Origin: Mesorhizobium sp. M1E.F.Ca.ET.045.02.1.1 | GTDB taxonomy: Bacteria > Pseudomonadota > Alphaproteobacteria > Rhizobiales > Rhizobiaceae | Assembly: GCF_003952485.1 (NCBI RefSeq) | Contig: NZ_CP034447.1 | Coordinates: forward strand, 2,742,501 to 2,806,500 | Length of the DNA: 64,000 nucleotides | Direction: 5' to 3' | In this document: positions 1 to 64,000 of the stretch, piece by piece | How the letters are laid out: each line of letters opens with the position of its first letter | How positions within the stretch are numbered: the first letter of the stretch is position 1 | The notes under the pieces: generated by a model | What the model was told of the DNA's origin: nothing | The model's input: the letters and a program-made list of their open reading frames with translations, nothing else | Database searches by the model: none | Position numbers and translations under genes: made by a program

Positions 1-2390
<2,390 letters not shown>

Positions 2391-2540
2391 TTCCTAATGC
2401 CCATCTTGTTCTCACTCACGCTTGTTCCGCCCTTCGGGCGGCGCTACGTGGGTGCGGCGCATCGGCGCCGACGGTCGGTCGACCTTGCGAAGCTTCGCTT
2501 CGAAAGGCGCCAGGCTAAAAGAACATCCAAGGCACAAAGG

Positions 2541-2583
2541 CGACGATCCTTGGATCGCGCTGCGACGATCCTTGGATCGCGCT
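2541..2583 (+). repeat. Tandem 21-bp duplication in the 23S-5S spacer
   Basis: A perfect 21-base unit occurs at 2541-2561 and again at 2563-2583, one base apart. Each unit contains GATCCTTGGATC, itself a palindrome. It lies in the transcribed spacer between 23S and 5S, where it could form a small hairpin per copy during rRNA processing. Probably a slippage duplication. Confidence 0.85.
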
Positions 2584-2615
2584 TGAACAGCTTCTCGAAC
2601 AACGTGCGTTTTGCC

Positions 2616-2732
2616 GACCTGGTGGTTATGGCGGAGCGGCTGCACCCGATCCCATTCCGAACTCGGCCGTGAAACGCTCCAGCGCTGATGGTACTTCGTC
2701 TCAAGACGCGGGAGAGTAGGTCGCTGCCAGGT
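2616..2732 (+). rRNA. rrf: 5S ribosomal RNA
   Basis: Complete 5S rRNA of about 117 bases. It has the closing helix GACCTGG...CCAGGTC, the conserved loop with CCCGATCCCATTCCGAACTC, and the GATGGTA and GGGAGAGTAGG segments typical of alphaproteobacterial 5S. It lies about 225 bases behind 23S in the same operon. The ends may be off by one to three bases. Confidence 0.95.
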
Positions 2733-2808
2733 CTGCCAAGCGCACGTTCATCTCACATCCGGATCAAAAGATCTGGATGGAGACTAATCTTCTCCTTACG
2801 ATTGTATG

Positions 2809-2857
2809 ATGCATGTCGTTGTCCCAAAACCGCTAGGCACTTTTGGGCGACATGCAT
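2809..2857. repeat. Rhizobial-type palindromic intergenic repeat
   Basis: Ten-base perfect arms ATGCATGTCG (2809-2818) and CGACATGCAT (2848-2857) flank a core with a second, weaker inverted pair (CCCAAAA and TTTTGGG). It resembles the RIME-like palindromic elements common in intergenic DNA of Rhizobium, Sinorhizobium and Mesorhizobium; that comparison is from memory. It supports a rhizobial host and sits between 5S and tRNA-fMet. Confidence 0.7.
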
Positions 2858-2879
2858 AAGGCCCGCCAAACGGGATCCT

Positions 2880-2903
2880 GGGCCGCGCGAGCGGCCCTTT
2901 CGT
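2880..2903 (+). terminator. Strong hairpin between 5S and tRNA-fMet
   Basis: GGGCCGC-GCGA-GCGGCCC forms a 7-bp all-GC stem with a tetraloop, followed by TTTCGTTT. It could be an attenuating terminator or a processing hairpin in the rRNA operon ahead of the tRNA. The U tract is interrupted, so termination may be partial. Confidence 0.5.
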
Positions 2904-2950
2904 TTGGTGGCTCTTGAATCCGGTAAGCGCAAGCTTACCTCTATGGTTGA

Positions 2951-3027
<77 letters not shown>

Positions 3028-3045
3028 ATTTTATCATAAATCAAT

Positions 3046-3075
3046 AACCGCCTCGGTCTGACCGGGGCGGTTTTT
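3046..3075 (+). terminator. Terminator supplied by the island behind tRNA-fMet
   Basis: A 12-bp stem (AACCGCCTCGGT with ACCGGGGCGGTT, one G-U pair), a 3-base loop and five T residues. It lies just inside attL, so it belongs to the island and replaces the tRNA terminator displaced to 57922. In the excised circle it would follow the recombinase frame; the in-frame TGA at 3059-3061 lies in its loop. Confidence 0.85.
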
Positions 3076-3393
3076 GCCTTAGAAAGGCACGCAATCGCCG
3101 TCGTTGATGATCAGCCGGACCCTTAACAGCAAAGTCCATCAACACCAATGGTCTTCCCTCGCTTGGTTTCGCGAGATTTGCCAGCAAGCTCTTCGTCGGC
3201 ACGTGATCTTCGGTCGTTTGGAGACCGATAGCCGCTGGCCGCAATGAATGCACCGAGACTTCTGTAGCTAAGTCGGCGAACTCTTCGTTTCTCTCCACCG
3301 TTCTCCTGCTCGCTCAATAGCACGGTCGCTCCATCGCTTTTTGAAAGCGATACCAATGAGTGACATATGGAACGACCGGTAGGAGGCACATAC
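3076..3393. other. Intergenic stretch at the left island end
   Basis: I see no convincing gene in these roughly 320 bases. The only clear signal is a TAGGAGG ribosome binding site near 3379-3386 ahead of the ATG at 3394. Overlapping short frames on the minus strand show no recognisable domain. Confidence 0.5.
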
Positions 3394-4749
3394 ATGACAC
3401 GACGAGAATTCTCCCGCGAGGAACTCTTCGCGCTGGTATGGGAAAAGCCGACCAGCGAGATCGCAAAGGGACTCGGCATCTCCGATGTGGCACTCAGCAA
3501 GCTTTGCAGACGCCTGCAGGTCCCCAAGCCACCTCGAGGCTATTGGGCCAAGGTCCAGGCAGGAGGTAGTCCCCGGCGCCCACCGTTGAGCGCCTTCCGC
3601 GAAGAGATCGATAGGCGCCGGCGTGAAACCGCGCGCATCCAAGCAGCCGGAACGCTCTCTGATCTTCAACGGAAATTCTACAACGCCGCGTTAGCTGACC
3701 TGAAGGCGCAAGGCGTCGACGCTGCTGCGGTAACCGGAAACAGGCTCCCGAACCTCGCTCCGGACCTCGCGGCGCAACTTCTGCTGCTGATCCAGAACCG
3801 CGCTCACGAGTGGATCAAGCAGGGAAAGATCGACGCCCGCTGGAGCCACTCGCTGCAGGGGAGCGCTGCCAGTCTCGTCGGAAAGCTGCTTCCATTCGCC
3901 CGGCCCCAGCTTCTCATGTTTGAGAGTGAGCAAAGAAACCGGTGGTCGAGCGGGAACGGTCCCGCTGTTCTTGTCCGCCTCACCGTTCCCTTACAGGAGC
4001 GGATTGCCTCCCTCGTGCGCATGGTCCGAGAACACCAGCTCCACCATGTGGTGATGCCGCTGACTTCAGCTGACCATTCCTGGTCTACCCGCTACATCCA
4101 CACTCCGGATTCGCGCATGTTTCTGGATAGCACCCTCTGCATCTCCGCCTCAGAAATTTGGGTGGAAAGCACGCGACGCGCCTGGAGAGAGGAAGATCCG
4201 CCTGAGCGCATCGGTACCGCAAGATTGGCGCTGCGCGAAATCATGCCAATCGACTACATGCCCACTCGTGAAGTACCCCTGGCTCCTTCCATCACGAGAG
4301 CGACCGTTGCGCCCTACCGGGGTCGGCTCCAAGCACTGATGGACGCGGAGCAGGTCTGCGAAATGATGTCTGGAGCGGCGCGCGCGATGGAGCGAAACGT
4401 GCCCAACGATACCCTCGCGCTAGCCGACAGAATCTGGTTCGGCGCCGACCGTCCGTTTCGGTCGGCCCGCGATGCCTGGACGCGGATTGAAGAAGAGCTG
4501 GATCAATGGGAAGTGGAGCTCGATTTCGAACGCTCCGCGGTGGCAAAATCAATCCTCGGGATCGATATCGGTGATATCGTAACCGGGCAGGTTCAAGGCC
4601 GCATTGTCCGCATTTCTGTAACGAGCACGGCGGTCTACTCCAGCGAGAAAGGCATCATCTTTGTGGTCGACGGAACTCGCTTCCGGAAGGACGGCACGCT
4701 CGGCAAGCAGCAGGACGCGATCAGGCTGTACTTTGCAAATGACGTGTAG
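3394..4749 (+). CDS. Unknown protein with N-terminal helix-turn-helix
   Basis: A 451-residue protein I do not recognise as a named family. Residues about 5-50 read as a DNA-binding helix-turn-helix: an FSREELFALVWEKP segment, then EIAKGLGISDVALSKLCRR. The rest is soluble, with no membrane segment, signal peptide or catalytic motif that I can name. The start at 3394 is chosen for the TAGGAGG site 7 bases upstream; an ATG at 3367 lacks such a site. It is the first island gene inside attL and is followed by the DUF3883 gene in the same direction. Position and the HTH would suit an island regulator or a defence-associated protein, but function is open. Confidence 0.75.
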   Translation: MTRREFSREELFALVWEKPTSEIAKGLGISDVALSKLCRRLQVPKPPRGYWAKVQAGGSPRRPPLSAFREEIDRRRRETARIQAAGTLSDLQRKFYNAALADLKAQGVDAAAVTGNRLPNLAPDLAAQLLLLIQNRAHEWIKQGKIDARWSHSLQGSAASLVGKLLPFARPQLLMFESEQRNRWSSGNGPAVLVRLTVPLQERIASLVRMVREHQLHHVVMPLTSADHSWSTRYIHTPDSRMFLDSTLCISASEIWVESTRRAWREEDPPERIGTARLALREIMPIDYMPTREVPLAPSITRATVAPYRGRLQALMDAEQVCEMMSGAARAMERNVPNDTLALADRIWFGADRPFRSARDAWTRIEEELDQWEVELDFERSAVAKSILGIDIGDIVTGQVQGRIVRISVTSTAVYSSEKGIIFVVDGTRFRKDGTLGKQQDAIRLYFANDV

Positions 4750-4865
4750 ACGGCCTTGCATATCCAGCAAGGAAACTCGCCTGCTGTCGTGCACAGGTCG
4801 TTCTGCGGCAGCTGCTGCTGAGATTGAGCTTTGCCACTTCCTCGTTAGTTGGGACTACGTTTTCA

Positions 4866-5696
4866 ATGCCTGTTGACTGGTCGGAGGAACAGAATGACGC
4901 GATCGTGGCGGATTATTTCGCCATGCTGGGTCAAGACCTCACGGGGCAGGCCTACAACAAGGCCCGGCACAATCGCCTACTTCAGGCGGCGATCGGCCGT
5001 CCGCGCGGCTCGATAGAGTACAAGCACCAGAATATTAGCGCGGTCCTCAAGGGACTCGGAGAAACTTGGATCCTCGGCTACAAGCCGGCCTTTAATTTCC
5101 AGGCGTCGCTCGTCGATGCCGTGGTGAGATGGCTCGATCGTCACCCGGAGTGGCTTGTGCCTTCTGCGCTTCGCCCGCAGTCAGCCTTGCAAGAGGAGCC
5201 GATGCTGTGGATCGGGCCGCCGCCGACGCACAGCAATGCCCCGCCACCCGACGAGACCGAGCAGATGGCCGCTATGGCCCGCAAGTACGACGTCGCCCAG
5301 CGTGACGCCCAGAACCGGGCGCTCGGCCGCGCGGGAGAGGAGCGTATTCTCGCCCATGAGCGCGCTAGGCTGCTTGCTGCGGGACGGACCGAGCTTGCCA
5401 ATCGGATTCGCTGGGTGTCGCACGTCGATGGCGATGGGGGAGGCTATGATGTTCGGAGCTTCGACCTAGATGGCAGCGATCGTCTGATTGAGGTGAAGAC
5501 GACAAATGGCTGGGAGCGCACACCGTTCCACATTACGCGAAACGAACTGGCGGCCTCCGACCGTCATCGCAACGACTGGCTGCTGATGAGGCTGTGGAAC
5601 TTCACTCGCGAACCCCGGGTATTCGAACTGCGGCCACCGCTTGAGGCTCATGTGAGTTTGATGGCGAGCGTCTATCGAGCGAGCTTTCTGCCATGA
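4866..5696 (+). CDS. DUF3883 domain protein (predicted restriction-endonuclease-fold)
   Basis: A 276-residue protein. Residues about 1-100 resemble the N-terminal module of several restriction-like proteins (short helices, then YKHQNISAVLKGLGETWI). The C-terminal part is a DUF3883 domain: GRAGEERILAHER, then GGGYDVRSFDLDGSDRLIEV followed by KTT, then FHITRNEL. The D...E-x-K pattern within it matches the PD-(D/E)XK nuclease fold. DUF3883 proteins are common in defence islands and Mrr-like restriction systems (family knowledge). The start at ATG 4866 is chosen; a TTG at 4824 is also in frame. It lies between the HTH gene and the DISARM-like operon on the same strand, so a role as nuclease effector is plausible but unproven. 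Confidence 0.8.
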   Translation: MPVDWSEEQNDAIVADYFAMLGQDLTGQAYNKARHNRLLQAAIGRPRGSIEYKHQNISAVLKGLGETWILGYKPAFNFQASLVDAVVRWLDRHPEWLVPSALRPQSALQEEPMLWIGPPPTHSNAPPPDETEQMAAMARKYDVAQRDAQNRALGRAGEERILAHERARLLAAGRTELANRIRWVSHVDGDGGGYDVRSFDLDGSDRLIEVKTTNGWERTPFHITRNELAASDRHRNDWLLMRLWNFTREPRVFELRPPLEAHVSLMASVYRASFLP

Positions 5697-6012
5697 CGGA
5701 AGCCGCCACGTGATTGTTGGGAGCAATCGAAAAGCAGACCTGACCGCCGATACCGCTCGATCATCGTCCGCTTAAGTCGCGGGCGACATAGGCAATTAGC
5801 CCGGACGCATATCATATTCATACTTTGCGCGTGAGGACCATCCATTTCGGATTGAAATCGCACGTCTGTGAAAAAACTGCGCTTAACTTTCTATTTTTTC
5901 AAATCCGTTCATAGTGTCTTTTGAGGAGCGGGCGAGAAATAACGAAGGAGCACCGCGCTTTGGGGGGCGCATTGAAGACAAACGCCTATGAATTCCTGGG
6001 GCATCGGCGCAC
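5697..6012. promoter_or_regulatory. Probable promoter region of the DISARM-like operon
   Basis: About 315 bases without a gene. The part from about 5865 to 5945 is clearly richer in A and T than its surroundings and lies just upstream of the four-gene operon starting at 6013, so it most likely holds the promoter. I cannot assign -35 and -10 boxes with confidence. Confidence 0.4.
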
Positions 6013-9000
6013 GTGAGCTGGTGGTATCCCAAGACGTCGCGAGCGGATGAGCTGACCCGGCGCCTGCAGCGCCTGGAGGAAGCCTTCTCGGATGGTCTGG
6101 ACGCTGCGTTCGATCGGCTTGCCCATCTCTCCGAGCGATTGGCGCAAGCGCTCGGACGTTCGGATTTTCCGAGCAGTCAGATCGGCCGTTGGATTTGGGT
6201 CGCCTCGCAATATCGTCTCCACGCGGAAACCGAGCCGAGAGTGGCCGCGCTTGCCGCTAGTGCGCTCGTTTTCCTCGAAGAGGCACTCGATCGCCGCTCG
6301 CTGGATGACGACCATCGTCGGGAGCTCAATTGGATACTGGAGACTGTCGTCGGACGCCTCGCCGCTCAGGTCGGCCCTGCGCATCTAAAGGGTTGCTTGA
6401 GCAGCGAGGAGTTGCGACACATCGACGAGCGCATCTCGTCCTACGACGACTCCGAAATTTTCGACTTCGACTCAGTCGTGCTTGCCGTTCGACGCCAACT
6501 CGCAATCCTCGAGAAGTTCGGCGGATTGGGCGATTGGGCCAGCCTATCGACCAAGACGGACGCGCTGCTAACCGCCGCAAGGCGCCCCGGGACCGAAAAT
6601 GCTCCCGCGCGCGCTGCTTTGCGCTATCTCGCCGAGCGTCACGACGTGGTCACCGACGACGCAGGTGTTCTCGGCCTTATCGACGACATCTATGTTCTTG
6701 AATGGGCTTATGCCGCCGTCGAGCATCAAACGATGTGTTTGCCGATTCTCGAGGCCATGTCGGGACGATGGCCGTTCGTGGCGACGCTGGGCCTTGGCGC
6801 CCGCGGCGCGCAGCTCGATCGGTTCGGACGCTACGTTGTCTGCGCCGCGCTCAAGACTCTGGCGACTCCCGGCGGAGGTGCGCTGGTGCTGCGCGAGACC
6901 GGACCGTATCCAGTCATCGCGGCGGTAGCCGCTGCGGTCGAGGCTGTGAGGGCTCAGGCTCATGCCTTCGAAGAGGAAATGGAGCTTTGGCGGCCCGGGT
7001 GCCCGGTGACGATCGGCGATGGCACGGTCACCTTCCACGCTCGCTGGGGCGGTCCGATCAAAGGCACGGCGCGGCCGCGCTACCGGCTCCATGTCGCGGA
7101 CGCTGGTAGTATCTCGGTCGGCGAGGAGGTGCTACCCTACCTCGCTCGCGCGCCGCGCGAGTGGAAGCGACTCACGAACGGCACACACATTCTCACTTGG
7201 CTCAAGGACCGCAATGTCGACGGACTGATCGGTCTGACGGGGGAAGGGCGCAGACGACCCTCGCGCTATGAGGCGGTCCTTCTGCTGACGCCGCGAACTA
7301 AGCTGGACAGCTACCTTCCCGCGCTCAGGCTCCAGGGCGTCACGCCAGCGGCGCTGCTCGGAGCCTACTGGATCGACAATCAGGGCCATTCGCACGCTCT
7401 ACCCGGCAGCGCCACCGACCGTCCGCTTCTCTATGCATGCGGTGACATCGGAGCCGCCACCGACCTCTTGTTCGATCCACCCGAGTGCATCGATGGCTGG
7501 CGGGTTCTGGTCGACGGCGCCGCTCTTGGACGGACGCTTCATGCCGCTCTCGCCGCGTCCGGCCGTCTCAAGAACAGTCGGCTTTGTGTGCTCGCCCACC
7601 TTCATGAGCGTGAACGCGTGAGCGCGCTCGTCGATCAAGGGCTTGAGGACCTTTGGTATCTCGAGGACCAGGATGTCGAGGTGCCGCCGGTGACTCATCC
7701 CGGCAAGTCGACGGAAAGCGACCCGCTCGCCCGCTTCTTCGCTCGCCGCTCAGCGCACTGGCCTGCAGCGTATTCGATTCGCGTGAGCGAAAATTCGTTT
7801 CTGGACGCCGTAGCCGATTGCTTGGGTCGCGGCAACGCTCGCCAGAGCGGCGATTTGGCCTTGGACGCGCTCGACTTGACCGTTGCTGCCTTCCTGCGTC
7901 GCGCGACGGCGCAGCCGCTTCCGGATGAGAACGACCGTCGCGCGCTCGAAGCCTTGGCTGCTGCAATAGTCAGCCAAGCTTCGATGCTTGCCGTATACGA
8001 GCCCCATGCGGCCGAGGTTCGCGCGCTGTTCTCGGGCTTTGCCTCTGACGCATCGGGCGGCGACCGACGCAATGCGTTGCTCGATCTGGCCGCCTCGTTC
8101 GGTGCCGATGAAGCTGTCGCCGTAGTTTGCCGATCGAGCGTGACGGCCGATCGCTGCCGGGCGGCGGCCGAAGCGACCGATGCCCTTCGTCGATTCGAAT
8201 GGATGACCATCGAAGCGCTCCGCGCCTCCGCGCCATACGACCGTGTGGTCGTTCCCGGCTGGCTCGGCCGCCAAGTCATGCGTGAGCTCTCCAACGTCGG
8301 CTTCGGTGCTCGGACCGACATGCTGCTCCTACCATACGAGCGGAGATGGTACGATAGGACGATTTCCGCTGGCCGCCGCTGGGAACAGCGGCTCGAGCGC
8401 TCCACTGCTCAGCTCCTAAAGCGGATCGTAGACGATGGACTGGGGGCCGCCGAGCACCGCTGGCACGAGCAAGCCTCTCTTCGCGTCGAGCTCCAGGCGG
8501 CCAACGACGTCGAGCCGATCGACGATACGCCCGACACCGCTCAAGCTGAGACGCGGGCGATCGAAGGCATCCGCAGGGTGCTTCCGTCCGCGGCCTGCCG
8601 CAACGAGACGGCTAAGGCTCAGCTGGTCCTGTTCACGGATCCCGGCGCGTTTGCGCTTCTGCCGCCGGCGGGCCATGTTATCGTCCTGCCTGAAGGCCAT
8701 GACACACCCACCGCGGATGGCGACGAAACTCGGCTACTCACGTCTGTCGCGGCGCTCGTGCCTGGCATGTTGACTGCGCTCCCACTCGAGACTGACCGTG
8801 ATCTGGTCGATGCGTGGGCCGACCGCATGCTAGCCGACGGCGGCGCGCTCCGGGCTCGGGCCGATCTCTGGAAGGTTGCGCTCAAGCGGCATTTTGCGGC
8901 GACCCGTGAAAGCTATGCACGCTTCGCTGGCCGAATGGGCAAAGCCGGTGAGCGCCGTGATGCGCTGACGATCCGATCATGGGCGAACGACACTCGCAGC

Positions 9001-9333
9001 ATCGCGCCGCGTAGCTACCGTCGTGTCTTGCCGTTGATCGCCGATCTGACGAACGACACAGAGTTGCGCGCGGGCCTTGGCGACGCGGTGACTGCGATCG
9101 ACGGAGTCTACCGTGCCCGTGCCGAAGCGTCCGACGCGATTGTACGTGAGATCTTCTCCGGCACGTTTGATCTGTCGCAACCAACCATTGCATTCGAGGT
9201 CGAAGGCAGGCGTGTCGTCTACGCGCTGGCGCGTGTCGAGCGGTTAGGAGGCATCCAGGAGGTTCCCAGCGAGCTGGTCGGCCGACGATTGCATCTTGCC
9301 GATCTAGCGACGCATGACGGAGCAGTGGCATGA
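6013..9333 (+). CDS. DrmE-like DISARM protein with N-terminal DUF1232 (YkvA) region
   Basis: A 1106-residue protein, first of four genes linked by ATGA overlaps. In the N-terminal quarter, DDAGVLGLIDDIYVLEWA (about residues 216-233) matches the DUF1232/YkvA signature (IP-x-G-x-x-DD). The C-terminal half has a helicase-like but motif-poor region, with YDRVVVPGWLGRQVMREL and LLLPYERRWYD followed by paired Arg/Trp residues. This resembles the DrmE proteins of class 2 DISARM. No Walker A motif is present, so it is probably non-catalytic. The start is GTG 6013; the ATG at 5988 is out of frame. It may act as a scaffold or sensor for DrmA/DrmB. The DrmE assignment rests on architecture and context and is less certain than DrmA and DrmB. 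Confidence 0.65.
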   Translation: MSWWYPKTSRADELTRRLQRLEEAFSDGLDAAFDRLAHLSERLAQALGRSDFPSSQIGRWIWVASQYRLHAETEPRVAALAASALVFLEEALDRRSLDDDHRRELNWILETVVGRLAAQVGPAHLKGCLSSEELRHIDERISSYDDSEIFDFDSVVLAVRRQLAILEKFGGLGDWASLSTKTDALLTAARRPGTENAPARAALRYLAERHDVVTDDAGVLGLIDDIYVLEWAYAAVEHQTMCLPILEAMSGRWPFVATLGLGARGAQLDRFGRYVVCAALKTLATPGGGALVLRETGPYPVIAAVAAAVEAVRAQAHAFEEEMELWRPGCPVTIGDGTVTFHARWGGPIKGTARPRYRLHVADAGSISVGEEVLPYLARAPREWKRLTNGTHILTWLKDRNVDGLIGLTGEGRRRPSRYEAVLLLTPRTKLDSYLPALRLQGVTPAALLGAYWIDNQGHSHALPGSATDRPLLYACGDIGAATDLLFDPPECIDGWRVLVDGAALGRTLHAALAASGRLKNSRLCVLAHLHERERVSALVDQGLEDLWYLEDQDVEVPPVTHPGKSTESDPLARFFARRSAHWPAAYSIRVSENSFLDAVADCLGRGNARQSGDLALDALDLTVAAFLRRATAQPLPDENDRRALEALAAAIVSQASMLAVYEPHAAEVRALFSGFASDASGGDRRNALLDLAASFGADEAVAVVCRSSVTADRCRAAAEATDALRRFEWMTIEALRASAPYDRVVVPGWLGRQVMRELSNVGFGARTDMLLLPYERRWYDRTISAGRRWEQRLERSTAQLLKRIVDDGLGAAEHRWHEQASLRVELQAANDVEPIDDTPDTAQAETRAIEGIRRVLPSAACRNETAKAQLVLFTDPGAFALLPPAGHVIVLPEGHDTPTADGDETRLLTSVAALVPGMLTALPLETDRDLVDAWADRMLADGGALRARADLWKVALKRHFAATRESYARFAGRMGKAGERRDALTIRSWANDTRSIAPRSYRRVLPLIADLTNDTELRAGLGDAVTAIDGVYRARAEASDAIVREIFSGTFDLSQPTIAFEVEGRRVVYALARVERLGGIQEVPSELVGRRLHLADLATHDGAVA

Positions 9334-11063
9334 CGCGAATGCTCCCGCCAGTTTGCCCTTCCGAGATCTCGCGGGGCGAGGCGCGCATGTTTGGGCTGAT
9401 CCGGGATTGCCCGGGGAGCGACGACCTCGTGTGCCTCCACTCACTTGGGATCGCCCGGCATCTACGCAAGGACTATGCCGAAGCCGATTTCGTGCTGATT
9501 GGTCCTGAAGGTATCTTCTGCCTGGAAGTGAAAGGCGGCGACGTTGAGCGCAAGGATGGCATGTGGCGGGTTGGGCACGGCGCAAAATCCTACACCTCGA
9601 GCGAAGGTCCGTTCAAACAGGCTCAGTCGGCCCGCTGGGGCCTGATCGGCTATCTGGATAGGCGTCTCGGGCGCTCCGTACGCAAGGACAGCCTCGTCGG
9701 GTGGGGCGTGGTCTTACCCGATATCTGCTTCGATCGGTCAGACCCCGAATGGGACCAGGACGTCATCTACGACGTCCGCGACACGACGCAGCCATTCACT
9801 AATTACGTCTCTCGCCTGGCGCGCTATTTTCGTGCGCGTGCGGACGAGATGGGCCGCGTAGCGCCAGCCCGGCTAAGCGCCGCGCGGCGCGAAAGCTATC
9901 TACAGGTGCTGCGCGGCGACTTCGAGGTCGTGCAAAGCTTGTCGGGCCTGCTCGCCGAGAGCGAGCGCGAGCTTGTGGCCTTGAGCGCGGACCAACACCG
10001 CGTACTCGATTATGCCCTAAACGAGAGCAATCCGCGCCTCTTGTGCGACGGCCCCGCAGGCAGCGGCAAGACGTTGATCGCGCTCGAGGCCGCGCGCCGT
10101 TTGGCCGCAGCGGGACGTTCGGTGCTCTTGCTTTGTTACAACGATAATCTTGCTCATTTCCTCAAGATCGACATGGCTCGGACGGCACCGGGCGTGCGTA
10201 TGGCGACGCTTCACGGCTTCTTCGGAGAGACGATCCGCGCCGCCGGGCTCGGCGATCGGCTGCGCGGCGGCGACATCGGCGCGTCGGTTGAGACGTTCGA
10301 CAAGCTCTATCCCCAGCTCTTCGAGAATGCCTGCTCGATCTTGCTCGACGACGGCGCGCTTCCTCAATTCGATGTGATTGTTGTCGACGAAGCGCAGGAC
10401 ATCCTCACATTTCCTTTCCTCGATTGCCTAAATCTCGTTCTCACGAACGGTTTCCGCGGTGGCCGCTGGCTGATCTTTCACGATTCCGGGCCGCAATCGA
10501 GGCTGTACGGTCGCGTCGATCCCGTTCTTCTCGACACGCTGCGCGGGTTCGGCGCCTTTGCGGTCGAGCTCCGCGAGAACTTCCGCAATCCCAAGGAGGT
10601 CGCCATCGAAGCTAGCCGCATCGCCGGAATTGTCGAGCCCGTCTGCAGGCGTACGTTGCGCTCGCCTGTCGATTATCGCCTCGTCGCCGATCCCAAGGAT
10701 CAAGCGAAGCGCCTACGTGCATTGCTCGTCGACTTGCTCAAGGAAGGCGTTTCGCCGGGAAGTGTCTCGATTCTCTCCTGGGTCAAGACAACTGCATCGA
10801 GCCTTGCGCTGCATCCGCCTGATGTCGGCAAGCCGTTCCGACGCATCGAGCAGCACCGCACGGCGGATCCAGAGGCCTTCACTTACGGCACGATCGCCGG
10901 TTTCAAGGGATTGGAGAATGATATCGTGATCCTAACCGATCTTCCCGACCGTCTCGACGATGAGCTAGTGCGCTCCGCTCTCTACGTCGGCATTACCCGT
11001 GCGCGTACCAAGCTCTACGCTCTCGTCGGAGAGGACTGGCTCCAAGCGAGGGCCGTGCAATGA
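9330..11063 (+). CDS. NERD nuclease-domain / UvrD-like SF1 helicase fusion
   Basis: A 577-residue protein. Residues about 40-150 are a nuclease-related (NERD) domain with ADFVLIGPEGIFCLEVKGGD, the D...E-x-K core of the PD-(D/E)XK fold. From about residue 220 a superfamily 1 helicase follows: Walker A GPAGSGKT near 240, Walker B VDEAQD near 351, then GFKGLEND near 525 and YVGITRAR near 552, the last two matching UvrD motifs V and VI. It overlaps both neighbours by 4 bases and so is translationally coupled inside the DISARM-like operon. Canonical DISARM instead carries a PLD nuclease (DrmC), so this protein may supply nuclease activity here. That substitution is inference. Confidence 0.85.
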   Translation: MTRMLPPVCPSEISRGEARMFGLIRDCPGSDDLVCLHSLGIARHLRKDYAEADFVLIGPEGIFCLEVKGGDVERKDGMWRVGHGAKSYTSSEGPFKQAQSARWGLIGYLDRRLGRSVRKDSLVGWGVVLPDICFDRSDPEWDQDVIYDVRDTTQPFTNYVSRLARYFRARADEMGRVAPARLSAARRESYLQVLRGDFEVVQSLSGLLAESERELVALSADQHRVLDYALNESNPRLLCDGPAGSGKTLIALEAARRLAAAGRSVLLLCYNDNLAHFLKIDMARTAPGVRMATLHGFFGETIRAAGLGDRLRGGDIGASVETFDKLYPQLFENACSILLDDGALPQFDVIVVDEAQDILTFPFLDCLNLVLTNGFRGGRWLIFHDSGPQSRLYGRVDPVLLDTLRGFGAFAVELRENFRNPKEVAIEASRIAGIVEPVCRRTLRSPVDYRLVADPKDQAKRLRALLVDLLKEGVSPGSVSILSWVKTTASSLALHPPDVGKPFRRIEQHRTADPEAFTYGTIAGFKGLENDIVILTDLPDRLDDELVRSALYVGITRARTKLYALVGEDWLQARAVQ

Positions 11064-14000
11064 ACGCGCCAGTCGACCCGTTCGCAAGCTCGCGTGTGTT
11101 CCGCGACAACCTCGTGGCGTCGACGATCCGCCAGCTGTTCGGGCCCCGTCCCGATGATCCGGCCGAGGAGCAAGACGAGCTGCTAACAATTTCCCCGCTG
11201 CAGCTCTACGCGACGGGCGTGCTCTTCCCGCAAAAGATGAGCCAACAAGTTCTCGAGGACAGCAGTGACGCCCCGACCGAGGACGAAGCGGAAACTCTGG
11301 AAGCGTTGCCTAAGGATATCCCCGTCGTCGAAACGCGCGCCGCGCGCCAGGACGGTGACGGATCGGACGACAGGGAGCCGCTGAATCTTGCCAACGAGTT
11401 CAGCCCTTCGGCAGCAGGTATTTCCTTTGCCATCGGTCAAGCGGTTTCGCTCGTCGTCCGGGCAACATGGGCGACCTATTCGCCCGACTCGGTCGAGGAA
11501 GTACATCCGTTCGCCGGTCAAACCAAACTGGATGGACGCCTCCATCCTGCGACAAGGCGGGTTCAAGCTTGGCGCCGCGTGCCCGGTGCGCGCGAGATCG
11601 TGTTGCCGAGAGCGACGACGCTTGGCCCGCAGCCGCCGATTCGGCTCGACGCTGACGGCATGCTGGCGCTGCGCACCACCGTTCGTCGCCGCGCCGATGG
11701 TCGACTAGTTTACTCATGCATGCTCGTCAACGAGCGCCGGGCCCAAGGAACTGCTGCGCCGTCCTGCGGGGACGTCTACTTTCAGGTCGGCTTAAAGATC
11801 CTGCATCGGGACGGTGAAGCGGTGTTCCTGCCGATCGACCGCAGCGTCGGCGAAGCGGTCGACGATCCTGAGCTCGCCACGATGGATCTGCTATTTCGCC
11901 ACCGTCGCGCATTTGCGCTCGGTCATGGCACCGCTGGCGATTGGAATCGCGACGAGGCGTTGTCGGAAGACGGTGCGGTCGATTGGGTCGCTGCGGTCGC
12001 GGTTCCCGATTACGAGCTCAAGCCTATACTTCCGCGCACAACGCCGTTCGATAGGGCGCGCGCGCTCAAGCTGTCGATGGGCTTCCTGTATCACCCAGGC
12101 GGAGACGATCCACGCGCGGCGATCCTCGAAGCGCTGCGAGACCTTACTCGTGACTACGAAAGCTGGATCGTCGAACAGGAAACCAAGATCCACGATCTGA
12201 ACGGCCAACTGCTTAACGCTGCAAGAAAAAACCTCGCTAATTGCCGCGTTTGCCACATCCGCATGCTCCGAGGCATCGCCCTTATCGAGCAAGAGGCCGA
12301 TGCGCTCACGGCGTTTCGCCTGATGAACAAGGCGATGTTCGTCCAGCAGCATCACTCGCGACTGCCGCGTCGCGGTCGCGAAGATCCGCTTCCAGACCGC
12401 GCAGGCGACGGCCGCGATAAGAGCTGGCGTCCCTTCCAACTCGGCTTCATCTTGATGAATCTCGCCTCGGCGTTCGATCCGGCAGACGATGAACGCAAGA
12501 TCGTCGACCTGATCTGGTTTCCAACCGGCGGCGGCAAGACGGAAGCCTATCTCGGCTTGAGCGCGTTCACAATCATCCTCAACAGGCTACGTGGCGAAGC
12601 CGCAGGCTGTACGGTTCTGATGCGCTACACGCTGCGCCTTTTGACTGCTCAGCAGTTCCAACGCGCCTCGGCGCTCACGCTCGCCATCGAGACGCTGCGA
12701 CGCGACCGCGATCTTGATTCCGACTTGGGCAACGAGCCGATCTCGATCGGGCTTTGGGTCGGCCGCAGCCTCTCGCCCAATACGCGTGACGATGCCCGCA
12801 ACCGCCTTCGCCAGCTTCAGCAGGACCGGTTTGCAGTCAATCCGTTCCAGGTGTTGCAATGCCCCTGGTGCGGCGCCGACTTCACGGATCGAGCAAAGCT
12901 CGGCTACGAAGAGGCGCGCCCCCGAGACGGCGGTGCTCGCACCGTGGCGTTCGTCTGCCCCGACGAGCATTGCGACTTTTCGAGAGCGAAAGGCGGCCTG
13001 CCGATTCTCGTCGTCGACGAGGATATCTATGCAGCGCCGCCGACCATCCTAATCGGCACTGTCGACAAATTCGCCCAGGTCGCCTGGGACAACAGGACTG
13101 GCCGCTTATTCGGAATCGGAACCGACGCGCCACCGCCCGCGCTCGTGATCCAAGACGAGCTTCATCTCATCTCCGGGCCTCTCGGCACAGTCGTGGGCCT
13201 CTACGAAACCGCGATAGATCGGCTTTGCTCGCGCGACGGTTATGTTCACAAGGTGGTGGCCTCGACGGCAACGATTCGTCGCGCAGCTGAGCAATGTCGA
13301 GACCTGTATGCTCGCGACTGCTTTGAATTCCCGCCGCAGGCGATCCGCTCGGGCGATTCTTATTTCGCCTTTGAGGACACCGATGCGCCGGGCCGTCGCT
13401 ACGTCGGGTTCATGGGGAACGCGGTCAAATCTCACCAGACGGCGTTGGTCCGCGCCTGTTCGCCGCTCCTCCAGAACGTCTGCTACCCACTCACCGAAGA
13501 GCAAGAGCGCGAGCGGTCGATCGTAGACCCATACGGAACGCTGGTCTGGTACTTCAATTCGCTACGCGAACTGGGACACGCCGCGACCTTGTGCGTCGGC
13601 GACATCCCGGAATTTCTCAAAGGCTATTGCCACCGCCAGGGTATTCGCCCTGAAGCCCGTCGCTATATTCGCGAGATCGTCGAGCTGACAAGCCGCCGCG
13701 GCGCCGAGGAGATCCCATCGATTCTGCAGCAACTCGAGATTAGGTGGCGACTTAGGCCGGCCGGGCCGCCGCCGGTCGACGTCCTACTTGCCACCAACAT
13801 GATCGCCGTCGGAGTCGACGTGGCAAGGCTTGGCGTCATAGTTATGAGTGGGCAGCCGAAGGGCACGTCCGAATACATACAGGCGAGTAGCCGTGTGGGG
13901 CGTCAGGTGCCCGGCCTCGTGCTCACCGTGTACACCCAAACCAAGAGTCGCGACCGATCGCACTACGAGCGTTTCGTCGCTTATCATCAAAGCCTCTATC

Positions 14001-14440
14001 GCAATGTCGAGCCCACCAGCGTGACTCCATTCTCGCCGCAAGCGCGCGAGCGTGGCCTGATGGGCGTATTCGTCGCTTTGTCTCGCCTCATCGCCGAGGT
14101 TGAAAGTCCTGATGCCGTCGCCTCGTTCGTCAACGACGTGGAAGACCAGATCGAGGCGATCCTGGCGCGCGTCGAGCGAATCGACCGCGACGAAGCCGAT
14201 GACACGCGTGTCGAGCTCGAGGCGGCGCTTGCCGAATGGCGTGCTTATAAGCCCCCGGAATGGGGACGGATGGGCGGTACGCCGACCGATCTCACCCTAA
14301 TGTATCCGTTCGGCTCTGTGCCCGACGATACGTTCCAGCGTCACGCTTGGCCCGTGCCCACGTCGATGCGAAACGTCGACGGCACCTCAAGCGGCCGTGT
14401 GATCACCATCTATCCGACACCCGCCGAGGAAGAAGCATGA
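11060..14440 (+). CDS. drmA: DISARM helicase DrmA
   Basis: A 1126-residue superfamily 2 helicase. Motif I is FPTGGGKTEAY near residue 488. A zinc-binding insert has CPWCG near 600 and CPDEHC near 632. Motif II is QDELH near 698 (DEXH), motif III ASTAT near 735, motif V ATNMIAVGVDVARL near 910 and motif VI ASSRVGRQ near 943. The long N-terminal region before the motor and the DELH box match DrmA, the core helicase of DISARM anti-phage systems, which acts with DrmB to sense or load on incoming DNA (family knowledge). Its start ATGA overlaps the stop of the upstream helicase gene and its stop overlaps the DrmB start. Confidence 0.88.
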   Translation: MNAPVDPFASSRVFRDNLVASTIRQLFGPRPDDPAEEQDELLTISPLQLYATGVLFPQKMSQQVLEDSSDAPTEDEAETLEALPKDIPVVETRAARQDGDGSDDREPLNLANEFSPSAAGISFAIGQAVSLVVRATWATYSPDSVEEVHPFAGQTKLDGRLHPATRRVQAWRRVPGAREIVLPRATTLGPQPPIRLDADGMLALRTTVRRRADGRLVYSCMLVNERRAQGTAAPSCGDVYFQVGLKILHRDGEAVFLPIDRSVGEAVDDPELATMDLLFRHRRAFALGHGTAGDWNRDEALSEDGAVDWVAAVAVPDYELKPILPRTTPFDRARALKLSMGFLYHPGGDDPRAAILEALRDLTRDYESWIVEQETKIHDLNGQLLNAARKNLANCRVCHIRMLRGIALIEQEADALTAFRLMNKAMFVQQHHSRLPRRGREDPLPDRAGDGRDKSWRPFQLGFILMNLASAFDPADDERKIVDLIWFPTGGGKTEAYLGLSAFTIILNRLRGEAAGCTVLMRYTLRLLTAQQFQRASALTLAIETLRRDRDLDSDLGNEPISIGLWVGRSLSPNTRDDARNRLRQLQQDRFAVNPFQVLQCPWCGADFTDRAKLGYEEARPRDGGARTVAFVCPDEHCDFSRAKGGLPILVVDEDIYAAPPTILIGTVDKFAQVAWDNRTGRLFGIGTDAPPPALVIQDELHLISGPLGTVVGLYETAIDRLCSRDGYVHKVVASTATIRRAAEQCRDLYARDCFEFPPQAIRSGDSYFAFEDTDAPGRRYVGFMGNAVKSHQTALVRACSPLLQNVCYPLTEEQERERSIVDPYGTLVWYFNSLRELGHAATLCVGDIPEFLKGYCHRQGIRPEARRYIREIVELTSRRGAEEIPSILQQLEIRWRLRPAGPPPVDVLLATNMIAVGVDVARLGVIVMSGQPKGTSEYIQASSRVGRQVPGLVLTVYTQTKSRDRSHYERFVAYHQSLYRNVEPTSVTPFSPQARERGLMGVFVALSRLIAEVESPDAVASFVNDVEDQIEAILARVERIDRDEADDTRVELEAALAEWRAYKPPEWGRMGGTPTDLTLMYPFGSVPDDTFQRHAWPVPTSMRNVDGTSSGRVITIYPTPAEEEA

Positions 14441-16335
14441 AGGAACGCGCGGAATTTCGCACTTCACAAGGGGTTGTACCGTTCGGCGTCGGAGCGATCA
14501 TCGACTTTCTCGACGAATCGCTGATGTCCGCTGGACTGGATGCGTGGCCATATGAGCTCGCTGACCCCTCGGTGAAACCGGAGATTCTCAAATCGAGCCA
14601 AGTGGTCGACGGCCGATTGGCGCGCCGGTTGAGCGCCGAGCTCGGTCGTCCTATCGATTTTTTCCTGAGCCCAACCGAGGCTCCTGACATCGCCCCGCGC
14701 GGCACGCCGCACCTCGACCGCGCCGACATGCCATTCGTCCGTTTCCCCAATTGGCATTTCTGCCCGCGTTGCCGGCATCTCAAGCATGTGCCGTGGAACA
14801 CGCCGTGGCGTTCCGAAGGCCTGCGTTGCCATAACCCCGGCAGGCGCGCCGAAGGCGAAGCGAAGCCATGCTCGGAGCTGCCGGCCAAGCGCCGTCCGCG
14901 CCTGTCGCCCGTTCGCTTCGTCACTGCCTGCGAGGCGGGCCACATGATGGACTTTCCGTGGCACGAATGGGCGCACTCCGGCGACATACCCGCTTGCGCG
15001 CCCGAGACGGCGCAGCTGTACCTCTATTCGACCACAGCGGCCGGCCTCGCTGGCGTCGTCGTCAAATGCACGAGCTGCGGCTCGTCACGCTCAATGGCAG
15101 GCGCGTTTCAGCGAGACGCGCTGCGGGGCATGGCGACGCCCTCATGCTGCGGCGAACGCCCCTGGCTTGGTCCCGACGGCACTGTCGACTGCCCGTCATT
15201 GGTTCCGCAGACGATCCAGCGTGGTGCTTCAAACTCATACTTCGCCAAGCTGACGAGTTCGATCCTGATCCCTCCCTATTCCGCCAAGGTCCAGCAGGTC
15301 CTAGACCGCCCCGACATTTGGGACGAGATCACGTCGTTCACGGTGGAGGGGAAGCCTCACCTGCCGTTCCTCAAGACAAAGGCTCGGAACCTAGGACTTG
15401 ACGAGGACGCGTTTATCGCCGCAGTCCTCCAGCGGCTGAGCGGCGACGGAACGGCCGCGGCCGACACCTACACCGACGAGACCCGCTACCGCTTTGACGA
15501 GTACAAGGCCTACACGGGCGCTCGCCCCCCGGAGCTCGAGCGGCACGACTTCGACACGAAGGCATGCGACGTCCGCGGCTACGAGCCTTGGTTCGCGCAA
15601 GCCTTCGAGGCCGTCGTGCTAGTTCGACGGCTGCGCGAAACACGTGTGCTGACCGGTTTCACGCGGCTGGTACCGCCTGACGCCGCAGGCGGCGCGCTTG
15701 CTGCGCTCTCGCTCGCTCCCAAACGTTGGCTGCCCGGCTTTTCGGTGCGGGGAGAAGGCATCTTCCTCCAGTTCTCGCGCGAGCGCCTCGCCGCGTGGCG
15801 GGCTTTGCCGGAGATCGAGGCGCGCGTCGGCGGGCTTCAGACGCAGCTGACGCGGCTCGCCGTGGAGCGCGGGCGACCCGTTCGTGTGATCACGCCCGCG
15901 TACCTCCTTATTCACAGCTTCGCCCATCTTCTTATCCGCCAACTGGCCTTCGAGTGCGGCTATGATTCCTCAAGTCTTCGTGAGCGCCTCTACGTGTCCG
16001 ACGATTCTGCCCATCCGATGGCGGGCCTGCTCGTCTATACCGCGAGCGGCGATTCCGAAGGAACGCTCGGCGGCTTGGTGCGCCAGGGGGAGGCGGGCCG
16101 TCTCGACGCGACCGTCAGAGCGGCGCTTGCCAACGCTGCGATTTGCTCGTCCGATCCCTTATGCATCGAGAGCGAAGGCCAAGGCACCAACGCGCTCAAC
16201 CGCGCCGCTTGCCACGCCTGCGCGCTGCTCCCCGAAACGAGCTGCGAAGAGGGCAATCTGCTGCTTGATCGGGTCGTCGCAATCGGCACCCCGGAGAACT
16301 CCGGACTCGGCTATTTCGGAAGCGTGATGATCTAG
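14437..16335 (+). CDS. drmB: DISARM protein DrmB (DUF1998)
   Basis: A 632-residue protein. The N terminus has FRTSQGVVPFGVGAIIDF, the conserved opening of DrmB. Cysteine pairs follow (CPRCRHLKHVPW, then further Cys pairs near residues 135-260), consistent with bound zinc. The C-terminal DUF1998 domain has LLIHSFAHLLIRQLAFECGY and later NRAACHACALLPETSCEEGN. DrmB forms the core DISARM complex with DrmA (family knowledge). The start at 14437 is fixed by the ATGA overlap with drmA; an open frame upstream in drmA is not the true start. It ends 2 bases from the end of the convergent kinase-ATPase gene. Confidence 0.88.
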   Translation: MKERAEFRTSQGVVPFGVGAIIDFLDESLMSAGLDAWPYELADPSVKPEILKSSQVVDGRLARRLSAELGRPIDFFLSPTEAPDIAPRGTPHLDRADMPFVRFPNWHFCPRCRHLKHVPWNTPWRSEGLRCHNPGRRAEGEAKPCSELPAKRRPRLSPVRFVTACEAGHMMDFPWHEWAHSGDIPACAPETAQLYLYSTTAAGLAGVVVKCTSCGSSRSMAGAFQRDALRGMATPSCCGERPWLGPDGTVDCPSLVPQTIQRGASNSYFAKLTSSILIPPYSAKVQQVLDRPDIWDEITSFTVEGKPHLPFLKTKARNLGLDEDAFIAAVLQRLSGDGTAAADTYTDETRYRFDEYKAYTGARPPELERHDFDTKACDVRGYEPWFAQAFEAVVLVRRLRETRVLTGFTRLVPPDAAGGALAALSLAPKRWLPGFSVRGEGIFLQFSRERLAAWRALPEIEARVGGLQTQLTRLAVERGRPVRVITPAYLLIHSFAHLLIRQLAFECGYDSSSLRERLYVSDDSAHPMAGLLVYTASGDSEGTLGGLVRQGEAGRLDATVRAALANAAICSSDPLCIESEGQGTNALNRAACHACALLPETSCEEGNLLLDRVVAIGTPENSGLGYFGSVMI

Positions 16336-16336
16336 C

Positions 16337-19300
16337 TCATCCGTTTTGGCGGCTCACCCGAAAGTAACGCGACGTGCCCACGCCTTTGGTAAAACGCGGT
16401 TGATCGAAGGCCTGCGGCTTCACATACCAAACTTGGCTGATCGGCCGCACGGCTGAGGCGATGGCCGCCGCAGTCGCCTGCATCTTATTTCCAGTCAGCC
16501 CGATTTCATAATCGAGCCCTCCGCGCACGAACCAACCCTCATGTTGGCGAAGCAGGATCCCAACCAATTCAGAGAGGTTACCCGCATCCGCTGACGCAAC
16601 AACCCCGCCCGGCGTATCTTCAAGCGCGACCCGAGCGGCGATACCTCCAACGCGCGCCCGCGAGGTTTCCGCCACGTCGGTTATGACCTGGACCGCATCA
16701 TACTCGCGTGCACCGGTGATATGGAGAAGCCGCTCGTGCCTGGGCGAGGCGAAGGCGGACAGGGCCCGCAGCCGTGTTCTGTCCGACTCGGCGGCAAGCA
16801 GCGGTATCGATTGATATGGCCCAGTCTCGCCAGTCAGCACATCGCGCAACGCAGTCAATAGAAGATGATGATCGGATGCGCTATATGCGTCCAAGACGGT
16901 CTTCAGGTCGGTTTCAAGGGGATAATATTGGGCTGCGCTGGTGTAGGCGATGAGAAGTTCCTCGTTAGTGCGCATCCCCGCCCGGACAAAGGAGAACAGA
17001 GCGGGCTTGACCAGTCCGGTGACGTCGACCACCGCTCGGCCGCCGAGTTGAGGAGACTTTCCATCCGAAAGCGAGCCATAGGAGATTTCTTCAAGCGGAA
17101 TACCCCGCTCTCGGACGGCACGGCACATCGCGTCAGCATGCCCGTCGTTCTCATATCGCAATGCAAGGACGCGGCGGGCTTTGATTAGCGACAACAACCG
17201 CAGAGTCGACTCAAAGGTGCGCTCTTCAAAGCCCAATCCCACTACGAGATCGTCGACCACGATATCGCTAAGAGCATCGGCTTTCAGCTCTTCGATTGAA
17301 GGCGCTGGTGGAAACACCAAAGGCAGCCCTTCGTCGAGGCGGACTTGTAGGTCCGGCTTTAGTTGCGCGAGAAGGTCCATCTGAATGCCCGCGGCACGCG
17401 GAGCAGGTTCGAATCGGCGCGGCTCATCCTCCGAATCCGCTTCCGGAAGGTCTTCGCTGTACTCCTCGTATTGGCCCGTCGACAAATTACGCAGCAAGAC
17501 CTCGCGACCTGCCTCTGGTTCCGCAAGCCAGCGCTCAAGATCTTCTCCTGAAAGCTCGAAGCGATCGCGGTCAGACAGTCCGATGTAGTTGGCTAAACCG
17601 TATAACTTACGAAAACTAAGCTTGAATTGGTGTACCGGATCCGAATCATGCGTTTTCGTCCGTGCGGTTCCGCCAGTGAATACGAACACCCCCGCATCAA
17701 CCAGTTCACGAAGCCTGTTCATCTGTGTCTGCAGTTCACCGGAAGTCACACGGACGTAGAGCGACGTATATTGCCGAATCCGTCCTGTCGGCTTGCCTTT
17801 GCCGGACTCCATAAGAAGCTGGTGTGATGCTTCGGCAAACTGCAACGCTACCGTCTTGAGGTCGCTGCCCCGCCGATCGAGGCTGTAGAGATGTCGGGCG
17901 CAAAAATCCTGGAATACTTCATGCTGTCGTTCGGGCGAGACGGGCAAGCCCGATCGGTTACCCGTCAGGATTTCCTGATAGATCTGAATGACGGCCCCGA
18001 TATCACCTACACACACACCTGCAAGAGCACGCAGGCCGTGATACAGCCGCTTGCGTTCCCGCGACCGCATCTGCGTCTCAGCGATCACGCGAGCAATTGA
18101 CTCGAGATCGACGTCGCCCAGGACATCCACGGAACTTTGGCTGGGGTGACCGGGAAAAAGGCGAGCTCGCGCGTCGAGAATCTTTGTAACGAACGTTTTC
18201 CCACTGCGATCTTTGAGGCGTGTCTGAACCTCCGCTCCTAAGTCGAACGTATTAAAGTCACGGCCGGCCGCTGCTGGATGGACTTGGCCGGGAGACTTCA
18301 AACTGAGGAAGATGGTCTGCGCCTCCGAGGTCAGCTTGAACGCGCAATGCGCGTGTTGGAACAGCAGGGCGGAAAGTAGATCCTCGACCCGATCGGGATC
18401 GAGGTAGCGCGTCGAAACATCGTCTAGAAGAAACAGAATCTGTGCATCGTTCCAGATCGGCGCCGCTCGTCGCAGGGCTTCTGCAAGCTGCGGGAAGGCA
18501 GTGTTGGGATTTGTTGCGAGACGCAGGCCGGAATCGCTGCGGCTGACTCGAACGAGCAGGTCGCTCATCGCCCGTTCCAGTTGTTCTACCGTCGTCACAG
18601 ACTCGATTGCCGGAGGGGGCATCAGCGAATCAGTAACCGCCCGAATCAATCCGACACCAGCGTCGAAGGAGAGTACTCCGCCGTTAAGATCTTGGAGGTG
18701 CGCCATTGCCCGTGCTCCTTGCGCCGCATAAGCGACGAGAAGCCTGGCGAATAGTTCCTCGGTCGAAGGCCGGTCAGCGCGCGGATCAACAGGGATAAGG
18801 CGCTGCGCTGATACGAACAGTCCGACATATCCATCGTCCGTCACCCGGCGCAGCGCGTCCTTGTCCGTTTCCTTTGGCAATACAGCCGCACGGGCGTGAA
18901 ACTGCAGCGAATGGAGAAGCATTGTTTTTCCGCAACCCCGCATTCCCGTCATGACGAGTGGTCCGGGCGCACTGACCTTTTTGAGCCATGCACCCTCCGG
19001 ATCGACTATGAGCTGCGGCACGTACCATGCATCGAGGGTCTGCGCGTTGTAGGACTCTGCAAATGTGCGCAGCACGGTCTGATTGCGCCAAGGGCGCCAC
19101 GGCTCGGCAGTGCGATGATATTGCTCGCGGATACCCGCGATAGTGTCGTCGGCGGACGGCGTACGTTGGTGCTCCGTTGCTGCGGCGAGCCCCTGTGCGA
19201 TGCCGTGGAGCTTTAGTCCGATGCGCTTATCCAGATCAGGGGCTGCGTCCCCATCCGACAACAGTCGGTCGGCCATCGCGTGGATATGGCGACCGATCCA

Positions 19301-19990
19301 GTGCAGATCACCAAGATGAATGCCACCCGAGCGGCGATCTCCTGCAACTGAGCCGAGATCGATTGCGACGGCGCGGATCGCCGGTTCGATCGCGTCTGCC
19401 CGTTTGTGTCCCGTCGGCAGATCCCGAACGATGATGTTGGCCGCGTGCAAGTCATTGTGATGGACCTTTAGGCGCTCGAACTCTTCTTTCATCCTGAAGA
19501 GGTCACATGCGATCTGTGCTGCCCGCGCCGCCGAAAGTGAGCGTGCGCCGGACAGATACCTCGCCAACGTGTCGCCCTCGACGAATTGAAGTACGGCGAC
19601 ATGACAGCTCAGCGTGATGTCTCTGAAGGCGATGTGGCAGTCGAACATCTGCTCGACTGCGACGACGTGATCCGCGCCGTCAGCAACTTCGGCGTGAAGT
19701 TCAGTCTCTTTTGCGAAATCCTTCCCGAACTTTCGATAAAGCTCGACAGGGCTTACTTTCAGAACCCTAAGAGCGCGATTGAGACCCGTCCGCGGTTTCG
19801 CGACGAAGGTCGCCGCATAGAAGCCGCGACCCAGCGAACGCAGAACGTCGAAATCGCCGATTTCAGTGGGCGTCCATGCTAACGGGAAACCGTATTCTCG
19901 GCCGCAATGGGGACACAACTCGTCGAGCCGTTTCTCCCGCTGATCATAGTCGGGGCAGGTGAAACAACAGAATTTTCCGATCTCCGACAC
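16337..19990 (-). CDS. Zinc ribbon / kinase-like / STAND ATPase multidomain protein
   Basis: A 1217-residue protein. Order: CxxC...CxxC zinc ribbon (about 8-29); kinase-like domain (about 45-215) with glycine loop GRGFYAA, VLK lysine, catalytic-loop HHNDLHAANI and IDLGS in place of DFG; P-loop NTPase with Walker A GMRGCGKT (349-356) and Walker B ILFLLDD (518-524); a winged-helix-like stretch (about 730-800); and a C-terminal alpha/beta domain (about 905-1217) opening with VDDLVVGLGFEERTFESTL. The kinase loop keeps Asp and Asn, so activity is possible, but HND and DLG replace HRD and DFG. The start is GTG 19990 after GAGGGAGA. It converges on drmB and diverges from the HTH-methyltransferase pair. 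The architecture suggests a sensor with a C-terminal effector. I cannot name the last domain. Confidence 0.8.
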   Translation of the reverse strand: MSEIGKFCCFTCPDYDQREKRLDELCPHCGREYGFPLAWTPTEIGDFDVLRSLGRGFYAATFVAKPRTGLNRALRVLKVSPVELYRKFGKDFAKETELHAEVADGADHVVAVEQMFDCHIAFRDITLSCHVAVLQFVEGDTLARYLSGARSLSAARAAQIACDLFRMKEEFERLKVHHNDLHAANIIVRDLPTGHKRADAIEPAIRAVAIDLGSVAGDRRSGGIHLGDLHWIGRHIHAMADRLLSDGDAAPDLDKRIGLKLHGIAQGLAAATEHQRTPSADDTIAGIREQYHRTAEPWRPWRNQTVLRTFAESYNAQTLDAWYVPQLIVDPEGAWLKKVSAPGPLVMTGMRGCGKTMLLHSLQFHARAAVLPKETDKDALRRVTDDGYVGLFVSAQRLIPVDPRADRPSTEELFARLLVAYAAQGARAMAHLQDLNGGVLSFDAGVGLIRAVTDSLMPPPAIESVTTVEQLERAMSDLLVRVSRSDSGLRLATNPNTAFPQLAEALRRAAPIWNDAQILFLLDDVSTRYLDPDRVEDLLSALLFQHAHCAFKLTSEAQTIFLSLKSPGQVHPAAAGRDFNTFDLGAEVQTRLKDRSGKTFVTKILDARARLFPGHPSQSSVDVLGDVDLESIARVIAETQMRSRERKRLYHGLRALAGVCVGDIGAVIQIYQEILTGNRSGLPVSPERQHEVFQDFCARHLYSLDRRGSDLKTVALQFAEASHQLLMESGKGKPTGRIRQYTSLYVRVTSGELQTQMNRLRELVDAGVFVFTGGTARTKTHDSDPVHQFKLSFRKLYGLANYIGLSDRDRFELSGEDLERWLAEPEAGREVLLRNLSTGQYEEYSEDLPEADSEDEPRRFEPAPRAAGIQMDLLAQLKPDLQVRLDEGLPLVFPPAPSIEELKADALSDIVVDDLVVGLGFEERTFESTLRLLSLIKARRVLALRYENDGHADAMCRAVRERGIPLEEISYGSLSDGKSPQLGGRAVVDVTGLVKPALFSFVRAGMRTNEELLIAYTSAAQYYPLETDLKTVLDAYSASDHHLLLTALRDVLTGETGPYQSIPLLAAESDRTRLRALSAFASPRHERLLHITGAREYDAVQVITDVAETSRARVGGIAARVALEDTPGGVVASADAGNLSELVGILLRQHEGWFVRGGLDYEIGLTGNKMQATAAAIASAVRPISQVWYVKPQAFDQPRFTKGVGTSRYFRVSRQNG

Positions 19991-20046
19991 CGATCTCCCT
20001 CTCGTGTACTGCTAGAGTCAAACGATGTAACGCTCTTCGTCCGCCA

Positions 20047-20163
20047 ACGCTATCGTGTCGGCTACGGGATCGTCCAGCATTGGCCATGCCCCCTTCGCGA
20101 CAACGGATAGCGAAACACAACGGATAGCGGAAGGTTGACCCGTGACTACGATTGAGTATAGTC
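20047..20163. promoter_or_regulatory. Divergent control region with iterated 13-bp repeats
   Basis: It lies between the divergent kinase-ATPase gene and the HTH-methyltransferase pair. ACAACGGATAGCG occurs exactly at 20100-20112 and 20117-20129, 17 bases apart, and CGCTATC at 20048-20054 matches the opposite strand of its core. GACTA (20144-20148) and TAGTC (20159-20163) form a further short inverted pair nearer the HTH start. These are candidate binding sites for the small HTH protein encoded next door. Confidence 0.5.
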
Positions 20164-20191
20164 AATAGGGGTAAAGGGGGGCGGTCAGCCT

Positions 20192-20395
20192 ATGAGTAGT
20201 GACGGCGATCTATATATTGCCGAGGCTGCAGCGGCTGCCGGAATCTCGAAGCCGACGTTGCTTCGATGGATCAAAGACGGGAAGGTTCATGACGCTCGCC
20301 AGCGCGACCGAAACGGTTGGCGCATCTTTTCGCCGGACGAGGTAGAGCAGATCAAGGCGCGCGCAGCGTCCACCAGACCGGCAACAAAAGCATGA
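20192..20395 (+). CDS. Small MerR-type helix-turn-helix protein
   Basis: A 67-residue protein with a single MerR/excisionase-type helix-turn-helix: YIAEAAAAAGISKPTLLRWI, then a basic loop and wing with WRIFSPDEVEQIKAR. There is no ligand-binding extension. Its stop overlaps the methyltransferase start (ATGA at 20392-20395), so the two are made together. A small HTH gene coupled to a methyltransferase recalls controller proteins of restriction-modification systems, which delay or balance expression; that role is inferred. Direct repeats just upstream could be its operator. It could also be an excisionase-like factor. Confidence 0.8.
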   Translation: MSSDGDLYIAEAAAAAGISKPTLLRWIKDGKVHDARQRDRNGWRIFSPDEVEQIKARAASTRPATKA

Positions 20396-21630
20396 CGGCT
20401 CCATCGTCCAGCGAAGCGCCGCGCCAGCATCCAGCCTTCCTTGCCGTGGATTTCTTCTGCGGCGCCGGCGGCACCACTCGTGGTCTAATCGACGCGGGCG
20501 GCTATGTCATCGCTGGGGTCGATAAGGATAGTCGCTGCAAGCAGACCTACGTCAAGAATAATCCGAACACCACGATCGATTTCGCAGCGCCACGGTTCAT
20601 CCGGCGCGATATTTTTCCTGCGACGAAAGCCTATCCGGACGGAGAACAGACGGAGTTGTTCGAGGAGTTGGAGGAGTTGATCGACAAGTATCGTCGTGAA
20701 GCTCCGGATACTCCGCTGATGTTCGCGATCTGCGCGCCTTGCCAACCGTTCACGAAGCTCTCTCGGAAGGAACTAAGCGATGCTCGAAAGTTGGGTCGGG
20801 AGCGTGATAGCAATCTCTTGAGAGAAGCTGCAAAATTCGTTGCGCGCTTTCGCCCAGAGATGATCCTGTCTGAGAACGTCCAAGGAATCGGTGAGCCGAA
20901 GTATGGAGGCGTCTGGGAGGATTTCCGTCGTCAGCTTCGGAAACTTGGCTATGCTACCGGCAGCAACGTCATTTGTACGTCCAACTTCGGCGTGCCCCAA
21001 TACCGTAAACGATCGATCCTGATCGCAGTACCCAGGGAGATGGCGCGGGCCGAATTGCTAGTTTCGGATGAAGTCGATGCCGATCTCGTCGTACCGAAGG
21101 AGGATTCTCAGGCGGCCGTCCAAACGGTGAGATCGGCGATTGGACATTTACCGGCGCTCGCGGCTGGGGTTCAGCATTCAGCGATCCCCAACCACAAAAC
21201 CCGGACATTGAGCGACCTCAATCTGAAACGGCTGGCGGCTGCGAAACCCGGTCAGTCAAATGCCTATCTCGAAGTTACGCCTGACGGGGACCTTTCGCTT
21301 GCGTGCCACCGGAAAGTGAATGCAAAGCTCAATGTCCGGTGTTTCACCGATGTATACACACGTATGGATCCCGACAGACCATCGCCGACGATTACGACCA
21401 AATGCCACAGCATCTCGAATGGTCGCTTCGGACATTTTGACACGAGACAGTTACGGGGCATTTCTTTACGCGAAGCCGCGATCTTACAGTCGTTTCCGCA
21501 AGACTACGTTTTTTACCCGACTGACATGATCGAGCCGATCGCCCGAATGATCGGTAACGCGGTGCCACCACGGCTTGCGGAATATTTTTCACGTTATCTC
21601 TCTGGCTCGATCGCTCCAGCCGATACATGA
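20392..21630 (+). CDS. DNA (cytosine-5-)-methyltransferase, DrmMII/Dcm type
   Basis: A 412-residue C5 cytosine methyltransferase with the family motifs in order: motif I AVDFFCGAGGTTRGL near residue 17, motif IV catalytic CAPCQPF near 115, motif VI SENVQGIG near 160, motif VIII VPQYRKRSIL near 200, and IX/X SPTITTKCHSI and SLREAAILQSFPQDY near the C terminus. In class 2 DISARM a cytosine methyltransferase (DrmMII) marks self DNA (family knowledge). The start is fixed by the ATGA overlap with the HTH gene. It overlaps the convergent vsr gene by 37 bases. The recognition site cannot be read from sequence; the Vsr neighbour suggests a site prone to T:G mismatch by 5mC deamination. Confidence 0.9.
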   Translation: MTAPSSSEAPRQHPAFLAVDFFCGAGGTTRGLIDAGGYVIAGVDKDSRCKQTYVKNNPNTTIDFAAPRFIRRDIFPATKAYPDGEQTELFEELEELIDKYRREAPDTPLMFAICAPCQPFTKLSRKELSDARKLGRERDSNLLREAAKFVARFRPEMILSENVQGIGEPKYGGVWEDFRRQLRKLGYATGSNVICTSNFGVPQYRKRSILIAVPREMARAELLVSDEVDADLVVPKEDSQAAVQTVRSAIGHLPALAAGVQHSAIPNHKTRTLSDLNLKRLAAAKPGQSNAYLEVTPDGDLSLACHRKVNAKLNVRCFTDVYTRMDPDRPSPTITTKCHSISNGRFGHFDTRQLRGISLREAAILQSFPQDYVFYPTDMIEPIARMIGNAVPPRLAEYFSRYLSGSIAPADT

Positions 21631-22019
21631 AGCTGCGACAGAACGAGTTGCACACCTTCCTCCAGGGCGCATTCCCACACGATCACGACCCGCCATCCGA
21701 GAGCCTCCAGCTTCGTTCGAACCACCTGATCGCGTTCCATATTGCGTTTAAGCTTCGGTGTCCAAAACTCAACGTTTGACCGAGGTCGACGCCCGCGGGG
21801 GCAATTATGTCCATGCCAGAAGCAACCGTGAACGAGCACGACCATTCGGTGTTTGGGTAGAACGAGATCGGGTGATCCGGGCAAATCCCGACGGTGAAGG
21901 CGAAAGCGAAGACCAGCTGCGTGCAAAGCGTGACGCACGAATAATTCGGGCGCCGTATTTTTTTGGCCAACACGCGCCATTATGCGCGAGCGCTGTTCCC
22001 CTCTTAGACGATCCACCAT
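21594..22019 (-). CDS. vsr: Very short patch repair endonuclease Vsr
   Basis: A 141-residue protein of normal Vsr length. It shows RSRIMARVGQKNTAPELFVR at the N terminus, LPGSPDLVLPKHRMVVLVHG with the catalytic aspartate, and the zinc-site segment CFWHGHNC. Vsr nicks 5' of T in T:G mismatches produced by deamination of 5-methylcytosine (family knowledge). It is encoded tail to tail with the cytosine methyltransferase, the usual partner arrangement. Its presence implies that the methyltransferase is, or was, active and mutagenic. Confidence 0.93.
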   Translation of the reverse strand: MVDRLRGEQRSRIMARVGQKNTAPELFVRHALHAAGLRFRLHRRDLPGSPDLVLPKHRMVVLVHGCFWHGHNCPRGRRPRSNVEFWTPKLKRNMERDQVVRTKLEALGWRVVIVWECALEEGVQLVLSQLHVSAGAIEPER

Positions 22020-22168
22020 CGCGCGAATATAGCAATGAGTGACTACTCCGCTATCACTGAAAAGAACCGAAATCGAACTGGGTCGACGCTGACAGCGTAT
22101 CGTTCCGCACGCGCACGCCCCGGATGCCTGTGCGAATAGGTGCCGCTCAAAATCTTCGACGGAACCCT

Positions 22169-22459
22169 ATGACAGCGGCGACGATCTTCGATGACGGCAT
22201 CGGCGTGTCCGCCGAGGACTTCATCGAGAAGCGGTTAGTGATAGGGACCCTCGCATCCTCCGACGTATTTGATCTGAAGGATTTTCGAGAACTCGAACAT
22301 AACGTCCAAGGCGCGTTTGATGAAGCGAAAAAGCCGACGTGTTTCGCGGATAAGGTTGACCAAACGGGGTTCCATTGGCCGTCGCGCGTTTACCACCCGC
22401 TCAGTCACAGAGGATGTGCCGCTGCCCTCAATTTGCGGCCTGTGAGGTGCGAATTCTAA
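22169..22459 (+). CDS. Small open frame of unknown nature, possibly a fragment
   Basis: A 96-codon frame from ATG 22169 between vsr and the flavoprotein gene, ending 3 bases inside the latter's convergent end. It begins with MTAATIFDDGIGVSAEDF and an acidic helical stretch; the last third looks non-coding. I recognise no domain. It may be a truncated gene or chance. The bases from 22020 to 22168 hold nothing else I can identify. Confidence 0.25.
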   Translation: MTAATIFDDGIGVSAEDFIEKRLVIGTLASSDVFDLKDFRELEHNVQGAFDEAKKPTCFADKVDQTGFHWPSRVYHPLSHRGCAAALNLRPVRCEF

Positions 22460-23451
22460 CCCTCATCCCAAAGCGCGCATCTCAGATGTCCATGTCCTCT
22501 CGAGAAATAATGGCATTTGTTCCGATTGCGGCAGCCACTCTCGGGATTATCGAGAAAATTGGGATTTGCGATCAAGTCTCGGCACAACCCGATATGCATA
22601 TTGGTAGGAAGCTTATCTGTCCTCGGTTGCCCCGCTTGGCCCGACAAAATGAAAGCTTTTCTGGGATTGCGCTCGGCGACGGCGCGACTGTCAGCAATAC
22701 GATCTACCCGAACTTCGTACCGAGACGGATAGATTAATCGCTTGTCGATGTTGTAGAAGCCCGAAGAGAGATCGATGTAATCGAACGGCAACGCCGCGAC
22801 GCGGTTATGAAAACGGTCGGCGCCTGTAGCATCGAAGTCGGCATCGCCGGTTCGTAGCGATATCCGGATCGAACTTTCGACTTGCGAAGATGCAAGTCTG
22901 GCGGCGAGGCCCGCCAGCCGGTCGAGCACTCTTTCGGCATCGCCGTTGATGCGGTCGTCGATAAGCAGACTCAGAAGATAACCATGCGCGGCATGGCATT
23001 GGATATGGCGAAACCCGTGTTCGATTGCCATCTGCGCTGCCCCGTCGAACGCGCTGAGGGTACGGTCGATTCCGGAGGCACTAATATCCCTAACGAGTAC
23101 TCGAGCGGCGGCGATGACCTGGGCGGGATCGGCTCTAACGAACTTTCTCATCCCGACGTAGCCTTCCCATGCCGTTGCGAGCTGGATACCCGGCAGGCTA
23201 CCTTTCTCAGCAATAGCATTCGCGACCGCCGCCCAAATGCCGTCGCTGGTCAGCGTCGGCGTTGTGGTATTGCTGCTATAACCGCCAGGCACCACAACAT
23301 TGCCCACGATCGCGCAATGCAACCCGGAGGATGCACGGTGTCGATAGAAATCGACATAACGGTCGTCGGGCAACCCATTCGTAACATAGCCCGTGTTGAC
23401 GCCCAGGAAAAATGTTCGCCTATCTATCGAGGCTGCGGTAGCGCTCGTCAT
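22456..23451 (-). CDS. Old-Yellow-Enzyme-like flavin oxidoreductase
   Basis: About 331 residues with a TIM-barrel flavoprotein pattern: FFLGVNTGYVTNGLPDDRY at the N terminus, a conserved HIQCHAAHGYLLSLLIDDRI segment typical of the OYE family near the middle, YIDLSSGFYN, and GLCRDLIANPNFLDNPESGC with a following Cys-rich tail (NKCHYF). Such enzymes reduce activated C=C bonds or related substrates with FMN (family knowledge). It overlaps the end of the MazG gene and is third in a tight operon. ATG 23451 is used; a TTG at 23469 has a better ribosome site. The substrate is unknown, and its place beside two nucleotide-metabolism proteins is unusual. Confidence 0.75.
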   Translation of the reverse strand: MTSATAASIDRRTFFLGVNTGYVTNGLPDDRYVDFYRHRASSGLHCAIVGNVVVPGGYSSNTTTPTLTSDGIWAAVANAIAEKGSLPGIQLATAWEGYVGMRKFVRADPAQVIAAARVLVRDISASGIDRTLSAFDGAAQMAIEHGFRHIQCHAAHGYLLSLLIDDRINGDAERVLDRLAGLAARLASSQVESSIRISLRTGDADFDATGADRFHNRVAALPFDYIDLSSGFYNIDKRLIYPSRYEVRVDRIADSRAVAERNPRKAFILSGQAGQPRTDKLPTNMHIGLCRDLIANPNFLDNPESGCRNRNKCHYFSRGHGHLRCALWDEG

Positions 23452-23773
23452 TGCGTCCGATCTTCGCAAGAATCTCCTGCTCGAGGTCGCCGCCGAGGAT
23501 CGTCACGAGCCGGAAGATGTAAATGGCCGCATCTGCAAGCTCTTCACGAAGGGCTGGAGCGGCGTTGCCGAGCGTCGGTCCAGCATAGCCGGCCGTTGTT
23601 CGGGCAAGCATAACTTTTTTGAGCAAGTTCGAAAATTCTCCCACCTCGCCGAACAGCCCAACGAGATCACGCATCAGTTGCTCCTCGCGCGTCGCATCGC
23701 TCTCGAAATCAACCTTAAAGCCGCGACGGCGGTCGCGTTCAATCTGCTCGCGGATGAGGGCCGACAGATCCAT
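23420..23773 (-). CDS. MazG-like nucleotide pyrophosphohydrolase
   Basis: A 117-residue, single-domain all-alpha NTP pyrophosphohydrolase. The metal-binding pattern is present: LFGEVGEFSNLLKK (E-x-x-E) and later ELADAAIYIFRL (E-x-x-D). Such enzymes hydrolyse NTPs or dNTPs to monophosphates (family knowledge). The start at 23773 is chosen because it lies 2 bases after the stop of the upstream dCTP-deaminase-like gene; a longer frame would overlap it. Coupling to a dCTP-deaminase-fold gene suggests joint action on deoxynucleotides. Confidence 0.88.
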   Translation of the reverse strand: MDLSALIREQIERDRRRGFKVDFESDATREEQLMRDLVGLFGEVGEFSNLLKKVMLARTTAGYAGPTLGNAAPALREELADAAIYIFRLVTILGGDLEQEILAKIGRNDERYRSLDR

Positions 23774-23775
23774 GC

Positions 23776-24549
23776 TCACGTCTTTCGAATATAAGTCACG
23801 AAAAGCGTACCAATCCCGATTATGGCGCTCGCCACTAGGTTGGTAGTGATAGCATCGATGTTGTTCATCCAATTATTCCGTATCGCAAAGAGCGCGCCAG
23901 CATTAAGGAATATCGCCAACCCAAGGCCGAAGGTGATCCAGAGCTGGGTTCGTTCCAGCCGCCGAATGATTGTTCGGGTAGCGGCAGGGAGCAGCGCCAA
24001 CGCCTCGTCACGTTCTTTTCCGACGCGCTTATCGTTTTTGACGTCGGCGTAGGTTTTTAAAAGATGCGTCTTTATTGGCCAAATCCCGGTGCGAAAACCG
24101 TGCTGGCCGTCATAGGATTTTATAACCGTCCCCGAAAGTCGAGTGAAATCGGCCTTGGCGATCGTCTGTCCCTGCGGCAGCTCGATATATTTGTCGCTAA
24201 CATTCTCAGTCACAATTCCGAGGTTGCCGCTGAAACCGGGATCCGCATAGGTGGCGACCGGGCTGAGCCCGATGCTGAACAGTGAACCTTTCGAGACAAT
24301 GCGCATAAGTATGTCATTTGGGATGTCGACATCTTCGGCCGTGATCAGCACCACTCTATGGCCCGGCTTGATCAGAATCTTCTCGTCGGGCTCAAGCTCG
24401 AATCGTTTTGCATTCTCGCTGAGGTCATAATAGACGTTACCCATTCGGAGTTCGTAGCAGGCGCCAGCGAGCCCCTTAACCTCCGCATTGTGAATCAGCC
24501 GATCGGCGTCGATTTCAGCACGTATCTCGCCGTCGGTTAATGTCGGCAT
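23776..24549 (-). CDS. Membrane-anchored dCTP deaminase / dUTPase-fold protein
   Basis: A 257-residue protein. The first 170 residues are a dCTP-deaminase/dUTPase trimer domain: LTDGEIRAEI at the start, IVSKGSLFSIGL (the usual RSSLAR-G position), then ADPGFSGNLGIVTENVSD with the catalytic-type Glu. The C terminus has two hydrophobic membrane segments, one near QLWITFGLGLAIFLNAGALF and one near the end (NLVASAIIGIGTLFVTYI). dCTP deaminases that deplete dCTP are known phage defence effectors (established for soluble forms). A membrane-tethered form leading a MazG/OYE operon is unusual. The start at 24549 follows AAGGAGAATGGG, a clear ribosome site. Confidence 0.85.
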   Translation of the reverse strand: MPTLTDGEIRAEIDADRLIHNAEVKGLAGACYELRMGNVYYDLSENAKRFELEPDEKILIKPGHRVVLITAEDVDIPNDILMRIVSKGSLFSIGLSPVATYADPGFSGNLGIVTENVSDKYIELPQGQTIAKADFTRLSGTVIKSYDGQHGFRTGIWPIKTHLLKTYADVKNDKRVGKERDEALALLPAATRTIIRRLERTQLWITFGLGLAIFLNAGALFAIRNNWMNNIDAITTNLVASAIIGIGTLFVTYIRKT

Positions 24550-24970
24550 CCCATTCTCCTTTATCGGCACGGCATTGCTGACCAACGCACAGAATGCCGA
24601 TGTAACAACCGCTTTTTATCCCCAAAAGCCGAGGAGCTGCAAACGGGCAGTTTCGGTTGCTCAACCACACGCTCGGGCGATAGCCGCTTCTGCCGCATTC
24701 GCGCATTTGCCACTGGGCAGCGCCTATTTGGGGAGTGATGGTCTTGGCCCTCTCTCCCCCGCCAATGCCGCCTGCGCGAGTGCGGGGCAGTCCGCTCGCA
24801 AGGCGACACATAGCCGTCACCTTCCCCCTTTTGATCCGATCCGCCTCGCTCGGTGCGCAGCGCAGCCCTGCTCGCCTGCATTGGCGCCCCTCTCTTCTGC
24901 GCGCTCACGCGCCCCCGGGAGGCATGTCGGGGGACATGCCTTCGGCATTTAAGAGAGAAAGATCAGGACA
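24550..24970. other. Non-coding stretch upstream of the dCTP-deaminase operon, with a hairpin
   Basis: I find no supported gene. It should contain the minus-strand promoter of the dCTP-deaminase operon. At 24921-24940 a perfect 8-bp inverted repeat GGCATGTC / GACATGCC with loop GGGG precedes the ParB remnant and may be a leftover regulatory or mobile-element end. Confidence 0.45.
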
Positions 24971-25400
24971 ACGGCAAGGACATCGAATAAGAAGGCCGCC
25001 GCCGTGCCAGTGGCGGATCAGACGGAAACGGCGAGCGCGTCCGCGAACGTGGAAGCGGCGACGATCCCGGTCAGTGCGACGGAGGTTTTTGTACCGCTCG
25101 ACAAACTCAAGCAGTCACCGCGCAATGCGCGGAAGACCCAGCACCGTGAGGCTGAAATCGAAGCCTACGCGGCCAGCATTGCCGCCAAGGGCATGTTCCA
25201 GAACCTCGTTGTGGAGCCGGAGCTTGGCACGGACGGCCAGCCGACCGGCTGCTATTTCGTCACTGTTAGCGAAGGCGGGCTGCTGGCGAAGTTGCTGAGC
25301 ATGAAGCGCCAGGAGACCAGGAAAAGCGAGCCAATAGGCTGTGCCGTCAATATGGCGAATGATCCGCACGAGATCGACCTGGACGAGAAGGCATCCGCTC
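24971..25400 (+). pseudogene. ParB-like N-terminal fragment, truncated
   Basis: The frame encodes a plasmid-type ParB N-terminal domain: VPLDKLKQSPRNARKT, then EIEAYAASIAAKGMFQNLVV and a GCYFVTVSEGG segment, up to NDPHEIDLDE. The DNA-binding HTH and the rest are missing, and the sequence runs into an IS110-type transposase in another frame near 25400-25430. The likely ancestral start (M-A-K/R-T-S-N-K-K) is now ACG at 24971; an in-frame GTG at 25004 is the first standard start. It is a dead remnant of a plasmid or ICE partition gene. Confidence 0.8.
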
Positions 25401-25424
25401 GGCATGCATCCTGCACCAGTTCGA

Positions 25425-26391
25425 AGCTGTCTGCGAGCTTGAGCGGCGTCGCCGCGTCGGCCATGAGGCGGGATCGCTGTTGCCCTGGCTGCATCCCGAG
25501 CTCAAGAAACTCGGCCTGCCGGCCGTCTGCCTGGAGACGCAGCAGGTGCGCGCCGCACTGTCGGCGCAGCGCAACAAAAACCGACAAGGCCGATGCGCTC
25601 GGTATCGCCCACATCATGCGCACGGCTGGTTCCGACAGGCCCATATCAAGTCGGAAAGCTGCTATCGGACCAAGCTACTGCTGACGCACGGGCGTAATTT
25701 GAAGGCCAAGTTCCTCGACTTGGAGAACGCCATACGCCACTCGCTGAAGGCATTCGGCATCCGGCTCAGCAAGGTCGGGCGACGGGCTTTCGAGCAGGCG
25801 GTGCGCACCGCGGTGGCGGAGGATCCGCTGTCGAGCGAGCTGATGGACGCCATGCTGTCGGCACGCGCAGCGCTGTGGAGGCAGTATTGCCGGCTGCACG
25901 ATCTCGTCGTCAAAATGGTGGCCCGCAGCGAACTATGCCGACGCTTCATGGCAATCCCCGGCGTCGGCCCGGTGACGGCACTTTCGTTCATGACGGCGAT
26001 CGATGATCCGTCGCGCTTCCGCCGCTCACGCGACGTCGCGGCCTACTTCGGGCTGACTTCGCGGCGATGGCAGTCGGGCACCTCGATCGACGTTCAGGGT
26101 CGCATATCGAAAGCCGGCGACGCCGATGTTCGACGCTCGCTCTACGAGGCGGCGTCGGGGCTGATGACGCGCTTCAAGGGCTCCGACAAGGTCAAGAACT
26201 GGGGCCAGGCGATCGCCAAACGCTCCTGCCACCGCAAGGCCTGTGTCGCGGTGGCGCGCAAGCTGGCGGTGATCATGCACGCCATGTGGAGCGACGGCAC
26301 GTTCTATGTCGGCGATTCCGCGGCAAGCCAAGCGGATACCGGCCGGCGTGCCAATGAGAAGGCCCGCAAGCTGCTGGGAGCGCATCGATGA
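25425..26391 (+). pseudogene. IS110-family transposase remnant
   Basis: The sequence matches an IS110-family (DEDD) transposase lacking about the first 70 residues. Recognisable parts are HPELKKLGLPAVCLETQQVR, then TKTDKADALGIAHIMR in a second frame, WFRQAHIKSE back in the first, the C-terminal IPGVGPVTALSFMTAIDDPS, and VARKLAVIMHAMW. Two compensating frameshifts (an extra A near 25575 and a lost G near 25622) break the N-terminal catalytic domain, so it cannot be active. The C-terminal 250 residues remain open. The 5' end abuts the ParB fragment, which suggests deletion after insertion. No terminal repeats are expected for this family. Confidence 0.85.
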
Positions 26392-27027
26392 GCAGAAGGT
26401 CGACAGTTGAAACGCATGGCGTCCGCACGCTGACGGGCGCCATCTGACACAAGGAATCCGCCCCGGCGGATGAGGACTGATGCAGACCAGGAACGACGGA
26501 ACGCACGTTATCTTGCCTGCGGCCGCGCCCATCGCGAGACGGCCGGACCGCGCCGCATTGCCTGTGACAATGCTCCGTCACTCCGATGGAAAAGTGCACC
26601 ACGACGGTTCCCGTGCTGCAAATAAGCAGCGCTGCTACCCCGTCGCAGAGCGCGGAAGACTGCACGGCGCATCGGAACTCGACGCAAGAGCACGGAATCG
26701 TGGAATAGAGAATAGAATAGTGTATTATCGTAGATTGGAGGAATAACGACGATGGAAAGCAAGTCACGGAAAGTACGACCGATTAAGACGGCAAGATAAA
26801 AGCCCGCAGGGTGCGTGCTCTAGCGGTCGTTTGTTTTCAATGAGTTATGTGGAAATTTCACAATGTTTGAATATTCACCCCACCTTGTGGCGATGACGAT
26901 TTCTGAATGTTTTCGGTGGCTTAACGCAATGTGCGGTGCGCGGGCAACGACAGGTTGGAGCCTGGAAGGGGCGAGTTCGGAGTGCCGGCGCCTGGTTCGG
27001 CCCCGGAGGCCATCCATCCTGACATGA
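26392..27027. other. Gene-poor stretch behind the IS110 remnant
   Basis: About 640 bases without a supported gene. Short frames on both strands have no recognisable domain. A 15-codon frame at 26752-26799 after GGAGGAATAACGACG has a ribosome-site-like leader but is too short to support. Confidence 0.4.
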
Positions 27028-27495
27028 ATGCGCGAGCCATCGTGTTACGGTGGTCAAGTTCGCGATTTCGGATATGCCCTAGGGCTGAAACGAAGAGGAG
27101 AGATCACCACGACCGGCATCAACCGCCGCGCCTTGCTCGCCCACTCTGGCGCCGCCGTTTTGGGTTCGACACTGACGGCGACGGCTTATACCGCAAGGGG
27201 AGTGCGTCGAGACCCAGCAATAACGAACAAATTGCAGGCGTTGCTTGAAGCGCACATGACGGCATACGCCGCGTTCGGCAAGGCGATGCATGAAGTGGGT
27301 GGCAGCAGTGGCGACCACGACAGAGCCAGCCGGCAAGAGGAAGGGACGTTACTGGCCATTTGCGCCTATCCTGCGGTCAGCCGAGGGGATCGCTTGGCCA
27401 AGGCCCGATATCTTTTGGAGATCGAGGCGCGTGGCGAGCTCGACCTACCAGAACACATTCAGGCTCTTCTACGTTCGACAATTTCGGAGATATGA
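27028..27495 (+). CDS. Small protein with Tat-like N-terminal signal, unknown function
   Basis: A 155-codon frame. The segment INRRALLAHSGAAVLGSTLT looks like a twin-arginine or Sec signal with hydrophobic core, followed by an about 100-residue helical domain (KLQALLEAHMTAYAAFGKAM, later GDRLAKARYLLEIEARGELD). A GAGGAGAG ribosome-like site at 27095-27102 lies directly before codon ATC 27103 (ITTTGINRR). This suggests an original ATG there has mutated, leaving only ATG 27028 upstream. Rhizobial genomes have many such small Tat-like proteins near mobile DNA; the protein at 54991 has a similar plan. Possibly a decaying gene. Confidence 0.5.
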   Translation: MREPSCYGGQVRDFGYALGLKRRGEITTTGINRRALLAHSGAAVLGSTLTATAYTARGVRRDPAITNKLQALLEAHMTAYAAFGKAMHEVGGSSGDHDRASRQEEGTLLAICAYPAVSRGDRLAKARYLLEIEARGELDLPEHIQALLRSTISEI

Positions 27496-28019
27496 CCGAC
27501 TGCGCCAGTCGCCTCCGTCAAATCGACCGAAGGCCGCCGGCTAGCAAAAGCGCGTTGGCGCTTTTACGATGTCCGCTTTGCGCCTCAAAGTCGCCGTTGA
27601 AGCCCGCTCTTCCCATTCGTGAAAACTGACATTCTTGGGGGAGCGCTCGACGGCTGTGCGACTCTCGTCGAGACATAACCGTCGCATAAAACTGTACAAT
27701 ATCTGTGTCCCGGTCAGCTGAAGCCATCAAGCCTACAGGCACGTTTATGAGCCCTATTCGGGGCGCTTCAAAAGGCGATCTTTCGGCTCGAAGACGGCCG
27801 GCCGGAAGACGTCGGCGATGATTGCGAATGCCCCGCTTGAGGCAGTCACCACAAACTCCACTCGACGGCCGGTATTATTTGTATCTATATCCGCCGGCAT
27901 TTTTTCGAACTACGAGATCCCAATCACATCCTTTATGCATGATGCTTGCCGCTGGCCTGAAGCGTATGCACGCCTGGATCAAACGGCTGGGAACAATAAG
28001 CCAGCAAAGGGAGGAACAT
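27496..28019. other. Intergenic region upstream of the betaine transporter
   Basis: About 520 bases with no supported gene. It is AT-richer around 27870-27930 and should contain the promoter of the three-gene transporter operon. GGGAGGAAC at 28010-28018 is the ribosome site for the GTG start at 28020. Confidence 0.45.
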
Positions 28020-29024
28020 GTGAGACGTCTACTGATTACCTTATCCGCCGGTGCAATTTGCGCTTTCCTGAGCGGCGGAGTTTCGCACGCTGCGTGTGGT
28101 GACGTTACGTTGGCGCTCTTCAGCTGGCAGTCGGCCGAGGCGAACGCCTACGTTGATCAGCTCATCCTCAACAATGGCTACGGATGCAATGCGACCACTG
28201 TCGCAGGGGACACGGTTCCGACGGTAACTTCGATGATTGAAAAGGGCCAGCCGGATATCGCTCCGTCTGTGGTTGTTACCCTGTTGGGTGATTTCTACGC
28301 CAAAGGCGCCGATGAGGGACGGGTCAAGCGGATTGGAACCGGAATCAGCGACGGATCGGTTTCAGGCTGGTGGATTCCGAAATATGTCATCGACGCTCAT
28401 CCCGATATCAAAACTGTAGATGATGCCTTGAAGCATCCAGATCTGTTCCCGTCCCCCGAAGACCCATCGAAGGGCGGCATCATCCAAGGCCCGCAAGGCT
28501 GGGGCGATACGGTGATAACATCGCAGTTGTTCAAGGCATTTGAAGCCGACAAGAAGGGGTTCGTACTCGTGCCGAGCGGATCTGCGGCCGCGCTCGACGG
28601 TGCGATCGCGAAAGCCTACGAGCAGAAGCACGGCTTCATTGCGGCCTACTGGGCTCCGACGTCATTGCTGGTGAAATATCCCATGGTACGCCTGGACGGA
28701 CCTGCGCACGATGATGCGGAGTGGGCACGCTGCACTGCGAAGCAGGATTGCCCGGATCCGAAGCCGAATTACTGGAAGGCCTCGGAAGAAATCACTTTGG
28801 CCTCCGACAAGTTCTTGAAGCGTGACGACGTGGCCCCGGCAAAAGACTATTTTGCCAAACGCAGTTGGAGCCAAGCCGAAGTCGGCAAGGTGATGCTGTG
28901 GATGACCGAAAACCAGGCCAACGGCGAGGATGGTGCCAAGTGGTTTATCAAGAACATGCCGGAAGTCTGGACGAAATGGGTCCCGGCTGACGTGGCCGAA
29001 AAGGTCAAGGCTGCATCGAATTAG
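28020..29024 (+). CDS. Glycine/proline-betaine-type ABC transporter substrate-binding protein
   Basis: A 334-residue periplasmic protein of the OpuAC/ProX family. The signal peptide is VRRLLITLSAGAICAFLSGG with cleavage after SHA near residue 24. The mature part starts CGDVTLALFSWQSAEANAYV, and EKGQPDIAPSVVVTLLGDF and WAPTSLLVKYPMVRL are typical of quaternary-amine binders, which hold the cation in an aromatic cage (Trp and Tyr are plentiful here). The start is GTG 28020 after GGGAGG, not the upstream ATGs, because only this start gives a proper signal peptide. It is followed by permease and ATPase genes. The substrate is probably proline betaine or hydroxyproline betaine given the catabolic genes downstream. 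Confidence 0.9.
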   Translation: MRRLLITLSAGAICAFLSGGVSHAACGDVTLALFSWQSAEANAYVDQLILNNGYGCNATTVAGDTVPTVTSMIEKGQPDIAPSVVVTLLGDFYAKGADEGRVKRIGTGISDGSVSGWWIPKYVIDAHPDIKTVDDALKHPDLFPSPEDPSKGGIIQGPQGWGDTVITSQLFKAFEADKKGFVLVPSGSAAALDGAIAKAYEQKHGFIAAYWAPTSLLVKYPMVRLDGPAHDDAEWARCTAKQDCPDPKPNYWKASEEITLASDKFLKRDDVAPAKDYFAKRSWSQAEVGKVMLWMTENQANGEDGAKWFIKNMPEVWTKWVPADVAEKVKAASN

Positions 29025-29189
29025 CGTTTGTCCAACATGGAGGCTTCGGATTTTACTCCGAAGTCTCCTCTGAATATATGCTGTAGCGTTGCTGGCAAGA
29101 GCGACATCTGGCACGAATTACTGCTGTCGTTGACATTGTGTTGCTGCTACTTACTGTCTCCGCGGCGAAACTTAGCTGGACATCGCGAT

Positions 29190-30077
29190 ATGGATTGGCT
29201 GTTCAAATTTCCCCAATTGGATCCTGAGGTTCTGCTAGCCATCAAACGGGCTGTCGACGGTTTTCTCCGTGGCCTGACGCGCTCATATGGAGATGCAATC
29301 GAAAGTTTCTTCTACCCGCTGCAGCGCATCCTGATTTTTTTCGAAGGAGCCATTTCGAACGCACCTTGGGCCCTTGTGATCATCGCGTTGGCAACGATTG
29401 CATGGTTCGCAGCGCGCAGGTGGACGGTGGTTTTGGCCGTCGTTGGAACGCTGATTGCCATTGGTCTTCTTGGCCTGTGGCAGGATGCAATGAAGACGAT
29501 CTCTCTCGTCCTTACGGCAACTATTTTCTCTATTGCGATTGGTATGCCACTCGGCATCCTGATGAACCGCTACAAGCGCGTGGGCGGGGTCATGCAGACG
29601 GTGCTCGACGTCATGCAGACGATGCCGCCCTTCGTCTATCTCATTCCGGTCGTCATGCTGCTCGGCATCGGCCGGGTGCCGGGCTTCATCGCGGTGGTGA
29701 TCTACGCCATCCCGCCGATCATCCGCCTCACCGACCTCGGCATCCGGCTGGTCGACAAGGAGGTGCTGGAAGCCGCCGACGCCTATGGCTGCTCACGCTC
29801 GCAAAAGCTCTGGAAGGTGCAGATCCCGCTCGCCATGCCGACGATCATGGCCGGCATCAACCAGACCATCATGATGGCGCTCGGCATGGTGGTCATCGCC
29901 TCGATGATCGGCGTGCAAGGGCTTGGCCTGAACGTCCTGCAGGCTATCGCCAACCAGTATTTCACGCAAGGCATCTTCAACGGCTTTGCCATCGTCGGCA
30001 TCGCAATCATTTTCGACCGCATCAGTCAGGCGTACGGACACCGGCTGCAGAAGCATCGGGGTGCAACGCATGAGTAA
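29190..30077 (+). CDS. Betaine ABC transporter permease (ProW/OpuAB type)
   Basis: A 295-residue inner-membrane permease. The N terminus MDWLFKFPQLDPEVLLAIKR followed by FFYPLQRILIFFEGAISNAP is typical for this family. Five to six membrane segments and the cytoplasmic EAA loop (EAADAYGCSRSQKLWKVQIP) follow. ATG 29190 is chosen from family alignment; a TTG at 29028 would add 54 residues. The stop overlaps the ATPase start by 8 bases. Base composition changes within the gene: the part before about 29580 is AT-richer and varied, the part after is strongly GC-biased at third positions, suggesting recombination between two related genes. Confidence 0.9.
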   Translation: MDWLFKFPQLDPEVLLAIKRAVDGFLRGLTRSYGDAIESFFYPLQRILIFFEGAISNAPWALVIIALATIAWFAARRWTVVLAVVGTLIAIGLLGLWQDAMKTISLVLTATIFSIAIGMPLGILMNRYKRVGGVMQTVLDVMQTMPPFVYLIPVVMLLGIGRVPGFIAVVIYAIPPIIRLTDLGIRLVDKEVLEAADAYGCSRSQKLWKVQIPLAMPTIMAGINQTIMMALGMVVIASMIGVQGLGLNVLQAIANQYFTQGIFNGFAIVGIAIIFDRISQAYGHRLQKHRGATHE

Positions 30078-31143
30078 GGGCGACGCGTCGATCCAGATCC
30101 GTGACCTCTACAAGATCTTCGGCGGCGCTCCGCGGCAGTACGTCCAAGCTGTCCGCGATGGGATGTCGAAATCTGAACTCGGCAAGTTGCATGGCCATAT
30201 CCTTGGCCTGAACAACATCAATATCTCCATGCCGGCCGGCAAGATCCAGGTCGTCATGGGATTGTCCGGCTCCGGCAAGTCGACGCTAATCCGGCACATC
30301 AATCGCCTGATCGAGCCAACCTCGGGCTCTATCATAATCGACGGTCGCAACATTCTCGAAATGTCTGAGTTGGAACTGAGGGAATTCCGCCGCAATCATA
30401 CGGCGATGGTGTTCCAGCGATTTGGATTGCTGCCGCACCGGACCGTCATCGACAACGTCACATTCGGTCTGGAGGTGCGTGGGATCGAAAAGACAAAGTG
30501 CCGTGCCATTGCCATGCGCTGGATCGAGCGGGTAGGCTTGGTGGGGTTTGAGCTGCGCTACCCGAACGAATTGTCAGGTGGCATGCAGCAGCGGGTAGGC
30601 CTTGCGCGCGCGCTTAGCAATGACGCCTCGATCCTGCTGATGGACGAGGCCTACTCGGCTCTCGATCCGCTGATCAGAACCGATATGCAGACCATGCTTC
30701 TGGAATTGCAGGCGGAGCTCAAGAAGACCATCGTCTTCATCACCCACGATCTCGACGAAGCCTTGAGAATTGGCGATCGGATCGTGATCTTGCGGGACGG
30801 CTCCATCATCCAGCAGGGCGACAGCCAGGACATTCTTTTGCGTCCTGCCGACGACTACATCCAAAGATTTGTGAAGGACGTCAATCGCGGCCGCTTCATC
30901 AGGATCGATGCCGTCATGGATCCCACCACCACGGCGATGGAGAACGGATCTCTGCCTAAGCTGAAGTCTGGCTCGACGCTAGAGATCGCCGCCAAAGAGC
31001 TTACCAACTCCTCGTGCGACGCCGGTATCGTCACAGGCGACGGCGGGCAGCCACTCGGCGTAGTTTCCCTGCGGCAAATCACGGCGGCGCTTTCGTCGGC
31101 GGTTGAGACGGAAGCTCCCGTTCGAGGCGATATTCGAGTCTAA
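30070..31143 (+). CDS. Betaine ABC transporter ATP-binding protein (ProV/OpuAA type)
   Basis: A 357-residue ATPase. The family-specific opening IQIRDLYKIFGGAPRQYVQA is followed by Walker A GLSGSGKS, signature LSGGMQQRVGLARAL, Walker B LLMDEAYSALDPL (Tyr where most have Phe) and switch ITHDLDEA. After residue 270 comes a short CBS-like region typical of osmolyte transporters. It starts 8 bases inside the permease gene, so the three genes form one operon. It powers import of the quaternary amine bound by the upstream protein. Confidence 0.92.
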   Translation: MSKGDASIQIRDLYKIFGGAPRQYVQAVRDGMSKSELGKLHGHILGLNNINISMPAGKIQVVMGLSGSGKSTLIRHINRLIEPTSGSIIIDGRNILEMSELELREFRRNHTAMVFQRFGLLPHRTVIDNVTFGLEVRGIEKTKCRAIAMRWIERVGLVGFELRYPNELSGGMQQRVGLARALSNDASILLMDEAYSALDPLIRTDMQTMLLELQAELKKTIVFITHDLDEALRIGDRIVILRDGSIIQQGDSQDILLRPADDYIQRFVKDVNRGRFIRIDAVMDPTTTAMENGSLPKLKSGSTLEIAAKELTNSSCDAGIVTGDGGQPLGVVSLRQITAALSSAVETEAPVRGDIRV

Positions 31144-31359
31144 AGCTGCAAGGAATCTGATCGAGCCGGAGGGGATCTGCATCGAATCGCGAACTGCTTG
31201 TGTGGCTATCCCGTCCCTGGAAATTCCCGACGCTTACATGGCGGTGGGAAACCAGGTCCGGTGACTACAACCGGGCGTTCGACTTCCGATTGGGGACGAA
31301 GCTGATGCGGATCCTTTAATTTCTCAGAACTTACTTACGACCATCGAGAGGCCATACAT

Positions 31360-32526
31360 ATGATGCTCCAGAAATTTAGAATAGCGTCGATAGATGCTTG
31401 GCGAATTCCGACCATTTCGGTGAAGGAGACATGGGATACTGAAAGTTCACCTTGGCCAACGATCCCGATAAATTTTCTGATCAAGGTGACTTTGGAGTCG
31501 GGAGAGTGTGGTGTCGGCGAAGTCTCCTCTCAGTTGTGGTATCTGAACGAGACCCCGGAACAAATCGTCAGCGCGATTCGACAATACGACAGCGCTCTCC
31601 GTGGTATCGATGCGACCAATTTGTTCGTCTGCCACGAGCTTATGCTCAAGTGTTATGCGGGAGGCGCACCAGGGGCCCGGAGCGCCCGGTCCGGTGTAGA
31701 CATGGCTCTCTGGGATTTAACTGGAAAGCTTGTCGGGATGCCGGTCTACAAACTGATGGGCGGAGGACACTCGGGTGGAATCCCCGTGATGTTCTGTACC
31801 TATCAAGATAGCGCAGAACTTGTTTCCAGAGATTGCAAGAAGGCGATCGACGAGGGTTATCAAGCGATAAAGGTCAAAGTTGGCGACAAGCTCTTGAGCG
31901 CAGGGTGGAGTTACGGAAATCTGGTGAGCGAAGCAGAAAAGCTTGCGGCAGCGCTGGAGGTCATTCCGAGCAACATTATGGTGGATGCGGATGCGAACCA
32001 AGCCTGGTGGAATGCAGGGGCCACAATTTCCACCCTCCGTCCCCTGAGTAAGTACCGCAATCTCTCGATTGAGCAGCCTTTGGGCTACGACGACATCACT
32101 GGGTCGGCCCACGTCAGGAAGACAGCGGGGATACCCGTCATTCTCGACGAATCGGTTTGGTCAGCTGAGGCGATGGTTCAAATTGTTCAGGCGCAAGCAT
32201 GCGATCGCATCGTTTGCAAGTTGAACCGCCTCGGGGGGTTGTTCGAGGCGCGAAAAATCATCTCAATCTGTGAGGCGGCCGGAATAGGCGTCAGCGTCGA
32301 TACGGCGCCCTTTACCTTGTTGGGCGATACAGCTGTTTTTCACACAGCCGCCTCTTGCCGAACGGTCTTCCCCGTCGATGAGGGCCACCTTTCGATGGTG
32401 CACGTAGCCGGCCACTCGCCGTTTACGAGAGGGGTTGAGATCAAGGAAGGATTTGCATCGTTGCCTGAAGAGCCCGGGTTGGGAGTGGAAGTCGATTGGG
32501 AGATCGTAAAGAGCTGGCAGACATAG
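31360..32526 (+). CDS. Enolase-superfamily racemase/epimerase (mandelate racemase/MLE type)
   Basis: A 388-residue two-domain enolase-superfamily protein with a capping N-terminal domain and a barrel. Catalytic residues expected for 1,1-proton transfer are present: K171-V-K173, metal ligands near D209, E238 (SIEQP) and D263 (ILDES), and the opposite lysine K287 (VCKLNRLGG). Two facing lysines mark racemases/epimerases rather than acid-sugar dehydratases. It lies 216 bases behind the betaine transporter genes, and a second member with clear hydroxyproline-betaine-epimerase features sits at 49009-50118. It may epimerise proline betaine or a related amino acid. The substrate is not certain. Confidence 0.85.
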   Translation: MMLQKFRIASIDAWRIPTISVKETWDTESSPWPTIPINFLIKVTLESGECGVGEVSSQLWYLNETPEQIVSAIRQYDSALRGIDATNLFVCHELMLKCYAGGAPGARSARSGVDMALWDLTGKLVGMPVYKLMGGGHSGGIPVMFCTYQDSAELVSRDCKKAIDEGYQAIKVKVGDKLLSAGWSYGNLVSEAEKLAAALEVIPSNIMVDADANQAWWNAGATISTLRPLSKYRNLSIEQPLGYDDITGSAHVRKTAGIPVILDESVWSAEAMVQIVQAQACDRIVCKLNRLGGLFEARKIISICEAAGIGVSVDTAPFTLLGDTAVFHTAASCRTVFPVDEGHLSMVHVAGHSPFTRGVEIKEGFASLPEEPGLGVEVDWEIVKSWQT

Positions 32527-32689
32527 GTCGCTCGCTGTCGGGCCGTGGAAATAGAACGGCCCGCGCCGCGCTGATAGTCGTGATGGTGCCTCGGCCGCAC
32601 GCCTGCTTGGACAGCGAAGGCCGACTTGTCCGAACCATAAGGGCATTCATCCTATGGAGTCGCGCGCCTGGGACCGTTGGGCGAATTTG

Positions 32690-32920
32690 ACGCCCTGGTG
32701 AACAACCCCGCACTGAGTTCTCTGTCGATCCAGAGCCACGTGCTTGGCAAGAGGCATGGCTTCGGGATACAGGGAACGTGCGGCTGTGGCCGACATTCCG
32801 ATCGGCAAGATCGCTGATCCAACGAGCATCGCTGAGATTGTGGTGTTCGTGCTGCGCTCGTCGCAGGTATCATTGAACGGTGCAACGCTCGACGTGAACG
32901 GTCGCAGCTATACACGGTGA
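32690..32920 (+). pseudogene. Short-chain dehydrogenase C-terminal remnant
   Basis: In one frame ending at the TGA 32918-32920 the sequence reads IPIGKIADPTSIAEIVVFVL and then NGATLDVNGRSYTR, the standard C terminus of an SDR. A VNN fragment near 32700 recalls the NNAG motif in another frame. The Rossmann domain and catalytic residues are absent. The stretch 32527-33043 holds nothing else that I can identify. Confidence 0.7.
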
Positions 32921-33043
32921 GCAACTGGCTGTTCGTTAAAAGGAGCCAATCTGGGCAACGTGGCCAGTGGGCCTCAAAGCGATGCTGTGTTAAGTTCAGT
33001 TTATCCGCACTCACCGCTCTCCGGAGCCCATTTTGCCGAGTGC

Positions 33044-33952
33044 TCACAAACCCAAAAGCTGGGCCTGATTCAAAAACCAGTCCACGAGGATTTTGGTACC
33101 TTGATTTTTGCCTATCTCGTCGCTCGTCAAAATGAAGGAAGCCCTGTCAGTCTGGATCTTCGCCTCAATCGGTCGCACAAGAAGTCGGTTCGCGAGAAGA
33201 TATTGGGCTGTCAAATTCCAGCCTAGCGATATCCCCTCACCAGCAAGAGCGGCCTGAAGCGTAAGCTGGTAGTCGTTAAAGACGATGTTGGGCTTGATTT
33301 CGCTAGCATCTCCGCCGGCAAGCTCTATCCATTCATTCCAACTCATTCGTTTGCGATATGCATCGGAAGAATGAAGCAGTTGATGACGGGTGAGATCATC
33401 AATGGTTTTTAGCGTGGGGTGCTCTTGGAGATAGCTCGGGGAGCAAACTGGGAAAATGATTTCGTCACACACAAACCAGCTGTTAAGTCGCTTAAAGTCC
33501 CGTGGCCGCACCCATACGGTCACATCGATTTCCTGATCCGGTTCGATATCGCGGTCGGTCGAGACGACTTTTATCTTTATGTCAGGATGGTCTTCCTGGA
33601 AGTGATAGAGCTGGGGGGCTAGCCAATGAGCAGCCATGGACGAGGATGCCGCGAAGGTGATGTACTTGGTGCCGCGGTCCGAAATCGCTTCAAGCTTCTG
33701 CTCCATTCGCCGGAAGCTGGTGCGAACTTCCTCATATAGCTGCCTTCCAGCCTCCGTAAGCTGCACTCCGCGATTGTCTCGCACGAACAGATGCGTTCCA
33801 CAGCGCTTTTCGAACATCTTGATGGCGTGCGATACGCTCGGTTGCGTGACGTTCAGCTCGGCGGCTGCTCCCTTGAAGCTCAAATTTCTGGCGGCTGCTT
33901 CAAAAACGAACAAAGAATGGGTGGAGGGAACGAGGCTTCGAAGTTTGGACAT
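33044..33952 (-). CDS. LysR-family transcriptional regulator (GcvA-like)
   Basis: A 302-residue LysR regulator. The N-terminal winged HTH reads FEAAARNLSFKGAAAELNVT then QPSVSHAIKMFEKRCG; the effector-binding domain follows. The opening MSKLRSLVPSTHSLFVFEAA is the GcvA-type. It is divergent from the FAD oxidase gene at 34094, with 141 bases between the start codons, the usual arrangement for a LysR protein controlling its neighbour. A degraded copy of this divergent pair lies at 50118-50705. The inducer is probably an intermediate of betaine or proline-derivative catabolism (inferred). Confidence 0.92.
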   Translation of the reverse strand: MSKLRSLVPSTHSLFVFEAAARNLSFKGAAAELNVTQPSVSHAIKMFEKRCGTHLFVRDNRGVQLTEAGRQLYEEVRTSFRRMEQKLEAISDRGTKYITFAASSSMAAHWLAPQLYHFQEDHPDIKIKVVSTDRDIEPDQEIDVTVWVRPRDFKRLNSWFVCDEIIFPVCSPSYLQEHPTLKTIDDLTRHQLLHSSDAYRKRMSWNEWIELAGGDASEIKPNIVFNDYQLTLQAALAGEGISLGWNLTAQYLLANRLLVRPIEAKIQTDRASFILTSDEIGKNQGTKILVDWFLNQAQLLGL

Positions 33953-34093
33953 GAAGCTAGTCTATATCAGCGGTGATCTTTTTCGTCTACAAGCCGCTGC
34001 TCCCATCCTCTATTCATTTGGAGACAAAACGAGGCAGCGGCTTCAGGAGAACACTCCTGTTTTGCGGGCAGCCCTAATGCCAGCGAGCTTTCC
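33953..34093. promoter_or_regulatory. Divergent LysR/FAD-oxidase control region
   Basis: Read toward the LysR gene, this spacer has TGTAGACGAAAAA followed by ATCACCGCTGATAT shortly before the start codon. The remnant spacer at 50619-50669 has the same order: TGTAGACGAAAAA, then ATGAGCGCCTGATAT. Conservation between copies across non-coding DNA suggests the LysR operator or promoter. Confidence 0.6.
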
Positions 34094-35449
34094 GTGGTCC
34101 TTGCAAAGCAGAGCCTGCCTACCGATCGCATTGCAATTGAGCCGCCGGCGACGGAGCCAACGGCTTCGGGTTGGTATCTCACCGCGGGTCCCGAGTCATC
34201 CGTGTTGCCTCAAAATGGTGACACCTCTTGTGAGTGCCTGGTAATCGGCGGGGGTTGGATGGGGCTGCATGCGGCACGCCGCTTTGCGGAGCTCAATCCA
34301 GGTGCATCCGTCGTGTTGGTCGATGCAGAACGTATCGGAAACAATTCCTCGGGCCGATGCATGGGCTTTGTCATCGATCTGGCCCATAACCCCCGCAAGC
34401 GCGATTTCGTTGAGGACATCAAGGGAAACAAAGAAGAACTCTTCGTCAATCTCGATGGCATAGCTTACATCAAAAGCGCGGTCGAAGAGAACAGGGTTGA
34501 GTGCGATTGGGACCCTCAGGGCAAATACCACAGCGCTGCGACGAAGCATGGTGTCGAGGACCTACGGCGCTTTTCGACTGCGCTGGACAAGTTGGGCCAA
34601 GACTACAGGTGGGTCGAGGCACCCGAGATGCAGGCGATCACGGGAAGCCGTCACTACATCAAGGCGCTCCACCATCCAGGAACCATCCTCGTACAGCCGG
34701 CGAAGTATCTGAAGAATGCGGTAAGGCGTTTGCCGTCGAACGTGGCTGTGCACGAAAACACGCCAATCCTGGCGGTGAAATTTGGAAGCCCCAAGCACGT
34801 TTTCGAGACACCTGGCGGGACGATCCGAGCGTCGAAGGTGATCATCTGCGCTTCGGGACATCTGACGAAATTTGGTTTCTTCGAAAACAGAGCAATTCCG
34901 CTCTATACCTTCGCAAGCATGACGCGGGTGCTTACCGAATCCGAACTTGCCCAGGTCGGAAACAAATCCGAGTATGGACTTATCCCGGCCGATAGCTTCG
35001 GTACAACCATACGACGGACGACTGACAACCGCATCTTCCTGCGGAACGTTTATTCCTACGCGACCGACTTCAAGACCACTATCTCCGAGGTTAAGAGGGC
35101 GCGGGAGCAACAACAGGTGGCATTCGATCGGCGCTGGCCGCAGCTGTCATCGATCGGCTTCGAGGCCAGCTGGGGTGGCCTCCTGACTCTGGCTCAAAAC
35201 GGCGGCATGGTCTTCGGCGAGCTTGCGGACCGGGTCTACGGCGCGGCGTTCTGCAACGGCACTGGCGTAGCCCGTGGCGCGGCCTTTGGGAAGGCCGTGG
35301 CTGAATTGGCGGTGGGGCGCTCGTCCCCCGTGATCGACATCCTGAAGACACGCGCGAACCCGAGCAGAACCTATCCGAAGTTTGTCACGTCGATGGGCGT
35401 GCGCTTCACGACAGCGCTGCGCTTCAAGCAGGCGGGCGCAGAAGTTTAA
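34094..35449 (+). CDS. FAD-dependent amine/D-amino-acid oxidoreductase (DAO family)
   Basis: A 451-residue protein with an FAD-binding Rossmann motif CLVIGGGWMGLHAARRF near residue 50, GRCMGFVIDLAHNP, and a C-terminal FAD loop NGTGVARGAAFGKAVAEL. It belongs to the DAO superfamily (glycine oxidase, D-amino-acid dehydrogenase, sarcosine oxidase). GTG 34094 is used; the N-terminal LPTDRIAIEPP...TASGWYLT is also conserved in the truncated copy near 50500, which supports a start this far upstream. It diverges from the LysR gene and leads the gene series 34094-36999. In a hydroxyproline-betaine route it could oxidise the demethylated D-hydroxyproline or proline derivative to a pyrroline. That assignment is inference. 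Confidence 0.82.
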   Translation: MVLAKQSLPTDRIAIEPPATEPTASGWYLTAGPESSVLPQNGDTSCECLVIGGGWMGLHAARRFAELNPGASVVLVDAERIGNNSSGRCMGFVIDLAHNPRKRDFVEDIKGNKEELFVNLDGIAYIKSAVEENRVECDWDPQGKYHSAATKHGVEDLRRFSTALDKLGQDYRWVEAPEMQAITGSRHYIKALHHPGTILVQPAKYLKNAVRRLPSNVAVHENTPILAVKFGSPKHVFETPGGTIRASKVIICASGHLTKFGFFENRAIPLYTFASMTRVLTESELAQVGNKSEYGLIPADSFGTTIRRTTDNRIFLRNVYSYATDFKTTISEVKRAREQQQVAFDRRWPQLSSIGFEASWGGLLTLAQNGGMVFGELADRVYGAAFCNGTGVARGAAFGKAVAELAVGRSSPVIDILKTRANPSRTYPKFVTSMGVRFTTALRFKQAGAEV

Positions 35450-35470
35450 TTTTTGAAAGCGAGAAAACCG

Positions 35471-36352
35471 ATGGCGGACCTTAAGGGCATAAATCTTGCG
35501 ATGCAGACGCCGTTCACCGCGAGCGGCGCGATCGACTACGCGACATTCGAGGCATTGATCGACAAATACGTCGCGGCCGGTGTTCATGGGCTCGTCCTGG
35601 GGGCTGGCACAGGCCAGCATCCATACCTCACTGAAGCGGAATGCAATCGGCTCTACGAGACGGGGGCGAAGCGGATCGGTGACAAATGCAATGTGATCTG
35701 TCAGACCTCCGCGCTCAACGTGGACGAGGTCATCCGGCGCTCGCAGCATGCCGAATTCATTGGCGCGAACGCGCTGATGATCCTCCCTCCGTATCTGGAA
35801 GGGCCCTCCGATGAAGATGGCATTTTCAGCTTTTATGCTGAGATCGACGCTGCGGTTGGGATCGACATCGTCGGCTACAACATCCCGCAAGCAACGGGAA
35901 TTTCCGTGTCGCCGCGACTCTTCGATCGACTGAGCGGTCTCAAGAATTTTAACTACATCAAGGATAGCGCCGGAGATCTCACCGTACATCAGGAATATCT
36001 ACAGACCAAAGGCGGGGTGCTGAACGGTGCCGACCCGACGACGGTCTACGCCCTCATGGCTGGCACTCGCGGCGTAATCTGGGGCGCGGCGAACTATATG
36101 CCGGGCGAGGCGGTACAGCTCTATGAACTGGTGGCTGCGAAGAAATTTGGCGAGGCGCTCGCCCTTTGGCAGCGCATGTTACCCTCGCTCCTATACATCT
36201 GGCGTGCGCCTTACACACAGTCCGTATTGAAGGCCGCGCAATGGCGTGGTTACGGGACTGGCAACGTCCGCAAGCCACTGCAGCCATTGTCGGCCGAGCA
36301 AGAAGCCGGCCTCCGCGACGCGCTCAAGCCGTTGTTTGATCCGTCGGCGTAA
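35471..36352 (+). CDS. DapA-family lyase/deaminase (dihydrodipicolinate synthase superfamily)
   Basis: A 293-residue class I aldolase-fold protein. Residues FTASGAIDYATFEALIDKYV and GLVLGAGTGQHPYLTEAE fit the N-terminal half. The Schiff-base lysine is in FNYIKDSAGD near residue 162 and the conserved tyrosine in GYNIPQATG near 137. ATG 35471 is chosen over a TTG at 35453. It follows the FAD oxidase by 21 bases. In hydroxyproline catabolism a DapA-family enzyme deaminates pyrroline-4-hydroxy-2-carboxylate to 2-oxoglutarate semialdehyde (family knowledge), which would fit directly here. Other family roles, such as sugar-acid aldolases, are possible. Confidence 0.85.
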   Translation: MADLKGINLAMQTPFTASGAIDYATFEALIDKYVAAGVHGLVLGAGTGQHPYLTEAECNRLYETGAKRIGDKCNVICQTSALNVDEVIRRSQHAEFIGANALMILPPYLEGPSDEDGIFSFYAEIDAAVGIDIVGYNIPQATGISVSPRLFDRLSGLKNFNYIKDSAGDLTVHQEYLQTKGGVLNGADPTTVYALMAGTRGVIWGAANYMPGEAVQLYELVAAKKFGEALALWQRMLPSLLYIWRAPYTQSVLKAAQWRGYGTGNVRKPLQPLSAEQEAGLRDALKPLFDPSA

Positions 36353-36384
36353 AGCCGAAAGCCCCACTGTAGCCGGTGAGCAGG

Positions 36385-36999
36385 ATGAGAATTGTTCTAG
36401 TAGGTGCGACCGGCGTCATTGGGTCAGCGGTGGCGTCCGAGCTCGGAAACAAGCACGATGTAGTGCCGGGGGCGCGCAATGCTGAGTTGAGCGTCGACAT
36501 CGCGAGCGTAGAATCGATTGATCGCTTCTTCGATAAAGTCGGACCATTCGATGCATTGGTCTGCACTGCTGGAGCCGTTCGCTATGCTCCTCTCGAACAG
36601 CTCTCCAACGAGCAGTTTGAGGTTGGTTTGCGGAGCAAACTGATGGGTCAGGTCAATCTGGTGCTGCGTGGACTCAGGCAGATCCGTGATAACGGCTCAT
36701 TCACGTTGACGTCGGGCCTAACCAATGAAGACCCGATTCTGCAGGGAGCCTCAGCCGCTCTTGTGAATGGCGGATTGGAGGGCTTTGTTCGAAGCGCTGC
36801 TATCGAGCTGAGGCGCGGTTTGCGGATCAATATCGTTAGCCCATCCCTCGTAGCAGAGTCCGCCTCGGCGTACGGCGAATTCTTTCCTGGAACGATGACT
36901 CTTCCAGCGCGGGACGTTGCGCTTGGTTACGCGAAGAGCGTCGAAGGGGCTCAGACAGGGCGAATCTACCGGATGGGGTGGTCCAGAGACCAATATTGA
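36385..36999 (+). CDS. Short SDR-like protein lacking the Tyr-x3-Lys motif
   Basis: A 204-residue Rossmann protein with NAD(P)-binding GATGVIG near residue 9 and ALVCTAGAVRYAPLEQLSNE near 52. In the place of the usual Tyr-x3-Lys it has ASAALVNGGLEGFVRSAAIE, as in a known group of short SDR proteins of about 200 residues. Catalysis of the standard kind is therefore unlikely. ATG 36385 is used, with a GTG at 36376 also possible. It follows the DapA-family gene by 32 bases and probably belongs to the same transcript. Its role in the pathway is unknown. Confidence 0.82.
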   Translation: MRIVLVGATGVIGSAVASELGNKHDVVPGARNAELSVDIASVESIDRFFDKVGPFDALVCTAGAVRYAPLEQLSNEQFEVGLRSKLMGQVNLVLRGLRQIRDNGSFTLTSGLTNEDPILQGASAALVNGGLEGFVRSAAIELRRGLRINIVSPSLVAESASAYGEFFPGTMTLPARDVALGYAKSVEGAQTGRIYRMGWSRDQY

Positions 37000-37089
37000 G
37001 CCTCTAACCCGCGGTCAGTCATGGACGATTGATCGACGGTTTGACCCAGCCGATGAGCTCCTTACCCTCACACACGGGAGTATGACCGC

Positions 37090-39537
37090 ATGACCAAGAC
37101 CGTCCCCAGCAAGGCCCGCGCCGTCATCATCGGCGGCGGCGTTTCCGGCTGCTCGGTCGCCTATCACCTGGCAAAGCTCGGCTGGACCGACATCGTTCTG
37201 CTCGAGCGCAAGCAGCTTACCTGCGGCACCACATGGCACGCGGCCGGCCTGATCGGCCAGCTGCGCGCCTCGCAGAACATGACGCGGCTGGCGAAATATT
37301 CGGCCGACCTCTACGTCAAGCTCGAGCCCGAGACCGGCGTCGGCACCGGCATGCGCCAGGTCGGCTCGATCACGGTGGCGCTCACCGAAGAGCGCAAGCA
37401 CGAAATTTATAGGCAGGCCTCGCTGGCCCGCGCCTTCGATGTCGACGTGCGCGAGATTTCGCCGAGCGAAGTCAAGGAGATGTATCCGCATCTCAATGTG
37501 TCGGACGTGGTCGGCGCCGTGCACCTGCCGCTCGACGGCCAGTGCGATCCGGCCAACATCGCCATGGCGCTGGCCAAGGGTGCGCGCCAGCGCGGCGCGG
37601 CCGTCATCGAGAACGTGAAGGTCACCAAGGTCCATACAAAAAAAGGCCGCGTCTCCGGCGTCTCCTGGGCGCAGGGCGAAGACCAGGGCACGATCGAGAC
37701 CGATATCGTGGTCAACTGCGCCGGCATGTGGGCGCGCGAGCTCGGCCGCCAGAACGGCGTCACCATCCCGCTGCATGCCTGCGAGCATTTCTATCTCGTC
37801 ACCGAGCCTATCCCCGGACTCTCCCGCCTGCCGGTGCTGCGCGTGCCGGACGAGTGCGCCTACTACAAGGAAGACGCCGGCAAGATGATGCTCGGCGCCT
37901 TCGAGCCATTGGCTAAGCCTTGGGGCATGGAGGGCATTCGCGAGGATTTCTGCTTCGACCAGTTGCCGGAGGACATGGATCATTTCGAGCCGATCCTCGA
38001 AATGGGCGTCAACCGCATGCCGATGCTGGGCACGGCCGGCATCCACACCTTCTTCAACGGACCCGAAAGCTTCACGCCGGACGACCGCTACTATCTCGGC
38101 GAAGCACCGGAACTCGCCGGCTACTGGATGGCGACCGGCTACAATTCGATCGGCATCGTCTCCTCCGGCGGCGCCGGCATGGCGCTGGCGCAATGGATCA
38201 ACGACGGCGAGGCGCCCTTCGACCTCTGGGAGGTCGATATCCGCCGCGCCCAGCCTTTCCAGAAGAACCGCCGCTATCTCAAGGAGCGCGTGTCGGAAAC
38301 ACTCGGCCTGCTCTATGCCGACCATTTCCCCTATCGCCAGATGGCGACCTCGCGCGGCGTGCGCCGCTCGCCCTTACATGAGCATCTCAAGGCACGCGGC
38401 GCCGTCTTCGGTGAAGTCGCCGGGTGGGAGCGCGCCAACTGGTTCGCTAGGCCCGGCCAGGAACGCGAATACCGCTATTCCTGGAAGCGGCAGAACTGGT
38501 TCGACAACCAGCGCGAGGAGCATCTCGCCGTGCGCAACGGTGTCGGCGTGTTCGACATGACCTCCTTCGGCAAGATCCGCGTCGAGGGGCGCGATGCCTG
38601 TGCCTTCCTGCAGCGGCTATGCGCCAACGACATGGACGTGGCGCCGGGAAAAATCGTCTACACGCAGATGCTCAACGCCAAGGGCGGCATCGAGAGCGAC
38701 CTCACCGTGACGCGGCTTTCGGAGACGGCCTATTTCCTCGTCGTGCCGGGCGCCACTTTGCAGCGCGACCTTGCCTGGCTGAGACGGCATGTCGCCGAGG
38801 AGTTCGTCGTCATCACCGACGTGACCGCGGCCGAAGCGGTCATCTGCTTGATGGGTCCGGAGTCACGAAACCTGATCCAGAAAGTCAGCCCGAACGACTT
38901 CTCCAACGAGGCCAACCCGTTCGGCACTTTTCAGGAGATCGAGATCGGCATGGGCCTCGCCCGCGCCCACCGTGTCACCTATGTCGGCGAGCTCGGCTGG
39001 GAGCTCTACGTCTCGACTGAGCAGGCGGCGCACGTCTTCGAGGCGATCGCCGATGCCGGCGCCGATGTCGACCTGAAGCTCTGCGGCCTGCACACGCTGG
39101 ATTCCTGCCGTATCGAAAAGGCTTTTCGGCATTTCGGCCACGACATCACCGACGAGGACAATGTGCTGGAGGCTGGCCTCGGCTTCGCGGTGAAGACGAG
39201 CAAGGCCGGCTTCATCGGCCGCGATGCCGTGTTGCGAAAGAAGGAGGCCGGCCTGTCCCGCCGGCTGGTCCAGTTCCGCCTGAAAGACCCGCGGCCGCTG
39301 CTCTTCCACAACGAGGCGATCCTGCGCGACGGCAAGATCGTCGGCCCGATCACCTCGGGCAACTATGGCCACCATCTCGGCGGCGCCATCGGTCTCGGCT
39401 ATGTGCCGTGCCGAGGTGAAAGCGAGGCGGATGTGCTTGGCTCATCCTATGAGGTGGAGATCGCAGGAGAACGGTTTGCCGCGGAGGCTTCGCTGAAGCC
39501 GATGTACGATCCGAAGGCGGAACGGGTGAGGATGTAA
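37090..39537 (+). CDS. Dimethylglycine-dehydrogenase-like FAD/folate demethylase
   Basis: An 815-residue protein with the dimethylglycine/sarcosine dehydrogenase architecture. The N-terminal FAD domain has AVIIGGGVSGCSVAYHL and TCGTTWHAAGLIG with H50, the usual site of covalent FAD. A central domain follows, then from about residue 425 an aminomethyltransferase (GcvT) region with VRNGVGVFDMTSFGKIRVEG and GELGWELYVSTEQA. Such enzymes oxidise N-methyl groups and pass the one-carbon unit to tetrahydrofolate (family knowledge). ATG 37090 follows GGGAGTATGACCGC. The gene is much more GC-biased than 31360-36999, so it probably has a different origin. Here it would remove the last N-methyl group from an N-methylated proline or glycine compound. 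Confidence 0.9.
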   Translation: MTKTVPSKARAVIIGGGVSGCSVAYHLAKLGWTDIVLLERKQLTCGTTWHAAGLIGQLRASQNMTRLAKYSADLYVKLEPETGVGTGMRQVGSITVALTEERKHEIYRQASLARAFDVDVREISPSEVKEMYPHLNVSDVVGAVHLPLDGQCDPANIAMALAKGARQRGAAVIENVKVTKVHTKKGRVSGVSWAQGEDQGTIETDIVVNCAGMWARELGRQNGVTIPLHACEHFYLVTEPIPGLSRLPVLRVPDECAYYKEDAGKMMLGAFEPLAKPWGMEGIREDFCFDQLPEDMDHFEPILEMGVNRMPMLGTAGIHTFFNGPESFTPDDRYYLGEAPELAGYWMATGYNSIGIVSSGGAGMALAQWINDGEAPFDLWEVDIRRAQPFQKNRRYLKERVSETLGLLYADHFPYRQMATSRGVRRSPLHEHLKARGAVFGEVAGWERANWFARPGQEREYRYSWKRQNWFDNQREEHLAVRNGVGVFDMTSFGKIRVEGRDACAFLQRLCANDMDVAPGKIVYTQMLNAKGGIESDLTVTRLSETAYFLVVPGATLQRDLAWLRRHVAEEFVVITDVTAAEAVICLMGPESRNLIQKVSPNDFSNEANPFGTFQEIEIGMGLARAHRVTYVGELGWELYVSTEQAAHVFEAIADAGADVDLKLCGLHTLDSCRIEKAFRHFGHDITDEDNVLEAGLGFAVKTSKAGFIGRDAVLRKKEAGLSRRLVQFRLKDPRPLLFHNEAILRDGKIVGPITSGNYGHHLGGAIGLGYVPCRGESEADVLGSSYEVEIAGERFAAEASLKPMYDPKAERVRM

Positions 39538-39549
39538 GCAATTCGTCGC

Positions 39550-41811
39550 ATGGAGATACCAAGGTCGATGATCACTGTAGTCGGTTCCGTTCGAGAGATT
39601 TGGCGTTATCCGGTTAGCTCCCTCACCGGGGAGAGCTTGGTGCGCGCCATGATAATGAAAACAGGGGTTGCCGGTGATCGGACCCACGCGCTGTTCGAGG
39701 CAAACAGCAGCAACATCGTAAGCCCGCCAACGTCGAAGAAGTGGAATATGGCGCCGCGGTTGGCAGCACGTGTTGGCGATACAGGGATCATCCAGATTTC
39801 GAGCGACGGTCGCCTTTGGCGCGCCTTTGATGATCCATCGATGTTGGATGAACTGGAAGCGATCTTCGGTACGCGGATGGAATTGAAGCGCTACGGGACT
39901 CAAGTGGGAGACGCCATAGCTAAACCGCGGTATGCAATGCAGCCCGTCCACTTGCTAAGCCGGCAGTCTCTCGACGACCTCCAGGCTGGTTTGCCCGACA
40001 GCCAAATAGACGTCCGCCGTTTCCGCCCTAATATCGTGGTAGACTTGCCGGACCTGGCGGGAGCATCCCCGGAAGACAACTTACTCGGGAAGGACTTCTC
40101 GATTGGTGCGTTGCGGCTCCGTGGAACAGTCCGCTGTGGGCGATGCGCTTTCACGACTCTTGCGCAGCAGGGGGTGCCTGAAGATCGTTCAGTCCTTCGC
40201 GCGCTGATCAAAGATTTTGAAAAGAACTTTGGCATCTATTGCGAGGTGCTGGAACCTGGTGAGATAGCGGTCGGCGATGCGCTCAGCACGTCGGTCGCGC
40301 CGGAGCCGCAGCGCCCTATTGTGATCGTGGGCGCCGGGCAGGCCGGAGCTATGACAGCCAAGGCCCTTCGTGATCTGGGCTCGACTCAATCAATACGGAT
40401 CTTTGGAGAAGAGCGACACGCTCCGTATGAGCGGCCACCTTTGTCCAAGGGCGGCGATGAGGGAAAGGGCGGGTCCATAGGCCCTAGCTATGTTCTGACG
40501 GCAGATCAGATCGAGGAATTGAATATCGATCTCAACCTCAACAGCCGGGTTGTTGCTGTGCACAGGCAGACGCACGAAATTGAAACACAAGATGGCGAGC
40601 GCCATCGATATGCCCGGTTGGTGCTCGCGACGGGAGGATCCCCCCGTACGCTGCGCGGGCTCGAGCGAGGACACGGCCGGGTCCACGTGATACGCACCAT
40701 CGAAGACGCGGCCAATCTGACTCGATCTTTGCAGCCGGGTTGCACACTCTGTGTTCTAGGTAGTGGTTGGCTAGGTCTTGAGATCGCGGCGGCAGCGCGC
40801 AAACGTCTGTGCGACGTCACGCTCTTCGGCCGGGAGGATAGAGTGCTTGCACGCATGATCCCCAGAGAAGTGGCCGACTATGTGGCTGCCCGACATCTCG
40901 TCGAAGGGGTGAAGCTCAGATTGGGAGAGGTACCTACCTTTAAGGAAAGGCCTGATCACATCGACGTGACAACGGCCAGCGGGCTCGAGAGAGCGGAACA
41001 TTTGGTCCTGGCAATTGGCATTAGCCCTAACGACCACCTAGCGCGCGCAGCTGGTCTCAACGTGGCTGGCGGGGTGGTGACCGACGAGAGTGGAGCCACG
41101 TCGGATCCCGATATCTTCGCCGTCGGCGACGTAGCACGGCAGCAGCGACCCGGGTATCCGAAAGGTATCTGCGTTGAAAGCTGGCATAACGCAAATGAGC
41201 AACCGTATTCGGCCGCGCGAGCGATGCTTTCGCTTCCAGCTGAGCCATTAGCCCCAGCGAGGTTCTGGTCATCACAGTATGACATGATGATCCAGATTGC
41301 AGGGTTTCCCAATGCCAATGCCCAAGCGGTCCGGCACGAGGGCGATGGCTGGCCTTTTTGGGACTTTGGCGGTTTCGCCGTTGGGATCAATCGATCGAAA
41401 GAGGTCCATCGTTTCGCATCCCAGCTGGCGTTGGGCAACCTTGAGGCTCCGACCAGAGTCCAAGTGTCCTCGAAGGCTTCAGCTCAGCGGAAAGGGCCAG
41501 CCGAAGGCGTCGACATTGGCCCCGTTGATGCTTTCCCGGAGAGCGAAATAACTCGGCTGGAGATCGATCAATTGGGAGCTGTCGCGATCGTTCAGATCGA
41601 CCAGCGGTACTTTGCGGTGAACGATCGATGCCCGCACGCGGAGGCTTCATTGTCCGAAGGATTCATCGAGCGAGATAAGATCGTTTGCCCCGTCCATTTT
41701 GCAGAGTTCGATCTGCAGACAGGCAATCCTTCCAACGAGCCGGCTGGATGCGGTCGCTTGGCTTGCTACACGGTAGAGCGGCGAGACGACCACCTCTTTC
41801 TGTTTTTTTGA
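39550..41811 (+). CDS. MOSC (mARC/YcbX-like) - FAD reductase - Rieske fusion protein
   Basis: A 753-residue protein. Residues about 8-240 form MOSC_N plus MOSC domains: VREIWRYPVSSLTGE, GVAGDRTHAL, RRFRPNIVVDL, and VRCGRCAFTT with C199 at the molybdenum-cysteine position of mARC/YcbX. Residues about 255-620 are an FAD-dependent ferredoxin-reductase-type domain (VIVGAGQAGAMTAKAL, ERPPLSKG, later VGDVA). The end is a Rieske [2Fe-2S] domain with CPHAEASL and, 15 residues on, CPVHFAEFDL. mARC-type enzymes reduce N-oxides and N-hydroxylated compounds using a separate electron chain (family knowledge); here reductase, iron-sulfur and Mo domains are on one chain. It starts 12 bases after the demethylase gene. 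The substrate is unknown. Confidence 0.85.
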   Translation: MEIPRSMITVVGSVREIWRYPVSSLTGESLVRAMIMKTGVAGDRTHALFEANSSNIVSPPTSKKWNMAPRLAARVGDTGIIQISSDGRLWRAFDDPSMLDELEAIFGTRMELKRYGTQVGDAIAKPRYAMQPVHLLSRQSLDDLQAGLPDSQIDVRRFRPNIVVDLPDLAGASPEDNLLGKDFSIGALRLRGTVRCGRCAFTTLAQQGVPEDRSVLRALIKDFEKNFGIYCEVLEPGEIAVGDALSTSVAPEPQRPIVIVGAGQAGAMTAKALRDLGSTQSIRIFGEERHAPYERPPLSKGGDEGKGGSIGPSYVLTADQIEELNIDLNLNSRVVAVHRQTHEIETQDGERHRYARLVLATGGSPRTLRGLERGHGRVHVIRTIEDAANLTRSLQPGCTLCVLGSGWLGLEIAAAARKRLCDVTLFGREDRVLARMIPREVADYVAARHLVEGVKLRLGEVPTFKERPDHIDVTTASGLERAEHLVLAIGISPNDHLARAAGLNVAGGVVTDESGATSDPDIFAVGDVARQQRPGYPKGICVESWHNANEQPYSAARAMLSLPAEPLAPARFWSSQYDMMIQIAGFPNANAQAVRHEGDGWPFWDFGGFAVGINRSKEVHRFASQLALGNLEAPTRVQVSSKASAQRKGPAEGVDIGPVDAFPESEITRLEIDQLGAVAIVQIDQRYFAVNDRCPHAEASLSEGFIERDKIVCPVHFAEFDLQTGNPSNEPAGCGRLACYTVERRDDHLFLFF

Positions 41812-41826
41812 CGTTGGTGACAGTCA

Positions 41827-42039
41827 GTGCGCGTTCCGGCTGGGTACTTGCTGAGTGAGATTCGGCGCGCCACCACTTCGACCGCAGCAGAGCATTTGTT
41901 GCGGTCAGCACTCGCAAGAATAGGGCTTCCCGACGAGTTCCTGCCATCAATCTGTTCTATAGCGCCCACGAGCTTTTCACTCTGGGATCGCGCTGCCGGT
42001 CTCGCTAAGTTTGAGCTGCAAATAGGAACATTACGATGA
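41827..42039 (+). CDS. Possible small protein, unknown
   Basis: A 70-codon frame from GTG 41827, 15 bases after the MOSC fusion gene, beginning MRVPAGYLLSEIRRATTSTA. I recognise no domain and no good ribosome site. It may be a fragment of a larger gene. The bases 42040-42297 ahead of the next LysR gene show no gene that I can support. Confidence 0.25.
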   Translation: MRVPAGYLLSEIRRATTSTAAEHLLRSALARIGLPDEFLPSICSIAPTSFSLWDRAAGLAKFELQIGTLR

Positions 42040-42297
42040 AACCTCCCAGCCAACGATAGCTGGCAAAGCATACAAATTCGGGGCGCCTGCTCCGGATGGC
42101 GACATGTCCATTGGGAGCTAAGTCCACGGGGGGTACGGGGGACATCGATAGATGGCCAAGAGTGGACATGAGTCCAGCACGATTCTTGTTTGTCGTGCGG
42201 TTGCGGTGGCTCCGCTGAGGACGGTGGCGCCGCGCACGCTGCCTGGCCTCAGGTGGAAGTTCAGCGGAGGGCTGCCGCAAGGCCCTATGCTTCCTGG

Positions 42298-43326
42298 TTG
42301 TTACGGGAGGAAACGATAGTTCGAAAATATTATGGGCTGCCGCCCCTGAACACTTTGGCCGTCTTCGAAGCCACCGCACGTCATGCAAGTTTCAAACGCG
42401 CGGCAGACGAGATGAATGTGACGACGGGGGCTATCAGCCGTCAAATTAGGGCTCTAGAGGGCGAGCTCGGCGTCAAGGTGTTCGTTCGTGAGGTAAACGG
42501 GGTGCACCTTACGCCGGCAGGACAAGACCTGTTTTCCGAAATCGCAGCCGCTTTTTCGCGGTGTTCCGACGCAATAAAGGCGGTTAAGGCGGGAAAGCGC
42601 GATGAGAGCGTAACCTTTGCGTGCACAGATGCCTTCGCAACATTCTGGCTTATGCCGAGAATGCTGGATTTCTGGACACGCTATCCCAACATCACGGTTA
42701 ACCACCTGATATCGGAACAGAGCCGCGATTTTCGCAATGCCGAAGTCGACCTGTTCGTCCGTCCAGCGACAGGCGCCTGGCCGAACGAAAATGTCGAACC
42801 GCTCTTCGAAGACTTGATCTACCCAGTGTGCGGCGCAGATTTCGCTCTTGAACACCAAGGCGTATCCGCATCGGAGCTTTCCCGATTGCCGCTCCTCCAC
42901 ATGGATTGGACCAATCCGGATTGGCCTTTGTGGCAGGATTTCCTTCAGGCCGTCTCGGTGCCCTGTGAAGGGCTACGTGGCAAGCGTTTTGGGAAGTACG
43001 CTCTGCTCCTAACCGCTGCTGAAGCAAATCAAGGGGTGGCTCTGGGTTGGGACTCGCTGGTGAGTCATCAAATCGGGGCGGGTAAGCTCGCTCGGTTCAC
43101 GGATTTGTCCATGCGGGACCCGGTCGGCTTCTGTCTCGCATGGAATAGCAAGAAGGGGCTCTCGAACGCCGCGGCAACCCTTAAAGCCTGGGTCCGCGAA
43201 CAGGCCCGATCATCGGCCTCTTCTCTCGCTTGGGGCGGGAGCAAAGCGCAGCGGCTCGCAAATGCCCCGGCCGGAAACTCAAGCCCTGATGAGCCTTTTG
43301 GGCGATACCGAGAGTGCTCCGAGTGA
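42298..43326 (+). CDS. LysR-family transcriptional regulator (second)
   Basis: A LysR protein of about 342 residues. The HTH reads FEATARHASFKRAADEMNVT and TGAISRQIRALEGELG, followed by the ligand-binding domain ending near AWNSKKGLSNAAATLKAWVR and an about 40-residue extra tail. The start is unclear: family alignment places it at RKYYGLPPLNTLAVFE, where no ATG or GTG exists. TTG 42298 is in frame, and an ATA follows GGGAGG by five bases at 42316. It lies between the MOSC fusion and the methyltransferase gene, all on one strand, and probably controls the methyltransferase genes. Confidence 0.85.
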   Translation: MLREETIVRKYYGLPPLNTLAVFEATARHASFKRAADEMNVTTGAISRQIRALEGELGVKVFVREVNGVHLTPAGQDLFSEIAAAFSRCSDAIKAVKAGKRDESVTFACTDAFATFWLMPRMLDFWTRYPNITVNHLISEQSRDFRNAEVDLFVRPATGAWPNENVEPLFEDLIYPVCGADFALEHQGVSASELSRLPLLHMDWTNPDWPLWQDFLQAVSVPCEGLRGKRFGKYALLLTAAEANQGVALGWDSLVSHQIGAGKLARFTDLSMRDPVGFCLAWNSKKGLSNAAATLKAWVREQARSSASSLAWGGSKAQRLANAPAGNSSPDEPFGRYRECSE

Positions 43327-43392
43327 TAGGAACGGCCACCAGCCTTGATCAGTTGGTCTCCGTTTCGGAGGAAAGGGGAAAGAGTGTGAGCT

Positions 43393-44916
43393 ATGTCTGA
43401 AGCGGTGCGGCGTCGGCAAGGGCGCGACAAGCGAAAGGCGGACAGGATTGAGAAGCGCTCATCCATTCGCCTGCCGCATGTGACCAACACGTTGCCATTT
43501 ACGGAAGTCCTGGACGAGAAGAACTTCACGCGCGTTCACAACGCGGCGATGACTGTTCTCGAGGAAATCGGCATAGCGTTCCGGTGCGATCGAGCCATCG
43601 AAGACTGGAAACGCGCTGGAGCCAAAGTGCGCGGCAATCTGGTGTTCCCAGACCGACACATGATCGCAGACCTAATCGCCAAGGCGCCAAAGCGCTGGGA
43701 ATTTGCATCTCGCAATCCGGAGCGTCGCGTTAAATTCGGCGGACGCGACGTTGTGTTCTGCCCGGCCCAGGGGGCGCCTTATGTGCGCGACCTCGATGGC
43801 GTGCGTCGGAGCTCGACACTCGCAGACGTTCACGAATTGAACAAGATCGTGCAGATGTCGCCCTGTTATCAAATCAGTAGCGGCTTCCATGCGGAAGCTA
43901 TGGATATCGCCGTTCCCCATCGGCATCTTGAATGGGTACGGAGCACGCTGATCTACACCGACATGCCGTTCTTCGGCGTACCGAACATTCCTGACTATGT
44001 TCTCGACTCTCTTGAGATGACACGGATCGTTCACGGCCGTGAGTTCGTTGCCAACAACGCGGTCACGATCAATCACATTAATTGCGTGTCTCCGCGTATG
44101 TGGGACGACGTGCTGCTGCAATGTGCGCGCAACTATGCCGATGCCGGGCAGGTCTGCCTGATGTCCCCCTTTGTCCTCGCTGCCGCCAATGCGCCTGCTG
44201 ACATCGCCGCTACACTTGCACAAATGTCGGCAGAAGCTCTGGCTGGTATTGCCTACATGCAGATTTACAAGCCGGGCACCAAATGCGTCCTCGGACAGTT
44301 CACCGTCTCGACGTCGATGAAATCCGGTGCGCCAATGGCGGGTACACCGGAGATTTCGCTGATCCAGTACGGCATCGGTCAAATTGCCCGCCACTACGGC
44401 CTTCCCTGGCGCACCACCGCTGCGCAGGCCAGTTCCAAAGTTTTTGATGGGCAGTCAGGATATGAAAGCGCTATGGCCATGTTCACGGGCATCACAGCTG
44501 GCGCCAATCTCATGCTTCATGCGGGCGGCTGGGATGAAGGCGGACTTGTGACGTGTTACGGCAAACTCGTCGTCGAGGCCGAACAATCTATGCTCTACCA
44601 CCGCCTGGCCCGGGGAGTGTCCCTGGATCGGCTCGATGCTGCCATGGAAGCAGTTAGACGAACCGAACCGCAAGGCCACTATCTCGCCGATCCGTTCACG
44701 CTTGAGGTGTTCGAAGACAGCTTCATGATGCCTCAACTGTTCGACTATGACTCTTATCCGCAATGGAAGGCGAACGGCGAAAAGGACTTGGCTCGGCGAG
44801 CCCGGGAAAGGGCGCGACAGATCCTTGCGGAGTACGAACAGCCCCCCCTTGATGAAGCGGCACGCGAGGAGCTTGACGCTTTTGTCGAGCGCCGCAAGCG
44901 CGAAATTGCAACCTGA
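43393..44916 (+). CDS. MttB-family methyltransferase, non-pyrrolysine
   Basis: A 507-residue protein of the trimethylamine methyltransferase (MttB) superfamily with LPFTEVLDEKNFTRVHNAAM, VLEEIGIAF, and a barrel including GLPWRTTAAQASSKVFDGQS. There is no in-frame amber codon, so it belongs to the non-pyrrolysine group. Characterised members (MtgB, MtpB) demethylate glycine betaine or proline betaine and pass the methyl group to a corrinoid protein (family knowledge). It is followed after 74 bases by such a corrinoid protein. The ATG at 43393 follows GGAAAGGGGAAAG. In this island the likely substrate is proline betaine or hydroxyproline betaine. No reactivase or methyl-corrinoid:folate methyltransferase is encoded nearby. 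Confidence 0.9.
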   Translation: MSEAVRRRQGRDKRKADRIEKRSSIRLPHVTNTLPFTEVLDEKNFTRVHNAAMTVLEEIGIAFRCDRAIEDWKRAGAKVRGNLVFPDRHMIADLIAKAPKRWEFASRNPERRVKFGGRDVVFCPAQGAPYVRDLDGVRRSSTLADVHELNKIVQMSPCYQISSGFHAEAMDIAVPHRHLEWVRSTLIYTDMPFFGVPNIPDYVLDSLEMTRIVHGREFVANNAVTINHINCVSPRMWDDVLLQCARNYADAGQVCLMSPFVLAAANAPADIAATLAQMSAEALAGIAYMQIYKPGTKCVLGQFTVSTSMKSGAPMAGTPEISLIQYGIGQIARHYGLPWRTTAAQASSKVFDGQSGYESAMAMFTGITAGANLMLHAGGWDEGGLVTCYGKLVVEAEQSMLYHRLARGVSLDRLDAAMEAVRRTEPQGHYLADPFTLEVFEDSFMMPQLFDYDSYPQWKANGEKDLARRARERARQILAEYEQPPLDEAAREELDAFVERRKREIAT

Positions 44917-44990
44917 CGTCGGGTGGTAAATACGTCCAGCTGCCTGATTCGCCAGCCTAAAAAATCCAACTGCAATAGCGGAAATGCATC

Positions 44991-45686
44991 ATGTCCGATG
45001 AAGGTGATATCATCCTTTCCGAGCTTTCCGACGAGGAACTTGTGCAGCAGATGCATGACGACCTCTATGACGGGCTGAAGGAAGAAATCGAGGAAGGCAC
45101 GCATATCCTTCTCGAGCGCAATTGGGCGCCTTACAAGGTGCTGACCGAAGCGCTGGTCGAGGGCATGCGCATCGTCGGCGAAGATTTTCGCGATGGCATC
45201 CTGTTCGTGCCGGAAGTGCTGCTTTCGGCCAACGCCATGAAGGCCGGCATGGCCATCCTGCGTCCGCTGCTCGCCGCCACCGGCGCGCCGAAGCAGGGCA
45301 AGATGGTGATCGGCACCGTCAAAGGCGACATCCACGACATCGGCAAGAACCTCGTCGGCATGATGATGGAGGGTGCTGGCTTCGACGTCATCGACCTCGG
45401 CATCAACAACGCGGTCGAGAAATATCTGGATGCGATCGAGCAGCACCAGCCCGACATCATCGGCATGTCGGCGCTGCTCACCACCACCATGCCCTATATG
45501 AAGGTCGTCATCGATACGATGAAGGAAAAGGGCATCCGCGACGATTATGTCGTGCTGGTTGGTGGCGCACCGCTCAACGAGGAATTCGGCAAGGCCGTCG
45601 GGGCCGACGCCTATTGCCGCGACGCGGCGGTGGCCGTGGAGACCGCCAAGGACTTCATGAAGCGCAAGCACAATACGCGCAGCTGA
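44991..45686 (+). CDS. Corrinoid (B12-binding) methyl carrier protein
   Basis: A 231-residue protein of the MtbC/MtgC type. Residues about 15-95 are the four-helix cap domain (LLERNWAPYKVLTEALVEGM). Residues about 103-225 are the Rossmann-like cobalamin domain with KGDIHDIGKNLVG, in which H115 is the lower ligand to cobalt, followed by GMSALLTTTM and VLVGGAPLN. It receives a methyl group from the partner MttB-family enzyme upstream. The gene is more GC-biased than the methyltransferase gene, as if acquired or recombined separately. It needs a reductive activator and a folate methyltransferase, which must be encoded elsewhere in the genome. Confidence 0.95.
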   Translation: MSDEGDIILSELSDEELVQQMHDDLYDGLKEEIEEGTHILLERNWAPYKVLTEALVEGMRIVGEDFRDGILFVPEVLLSANAMKAGMAILRPLLAATGAPKQGKMVIGTVKGDIHDIGKNLVGMMMEGAGFDVIDLGINNAVEKYLDAIEQHQPDIIGMSALLTTTMPYMKVVIDTMKEKGIRDDYVVLVGGAPLNEEFGKAVGADAYCRDAAVAVETAKDFMKRKHNTRS

Positions 45687-45775
45687 GGACACATCTACGC
45701 TAGAATGCTCGGCACGAAACCGCTCAGCAAAATGCCGCACACGGCCCGATAGGGGCTCCAAAAAGGAATTAACGT

Positions 45776-46810
45776 ATGAACGCGCCATTTTCAGCGGAGA
45801 ATCGCTCCCGGGTCGTAGCCTGGGACCCGAAAAGGCAGGTCATCGAATCAGATCAAGACGTATGCCGGTTCGTCATTCTAATACTTCCCGGTTTTTCGCA
45901 GCTCAGCCTCTCTGCCTTTGTCGATCCTCTGCGCTATGCGAACTTGGTTTACGGTAGGTCCTTTTTTCAATGGACGATTACGAGCGAGGACGGGAAGCCC
46001 GTCGAGTGCGCCAGCGGTTTCACTTTGTCTGCGAGCAGCGACTTCGCGAGTGCCGGAAGGCGCGTCATAGCTAGCTATCGGCCAGACATGGTTGTCGTCT
46101 GCGCCGGCGAGAGGGTCGAGAAGCGCTCCTCGGCCTCGCTCATCAATATTCTTCGTCTATGCCGGAGGCATGGGGTATCCATCGCCGCATTGGGCACAGC
46201 AACGTGGCTGCTGGCAGAGAGCGGAATCCTTGATGATACTAGATGCACGATCCATTGGGATAAGCGGGCAGCTCTCTCTGAAATGTTCGGCCGACTCCGA
46301 GTGACCGACCAACTATTCGTTCGCGAGTCCAGTTTCGTTACCTGTGCGGGAGAGTTTGCGTCCTTTGACCTGGTCATGGATTTGATCACCGAACACCTTG
46401 GACGGGAGGCCGCGCTTGCCGTCTGCAGGCATACGACCGCCGGCCATTGGCGCGCCGCCTCGGAGACGCAATGCACGGCGAACGGCAATGAGGGTGGCAT
46501 TTGTAAGCCGCTCGCCGAAGTCATCCGCATCATGGAAGAGCACATAGAGGACCCGTTGCCGCTGCGCGACATAGCCAAATGCGTTGGCCGGTCCCAACGC
46601 CAGATCGAAAGGCTTTTTAGGCGTTCCGCTTCGTCCTCACCGATGCGCTACTACTTGGATTTGCGGCTCGGGCGCGCCAGACGTCTTATCGAACAGACGG
46701 AATTGCCAGTGGTGGAGATCGCGATCGCCTGCGGTTTCGCATCCGCCTCGCATTTTTCGAAATGCTTTCGTCAAGCCTTTGGCATCAATCCACGGGCCTA
46801 TCGTGGCTGA
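45776..46810 (+). CDS. GlxA-like AraC-family regulator (DJ-1/PfpI domain + HTH)
   Basis: A 344-residue regulator. The N-terminal two thirds have the DJ-1/PfpI-like ligand domain (FVILILPGFSQLSLSAFVDP, then RHGVSIAALGTATWLLAESG without an obvious catalytic Cys). The C-terminal AraC HTH reads LRDIAKCVGRSQRQIERLFR and ARRLIEQTELPVVEIAIACG followed by HFSKCFRQAFGINPRAYR. Homologues (GlxA, GbdR, CdhR) commonly control glycine-betaine and carnitine catabolism (family knowledge), which fits the methyltransferase genes upstream and the aldehyde dehydrogenase downstream. Confidence 0.92.
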   Translation: MNAPFSAENRSRVVAWDPKRQVIESDQDVCRFVILILPGFSQLSLSAFVDPLRYANLVYGRSFFQWTITSEDGKPVECASGFTLSASSDFASAGRRVIASYRPDMVVVCAGERVEKRSSASLINILRLCRRHGVSIAALGTATWLLAESGILDDTRCTIHWDKRAALSEMFGRLRVTDQLFVRESSFVTCAGEFASFDLVMDLITEHLGREAALAVCRHTTAGHWRAASETQCTANGNEGGICKPLAEVIRIMEEHIEDPLPLRDIAKCVGRSQRQIERLFRRSASSSPMRYYLDLRLGRARRLIEQTELPVVEIAIACGFASASHFSKCFRQAFGINPRAYRG

Positions 46811-46873
46811 TCTCGTTCCCGGTACGCTTTGCCTTCAGACCGCTTCATTGGACTAACTCGGAGTAGAAATTTA

Positions 46874-48301
46874 GTGAGCAATCATCTGAAGTTTTTCATC
46901 GACGGCAAATGGGTCGCGCCAGTGGTGCCGGCGACGCTGCATGTCATCGATCCGTCTACCGAGGAGGCCTATACGAAGATATCGATCGGCTCGAAGGCCG
47001 ACGTCGACAAGGCGGTCGCCGCCGCCAAGGCCGCGTTTCCGTCTTTCTCCCGGACGACCAAGGCCGAGCGCTTGACGCTGCTGAAGCGCATCCTCGAGAT
47101 CTACAATGAGCGCTATGAGGTCATCGCGCAAGCAATCAGCCAGGAGATGGGCGCGCCGATTACTTGGGCGCGCGAGGCGCAGGCCTGGGCCGGCCGCACT
47201 CACATGGAAGCCACTATCAAGGCACTGCAAGATTATGAGTTTTCCGAGAAACGTGGCTCGACCATGGTGGTCAAAGAGCCGATCGGCGTCTGCGCCCTGA
47301 TCACCCCGTGGAACTGGCCGCTCAACCAGATCGTCTGCAAAGTTGCTCCTGCCATCGCCGCCGGCTGCAGTGTAGTGTTGAAGCCCTCGGAAATCGCGCC
47401 GATCAGTGGGATCGTATTCTCCGAGGTGATGGAGGCTGCCGGTACGCCGAAGGGTGTCTACAATATGATCAACGGCACCGGGCCGGACGTCGGCCAAATC
47501 ATGGCCGGCCACCCCGACGTCGACATGGTCTCCTTCACCGGCTCGACCCGTGCCGGCATCATCGTCGCGCAGACGGCAGCGCAGACGGTAAAGCGTGTAG
47601 CGCAGGAGCTCGGCGGCAAATCGGCAAACATCGTGCTGCCCGACGCGGATTTCGAAACCGCGGTGAAGAAGGGCGTCGAAGGCTGCTTCGGAAATAGCGG
47701 CCAGTCGTGCGATGCGCCGACCCGGATGCTTGTCCCGGGCTCGCGCCATGACGAGGCGCTGGCGATCGCCAAGGAAGCGGCCGAGGCGCACAATGTCGGC
47801 GATCCACGTTCGGCCAAGACTACACTTGGCCCTGTAGTCTCCAACATTCAGTACGATAAGATCCAGCGGCTAATCGAAATCGGCATTAAGGAAGGCGCAA
47901 CGCTGGTCACCGGCGGCCTTGGCCGCCCTGAGCACCTTAGCCGCGGCTACTATGTTCGCCCGACCGTGTTCGGTCATGTGAAGCCTGGCATGACCATCGA
48001 GAAGGAAGAAATTTTCGGGCCGGTGCTCTCGGTCATTTCCTATAACGACGATGAGGACGCGGTGGAAATTGCCAACGACACCGTCTATGGCCTTGCCGCC
48101 TATGTGCAATCACGGGACATAGAGCACGCGCGGAGAGTGGCTGCCAAGCTGCGCGCCGGCCAAGTTTCCATCAACTATCCCGAGTGGGACACGTTCGCGC
48201 CCTTCGGCGGCTACAAGCAGTCGGGCAACGGCCGCGAGTATGCCGACTGGGCAATTCACGATTTCCTGGAGATCAAGGGCATCATCGGCTACGGTACCTA
48301 A
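46874..48301 (+). CDS. NAD(P)-dependent aldehyde dehydrogenase
   Basis: A 475-residue ALDH. The substrate and cofactor signatures are complete: ITPWNWPLNQ near residue 151, KPSEIAP near 178, FTGSTRAG, the catalytic-site glutamate in QELGGKSANIVL, and the nucleophile cysteine in GNSGQSCDAP near 280; the C terminus has PFGGYKQSGNGRE. The start is GTG 46874 after GGAG; an ATG at 46829 would add an unrelated tail. It follows the GlxA-like gene by 63 bases. It could oxidise 2-oxoglutarate semialdehyde to 2-oxoglutarate, the last step of the D-hydroxyproline route, or another aldehyde released by demethylation. Confidence 0.92.
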   Translation: MSNHLKFFIDGKWVAPVVPATLHVIDPSTEEAYTKISIGSKADVDKAVAAAKAAFPSFSRTTKAERLTLLKRILEIYNERYEVIAQAISQEMGAPITWAREAQAWAGRTHMEATIKALQDYEFSEKRGSTMVVKEPIGVCALITPWNWPLNQIVCKVAPAIAAGCSVVLKPSEIAPISGIVFSEVMEAAGTPKGVYNMINGTGPDVGQIMAGHPDVDMVSFTGSTRAGIIVAQTAAQTVKRVAQELGGKSANIVLPDADFETAVKKGVEGCFGNSGQSCDAPTRMLVPGSRHDEALAIAKEAAEAHNVGDPRSAKTTLGPVVSNIQYDKIQRLIEIGIKEGATLVTGGLGRPEHLSRGYYVRPTVFGHVKPGMTIEKEEIFGPVLSVISYNDDEDAVEIANDTVYGLAAYVQSRDIEHARRVAAKLRAGQVSINYPEWDTFAPFGGYKQSGNGREYADWAIHDFLEIKGIIGYGT

Positions 48302-48549
48302 GCGGAAATAACCTGCCGCAACCATACTCGGATAACCGACCTTCCTCTTCGGCCCGAAGCGGTCGCTCAGTTGTTGGAGGGCTTCGGTTGGACCGTCTCT
48401 TTCGGCCCCTCGACGGTCCGACACTTCGATATTCGACCGACACGGCAAGGTAATTTCTGGACTGGCAGCAGGTTCGCACAAGATGCGACGTTCGATCGAT
48501 GAACTGAAACGCGCATTAATGTCGGAATTTCTCGACGCTGCAGACTGAC
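48302..48549. other. Intergenic stretch before the IS66 fragment
   Basis: I see no supported gene in these 250 bases. Frames on both strands lack any recognisable domain. Confidence 0.4.
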
Positions 48550-48685
48550 TCAGCGGCTGGCCGCATTGGTGCGCGAGACGGTGGGCGCCGATCGGTTCAG
48601 CGGCGCAGTCTATGTCTTTCGGGCGAAACGAACGGACCGGATCAAGCTGATTTTCTGGGAGGAAGGCACCGGCGTCTGCCTCTAA
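48550..48685 (+). pseudogene. IS66-family TnpB (Orf2) fragment
   Basis: One frame reads VRETVGADRFSGAVYVFRAK followed by RTDRIKLIFWEEGTGVCL and a stop at 48683. This is the conserved core of the IS66 accessory protein TnpB, with an inserted residue in the WDGTG segment. The rest of the gene, TnpA, TnpC and the IS ends are missing. It marks a past insertion between the aldehyde dehydrogenase and the PutA fragment. Confidence 0.85.
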
Positions 48686-48715
48686 CCTTTACATCGACCG
48701 GATCATCATTGAGCC

Positions 48716-48847
48716 ATGGTTGGCATTCAGCCGTTCGGCGGAAGGGGCCTTTCGGCCACCGGTCCCAATGTGGGCGGGCCGCTTTACATCGGCCGGCTAG
48801 TGAAGCGTGCGACGATCCCCCGCCGCGGGAGGCAATGCGAAGTTTGA
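48716..48847 (+). pseudogene. PutA / P5C-dehydrogenase C-terminal fragment
   Basis: The frame from ATG 48716 reads VGIQPFGGRGLSATGPNVGG and then PLYIGRLV. This is the conserved C-terminal stretch of the P5C-dehydrogenase domain of PutA (usual form PFGG-x-GLSGTGPKAGGP). All upstream parts are missing. It shows that a proline-degradation gene once stood here, next to the betaine genes. Confidence 0.8.
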
Positions 48848-49008
48848 TGGCAATCGGTTGAGTTATGCCTGTGAGAGCCGGCGACTCGCGTGGCCTCTAG
48901 CCTCCGCCGGCCCGGCTTCGGCGATAACGACCTTCTTCCTTTTCCGCCGCTTTCTCGACGACATGCGGCATCGTCTCCCCGCGGCCGGTCGTGGTGTCAG
49001 AGATCATA

Positions 49009-50118
49009 TCAGCCGAAAGACGCCACGGGTTTTCCAAACAGGCTCTCATCCGGGATCACCCCGAGGCCCGGCCCGGTGGGCAGCTTGATGTGGCCGCCCT
49101 CGATCTTGACCCCGTTTTCCGGATCGTAGTTGCCTTCCACGTAAGGCTGGGCGATCCATACACCCTCAAGGAGCCTGGGCTGTACGGTCGCGCCGATATG
49201 GGTGCAGGCCGCGGCGATGATGTCGCCGCCCCACGCATCGTCGCAGGTATGCGGCATTGAACGGGTCTCGCAAATGTCGCGGAACGTTGCCATCGCGTGC
49301 AGGCCGCCGATACGGGTGATCTTCATACCGAAGCCATCGCAGATGCCATCGCCGACAGCGCGGAGCACGGTGTTCAGATCCTCGCAGTTCTCGTCGAGGT
49401 AAAGAGCGTGGTGAAGCTGACTGCGGATCGACTTAAGTTCCTCGATCGTGTTGCAGGGCTGTTCGATAATGAAAGGAATGTCCAGGCACTCCCGGCTGAG
49501 ACACAGCGTGTCCCGCGTTGTCAACGACCGGTTGCCGTCGACGGCAAGCCGCATGCGGGTGCCTACGCGCTCCCATACCTTCCTGACCACCTCGATATTG
49601 GCTTCGATCGGGCGAGCGCCACCGATCTTGATCTGCATGCGTCGATAGCCTTCGTTCGCGCGTTCTTCGGCGATGTGGGCGACCTCGTCAGGCTCTCCGA
49701 GACCGGATGCGTAGAAGGACGGAACGCGTTCGGTCATCACGCCGCCTAGCAGGTCGGCGACCCGCATGTTCACCTGTTTCCCCAGAATGTCATATGCGGC
49801 GATATCCAACGCTGCCTTGGCGTAGTGGTGGCCGTTGAGAAGGCCGTCCATCCTGCGGCGAAACACCAGCGGCTGAAGCGGATCGACACCGATGAGTCCC
49901 GGAACCATTTCCTCCAACGCGGCGACGGCACCTTTCGCGTGCTGGGGCTGGTAGGTGGCGCCGATGGGACAGGTTTCGCCCCAGCCGAAGAGACCGTTGT
50001 CGGTGACGATTTTCACCAGGGTCGTCTCGAGCGCCTGGACGGTACTGCTTGCAATCCTGTAGGGGCCGTTCTTGACGGGCAGACTGTGCGAATAGATGTG
50101 GATTTCCTTGATCTTCAC
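49009..50118 (-). CDS. hpbD: 4-hydroxyproline betaine 2-epimerase (HpbD-like)
   Basis: A 369-residue enolase-superfamily protein closely resembling characterised HpbD (recognised from memory). The N terminus has [15 protein letters not shown] and [12 protein letters not shown]. The two catalytic lysines are K164 (MQIKIGG) and K266 ([11 protein letters not shown]). Metal ligands are D194 (AVDGN), E219 (IIEQP) and D242 (YLDEN). Y56 and W321 (EGVWIAQP) occupy the positions of the cation-binding aromatics reported for HpbD. The enzyme epimerises trans-4-hydroxy-L-proline betaine and racemises proline betaine (family knowledge). The start is GTG 50118 after GGAGGTGCCGCA. It lies directly behind a truncated FAD oxidase on the same strand. 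Confidence 0.88.
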
Positions 50119-50556
50119 TGCGGCACCTCCAAAAATAAGCAATCGACGCCCAGTTGCTCTACTGCTGAGCGGAGATAGGCATTACCGTCTATATTAGTGG
50201 TCAGTTCATCCAGATTGCGTTTGACGTCGTCCACGAAATTGCACTTGCGCGGATTGTGGGCTAGGTCGATGGCAAAGCCCATGCAACGTCCGGCGGCGTT
50301 GTTTCCGACACGGCCGGCGTAAACGAGAACCATCGCAGCATCAGGATTTAAATCCGCATAGCGGCGAACGGCGTGCAGCATCCAGCCACCGCCTACCACT
50401 AGGCAATCGCAATCGACGTTGCCCTTCAGCGGCACTAGCAGGAGATCCGGACCCTGTCAGGTACCACCCCGATGGGGTTGCTTCGACTTGAGGGGGGCGG
50501 AACAGCAGTATGTCGGCTGGAAAGCGGAGAAGCGAAATCCATGAGTGTTTTCTCAT
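50118..50556 (-). pseudogene. Truncated FAD amine oxidoreductase (paralogue of 34094-35449)
   Basis: Only about the first 140 codons remain. Near 50540-50450 one frame reads FPADILLFRPPQVEATPSGW, matching the N terminus of the intact oxidase. After a frameshift near 50430 another frame gives CDCLVVGGGWMLHAVRRYAD (one Gly of the FAD motif lost) and GRCMGFAIDLAHNPRKCNFV. It ends abruptly at the hpbD ribosome site. Together with the LysR remnant at 50670 it forms a dead copy of the 33044-35449 divergent pair. Confidence 0.85.
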
Positions 50557-50618
50557 TGAGGCCGGACGTCAGGCAGCCTCAGCGGCCATCTTTGCCCTCG
50601 CCCGAGCCTAGAAGTCAT

Positions 50619-50705
50619 TCCGGCAAAGCTGTAGACGAAAAAAATGAGCGCCTGATATTAATGTAACCTATGTCTAACCTGCGCTACTTGCTGCCCTCAA
50701 GCCAG
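50619..50705 (+). pseudogene. LysR start-codon remnant with its control region
   Basis: ATG 50670 opens MSNLRYLLPSS, the N terminus typical of GcvA-like LysR proteins and similar to MSKLRSLVPST of the intact gene at 33952. Homology stops after about 11 codons. The preceding spacer 50619-50669 matches the intact divergent spacer (TGTAGACGAAAAA and GCGCCTGATAT in the same order). No further LysR sequence follows. The rest of the stretch to 50916 holds nothing that I can identify. Confidence 0.7.
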
Positions 50706-50916
50706 TGCGAAAGGGCCGGCCTGACCCATACCAGTCGTGCTCGCGACGGTTCAGAAATGACCACTTTGCGCCCAATCTCGGTCGGTACGCACGTTCAAGC
50801 TGAACCCCAAAAGCCGACCTCCCTGGCCTCGACCCGGATGAGCAGCCGTATCTCGCGCTTCTCTAAAGTCAACAGTCGCACCTTTGTCATCATTTCGCGG
50901 ACGTGGTGTGCTGGGT

Positions 50917-53900
50917 TCAGTTTGAAGAAGATCGATGACGAAGCGCGTTTTGGGTTTCCGCCATCCATCCGTCTGCTTGAATTTCTTTGAAAAGCTCAAG
51001 TGCGCCGTGTAGCAATTTCTTCGCGTTACCTCTGTTCGTGGCAAGTTCAAATCTGCCAAAGGCAAGCAGGCTTTGGGCGAGTTCAGGACGAGACTGGATT
51101 GTTTGGAGAAGATCGACACTTCTGCGGAACTGCGCGTCCGCCGATTGGCGGTCGCCACTGGCCTCGTAGGCTTGGCCGAGCGCGCGACGGGCAGCGCCAA
51201 TCTCAAGCCTTGCCGTTACGCGCTCCGCGAGCTCCAATGCGCGTTCCGCTGCTTGCAGCCCGGCTGCAGCGTCCCCTTCTGCCAAGTGCAATTGGCTCAA
51301 AGCGATGTGCGGATAGATCTTGCAGAAATCGTCATCCAGCCGCCGTGCCACTGTCTTCATCACCGGATCCAGGAAAGCCCTTGCGTCGGAAATCCGGTTC
51401 AGCTTCAGGCAGGCGATGGCTGCCCAGCCTGACGACCACAACACAACGCTCCATCTCCCGTTTTCCCACGCGGTCGAAAGGTTCTGCTCGACGACCTGCA
51501 CCGTGCGCTGCCACAATCCTTTGTAAAACCAAGATTCTGCTTCCATCACCACCCACGAGCGCACCTCGACGTCTTGGGTTGACGCTGCTATCTCTCGAAC
51601 CATCTGCGCAAATTGGAGGGAGCGCTTCAACCTCCCGGCGCGGGCGTTGTAGCAGCGGCCGGGACCTGCGGCGAAGGACCCAAGTTCTTCCAGATCCCCG
51701 ACTTCCTTCAACAGATTCGCAGCCCGTTCGATCTTCTCGAGTGATTCCTCAAGCCGTCCGGTATTGCCGAGCAAGATGGCGTAGCGCATCGCGACTTCGG
51801 CCTGGCACGCCGTATCCGTGAAACTGGCATGTAGTTCTGCGCTGACCAACAAGGACTCTTCCAACCAATCCATGCCTTTGAAGGACTGCAGCCCCGCCAA
51901 GGCCGCGATGTCTCCCTCAGCACACGCGATTGCCCTGTCGACTTGGTGAAGCGCTTCGCCACGCTCCTCTTTGGTCGCGTATGGCCTGCCACACCTGACC
52001 CGCGCCAGGACCGTCTCTACGTATGTTTTTTGGTGTGCCGCCGTGTCCGGAAGGTGTTCGAGGGCGTGGATGGCGCGCCGGTAATGCTCGGCCGCCTCCC
52101 AGCGAGCCCCTCGACTCTGGGCTTTCGCCGCAGCCAAGAGCCGGCAATTCAGGACCTCTTCCCAGGCATTTGCTCTCTCGTAGTGGTGCGCAAGCAATGC
52201 CGGATCGTCGGTCCGCGCCTGCGTAAGCGCACCGGCAATACGCTTGTGCAGTTCTTTCCGCGTGTCACGTAGCAAGCTGCCATAGGCCGCATCCTGAAGC
52301 AGAGCGTGCCTGAAGACATAGGTCGCTCCCGAAGCGGCTTGCCGGAAGACCAGCAGCCCAGCGTCGACCAAGGCATCCAAAGCAGTTTGTAGGGCAGCTC
52401 CATCGGGATCGCATACGCGCTCGAGAAGCTCGATCGTGAACTCCCGGCCTATTGCTGCCGCGGTCTGATAGACCCGCTTTCCACTGGCGAGCCGATCGAG
52501 CCGCGCCATCAGCATGTCTTGAAGTGATGCGGGCACGCCCCGCTCGAGAGCCCCGGCGGAGCTCGGTTGACTCTGTGCCTCAATCAGGGTCCTGGCCATC
52601 TCTTCGAGAAAGAGAGGTATCCCATCGCTCCGCTTCACAATCTCTTCAACGATGCTTTCTGGCAGCAAGTCAGAGTCCGCCAGCGAACCGATCATTTTCT
52701 CGCACTCGCGCTTGGCTATGCGATTCAACACAAGCGTCGTGACATGAGGCTGATCGGACCATGCGACGCTGATCCCGGGACGCGAGGTGACGATTAGCAA
52801 GACCGGCAGAGCCTCTACCCCGTCGACGAGCCGGTTGAGAAACTCGCGTGTCGACAGGTCACACCAGTGCAGATCCTCGAAGATGATAATCAATGGACCT
52901 TTGGCGCAGATATCTTCTATAAGGCCCGCAAGCACATCAAAAGTGCGTTCCTTCTGTTGAACCGCATCTAGGCTTGGCCAGCCGCCTTCTCCTCGGTTCA
53001 TTGGAAGCGAGAGAAAAGCTGCGAGAACCAACAAAGCGTCGTCTCCCTCGGCAGATTTGGGGAGTATCGCCGCCAACCTTCGCAACTTTTCGCCCGGATT
53101 GAGCTCCGGGTGAATGTCGGCTGCTTGCTCTAGCTGCATGACCAGAGGGTAAAACGCTCGGTCCGCATGTGAGGGCGAGCATTGATAGGTCAGGCGCGCA
53201 TGAGGCCGATCCAGTAGCTTTGCTCGCACAGCTTCACAGAGGCGTGACTTGCCGATACCTGGCTCGCCCGAAACGAGAACGACTTGGCCTTCGCCCGCCT
53301 CTGCTTGCCGGAATCGCTTTGTCAGCAGTTCCACTTCATCGTCGCGCCCGATCAGCGGCGTGTGGAGCCGGCCGTGCAGAGCTTCAAAGCGTGTCTCTCT
53401 GGCCGCCTTACCCAAGATACGCGAAGCGCGCACGGGCTCCGGAAATCCCTTCAAGAGATGTTCGCCAAGATCGGCAGTCTCATAGAGATTGCCGAGAAGC
53501 TGCCGCGTGCTGGCCGAGACCACGACAGTTCCGGACTCCGCGATGCCCTGCAGCCGCGCAGCCAGATTCGGAGTTTCGCCGACCACAGCGCGCTCTCGCG
53601 CCGTTCCAGTGCCGGTCGTTTCACCGACCATTACAAGACCTGTCGCGATACCGACGCGAGCCGCGATAGCTCGTCCGATCGCGGTGTCCAACGTTGAGAC
53701 TGCGAATGTCAGTTCAAGGCCCGCCTCGACGGCGCGCTCAGCATCGTCCTCGTGGGCGCGCGGCCAGCCGAAATAGGCCAGCACCCCATCGCCCATGAAC
53801 TTGGCGATATGCCCATCCCATCCCGCCACGATCTTTGTGCAACTTAAGTGATAAGCACGTATTGCGTTGGCCACATCCTCGGGATCGAACTCGACCGAGA

Positions 53901-54210
53901 GGCGCGTCGAGTCCACCAGGTCACAGAACATCACCGTAAGCTGCCGACGTTCGGGCGACAAATCTTGCGAGGGCTCAGCCGACGTGACCGGTTCCGTGGC
54001 TCCTTCGTTGCTCCGTCCGGTGTCAGGTACTGAAAGGCCGGCTATCGCCCTCAGAAGTCTGCGCCGATCACCTACCGCGGCAACCCCCATTTCTTTAAGA
54101 TCATCGCCCGTCAGGCTATGCAGCACATCGCCATCGATCTTGTTTTTGGCAAACGCTTCCACGTACTCGCCAAGACCTTGTTTCTCCAGCCATTTGGCGA
54201 CGTCGCGCAT
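50917..54210 (-). CDS. SAM domain / adenylate-guanylate cyclase / AAA-ATPase / TPR protein
   Basis: A 1097-residue multidomain signalling protein. The order is: SAM domain (about 1-60, VAKWLEKQGLGEYVEAFAKN); class III nucleotide cyclase (about 88-260) with metal-binding MFCDLVDSTRLS and KFMGDGVLAYFGWP; P-loop ATPase with SGEPGIGKSRL near residue 320 and IIIFEDLHWCD; then a helical TPR-like region to the end. Many copies of this architecture exist in Mesorhizobium and Bradyrhizobium (family knowledge). It probably makes cAMP in response to a signal sensed by the ATPase-TPR part, but the signal is unknown. It stands alone on the minus strand, separating the catabolic region from the integration module. 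Confidence 0.9.
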   Translation of the reverse strand: MRDVAKWLEKQGLGEYVEAFAKNKIDGDVLHSLTGDDLKEMGVAAVGDRRRLLRAIAGLSVPDTGRSNEGATEPVTSAEPSQDLSPERRQLTVMFCDLVDSTRLSVEFDPEDVANAIRAYHLSCTKIVAGWDGHIAKFMGDGVLAYFGWPRAHEDDAERAVEAGLELTFAVSTLDTAIGRAIAARVGIATGLVMVGETTGTGTARERAVVGETPNLAARLQGIAESGTVVVSASTRQLLGNLYETADLGEHLLKGFPEPVRASRILGKAARETRFEALHGRLHTPLIGRDDEVELLTKRFRQAEAGEGQVVLVSGEPGIGKSRLCEAVRAKLLDRPHARLTYQCSPSHADRAFYPLVMQLEQAADIHPELNPGEKLRRLAAILPKSAEGDDALLVLAAFLSLPMNRGEGGWPSLDAVQQKERTFDVLAGLIEDICAKGPLIIIFEDLHWCDLSTREFLNRLVDGVEALPVLLIVTSRPGISVAWSDQPHVTTLVLNRIAKRECEKMIGSLADSDLLPESIVEEIVKRSDGIPLFLEEMARTLIEAQSQPSSAGALERGVPASLQDMLMARLDRLASGKRVYQTAAAIGREFTIELLERVCDPDGAALQTALDALVDAGLLVFRQAASGATYVFRHALLQDAAYGSLLRDTRKELHKRIAGALTQARTDDPALLAHHYERANAWEEVLNCRLLAAAKAQSRGARWEAAEHYRRAIHALEHLPDTAAHQKTYVETVLARVRCGRPYATKEERGEALHQVDRAIACAEGDIAALAGLQSFKGMDWLEESLLVSAELHASFTDTACQAEVAMRYAILLGNTGRLEESLEKIERAANLLKEVGDLEELGSFAAGPGRCYNARAGRLKRSLQFAQMVREIAASTQDVEVRSWVVMEAESWFYKGLWQRTVQVVEQNLSTAWENGRWSVVLWSSGWAAIACLKLNRISDARAFLDPVMKTVARRLDDDFCKIYPHIALSQLHLAEGDAAAGLQAAERALELAERVTARLEIGAARRALGQAYEASGDRQSADAQFRRSVDLLQTIQSRPELAQSLLAFGRFELATNRGNAKKLLHGALELFKEIQADGWMAETQNALRHRSSSN

Positions 54211-54627
54211 AGCGCGTTCCCCAATTGCTTGGCTAAGACGGACGAATTGCGGACCGTCTCACTGAGCGGCATGCCTGTTGACATGGTGTGGGCCATGCAA
54301 CTTGATGTCCATCGACTCCTAGTTCCGACCTTGCTCTAGCGCCGAAGTCGCTGCGACCGATCGCTCGGAAGCCATCGTACCAAGACTCATGATGAGATAC
54401 CATTCGAAGCTCGAGCCTGGTGTCGAACAAAGGGGACCGAACGTCCGGAATGGATCAAACTCGAGCAGCCCGCGCAATCCAGGCGAATGTCGGCCTACGG
54501 GCCTTTAGCATGCCAAACCGGACCGACGGCTAGCGGCACCATTGCAGACTGAATTGTCAGCAAAGCGACCAAGGATGCCTTCGAACTTAGCTGGCTTCGA
54601 AACATGGCATGCGCGATTGAGGTGTCG
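54211..54627. other. Intergenic stretch between cyclase and XRE genes
   Basis: About 415 bases with no gene that I can support. It must contain the promoter of the minus-strand cyclase gene. I see no repeats or hairpins of note. Confidence 0.4.
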
Positions 54628-54855
54628 CTAAGACCGCTTGGCTATGCGGACACCGAGGCCGCCGCCGTTCTCTGCAATGAATTCCACTCCGGCAGCTTCG
54701 AAGGCCTCGCGTATTCGATCGAGCGTAGGCTGTTTAAGCGCCTCGCCTCGTTCCAGGCGCACAATCGTCTGTGTTGAAACACCCGCTTCTCTAGCAAGAT
54801 CGAGGACACCCCAATCCAGCGCGGCCCGGGCCATCCGACATTGGACCGGCGTCAT
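54628..54855 (-). CDS. XRE-family helix-turn-helix repressor
   Basis: A 75-residue Cro/CI-type protein. The HTH is MARAALDWGVLDLAREAGVS and TQTIVRLERGEALKQPTLDR, ending with a short strand FIAENGGGLGVRI. ATG 54855 is chosen because the family starts MTPVQCRMARAAL; longer frames upstream run through the operator. A perfect 19-base palindrome lies 4 bases upstream of the start and includes its GGTGAT ribosome-like site. The protein therefore probably represses its own translation or transcription. Its place in the integration module suggests island control. Confidence 0.9.
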   Translation of the reverse strand: MTPVQCRMARAALDWGVLDLAREAGVSTQTIVRLERGEALKQPTLDRIREAFEAAGVEFIAENGGGLGVRIAKRS

Positions 54856-54858
54856 AAG

Positions 54859-54877
54859 ATCACCATAATATGGTGAT
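54859..54877. promoter_or_regulatory. Perfect palindromic operator upstream of the XRE gene
   Basis: ATCACCATAATATGGTGAT is a perfect 9-bp inverted repeat about one central base. It sits just ahead of the XRE gene start and overlaps the only plausible ribosome site, as expected for an autoregulated repressor. No second copy was found near the recombinase genes by eye. Confidence 0.75.
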
Positions 54878-54990
54878 TTTTGTTGCTCATATGCTGCTCT
54901 AACTGTATTCATGAGTGCACTAAACGGCCGGAACGGTGACGCAACACCGATCCGGCCTGACCACAACCCTAGCTGCTAGGAGCTCGGATC

Positions 54991-55686
54991 ATGGCTGATT
55001 CCGACAATACCACGCCTTTGTCTTTCGTCACTCGGCGGCTGCTGATGACGCAGCTTGTTGCGGTGGCTGGACTGTGGCCTTTTGGCGCGCGGGCGCGAGA
55101 GAATATGTCGATCAAGGGCCGTCAGGACGATCCAGCTCTTCGATTGTGTGAGAGCTGGCACGAGGTTCATCGCTCGACCTCGGCTCTATGCCGGCAACAG
55201 CAGCGATTGGAGACATATCTTGTCGAAGCGATTGGCTTTCCCTGTGCCAAGATGCAGCTTCCCGGCGGCGGGGAAAAGACGATCCATTCCGTCGAGAGTC
55301 TCGAGGAACTCTATTCTCCCGAAAACGAAGTGGCATGGGATAGGGCGCTAGCGGATCTAGCTGCACATCGGGCGCGCTGGGACGCTACCGATGCCGAGAT
55401 CGGGTTTTCGAGAACTGACGAACTAATACAGAGATCGGAAGCGGCGGAACAGGCGCTTTTGGATGACCTACCGCTGACTCCGGCATGCTCCGTTGAAGGT
55501 GTATTGGCTAAGCTCTTGGTAATCCTGCGCTACGGTGAACATTGGGAGGATCCAGACGAATTCCCCCGGCGTCATATCCGGTCGGTGCTCGATGACCTTG
55601 CCCGCTACCATCACATTGATCCGACAACCATCATCGCTTCCTGCGCGCGAGAAAGGCATCAGGAGTGCAAAGGAAGCGCTGGCTGA
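54991..55686 (+). CDS. Tat-like signal protein of unknown function
   Basis: A 231-residue protein. The N terminus VTRRLLMTQLVAVAGLWPFG is a short twin-arginine-like signal. The rest is a soluble helical domain rich in Trp, Glu and Arg (CESWHEVHRSTSALCRQQQR, ELYSPENEVAWDRALADLAA). I know it only as a kind of hypothetical protein common in rhizobia. ATG 54991 follows TAGGAGCTCGG. It is divergent from the XRE gene with 135 bases between start codons, so the palindrome may also affect it. Confidence 0.75.
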   Translation: MADSDNTTPLSFVTRRLLMTQLVAVAGLWPFGARARENMSIKGRQDDPALRLCESWHEVHRSTSALCRQQQRLETYLVEAIGFPCAKMQLPGGGEKTIHSVESLEELYSPENEVAWDRALADLAAHRARWDATDAEIGFSRTDELIQRSEAAEQALLDDLPLTPACSVEGVLAKLLVILRYGEHWEDPDEFPRRHIRSVLDDLARYHHIDPTTIIASCARERHQECKGSAG

Positions 55687-56001
55687 TCAGGGATTTCTCC
55701 ATGACGACGATCGCGTGGGTGTGCTCTGGCTGCCCATTGCGGAGACGACAAAGGGAATCCCCTGGTTATGTTCGAGTGTCTGCAAGTGCTCTCACCGAAA
55801 CAGTTGGAACGCACAATAGTGCCGGCCAACCGGTGTCCCTTTGATTGAGCGCTATCGCCTGTCTTAGCGACTAGCTGGGAGACGAAACCGCACGGCGCAA
55901 GTTATTGCACGCTGCGGCCCTACGACGTGAACTTCGTACTTTCCTTCGCCATCTGGAGGCCTCTGATGGCAGGTCGATCCACCATTGGGAGAGCGACCGC
56001 G
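55687..56001. other. Intergenic stretch ahead of the recombinase module
   Basis: I see no supported gene. GTG 55927 and ATG 55966 are in frame with the small gene that follows and could extend it. The promoter for the recombinase pair should lie here. Confidence 0.4.
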
Positions 56002-56277
56002 ATGGCAGAGGAAACCATGACTGGGCCGCAGGCGTTGGTTCCGGCGAATGACAACGGCGACCTCGTCAGCCCGGAAGATCGCCCCGAACTCACGGCGGCG
56101 GCGAAGGTGGATCGGGTGGTGTTGGACATCGCCCGGCTGATCGGCCGGCAACTGGCACGGGAGGCGTTCGAGGTGGTTCTGGCGGCCAACGACAATCGTC
56201 CAGGCCGCCAAGAGGGAGAGGGCAGGGGGCCGGATGGGAAACCCCTTGGGAACAAGAGAGAGGATCCGCCGCCATGA
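56002..56277 (+). CDS. Small hypothetical protein coupled to the recombinase
   Basis: A 91-residue protein. It has an acidic helical centre (AAAKVDRVVLDIARLIGRQL then AREAFEVVLAANDNR) and a Pro/Gly-rich tail ending PPP. The repeated ANDN motif is typical of small proteins in this position in rhizobial genomes. ATG 56002 follows GGGAGAG; alternatives lie at 55966 and 55927. Its stop overlaps the recombinase start (ATGA), so the two are co-translated. A role as recombinase accessory or directionality factor is possible but only inferred from position. Confidence 0.7.
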   Translation: MAEETMTGPQALVPANDNGDLVSPEDRPELTAAAKVDRVVLDIARLIGRQLAREAFEVVLAANDNRPGRQEGEGRGPDGKPLGNKREDPPP

Positions 56278-58715
56278 CCCGTGTCGCACTCTATGCCCGC
56301 TATTCCTCCGACAGCCAGAGGGATGCCTCCATCGAGGACCAGTTGAGGCTGTGCCGTGAGCAGGCGGCGCGCGAGGGCTGGAGCGTGGCGGGAACCTTTG
56401 AGGATGCGGCGATCTCCGGCGCCAGCACCGTGCTACGGCCGGGCATCCAGCATTTGGTCCGCGATGCCCAACGCGGCTGCTTCGAGGTGGTGCTGGCCGA
56501 GGCGCTCGATCGCATCAGCCGCGACCAGGCGGATGTCGCAACCCTTTTCAAACATCTCAAATTCGCCGGCGTTGCCATCGTCACTTTGGCCGAGGGCGAG
56601 ATCAGCGAATTGCATGTCGGTCTCAAGGGCACGATGAATGCGCTCTTCCTCAAGGACCTTGCCCTCAAGACCCATCGCGGCCTGCGCGGGAGGGTGGAGA
56701 AGGGCAAGGCCGGAGGCGGACTGTGCTACGGCTACCGGGTGGTGAAGAAACTCGATTCCGAAGGTGAGCCTGTTCGCGGCGACCGAGAAATCGTGCCGGA
56801 GGAAGCGACCATCGTGCGCCGCATCTTCCGCGAATTTGCCGCCGGGAAGAGCCCGAAGGCGATCGCAGTCGATCTCAACAAGGAGGGCGTTCCTGGCCCG
56901 CTCGGCCGGCATTGGGGCGACACCAGCGTGCGCGGGCATCTCATCCGGGGCACCGGCGTCATCAACAATGAACTCTATACCGGTGTGCTGGTCTGGAACC
57001 GCCTGCATTTCGTCAAGGATCCTGCTACCGGCAAACGCGTCTCCCGGGCCAATCCGCCAATCAAATGGATTCGCACCGAGGTGCCGCATCTCAGGGTCGT
57101 CGAGGACGAACTGTGGCAGGCCGTGAAGGAGAGACAGAAATCCATCGCCAACCAGTTCGAGGCGGTGGCGATCGCCACGCGCAAGGCCCGGGCCAGGAAG
57201 CTGCACACCATGAAGCGGCCGGTCTCCCTCCTTTCCGGCCTGCTCATCTGTGGCTGCTGCGGCGGGCGCTACGGCCTGTTCACGCGCGACCGCTATGCCT
57301 GTCTCAACCACCAGCGCCGGGGCATCTGCGCCAACGGCCGCACCATCACCCGCGAAAAGATCGAACAGCGAGTCCTCGCCGGTCTAAAGGAAAGGCTGGT
57401 GTCGGCCGATGCGGTGGCCGAGGCGATCAGAGCCTTTGCCCAGGAGACCAACCGCCTGAACCAGGAGCGTCGCGCGCAAGGGGAACAGGACCGCAAAGCG
57501 CTCGACAAGGTCGAGCGCGCTATCGCCGGCATCATGGCCGCGATCGAGGATGGCCTTTACCAACCTTCGATGAAAGCAAGGATGGAAGACCTGGAGCGGC
57601 AGAAGGCTGAGATCACGGCGCGTCTGGCAGTGGCGCCCACAGACGTGCCCGACCTGCATCCCAATATTGCCGCTCTCTACCGCAAGCGGGCCGAGCAGTT
57701 CACGCAAGCGCTCGCCGACCAAGAGGACGGACGCCGGGCCGCAGAAGCGTTGCGCTCGTTGATCGGAGAGATCGTGCTCACGCCGGGCAACAAGCGCGGC
57801 GAAGTTCATGCCGAGCTACGCGGCGAGCTGTTCGGCATCCTCGAACTCGCCAAACCCGACCGAAATGAACAGTCCGACGATGTTATGACAAAAGGGGTTG
57901 CGGGTCCCCGCAACCAAATACAAAAACGGCCCGCCTCGCGCGGGCCGTTTTTGTTTTTCGCCCTGCGGTTTCTTTCCAACTCGACACGGCAGAGCTTTGC
58001 AGCGATGGTCGCTCGGCGCCCCGCGCCACCGTTCGGCCGTGGCGCTAACGTAGGAGGAGCAGAACATGCGGCAGGCGTTGATCATCTGGGGCGGCTGGGA
58101 AGGGCACGAACCCGAAGCCGGAGCGCGTGCCGTCAAGGCGATGCTCGAGGAGGAAGGTTTTGCCGTACGCGTGGAGAACACGACCGCGGCATTCGCCGAT
58201 CCGGCCATTGCCGAGCTCAGCCTGATCGTGCCGATCTACACCATGTCCAAGCTCGCCAAGGCCGAAGAGGCCAACCTGACCAAGGCTGTCGAAAGCGGCG
58301 TCGGGCTGGGCGGTTATCATGGCGGCATGGGCGACGCGTTCCGCGAATCGACCGACTACCAGTTCATGTGCGGCGGGCAGTGGGTCGCGCATCCCGGCAA
58401 CATCATCGACTATCGGGTGAACATCGTGCGACGCGACGACCCGATCATGGATGGCATCGACGATTTCGCCTACCGCTCCGAGCAGTATTACATGCATGTC
58501 GACCCCTCGAACGAGGTGCTGGCGACCACCACCTTTTCGGGCGAACACGCGCCGTGGATCGACGGCGTCGTCATGCCGGTTGTGTGGAAGCGCCGGCACG
58601 GCAAGGGACGTGTATTCTATTCGTCGCTCGGCCACGTGGCGAAGGAGTTCGAAGTGCCGCAGATGCGGACGATCCTGCGCCGCGGGCTGGTGTGGGCTGC
58701 GCGCTGAGTCCGTGA
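56274..58715 (+). CDS. Large serine recombinase; frame runs through attR into flanking DNA
   Basis: The island's integrase. The resolvase domain starts VALYARYSSDSQRDASIEDQ with catalytic serine at 11 or 12 (the first aligns best); the recombinase domain is about 170-280; a zinc ribbon (CGCCGGRYG...C...C) is near 323-352; a coiled coil is about 385-465. About 548 residues precede the attR crossover. From 57918 the frame is chromosomal DNA: it reads through the hairpin at 57922-57952 and on to 58715, where it overlaps the ThuA-like gene in another frame. The true C terminus in the excised circle would be ten codons beyond the core, ending at TGA 3059-3061. The tail after residue 548 is an artefact of integration. 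Confidence 0.85.
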   Translation: MTRVALYARYSSDSQRDASIEDQLRLCREQAAREGWSVAGTFEDAAISGASTVLRPGIQHLVRDAQRGCFEVVLAEALDRISRDQADVATLFKHLKFAGVAIVTLAEGEISELHVGLKGTMNALFLKDLALKTHRGLRGRVEKGKAGGGLCYGYRVVKKLDSEGEPVRGDREIVPEEATIVRRIFREFAAGKSPKAIAVDLNKEGVPGPLGRHWGDTSVRGHLIRGTGVINNELYTGVLVWNRLHFVKDPATGKRVSRANPPIKWIRTEVPHLRVVEDELWQAVKERQKSIANQFEAVAIATRKARARKLHTMKRPVSLLSGLLICGCCGGRYGLFTRDRYACLNHQRRGICANGRTITREKIEQRVLAGLKERLVSADAVAEAIRAFAQETNRLNQERRAQGEQDRKALDKVERAIAGIMAAIEDGLYQPSMKARMEDLERQKAEITARLAVAPTDVPDLHPNIAALYRKRAEQFTQALADQEDGRRAAEALRSLIGEIVLTPGNKRGEVHAELRGELFGILELAKPDRNEQSDDVMTKGVAGPRNQIQKRPASRGPFLFFALRFLSNSTRQSFAAMVARRPAPPFGRGANVGGAEHAAGVDHLGRLGRARTRSRSACRQGDARGGRFCRTRGEHDRGIRRSGHCRAQPDRADLHHVQARQGRRGQPDQGCRKRRRAGRLSWRHGRRVPRIDRLPVHVRRAVGRASRQHHRLSGEHRATRRPDHGWHRRFRLPLRAVLHACRPLERGAGDHHLFGRTRAVDRRRRHAGCVEAPARQGTCILFVARPRGEGVRSAADADDPAPRAGVGCALSP
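57897..57917 (+). other. attR: right end of genomic island, inside the recombinase gene
   Basis: The core GTCCCCGCAACCAA at 57904-57917 is identical to attL in the tRNA 3' end. On the island side the copy is part of an inverted repeat, GGTTGCGG (57895-57902) facing CCGCAACC (57908-57915), the kind of symmetry expected for a serine recombinase binding site. The host side (ATAC...) would follow tRNA-fMet in the empty site. Confidence 0.85.
57922..57952 (+). terminator. Rho-independent terminator, probably the original tRNA-fMet terminator
   Basis: AAAAACGGCCCG (57922-57933) and CGGGCCGTTTTT (57941-57952) form a perfect 12-bp stem with a 7-base loop and a T-rich tail. It lies 4 bases beyond attR, where the tRNA terminator would be after reversing the insertion. 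In the present state it should end transcripts of the recombinase gene before any in-frame stop codon. Confidence 0.9.
58066..58707 (+). CDS. ThuA-like (trehalose utilisation) family protein
   Basis: A 213-residue protein of the ThuA / type-1 glutamine-amidotransferase-like fold: ALIIWGGWEGHEPEAGARAV at the start, GLGGYHGGMGDAFRESTDYQ in the middle, and GKGRVFYSSLGHVAKEFEVP near the end, all typical. ThuA of Sinorhizobium helps convert disaccharides to 3-keto derivatives (family knowledge). ATG 58066 follows TAGGAGGAG. It is the first host gene outside the island. The recombinase read-through frame overlaps it on the same strand in another frame; the ThuA-like frame is the genuine gene. Confidence 0.92.
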   Translation: MRQALIIWGGWEGHEPEAGARAVKAMLEEEGFAVRVENTTAAFADPAIAELSLIVPIYTMSKLAKAEEANLTKAVESGVGLGGYHGGMGDAFRESTDYQFMCGGQWVAHPGNIIDYRVNIVRRDDPIMDGIDDFAYRSEQYYMHVDPSNEVLATTTFSGEHAPWIDGVVMPVVWKRRHGKGRVFYSSLGHVAKEFEVPQMRTILRRGLVWAAR

Positions 58716-58773
58716 CCTCAGGTCGATCGCTGCGCGCCGATGCGTGCGTCGCGGCCTTAGCGGCTCTACTTAA

Positions 58774-58785
58774 TAGATCATATGA
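58774..58785. promoter_or_regulatory. Candidate GntR-regulator site upstream of its own gene
   Basis: TAGATCATATGA lies 74 bases upstream of the GntR-type gene. It resembles TAGATCGTATGA at 59625 upstream of the dehydratase gene (11 of 12 bases). Shared sites before the regulator and the catabolic operon suggest autoregulation. Confidence 0.55.
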
Positions 58786-58858
58786 ATTGGTGATTTACAT
58801 AAGACGTAAGCTTTCATACAACAGCTTGCTACAGCGTGCTCTATCGGGAGAGGATTGC

Positions 58859-59602
58859 GTGGAGACCATCGTTCCTTCGGATGCAACAGGGTGGATGCCT
58901 TCGGTCGACCAGGGCGGGGCGAGCGTGCACAACGCCGTCGTCAGCATGTTGGGTAGCCGCATCCTGGGCGGGGACTATGCTCCCGGCGCCGCCCTGCCGC
59001 GCGAGGACGATCTCTGTGCCATGCTGGGTGTCAGCCGTACTTCGGTGAGGGAAGCGGTCAAGGTGCTGTCGGCGAAAGGCCTCGTCGAGGCCAGGCGTCG
59101 GGCCGGCGTCCGTGTTTTGCCGCGCGACAACTGGCGCCTGCTCGACCCTGTGGTGCTCGGCTGGCATCCCGCCATCCAGGATGATGAAGAGCTGGTTTCC
59201 GGCCTGCTGGAGGCGCGCCGCATCTTCGAGCCGGCGGCGGCGGAGCTCGCCGCGAGGCGCGCCACCGCCGCCGATCTTGCCGAGATCGAGCGCGCGGTGG
59301 ATGGGATGCGCGACAACATTCCGAACGATCTCAACGCGGTCTGCCAGGCCGATCTTGCCTTCCACAAGGGCGTGATCGCCGCCAGCCACAATGTCGTGCT
59401 CAAGGGGCTGGTCGGCATGCTGGAGGCGGCTCTGCGCGCCACCTTTCTCGTCACCAACCCCTTGATGGAGGCGCAGTCACGCGCGCTGTCGGCGCATGTC
59501 GCGGTGTTGGAGGCGATCCGCGTCCGCGACACCGCCGGCGCCCGAGCCGCCATGAACCGACTGCTCGACATCGCCGCCGACGACCTTCACGCAAAGGGCT
59601 GA
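58859..59602 (+). CDS. GntR/FadR-family transcriptional regulator
   Basis: A 247-residue regulator. The N-terminal winged HTH has LPREDDLCAMLGVSRTSVRE and AVKVLSAKGLVEARRRAGVR; the C-terminal FCD helical domain has LLEARRIFEPAAAELAARRA, DLAFHKGVIAASHN and a late HVAVLEAI. FCD-type members bind sugar acids or related carboxylates (family knowledge). The start is GTG 58859 after GGGAGAGG. It sits between the ThuA-like gene and the dehydratase operon. Repeated TAGATCRTATGA motifs before this gene and the next are its probable targets. Confidence 0.92.
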   Translation: METIVPSDATGWMPSVDQGGASVHNAVVSMLGSRILGGDYAPGAALPREDDLCAMLGVSRTSVREAVKVLSAKGLVEARRRAGVRVLPRDNWRLLDPVVLGWHPAIQDDEELVSGLLEARRIFEPAAAELAARRATAADLAEIERAVDGMRDNIPNDLNAVCQADLAFHKGVIAASHNVVLKGLVGMLEAALRATFLVTNPLMEAQSRALSAHVAVLEAIRVRDTAGARAAMNRLLDIAADDLHAKG

Positions 59603-59624
59603 CGTTTCTGCCTTGACGCCATTT

Positions 59625-59658
59625 TAGATCGTATGATAACTCGGTTTCGTATGATCTA
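59625..59658. promoter_or_regulatory. Candidate GntR operator upstream of the dehydratase operon
   Basis: CGTATGAT occurs at 59630-59637 and 59648-59655, and the outer halves TAGATC (59625-59630) and GATCTA (59653-59658) are inverted. The pair lies 25 to 58 bases upstream of the enolase-family gene and matches the site upstream of the GntR gene. Confidence 0.6.
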
Positions 59659-59682
59659 AGTGCCGTCTGGGAGGAGTTGCGC

Positions 59683-60855
59683 TTGAGAATCGTCGCGATC
59701 ACCACGCGCGTCGTGAACGCGGATATGCGCAACTGGGTGTTCGTGCGCATCGAAACCGATCAGCCAGGCCTCTACGGCTGGGGCGAGGCGACGCTGGAAT
59801 GGAAGACCCAGGCCGTCGTCGGCGCCGTCAACGACCTGGCGCCGCTTTTGATCGGCCGCGATCCGCGCGACATCGAGCAGGCCGTGCGCATCCTCAAGAA
59901 GCACTCGTTCTGGCGCCTGGGCGTCATCGGCATGTCGGCGGTTTCCGGCATCGAGCTGGCGCTGTGGGACATTTTCGGCAAATGGCTAGGTCAGCCAGTC
60001 TGGCGGCTCACCGGCGGCAAGGTGCGCGACCGGGTCAAGGTCTATACCCATCTCGGCCTCGGCGACATGCGCGCGGTCTATGAAACGCTCGATGCCGAGC
60101 CGCTGGTGCAGCGCGCCTCCGAGGTGGTGGCCAGGGGCTATCGCGCGCTGAAGGCCGTCTTCATTCCCTACAGCCACTATCACGCCCCACTTGTCGAGGT
60201 CGACAAAGTCGGCCGCCTCATGGAGACACTGCGCAAGACGGTTGGGACGGAAGTGGAAATCATGGTCGACTTCCACGGCCGTCCCGCTTCGGCCTCGACC
60301 GCCCTCGCCTATATCGACGCGCTTGCGCCGCACCGGCCGATGTTCGTCGAGGAGCCGCTGCCGCCGGGCGAGACCGGCGCGCTGGCGCAGCTCGCCGCCA
60401 AGTCGCGCGTGCCGATCGCCACCGGCGAGCGGCTGGTCGACCGTCCCGAATTCGACGATCTCTTTCGGGCAAGGGCGGCCGATATCGTGCAGCCGGACAT
60501 CTGCCATTGCGGCGGCCTGCTCGAGGCGAAGAAGATCGCCGCGATGGCCGAGGCGGTCTCCGTCGGCGTTGCGCCGCACAATCCGCTTGGTCCGATCGCC
60601 GGGGCGGCGGCGCTGCACTTCGCCGTCTCCACACCCAACCACCTGATCCAGGAAGAGATGGTCGGCGCTGTGCCCTGGTATTTCGAGGTGGTGAAGGGGC
60701 CGATCCGCATGGTCGACGGCTGCTGGCAGGTGCCGGACGCGCCGGGGCTCGGCGTCGAGGTCGACGAGGCGGTCGCCGACCGGCATCCCTACAAGCCGGA
60801 AGTCATGCACACCACCAATGCCGTGCTCGCCGACGGCACCATCGTGGACTGGTGA
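59683..60855 (+). CDS. Enolase-superfamily sugar-acid dehydratase (galactonate dehydratase-like)
   Basis: A 390-residue mandelate-racemase-family protein of the acid-sugar dehydratase type. The signatures are MVDFHGRP near residue 196, FVEEPLPPGE near 223, ATGERLV near 247, and the catalytic histidine in VAPHNPLGPI near 299. His-based rather than paired-Lys chemistry separates it from the island epimerases. The start is TTG 59683 after GGGAGGAG; a TTG at 59677 is also in frame. It opens the operon that continues with an SDR (2-base spacing) and a sugar ABC transporter, so it probably dehydrates an aldonic acid. Confidence 0.9.
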   Translation: MRIVAITTRVVNADMRNWVFVRIETDQPGLYGWGEATLEWKTQAVVGAVNDLAPLLIGRDPRDIEQAVRILKKHSFWRLGVIGMSAVSGIELALWDIFGKWLGQPVWRLTGGKVRDRVKVYTHLGLGDMRAVYETLDAEPLVQRASEVVARGYRALKAVFIPYSHYHAPLVEVDKVGRLMETLRKTVGTEVEIMVDFHGRPASASTALAYIDALAPHRPMFVEEPLPPGETGALAQLAAKSRVPIATGERLVDRPEFDDLFRARAADIVQPDICHCGGLLEAKKIAAMAEAVSVGVAPHNPLGPIAGAAALHFAVSTPNHLIQEEMVGAVPWYFEVVKGPIRMVDGCWQVPDAPGLGVEVDEAVADRHPYKPEVMHTTNAVLADGTIVDW

Positions 60856-60857
60856 CG

Positions 60858-61634
60858 ATGGCCGGGCGTCTCCAAGATAAGGTGGCGATCATCACCGGCG
60901 CGGGCCGCGGCATCGGCGAGGCGACGGCGCGCGCCATGGCGGCGGAAGGCGCGGCGATCGTCGTGGCGGAAAAGGATGCGGCCAGCGGAAAGAGCGTTGC
61001 CGCTTCTCTGATCGAAAGCGGGGCACGGGCGCTCTTCGTCGAGACAGACGTCGCCGACAGCGGATCCTGCGAGGCGATGGCCGAGCGGACGCTCGGCGCT
61101 TTTGGCCGGATCGACGTGCTGGTCGCCAATGCCGGCATCAACGTATTCCACGAGCCTCTGGAAACCACCGAGGCGGAATGGCGGCGCTGCTTTGCCGTCG
61201 ATCTCGACGGCGTCTGGTATTCGACACGCGCGGTGTTGCCGACGATGCGCGGTCAGAAGCAGGGCGCGGTCGTCGCCATCGCGTCCTGCCATTCCTTCGC
61301 GATCATCCCGTCGACCTTTCCCTATCCGGTCGCCAAGCACGGGCTGCTCGGCCTGGTGCGGTCGCTCGGCATCCAATACGCGGCCGAAGGGATCCGCGTG
61401 AACGCGATCGCGCCGGGCTATATCGAGACGCAGATCGCGGTCGATTACTGGAACACCTTTCCCGATCCGCAAGCCGAGCGCCAGCGCACCTACGACCTGC
61501 ACCCGCCGCGCCGCATCGGTCGGCCGGAGGAGGTGGCTATGACCGCCGTCTTCCTCGGCTCCGACGAGGCGCCGTTCATCAACGCGGCCTGCATCGTCAT
61601 CGATGGCGGGCGCTCGGTTCTCTACCACGAATGA
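60858..61634 (+). CDS. SDR-family oxidoreductase
   Basis: A 258-residue classical SDR: cofactor loop ITGAGRGIGEATAR, VANAGINVFH, catalytic serine in AIASCHSF, YPVAKHG (Tyr-x3-Lys), and a C terminus with IVIDGGRSVLYHE. It starts 2 bases after the dehydratase stop. In this operon it probably oxidises a sugar or aldonate hydroxyl. The exact substrate cannot be read from sequence. Confidence 0.93.
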   Translation: MAGRLQDKVAIITGAGRGIGEATARAMAAEGAAIVVAEKDAASGKSVAASLIESGARALFVETDVADSGSCEAMAERTLGAFGRIDVLVANAGINVFHEPLETTEAEWRRCFAVDLDGVWYSTRAVLPTMRGQKQGAVVAIASCHSFAIIPSTFPYPVAKHGLLGLVRSLGIQYAAEGIRVNAIAPGYIETQIAVDYWNTFPDPQAERQRTYDLHPPRRIGRPEEVAMTAVFLGSDEAPFINAACIVIDGGRSVLYHE

Positions 61635-61719
61635 GGTTTCGCACCGGCGGCCGGTCGCCGGAAAACGTCTTCAAAGCAGATCACGTCCCACCGGCCCGGG
61701 ATCGACAGGGAGGAAAACC

Positions 61720-62709
61720 ATGAAAATGATCAGGGCATGCCTGGTTGCGGCCGCGACCGCTGCCGTCGCGCTGACGGTCCACGGCGCCGGCGCGCAGGAC
61801 AAGATGAAGTTCGGCTACATCAACAAGATGGGCGACCATCCCTGGTTCGTGCGCGAGGTGAAAGGCGCCAAGGACAAAGCCGCCGAGCTCGGCGTCGACC
61901 TGCTTGTCCAGGACGTCCAGTTCGACGCTAACCTCGCCGTCACCACCTTCGACACTTACGTCGGCGACGGCGTCAAGGGCATCGCCGTGGTGGTGCCGGA
62001 TCGCTCGCTCGGCCCGGTCGTCGCCGACAAGGCGAAGGCCGCCAAGATCGGCCTGATCGCAGTCGACGACGACATCGCCTTCGCCGACGGCACGCCGGTC
62101 GCCTATGTCGGCATGAACGCGCTCAACATCGGCAAGCAGGTCGGCGGCGAGATCGCCCGCATCGCCAAGGCCGAAGGTTGGGACAAGGACCTTTCCAAAG
62201 TGCGTGTCGGCTCGATCGAGGACCAGAAGGCCGACACCTGCATGCGCCGCAACAAGGGCGCCGAGGAGGCACTGGTGGCGGCGATCCCGGAGATCAAGTC
62301 GCGCATCGTCTCGATCCCCTACGACAACACTATGGTCAACTCGATCGACGTGGTGTCGACGACGCTGACGGCCAATCCCGACGCCGAGAAGTGGATCTTC
62401 TTCTCCTGCAACGACGACGGCGTGCTCGGCGGCGTGCGCGCCACCGAGAATGCCGGCATGAAGCCTGAAAATGTCATCGGCATCGGCATCGACGGTTCCC
62501 GTTCCTGCGAGGCCTTCGGCGCCGGCAAGCCCTCGGGCTTCCGCGGCACGATGTGGCTGGACAGCGCCAAGCATGGCGCGGCCGCCATCCAGGCGCTTTA
62601 CGACCAGGCCAACGGCAAAGAGATGCAGAAGGACTATTTCCAGGACGCCACCCTGATCAGCGGCGAGAACTTCGCCAAGTTCAAGGATACGCTCGGATGC
62701 AAGTCCTAG
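61720..62709 (+). CDS. Sugar ABC transporter substrate-binding protein (arabinose-binding-like)
   Basis: A 329-residue periplasmic binding protein of the AraF/RbsB class. The signal peptide is MKMIRACLVAAATAAVALTV with cleavage after GAGA near residue 25. The mature part begins DKMKFGYINKMGDHPWFVRE; AVDDDIAF and FFSCNDDGVLGGVRATENAG fit the arabinose/galactose-binding group. ATG 61720 follows AGGGAGGAAAA. It is followed by its ATPase gene and completes uptake for the operon. Confidence 0.93.
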   Translation: MKMIRACLVAAATAAVALTVHGAGAQDKMKFGYINKMGDHPWFVREVKGAKDKAAELGVDLLVQDVQFDANLAVTTFDTYVGDGVKGIAVVVPDRSLGPVVADKAKAAKIGLIAVDDDIAFADGTPVAYVGMNALNIGKQVGGEIARIAKAEGWDKDLSKVRVGSIEDQKADTCMRRNKGAEEALVAAIPEIKSRIVSIPYDNTMVNSIDVVSTTLTANPDAEKWIFFSCNDDGVLGGVRATENAGMKPENVIGIGIDGSRSCEAFGAGKPSGFRGTMWLDSAKHGAAAIQALYDQANGKEMQKDYFQDATLISGENFAKFKDTLGCKS

Positions 62710-62773
62710 GCTTTCCTTCGGCCCCATGGCTGGTGGCTTCATGGCGGGCGGCTTCTTGCGGGGCCGCCCGCCA

Positions 62774-64000
<1,227 letters not shown>

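Follow-up and report, generated by a model that had tools for sequence, protein, structure and literature searches.

A central question about serine recombinases is how they keep from reversing the integration that they carry out, and the usual answer is a separate directionality factor. An island integrated in a 64-kb stretch of Mesorhizobium DNA, the whole of which is called the window here, raises this question for the recombinase gene itself, since the original prediction held that integration removes the stop codon of the gene and so switches the enzyme down. The features on which the argument depends are the following.

2951..3027 (+), tRNA-fMet (CAT), the 3' end of which is restored by the island at attL
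3015..3028 (+), attL core, the second copy of GTCCCCGCAACCAA, at the end of tRNA-fMet
3029..3061 (+), 3' part split off from the recombinase gene, FYHKSITASV and TGA (3059-3061), predicted to be continuous with it in the circle alone
3046..3072 (+), terminator-like hairpin of the island left end, with stem 3046-3057/3061-3072, a 3-nt loop and a T-run after 3072
55927..56277 (+), small ORF of 116 amino acids, a candidate directionality factor, overlapping the recombinase start by ATGA
56274..57917 (+), part of the large serine recombinase kept when integrated, 548 codons up to and including the att core
57904..57917 (+), attR core GTCCCCGCAACCAA, in the recombinase frame as codons P-R-N-Q
57918..58715 (+), continuation of the recombinase frame by read-through into host DNA, as far as its first stop
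57920..57954 (+), host terminator, a 15-bp perfect stem followed by a T-rich tract, in the recombinase frame after integration

The recombinase gene and its attachment sites

An ORF scan places the first stop of the recombinase frame, which opens at ATG 56274 (+), at the TGA at 58713-58715, as had been claimed. The frame passes stop-free through the attR core, read as GGT CCC CGC AAC CAA, into host DNA, which bears out the prediction that integration removes the stop of the gene. The protein is a large serine recombinase by its domain order, in which a Resolvase catalytic domain is followed by Recombinase and zinc-ribbon domains (Pfam PF00239, PF07508 and Zn_ribbon_recom PF13408, all above cut-offs), and its sequence matches the solved TP901-1 integrase chain 3bvp. 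The 116-residue partner ORF is conserved, with tblastn matches in 93 of 113 loci (E 0.01), and gave no match in the Pfam scan. Relaxase or conjugation genes were not named among the 23 window ORFs given that scan.

The core GTCCCCGCAACCAA is present exactly twice in the window (3015-3028 and 57904-57917), the chance expectation with up to 2 mismatches being 0.47 matches per 64 kb. Empty tRNA-fMet sites display the expected attB, and the occupied and empty tRNA sites found within the same genomes appear to fit attP x attB recombination. When 40 bases of the attR flank were compared with the flank of an empty tRNA-fMet in the same genome, in eight genomes, all 40 agreed in three of them (G093, G001 and G158), 39 in G150 and G156, 38 in G151 and 33 in G117; in G159, where the tRNA copies differ, 19 of 40 were alike. 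The attR flank of the window is itself identical at 35-36 of 40 positions to five empty tRNA sites (L184, L186, L187, L189 and L190) from four other Mesorhizobium genomes. L188 matches it less well than these five, and L183 matches at 33 of 40 positions, but the usual tRNA end is absent before L183. The empty sites and the conservation described below rule out a core repeated by chance.

Joining the island ends in silico, which was done for the window only, continues the recombinase frame as ...VMTKGVAGPRNQFYHKSITASV and then a stop, the TGA at 3059-3061. The circle form so predicted encodes 558 amino acids including a ten-residue tail, and has its own stop and its own terminator-like hairpin, in agreement with the claim that the circle restores this TGA and a complete protein. 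The further claim that the TGA lies inside the loop of the island terminator holds for its T and G, but its A belongs to the closing pair, so that the stop straddles the loop. In the circle this hairpin would terminate the recombinase message; with the island integrated, it follows the tRNA. Once the island has inserted at the 3' end of tRNA-fMet, the codons of the tail and the stop lie at attL, about 55 kb from the rest of the gene, which now takes its 3' sequence from the host. As read from the computed junction, then, the circle-only element is a ten-residue coding tail and is more than the stop originally claimed.

A natural junction is found in Agrobacterium sp. a22-2 (locus L104), where core, tail (HFRHKSITAPI) and a TAG stop lie in one frame. 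This locus is a relic. No tRNA was found there, and its recombinase is without about the first 100 residues. In a database search with its last 40 residues, which scored four candidates and gave three matches, the tail occurred only in the protein of L104 itself. In a search for circles, one attP left-end pattern had no exact counterpart in viral contigs, and plasmid records returned relatives.

Conservation of the tail and its reading frame

Among 111 loci with a relative, a count that includes the window itself and some genomes twice, 47 have a CCCCGCA core at the gene end. The core is in frame 0 in 46 of these 47, the 64 coreless loci being left out of the frame count. The attR core inside the recombinase frame, as originally placed, is seen in the window and is shared by all but one of the cored loci. 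The sole out-of-frame locus, L016, has a mutated core. The in-frame cored relatives extend from Mesorhizobium to Acetobacter and Thalassospira at 64-100% identity, and past the core their frames enter unlike flanks, which are host DNA or sometimes a neighbouring island.

The missing end is found at the other side of the islands. In distinct tRNA-fMet flanks, a stop lies at exactly the 11th codon after CAN in 28 of 58 and is absent there in 30, three flanks (L136, L146 and L155) having been dropped as too short. Eighteen recombinases could be paired with a tRNA-fMet lying upstream on their own contig and strand, and the closest one bears the tail in each of the 18; these pairs, matched by hand and including L066/L152, are 14 to 137 kb apart (distances for 17), and recombinases whose contig has no tRNA-fMet upstream of them were excluded. 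In a further test of 385 genomes of the class and 297 of the order, the window's own genome being in both, left ends were selected by nothing but the core and codons 1-3 (plus AA), and the stop was at codon 11 in 15 of 15 new sites, six of them from one genome (G693); L200, which is the L153 site again, was not counted as new. Of the sites that this test recovered from the window's own genome, the one in the window has the stop and a broken relic (L193, the same as L001) lacks it.

At distinct integrated ends, flanking DNA replaces the tail in 39 of 40, the exception being the relic L104. Among the best 120 of 7576 homologues, 102 carry PRN, 86 of these at residue 545, and the tail is absent from all of these best 120, the ends being unrelated after PRN. 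Because gene callers cannot see the true end in an integrated genome, the recombinase copies in databases have unlike, flank-derived ends. Across the left ends compared, the ten-codon tail with its stop is conserved in islands of several Alphaproteobacterial orders, which marks the arrangement as old and under constraint.

Some left ends (L191, L192, L196 and L202-L208) have no adjoining tRNA; no tRNA was found at these loci, and they gave no recombinase match. One of them, L204, lies within the Labrys island, so that this island has two left ends, both tailed.

Conservation of a left end might be expected from DNA alone, with the right arm of attP under constraint and the reading frame a by-product. 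Large serine recombinases have a short, roughly symmetric attP adjoining the gene, and here the attP arms are symmetric at 19 of 28 positions around 57905/57906, with tail codons 1-4 inside the arm. Of the single-base differences between pairs of sequences, which are not independent pairs and so serve as description only, the synonymous share for these first four codons is 0.33 in the reading frame against 0.49 and 0.19 in the other frames, and for the distal six codons it is 0.55 in the reading frame against 0.40 and 0.17. The distal codons therefore vary mostly at synonymous sites of frame 0, which a DNA-only constraint does not account for. Nor does it account for the residues that are kept. 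The 26 distinct tail DNAs first collected encode 19 peptides, and all 26 specify F at residue 1 and S at residue 5; the serine is written by five codons, including AGT, which is two positions away from TCN. Seven codons are used for the I or L at residue 6 and five for the I or V at the last residue; among later left ends, L198 has M at residue 6 and L208 ends in L. The stop is TAA or TGA among the 26 DNAs, and with the TAG of L104 all three stop codons are found at a single position. Conservation as DNA only is very improbable for the left end as a whole; it is rejected for the distal codons, and this rejection does not extend to the first four, where DNA binding may add constraint, since they lie in the symmetric arm and their reading frame does not stand out. 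The anatomy described above, together with a tail selected as protein, is very probably correct. With later sites there are 40 distinct natural tail sequences, encoding 31 peptides, on hand for tests.

On a tree of 46 relatives, 2 changes suffice to place the tail class, the mean for shuffled labels being 14.9 and none of 500 shuffles being as low. A sphingomonad group, with ends SGSRG and a stop or similar, forms one clade beside or within the tail class, and the antisense group is intermingled with others. This latter group comprises 27 of the 64 coreless loci (49-63% identity), in which the frame crosses tRNA-fMet-like sequence in antisense and closes with GFEPx-FRL or similar, with the TGA inside the tRNA-like stretch. 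Since L073 and L077 keep this stretch and stop though no tRNA was found there, the ends of the antisense group are probably unaltered by integration.

The host terminator and the fate of the integrated message

The original prediction went on to place a perfect 12-bp terminator 4 bases past attR, giving a message without a stop codon in the integrated form. The hairpin exists, but its full stem is 15 bp (57920-57934/57940-57954, about -27 kcal/mol) and begins 2 bases past the core. The element is also present 3' of empty tRNA-fMet sites in other genomes. In the window, the putative integrated message has no in-frame stop before the end of the host hairpin, and a tmRNA gene (alpha) is present in the genome. 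Integration could thus shut the recombinase down, with transcription ending at the host terminator, ribosomes stalling and tmRNA tagging the recombinase.

The attR sites bear on this proposal from both sides. They were collected with a stricter core, CCCCGCAACCA, excluding L016 and L063, and near-identical flanks were merged to leave 40 distinct sites. In a count made by hand with L104 left out, an in-frame stop within 45 nt is absent at 29 of 39 sites and present at 10, and at four of the latter (L005, L044, L056 and L065) it is the codon directly after the core. Within Mesorhizobium, 12 of 13 sites have no such stop. Under a strict terminator rule, 15 of the 40 sites are without a terminator, 17 are non-stop, and in the other 8, L104 among them, a stop precedes the end of the terminator. 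The strong hairpin straight after the core and the presence of tmRNA fit the proposal, but the non-stop state is set by the flank and not by the element, and the 15 sites without a terminator under that strict rule also count against it. As a general and selected function, non-stop decay is ruled out by the stops that flanks supply at 10 of 39 sites; it depends on the host. The non-stop message that had been foreseen as a tmRNA substrate is plausible in this host, where nearly all Mesorhizobium sites are without a stop, and does not hold generally. As an account of integration-dependent shut-down the proposal is somewhat unlikely, and its tmRNA part is best regarded as a host-dependent possibility.

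Possible consequences of losing the tail

The lasting finding is a conserved tail that is present only in the predicted circle form of the recombinase gene. By sequence, the two forms of the gene are tied to the state of the DNA, circular or integrated, and would give two natural isoforms of one enzyme that differ at their C-termini. The full tailed isoform would exist only in circles and would act there, that is, in integration after transfer. The integrated element would make only a tail-less recombinase with an end set by the flank, and in this host the message for it would probably lack a stop and be cleared by tmRNA. Integration would change the recombinase, most likely lowering or redirecting the enzyme; a fall in activity, as originally proposed, may result. 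Since the elements must still excise once integrated, the tail-less form should not be wholly inactive unless another copy helps.

An AlphaFold model of the relative L104 (mean pLDDT 70, pTM 0.54) suggests what the loss would leave behind. Large serine recombinases have a long coiled coil in the zinc-ribbon part, and the model has this feature in long helices at 279-326 and 332-354 (block pLDDT 73-94). The ordered part ends at a helix at 419-429, and residues 430-460, which include the core-encoded segment and the tail, are disordered with pLDDT about 26-32, so that all confidently modelled domains end before the core. As the segment past the zinc-ribbon part is modelled as disordered, tail included, the enzyme should stay folded without its tail, and because the folded domains should survive integration a regulatory change is favoured over destruction. 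The model says little about the role of the tail itself, which was present in one sequence row only.

The same model is also what would be expected if attP merely overlapped the 3' end of the gene, with the tail needed for some general purpose in the circle, its loss carrying no regulatory meaning and excision working without it. Past the core, the ends range freely in length between 0 and several hundred residues, and the coreless sisters that end in a stop read from tRNA-like sequence indicate that this life style can do without a changed end. Amino acids kept for so long in a part that exists only in the circle, and is yet dispensable once integrated, are unexpected under such a passive overlap, which is possible, though we lean against it. 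On balance it is probable that a large serine recombinase with the att site in the last codons of its gene here undergoes a C-terminal switch that depends on integration; for a regulatory effect of losing the tail, the chances seem evenly poised.

If the effect is regulatory, it may concern the direction of recombination, the tailed form favouring attP x attB and the tail-less form favouring or permitting attL x attR, so that the gene would itself specify the reversal of direction. The tail would then be present only in the state that calls for integration, its conservation is that of a protein, and both forms retain all modelled domains; the conserved small partner ORF, however, may be an ordinary directionality factor, and a directionality switch is quite unlikely. 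A broader form of the C-terminal switch, in which the tail makes the recombinase integrate and the reaction leaves a tail-less form with another preference or a short life, thus cancelling itself across Alphaproteobacterial islands, is rather unlikely.

Several known systems share parts of this arrangement. Searches of open-licence PubMed Central papers showed none describing a serine recombinase tail that is conserved and confined to the circle. In Mesorhizobium, the genus of the island, passages of PMC8627217 report five IMEs and one ICE with serine recombinases and list tRNA-Met among the integration sites of ICEs and IMEs; these passages take up neither the end of the recombinase gene nor an attP within it. 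IME_Spy2096_SNF2 of Streptococcus is stated in a passing mention in PMC5357655, which is silent on the products of the two forms, to have its recombination site within a serine integrase gene; its target is snf2 and not a tRNA. ICEKp1, according to PMC13023037, changes recombinase expression with its integration state, through a promoter change at the 5' side, whereas in the island it is the coding 3' end that changes. In the immunity system of mycobacteriophage BPs, as outlined in PMC4557955, attP likewise lies in a coding gene and the free and integrated forms differ C-terminally; that gene is a repressor, the free form of which bears an ssrA-like degradation tag, whereas the island's gene is a recombinase with a conserved tail on its free form. 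The archaeal suicidal integrases of SSV1, pTN3 and pT26-2, described in the review PMC8371274, have the recombination site within the integrase gene, and integration separates the gene parts, as it does here. Theirs are tyrosine recombinases cut into inactive parts, whereas the island's enzyme, which has serine recombinase domains only and so lies outside that class, loses just a ten-residue tail and its stop. The same review states that self-disrupting recombinases are exclusive to archaea, a claim with which the recombinase of this bacterial island fits badly.

Recombinase gene ends, with and without the att core

Of the 64 sister recombinases whose genes end without the CCCCGCA core, 27 are completed by a tRNA-fMet-like sequence read in antisense, which supplies both the final codons and the stop; these proteins end in GFEPx-FRL* or similar (asterisk, stop). 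The 27 comprise the recombinases of loci L018-L023, L032 and L033, with others among L069-L112. In Labrys (G148, L039; C2:85388-88639), a recombinase of the tail class and a sister recombinase lie on opposite strands and converge, the two genes overlapping at the att core (87011-87028); the sister has 49% identity. In Agrobacterium sp. a22-2 (L104, 7914-9383), a recombinase that has lost its N-terminus is naturally joined to the tail and its stop codon.

Left ends away from a tRNA

The window strain's own genome carries an orphan copy of the island's left end (L001 around 1501; C1:691525, minus strand), in which the core and the first tail codons are followed by a truncation, at a site that is not a tRNA. 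This copy resembles the remnant of an island that once inserted at a secondary site. At L191, L192, L196 and L202-L208, island left ends keep their tail codons intact, with no tRNA and no recombinase match within the locus, and several of them are preceded by GGTTGC-type sequence, resembling the other arm of attP.

Partner ORF and cargo of the island

A small ORF at the start of the recombinase gene has matches in 93 of 113 loci, sister groups included, and is a candidate directionality factor.

55927-56277: small ORF, ATGA overlap with the recombinase start

Defence-like genes occupy the island's left part, and a multidomain protein lies closer to the recombinase; the cyclase part of this protein gives matches to PycC (Pycsar cyclase).

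Within 4824-21630:
DrmA-like and DrmB-like (DISARM) proteins
NERD helicase
cytosine methylase, matching the MTase_II and DrmMII models
NOV_C protein (PDC-S36)
CARF-kinase-AAA protein, on the opposite strand to the other defence-like genes there
50917-54210: one protein with SAM domain, adenylate/guanylate cyclase, AAA and weak TPR

Judged by Pfam, the island also carries catabolic cargo.

Within 27822-48301:
ABC transporter parts, glycine-betaine type
MTTB methyltransferase
FAD oxidoreductases with GCV_T domains
Rieske/MOSC reductase
aldehyde dehydrogenase
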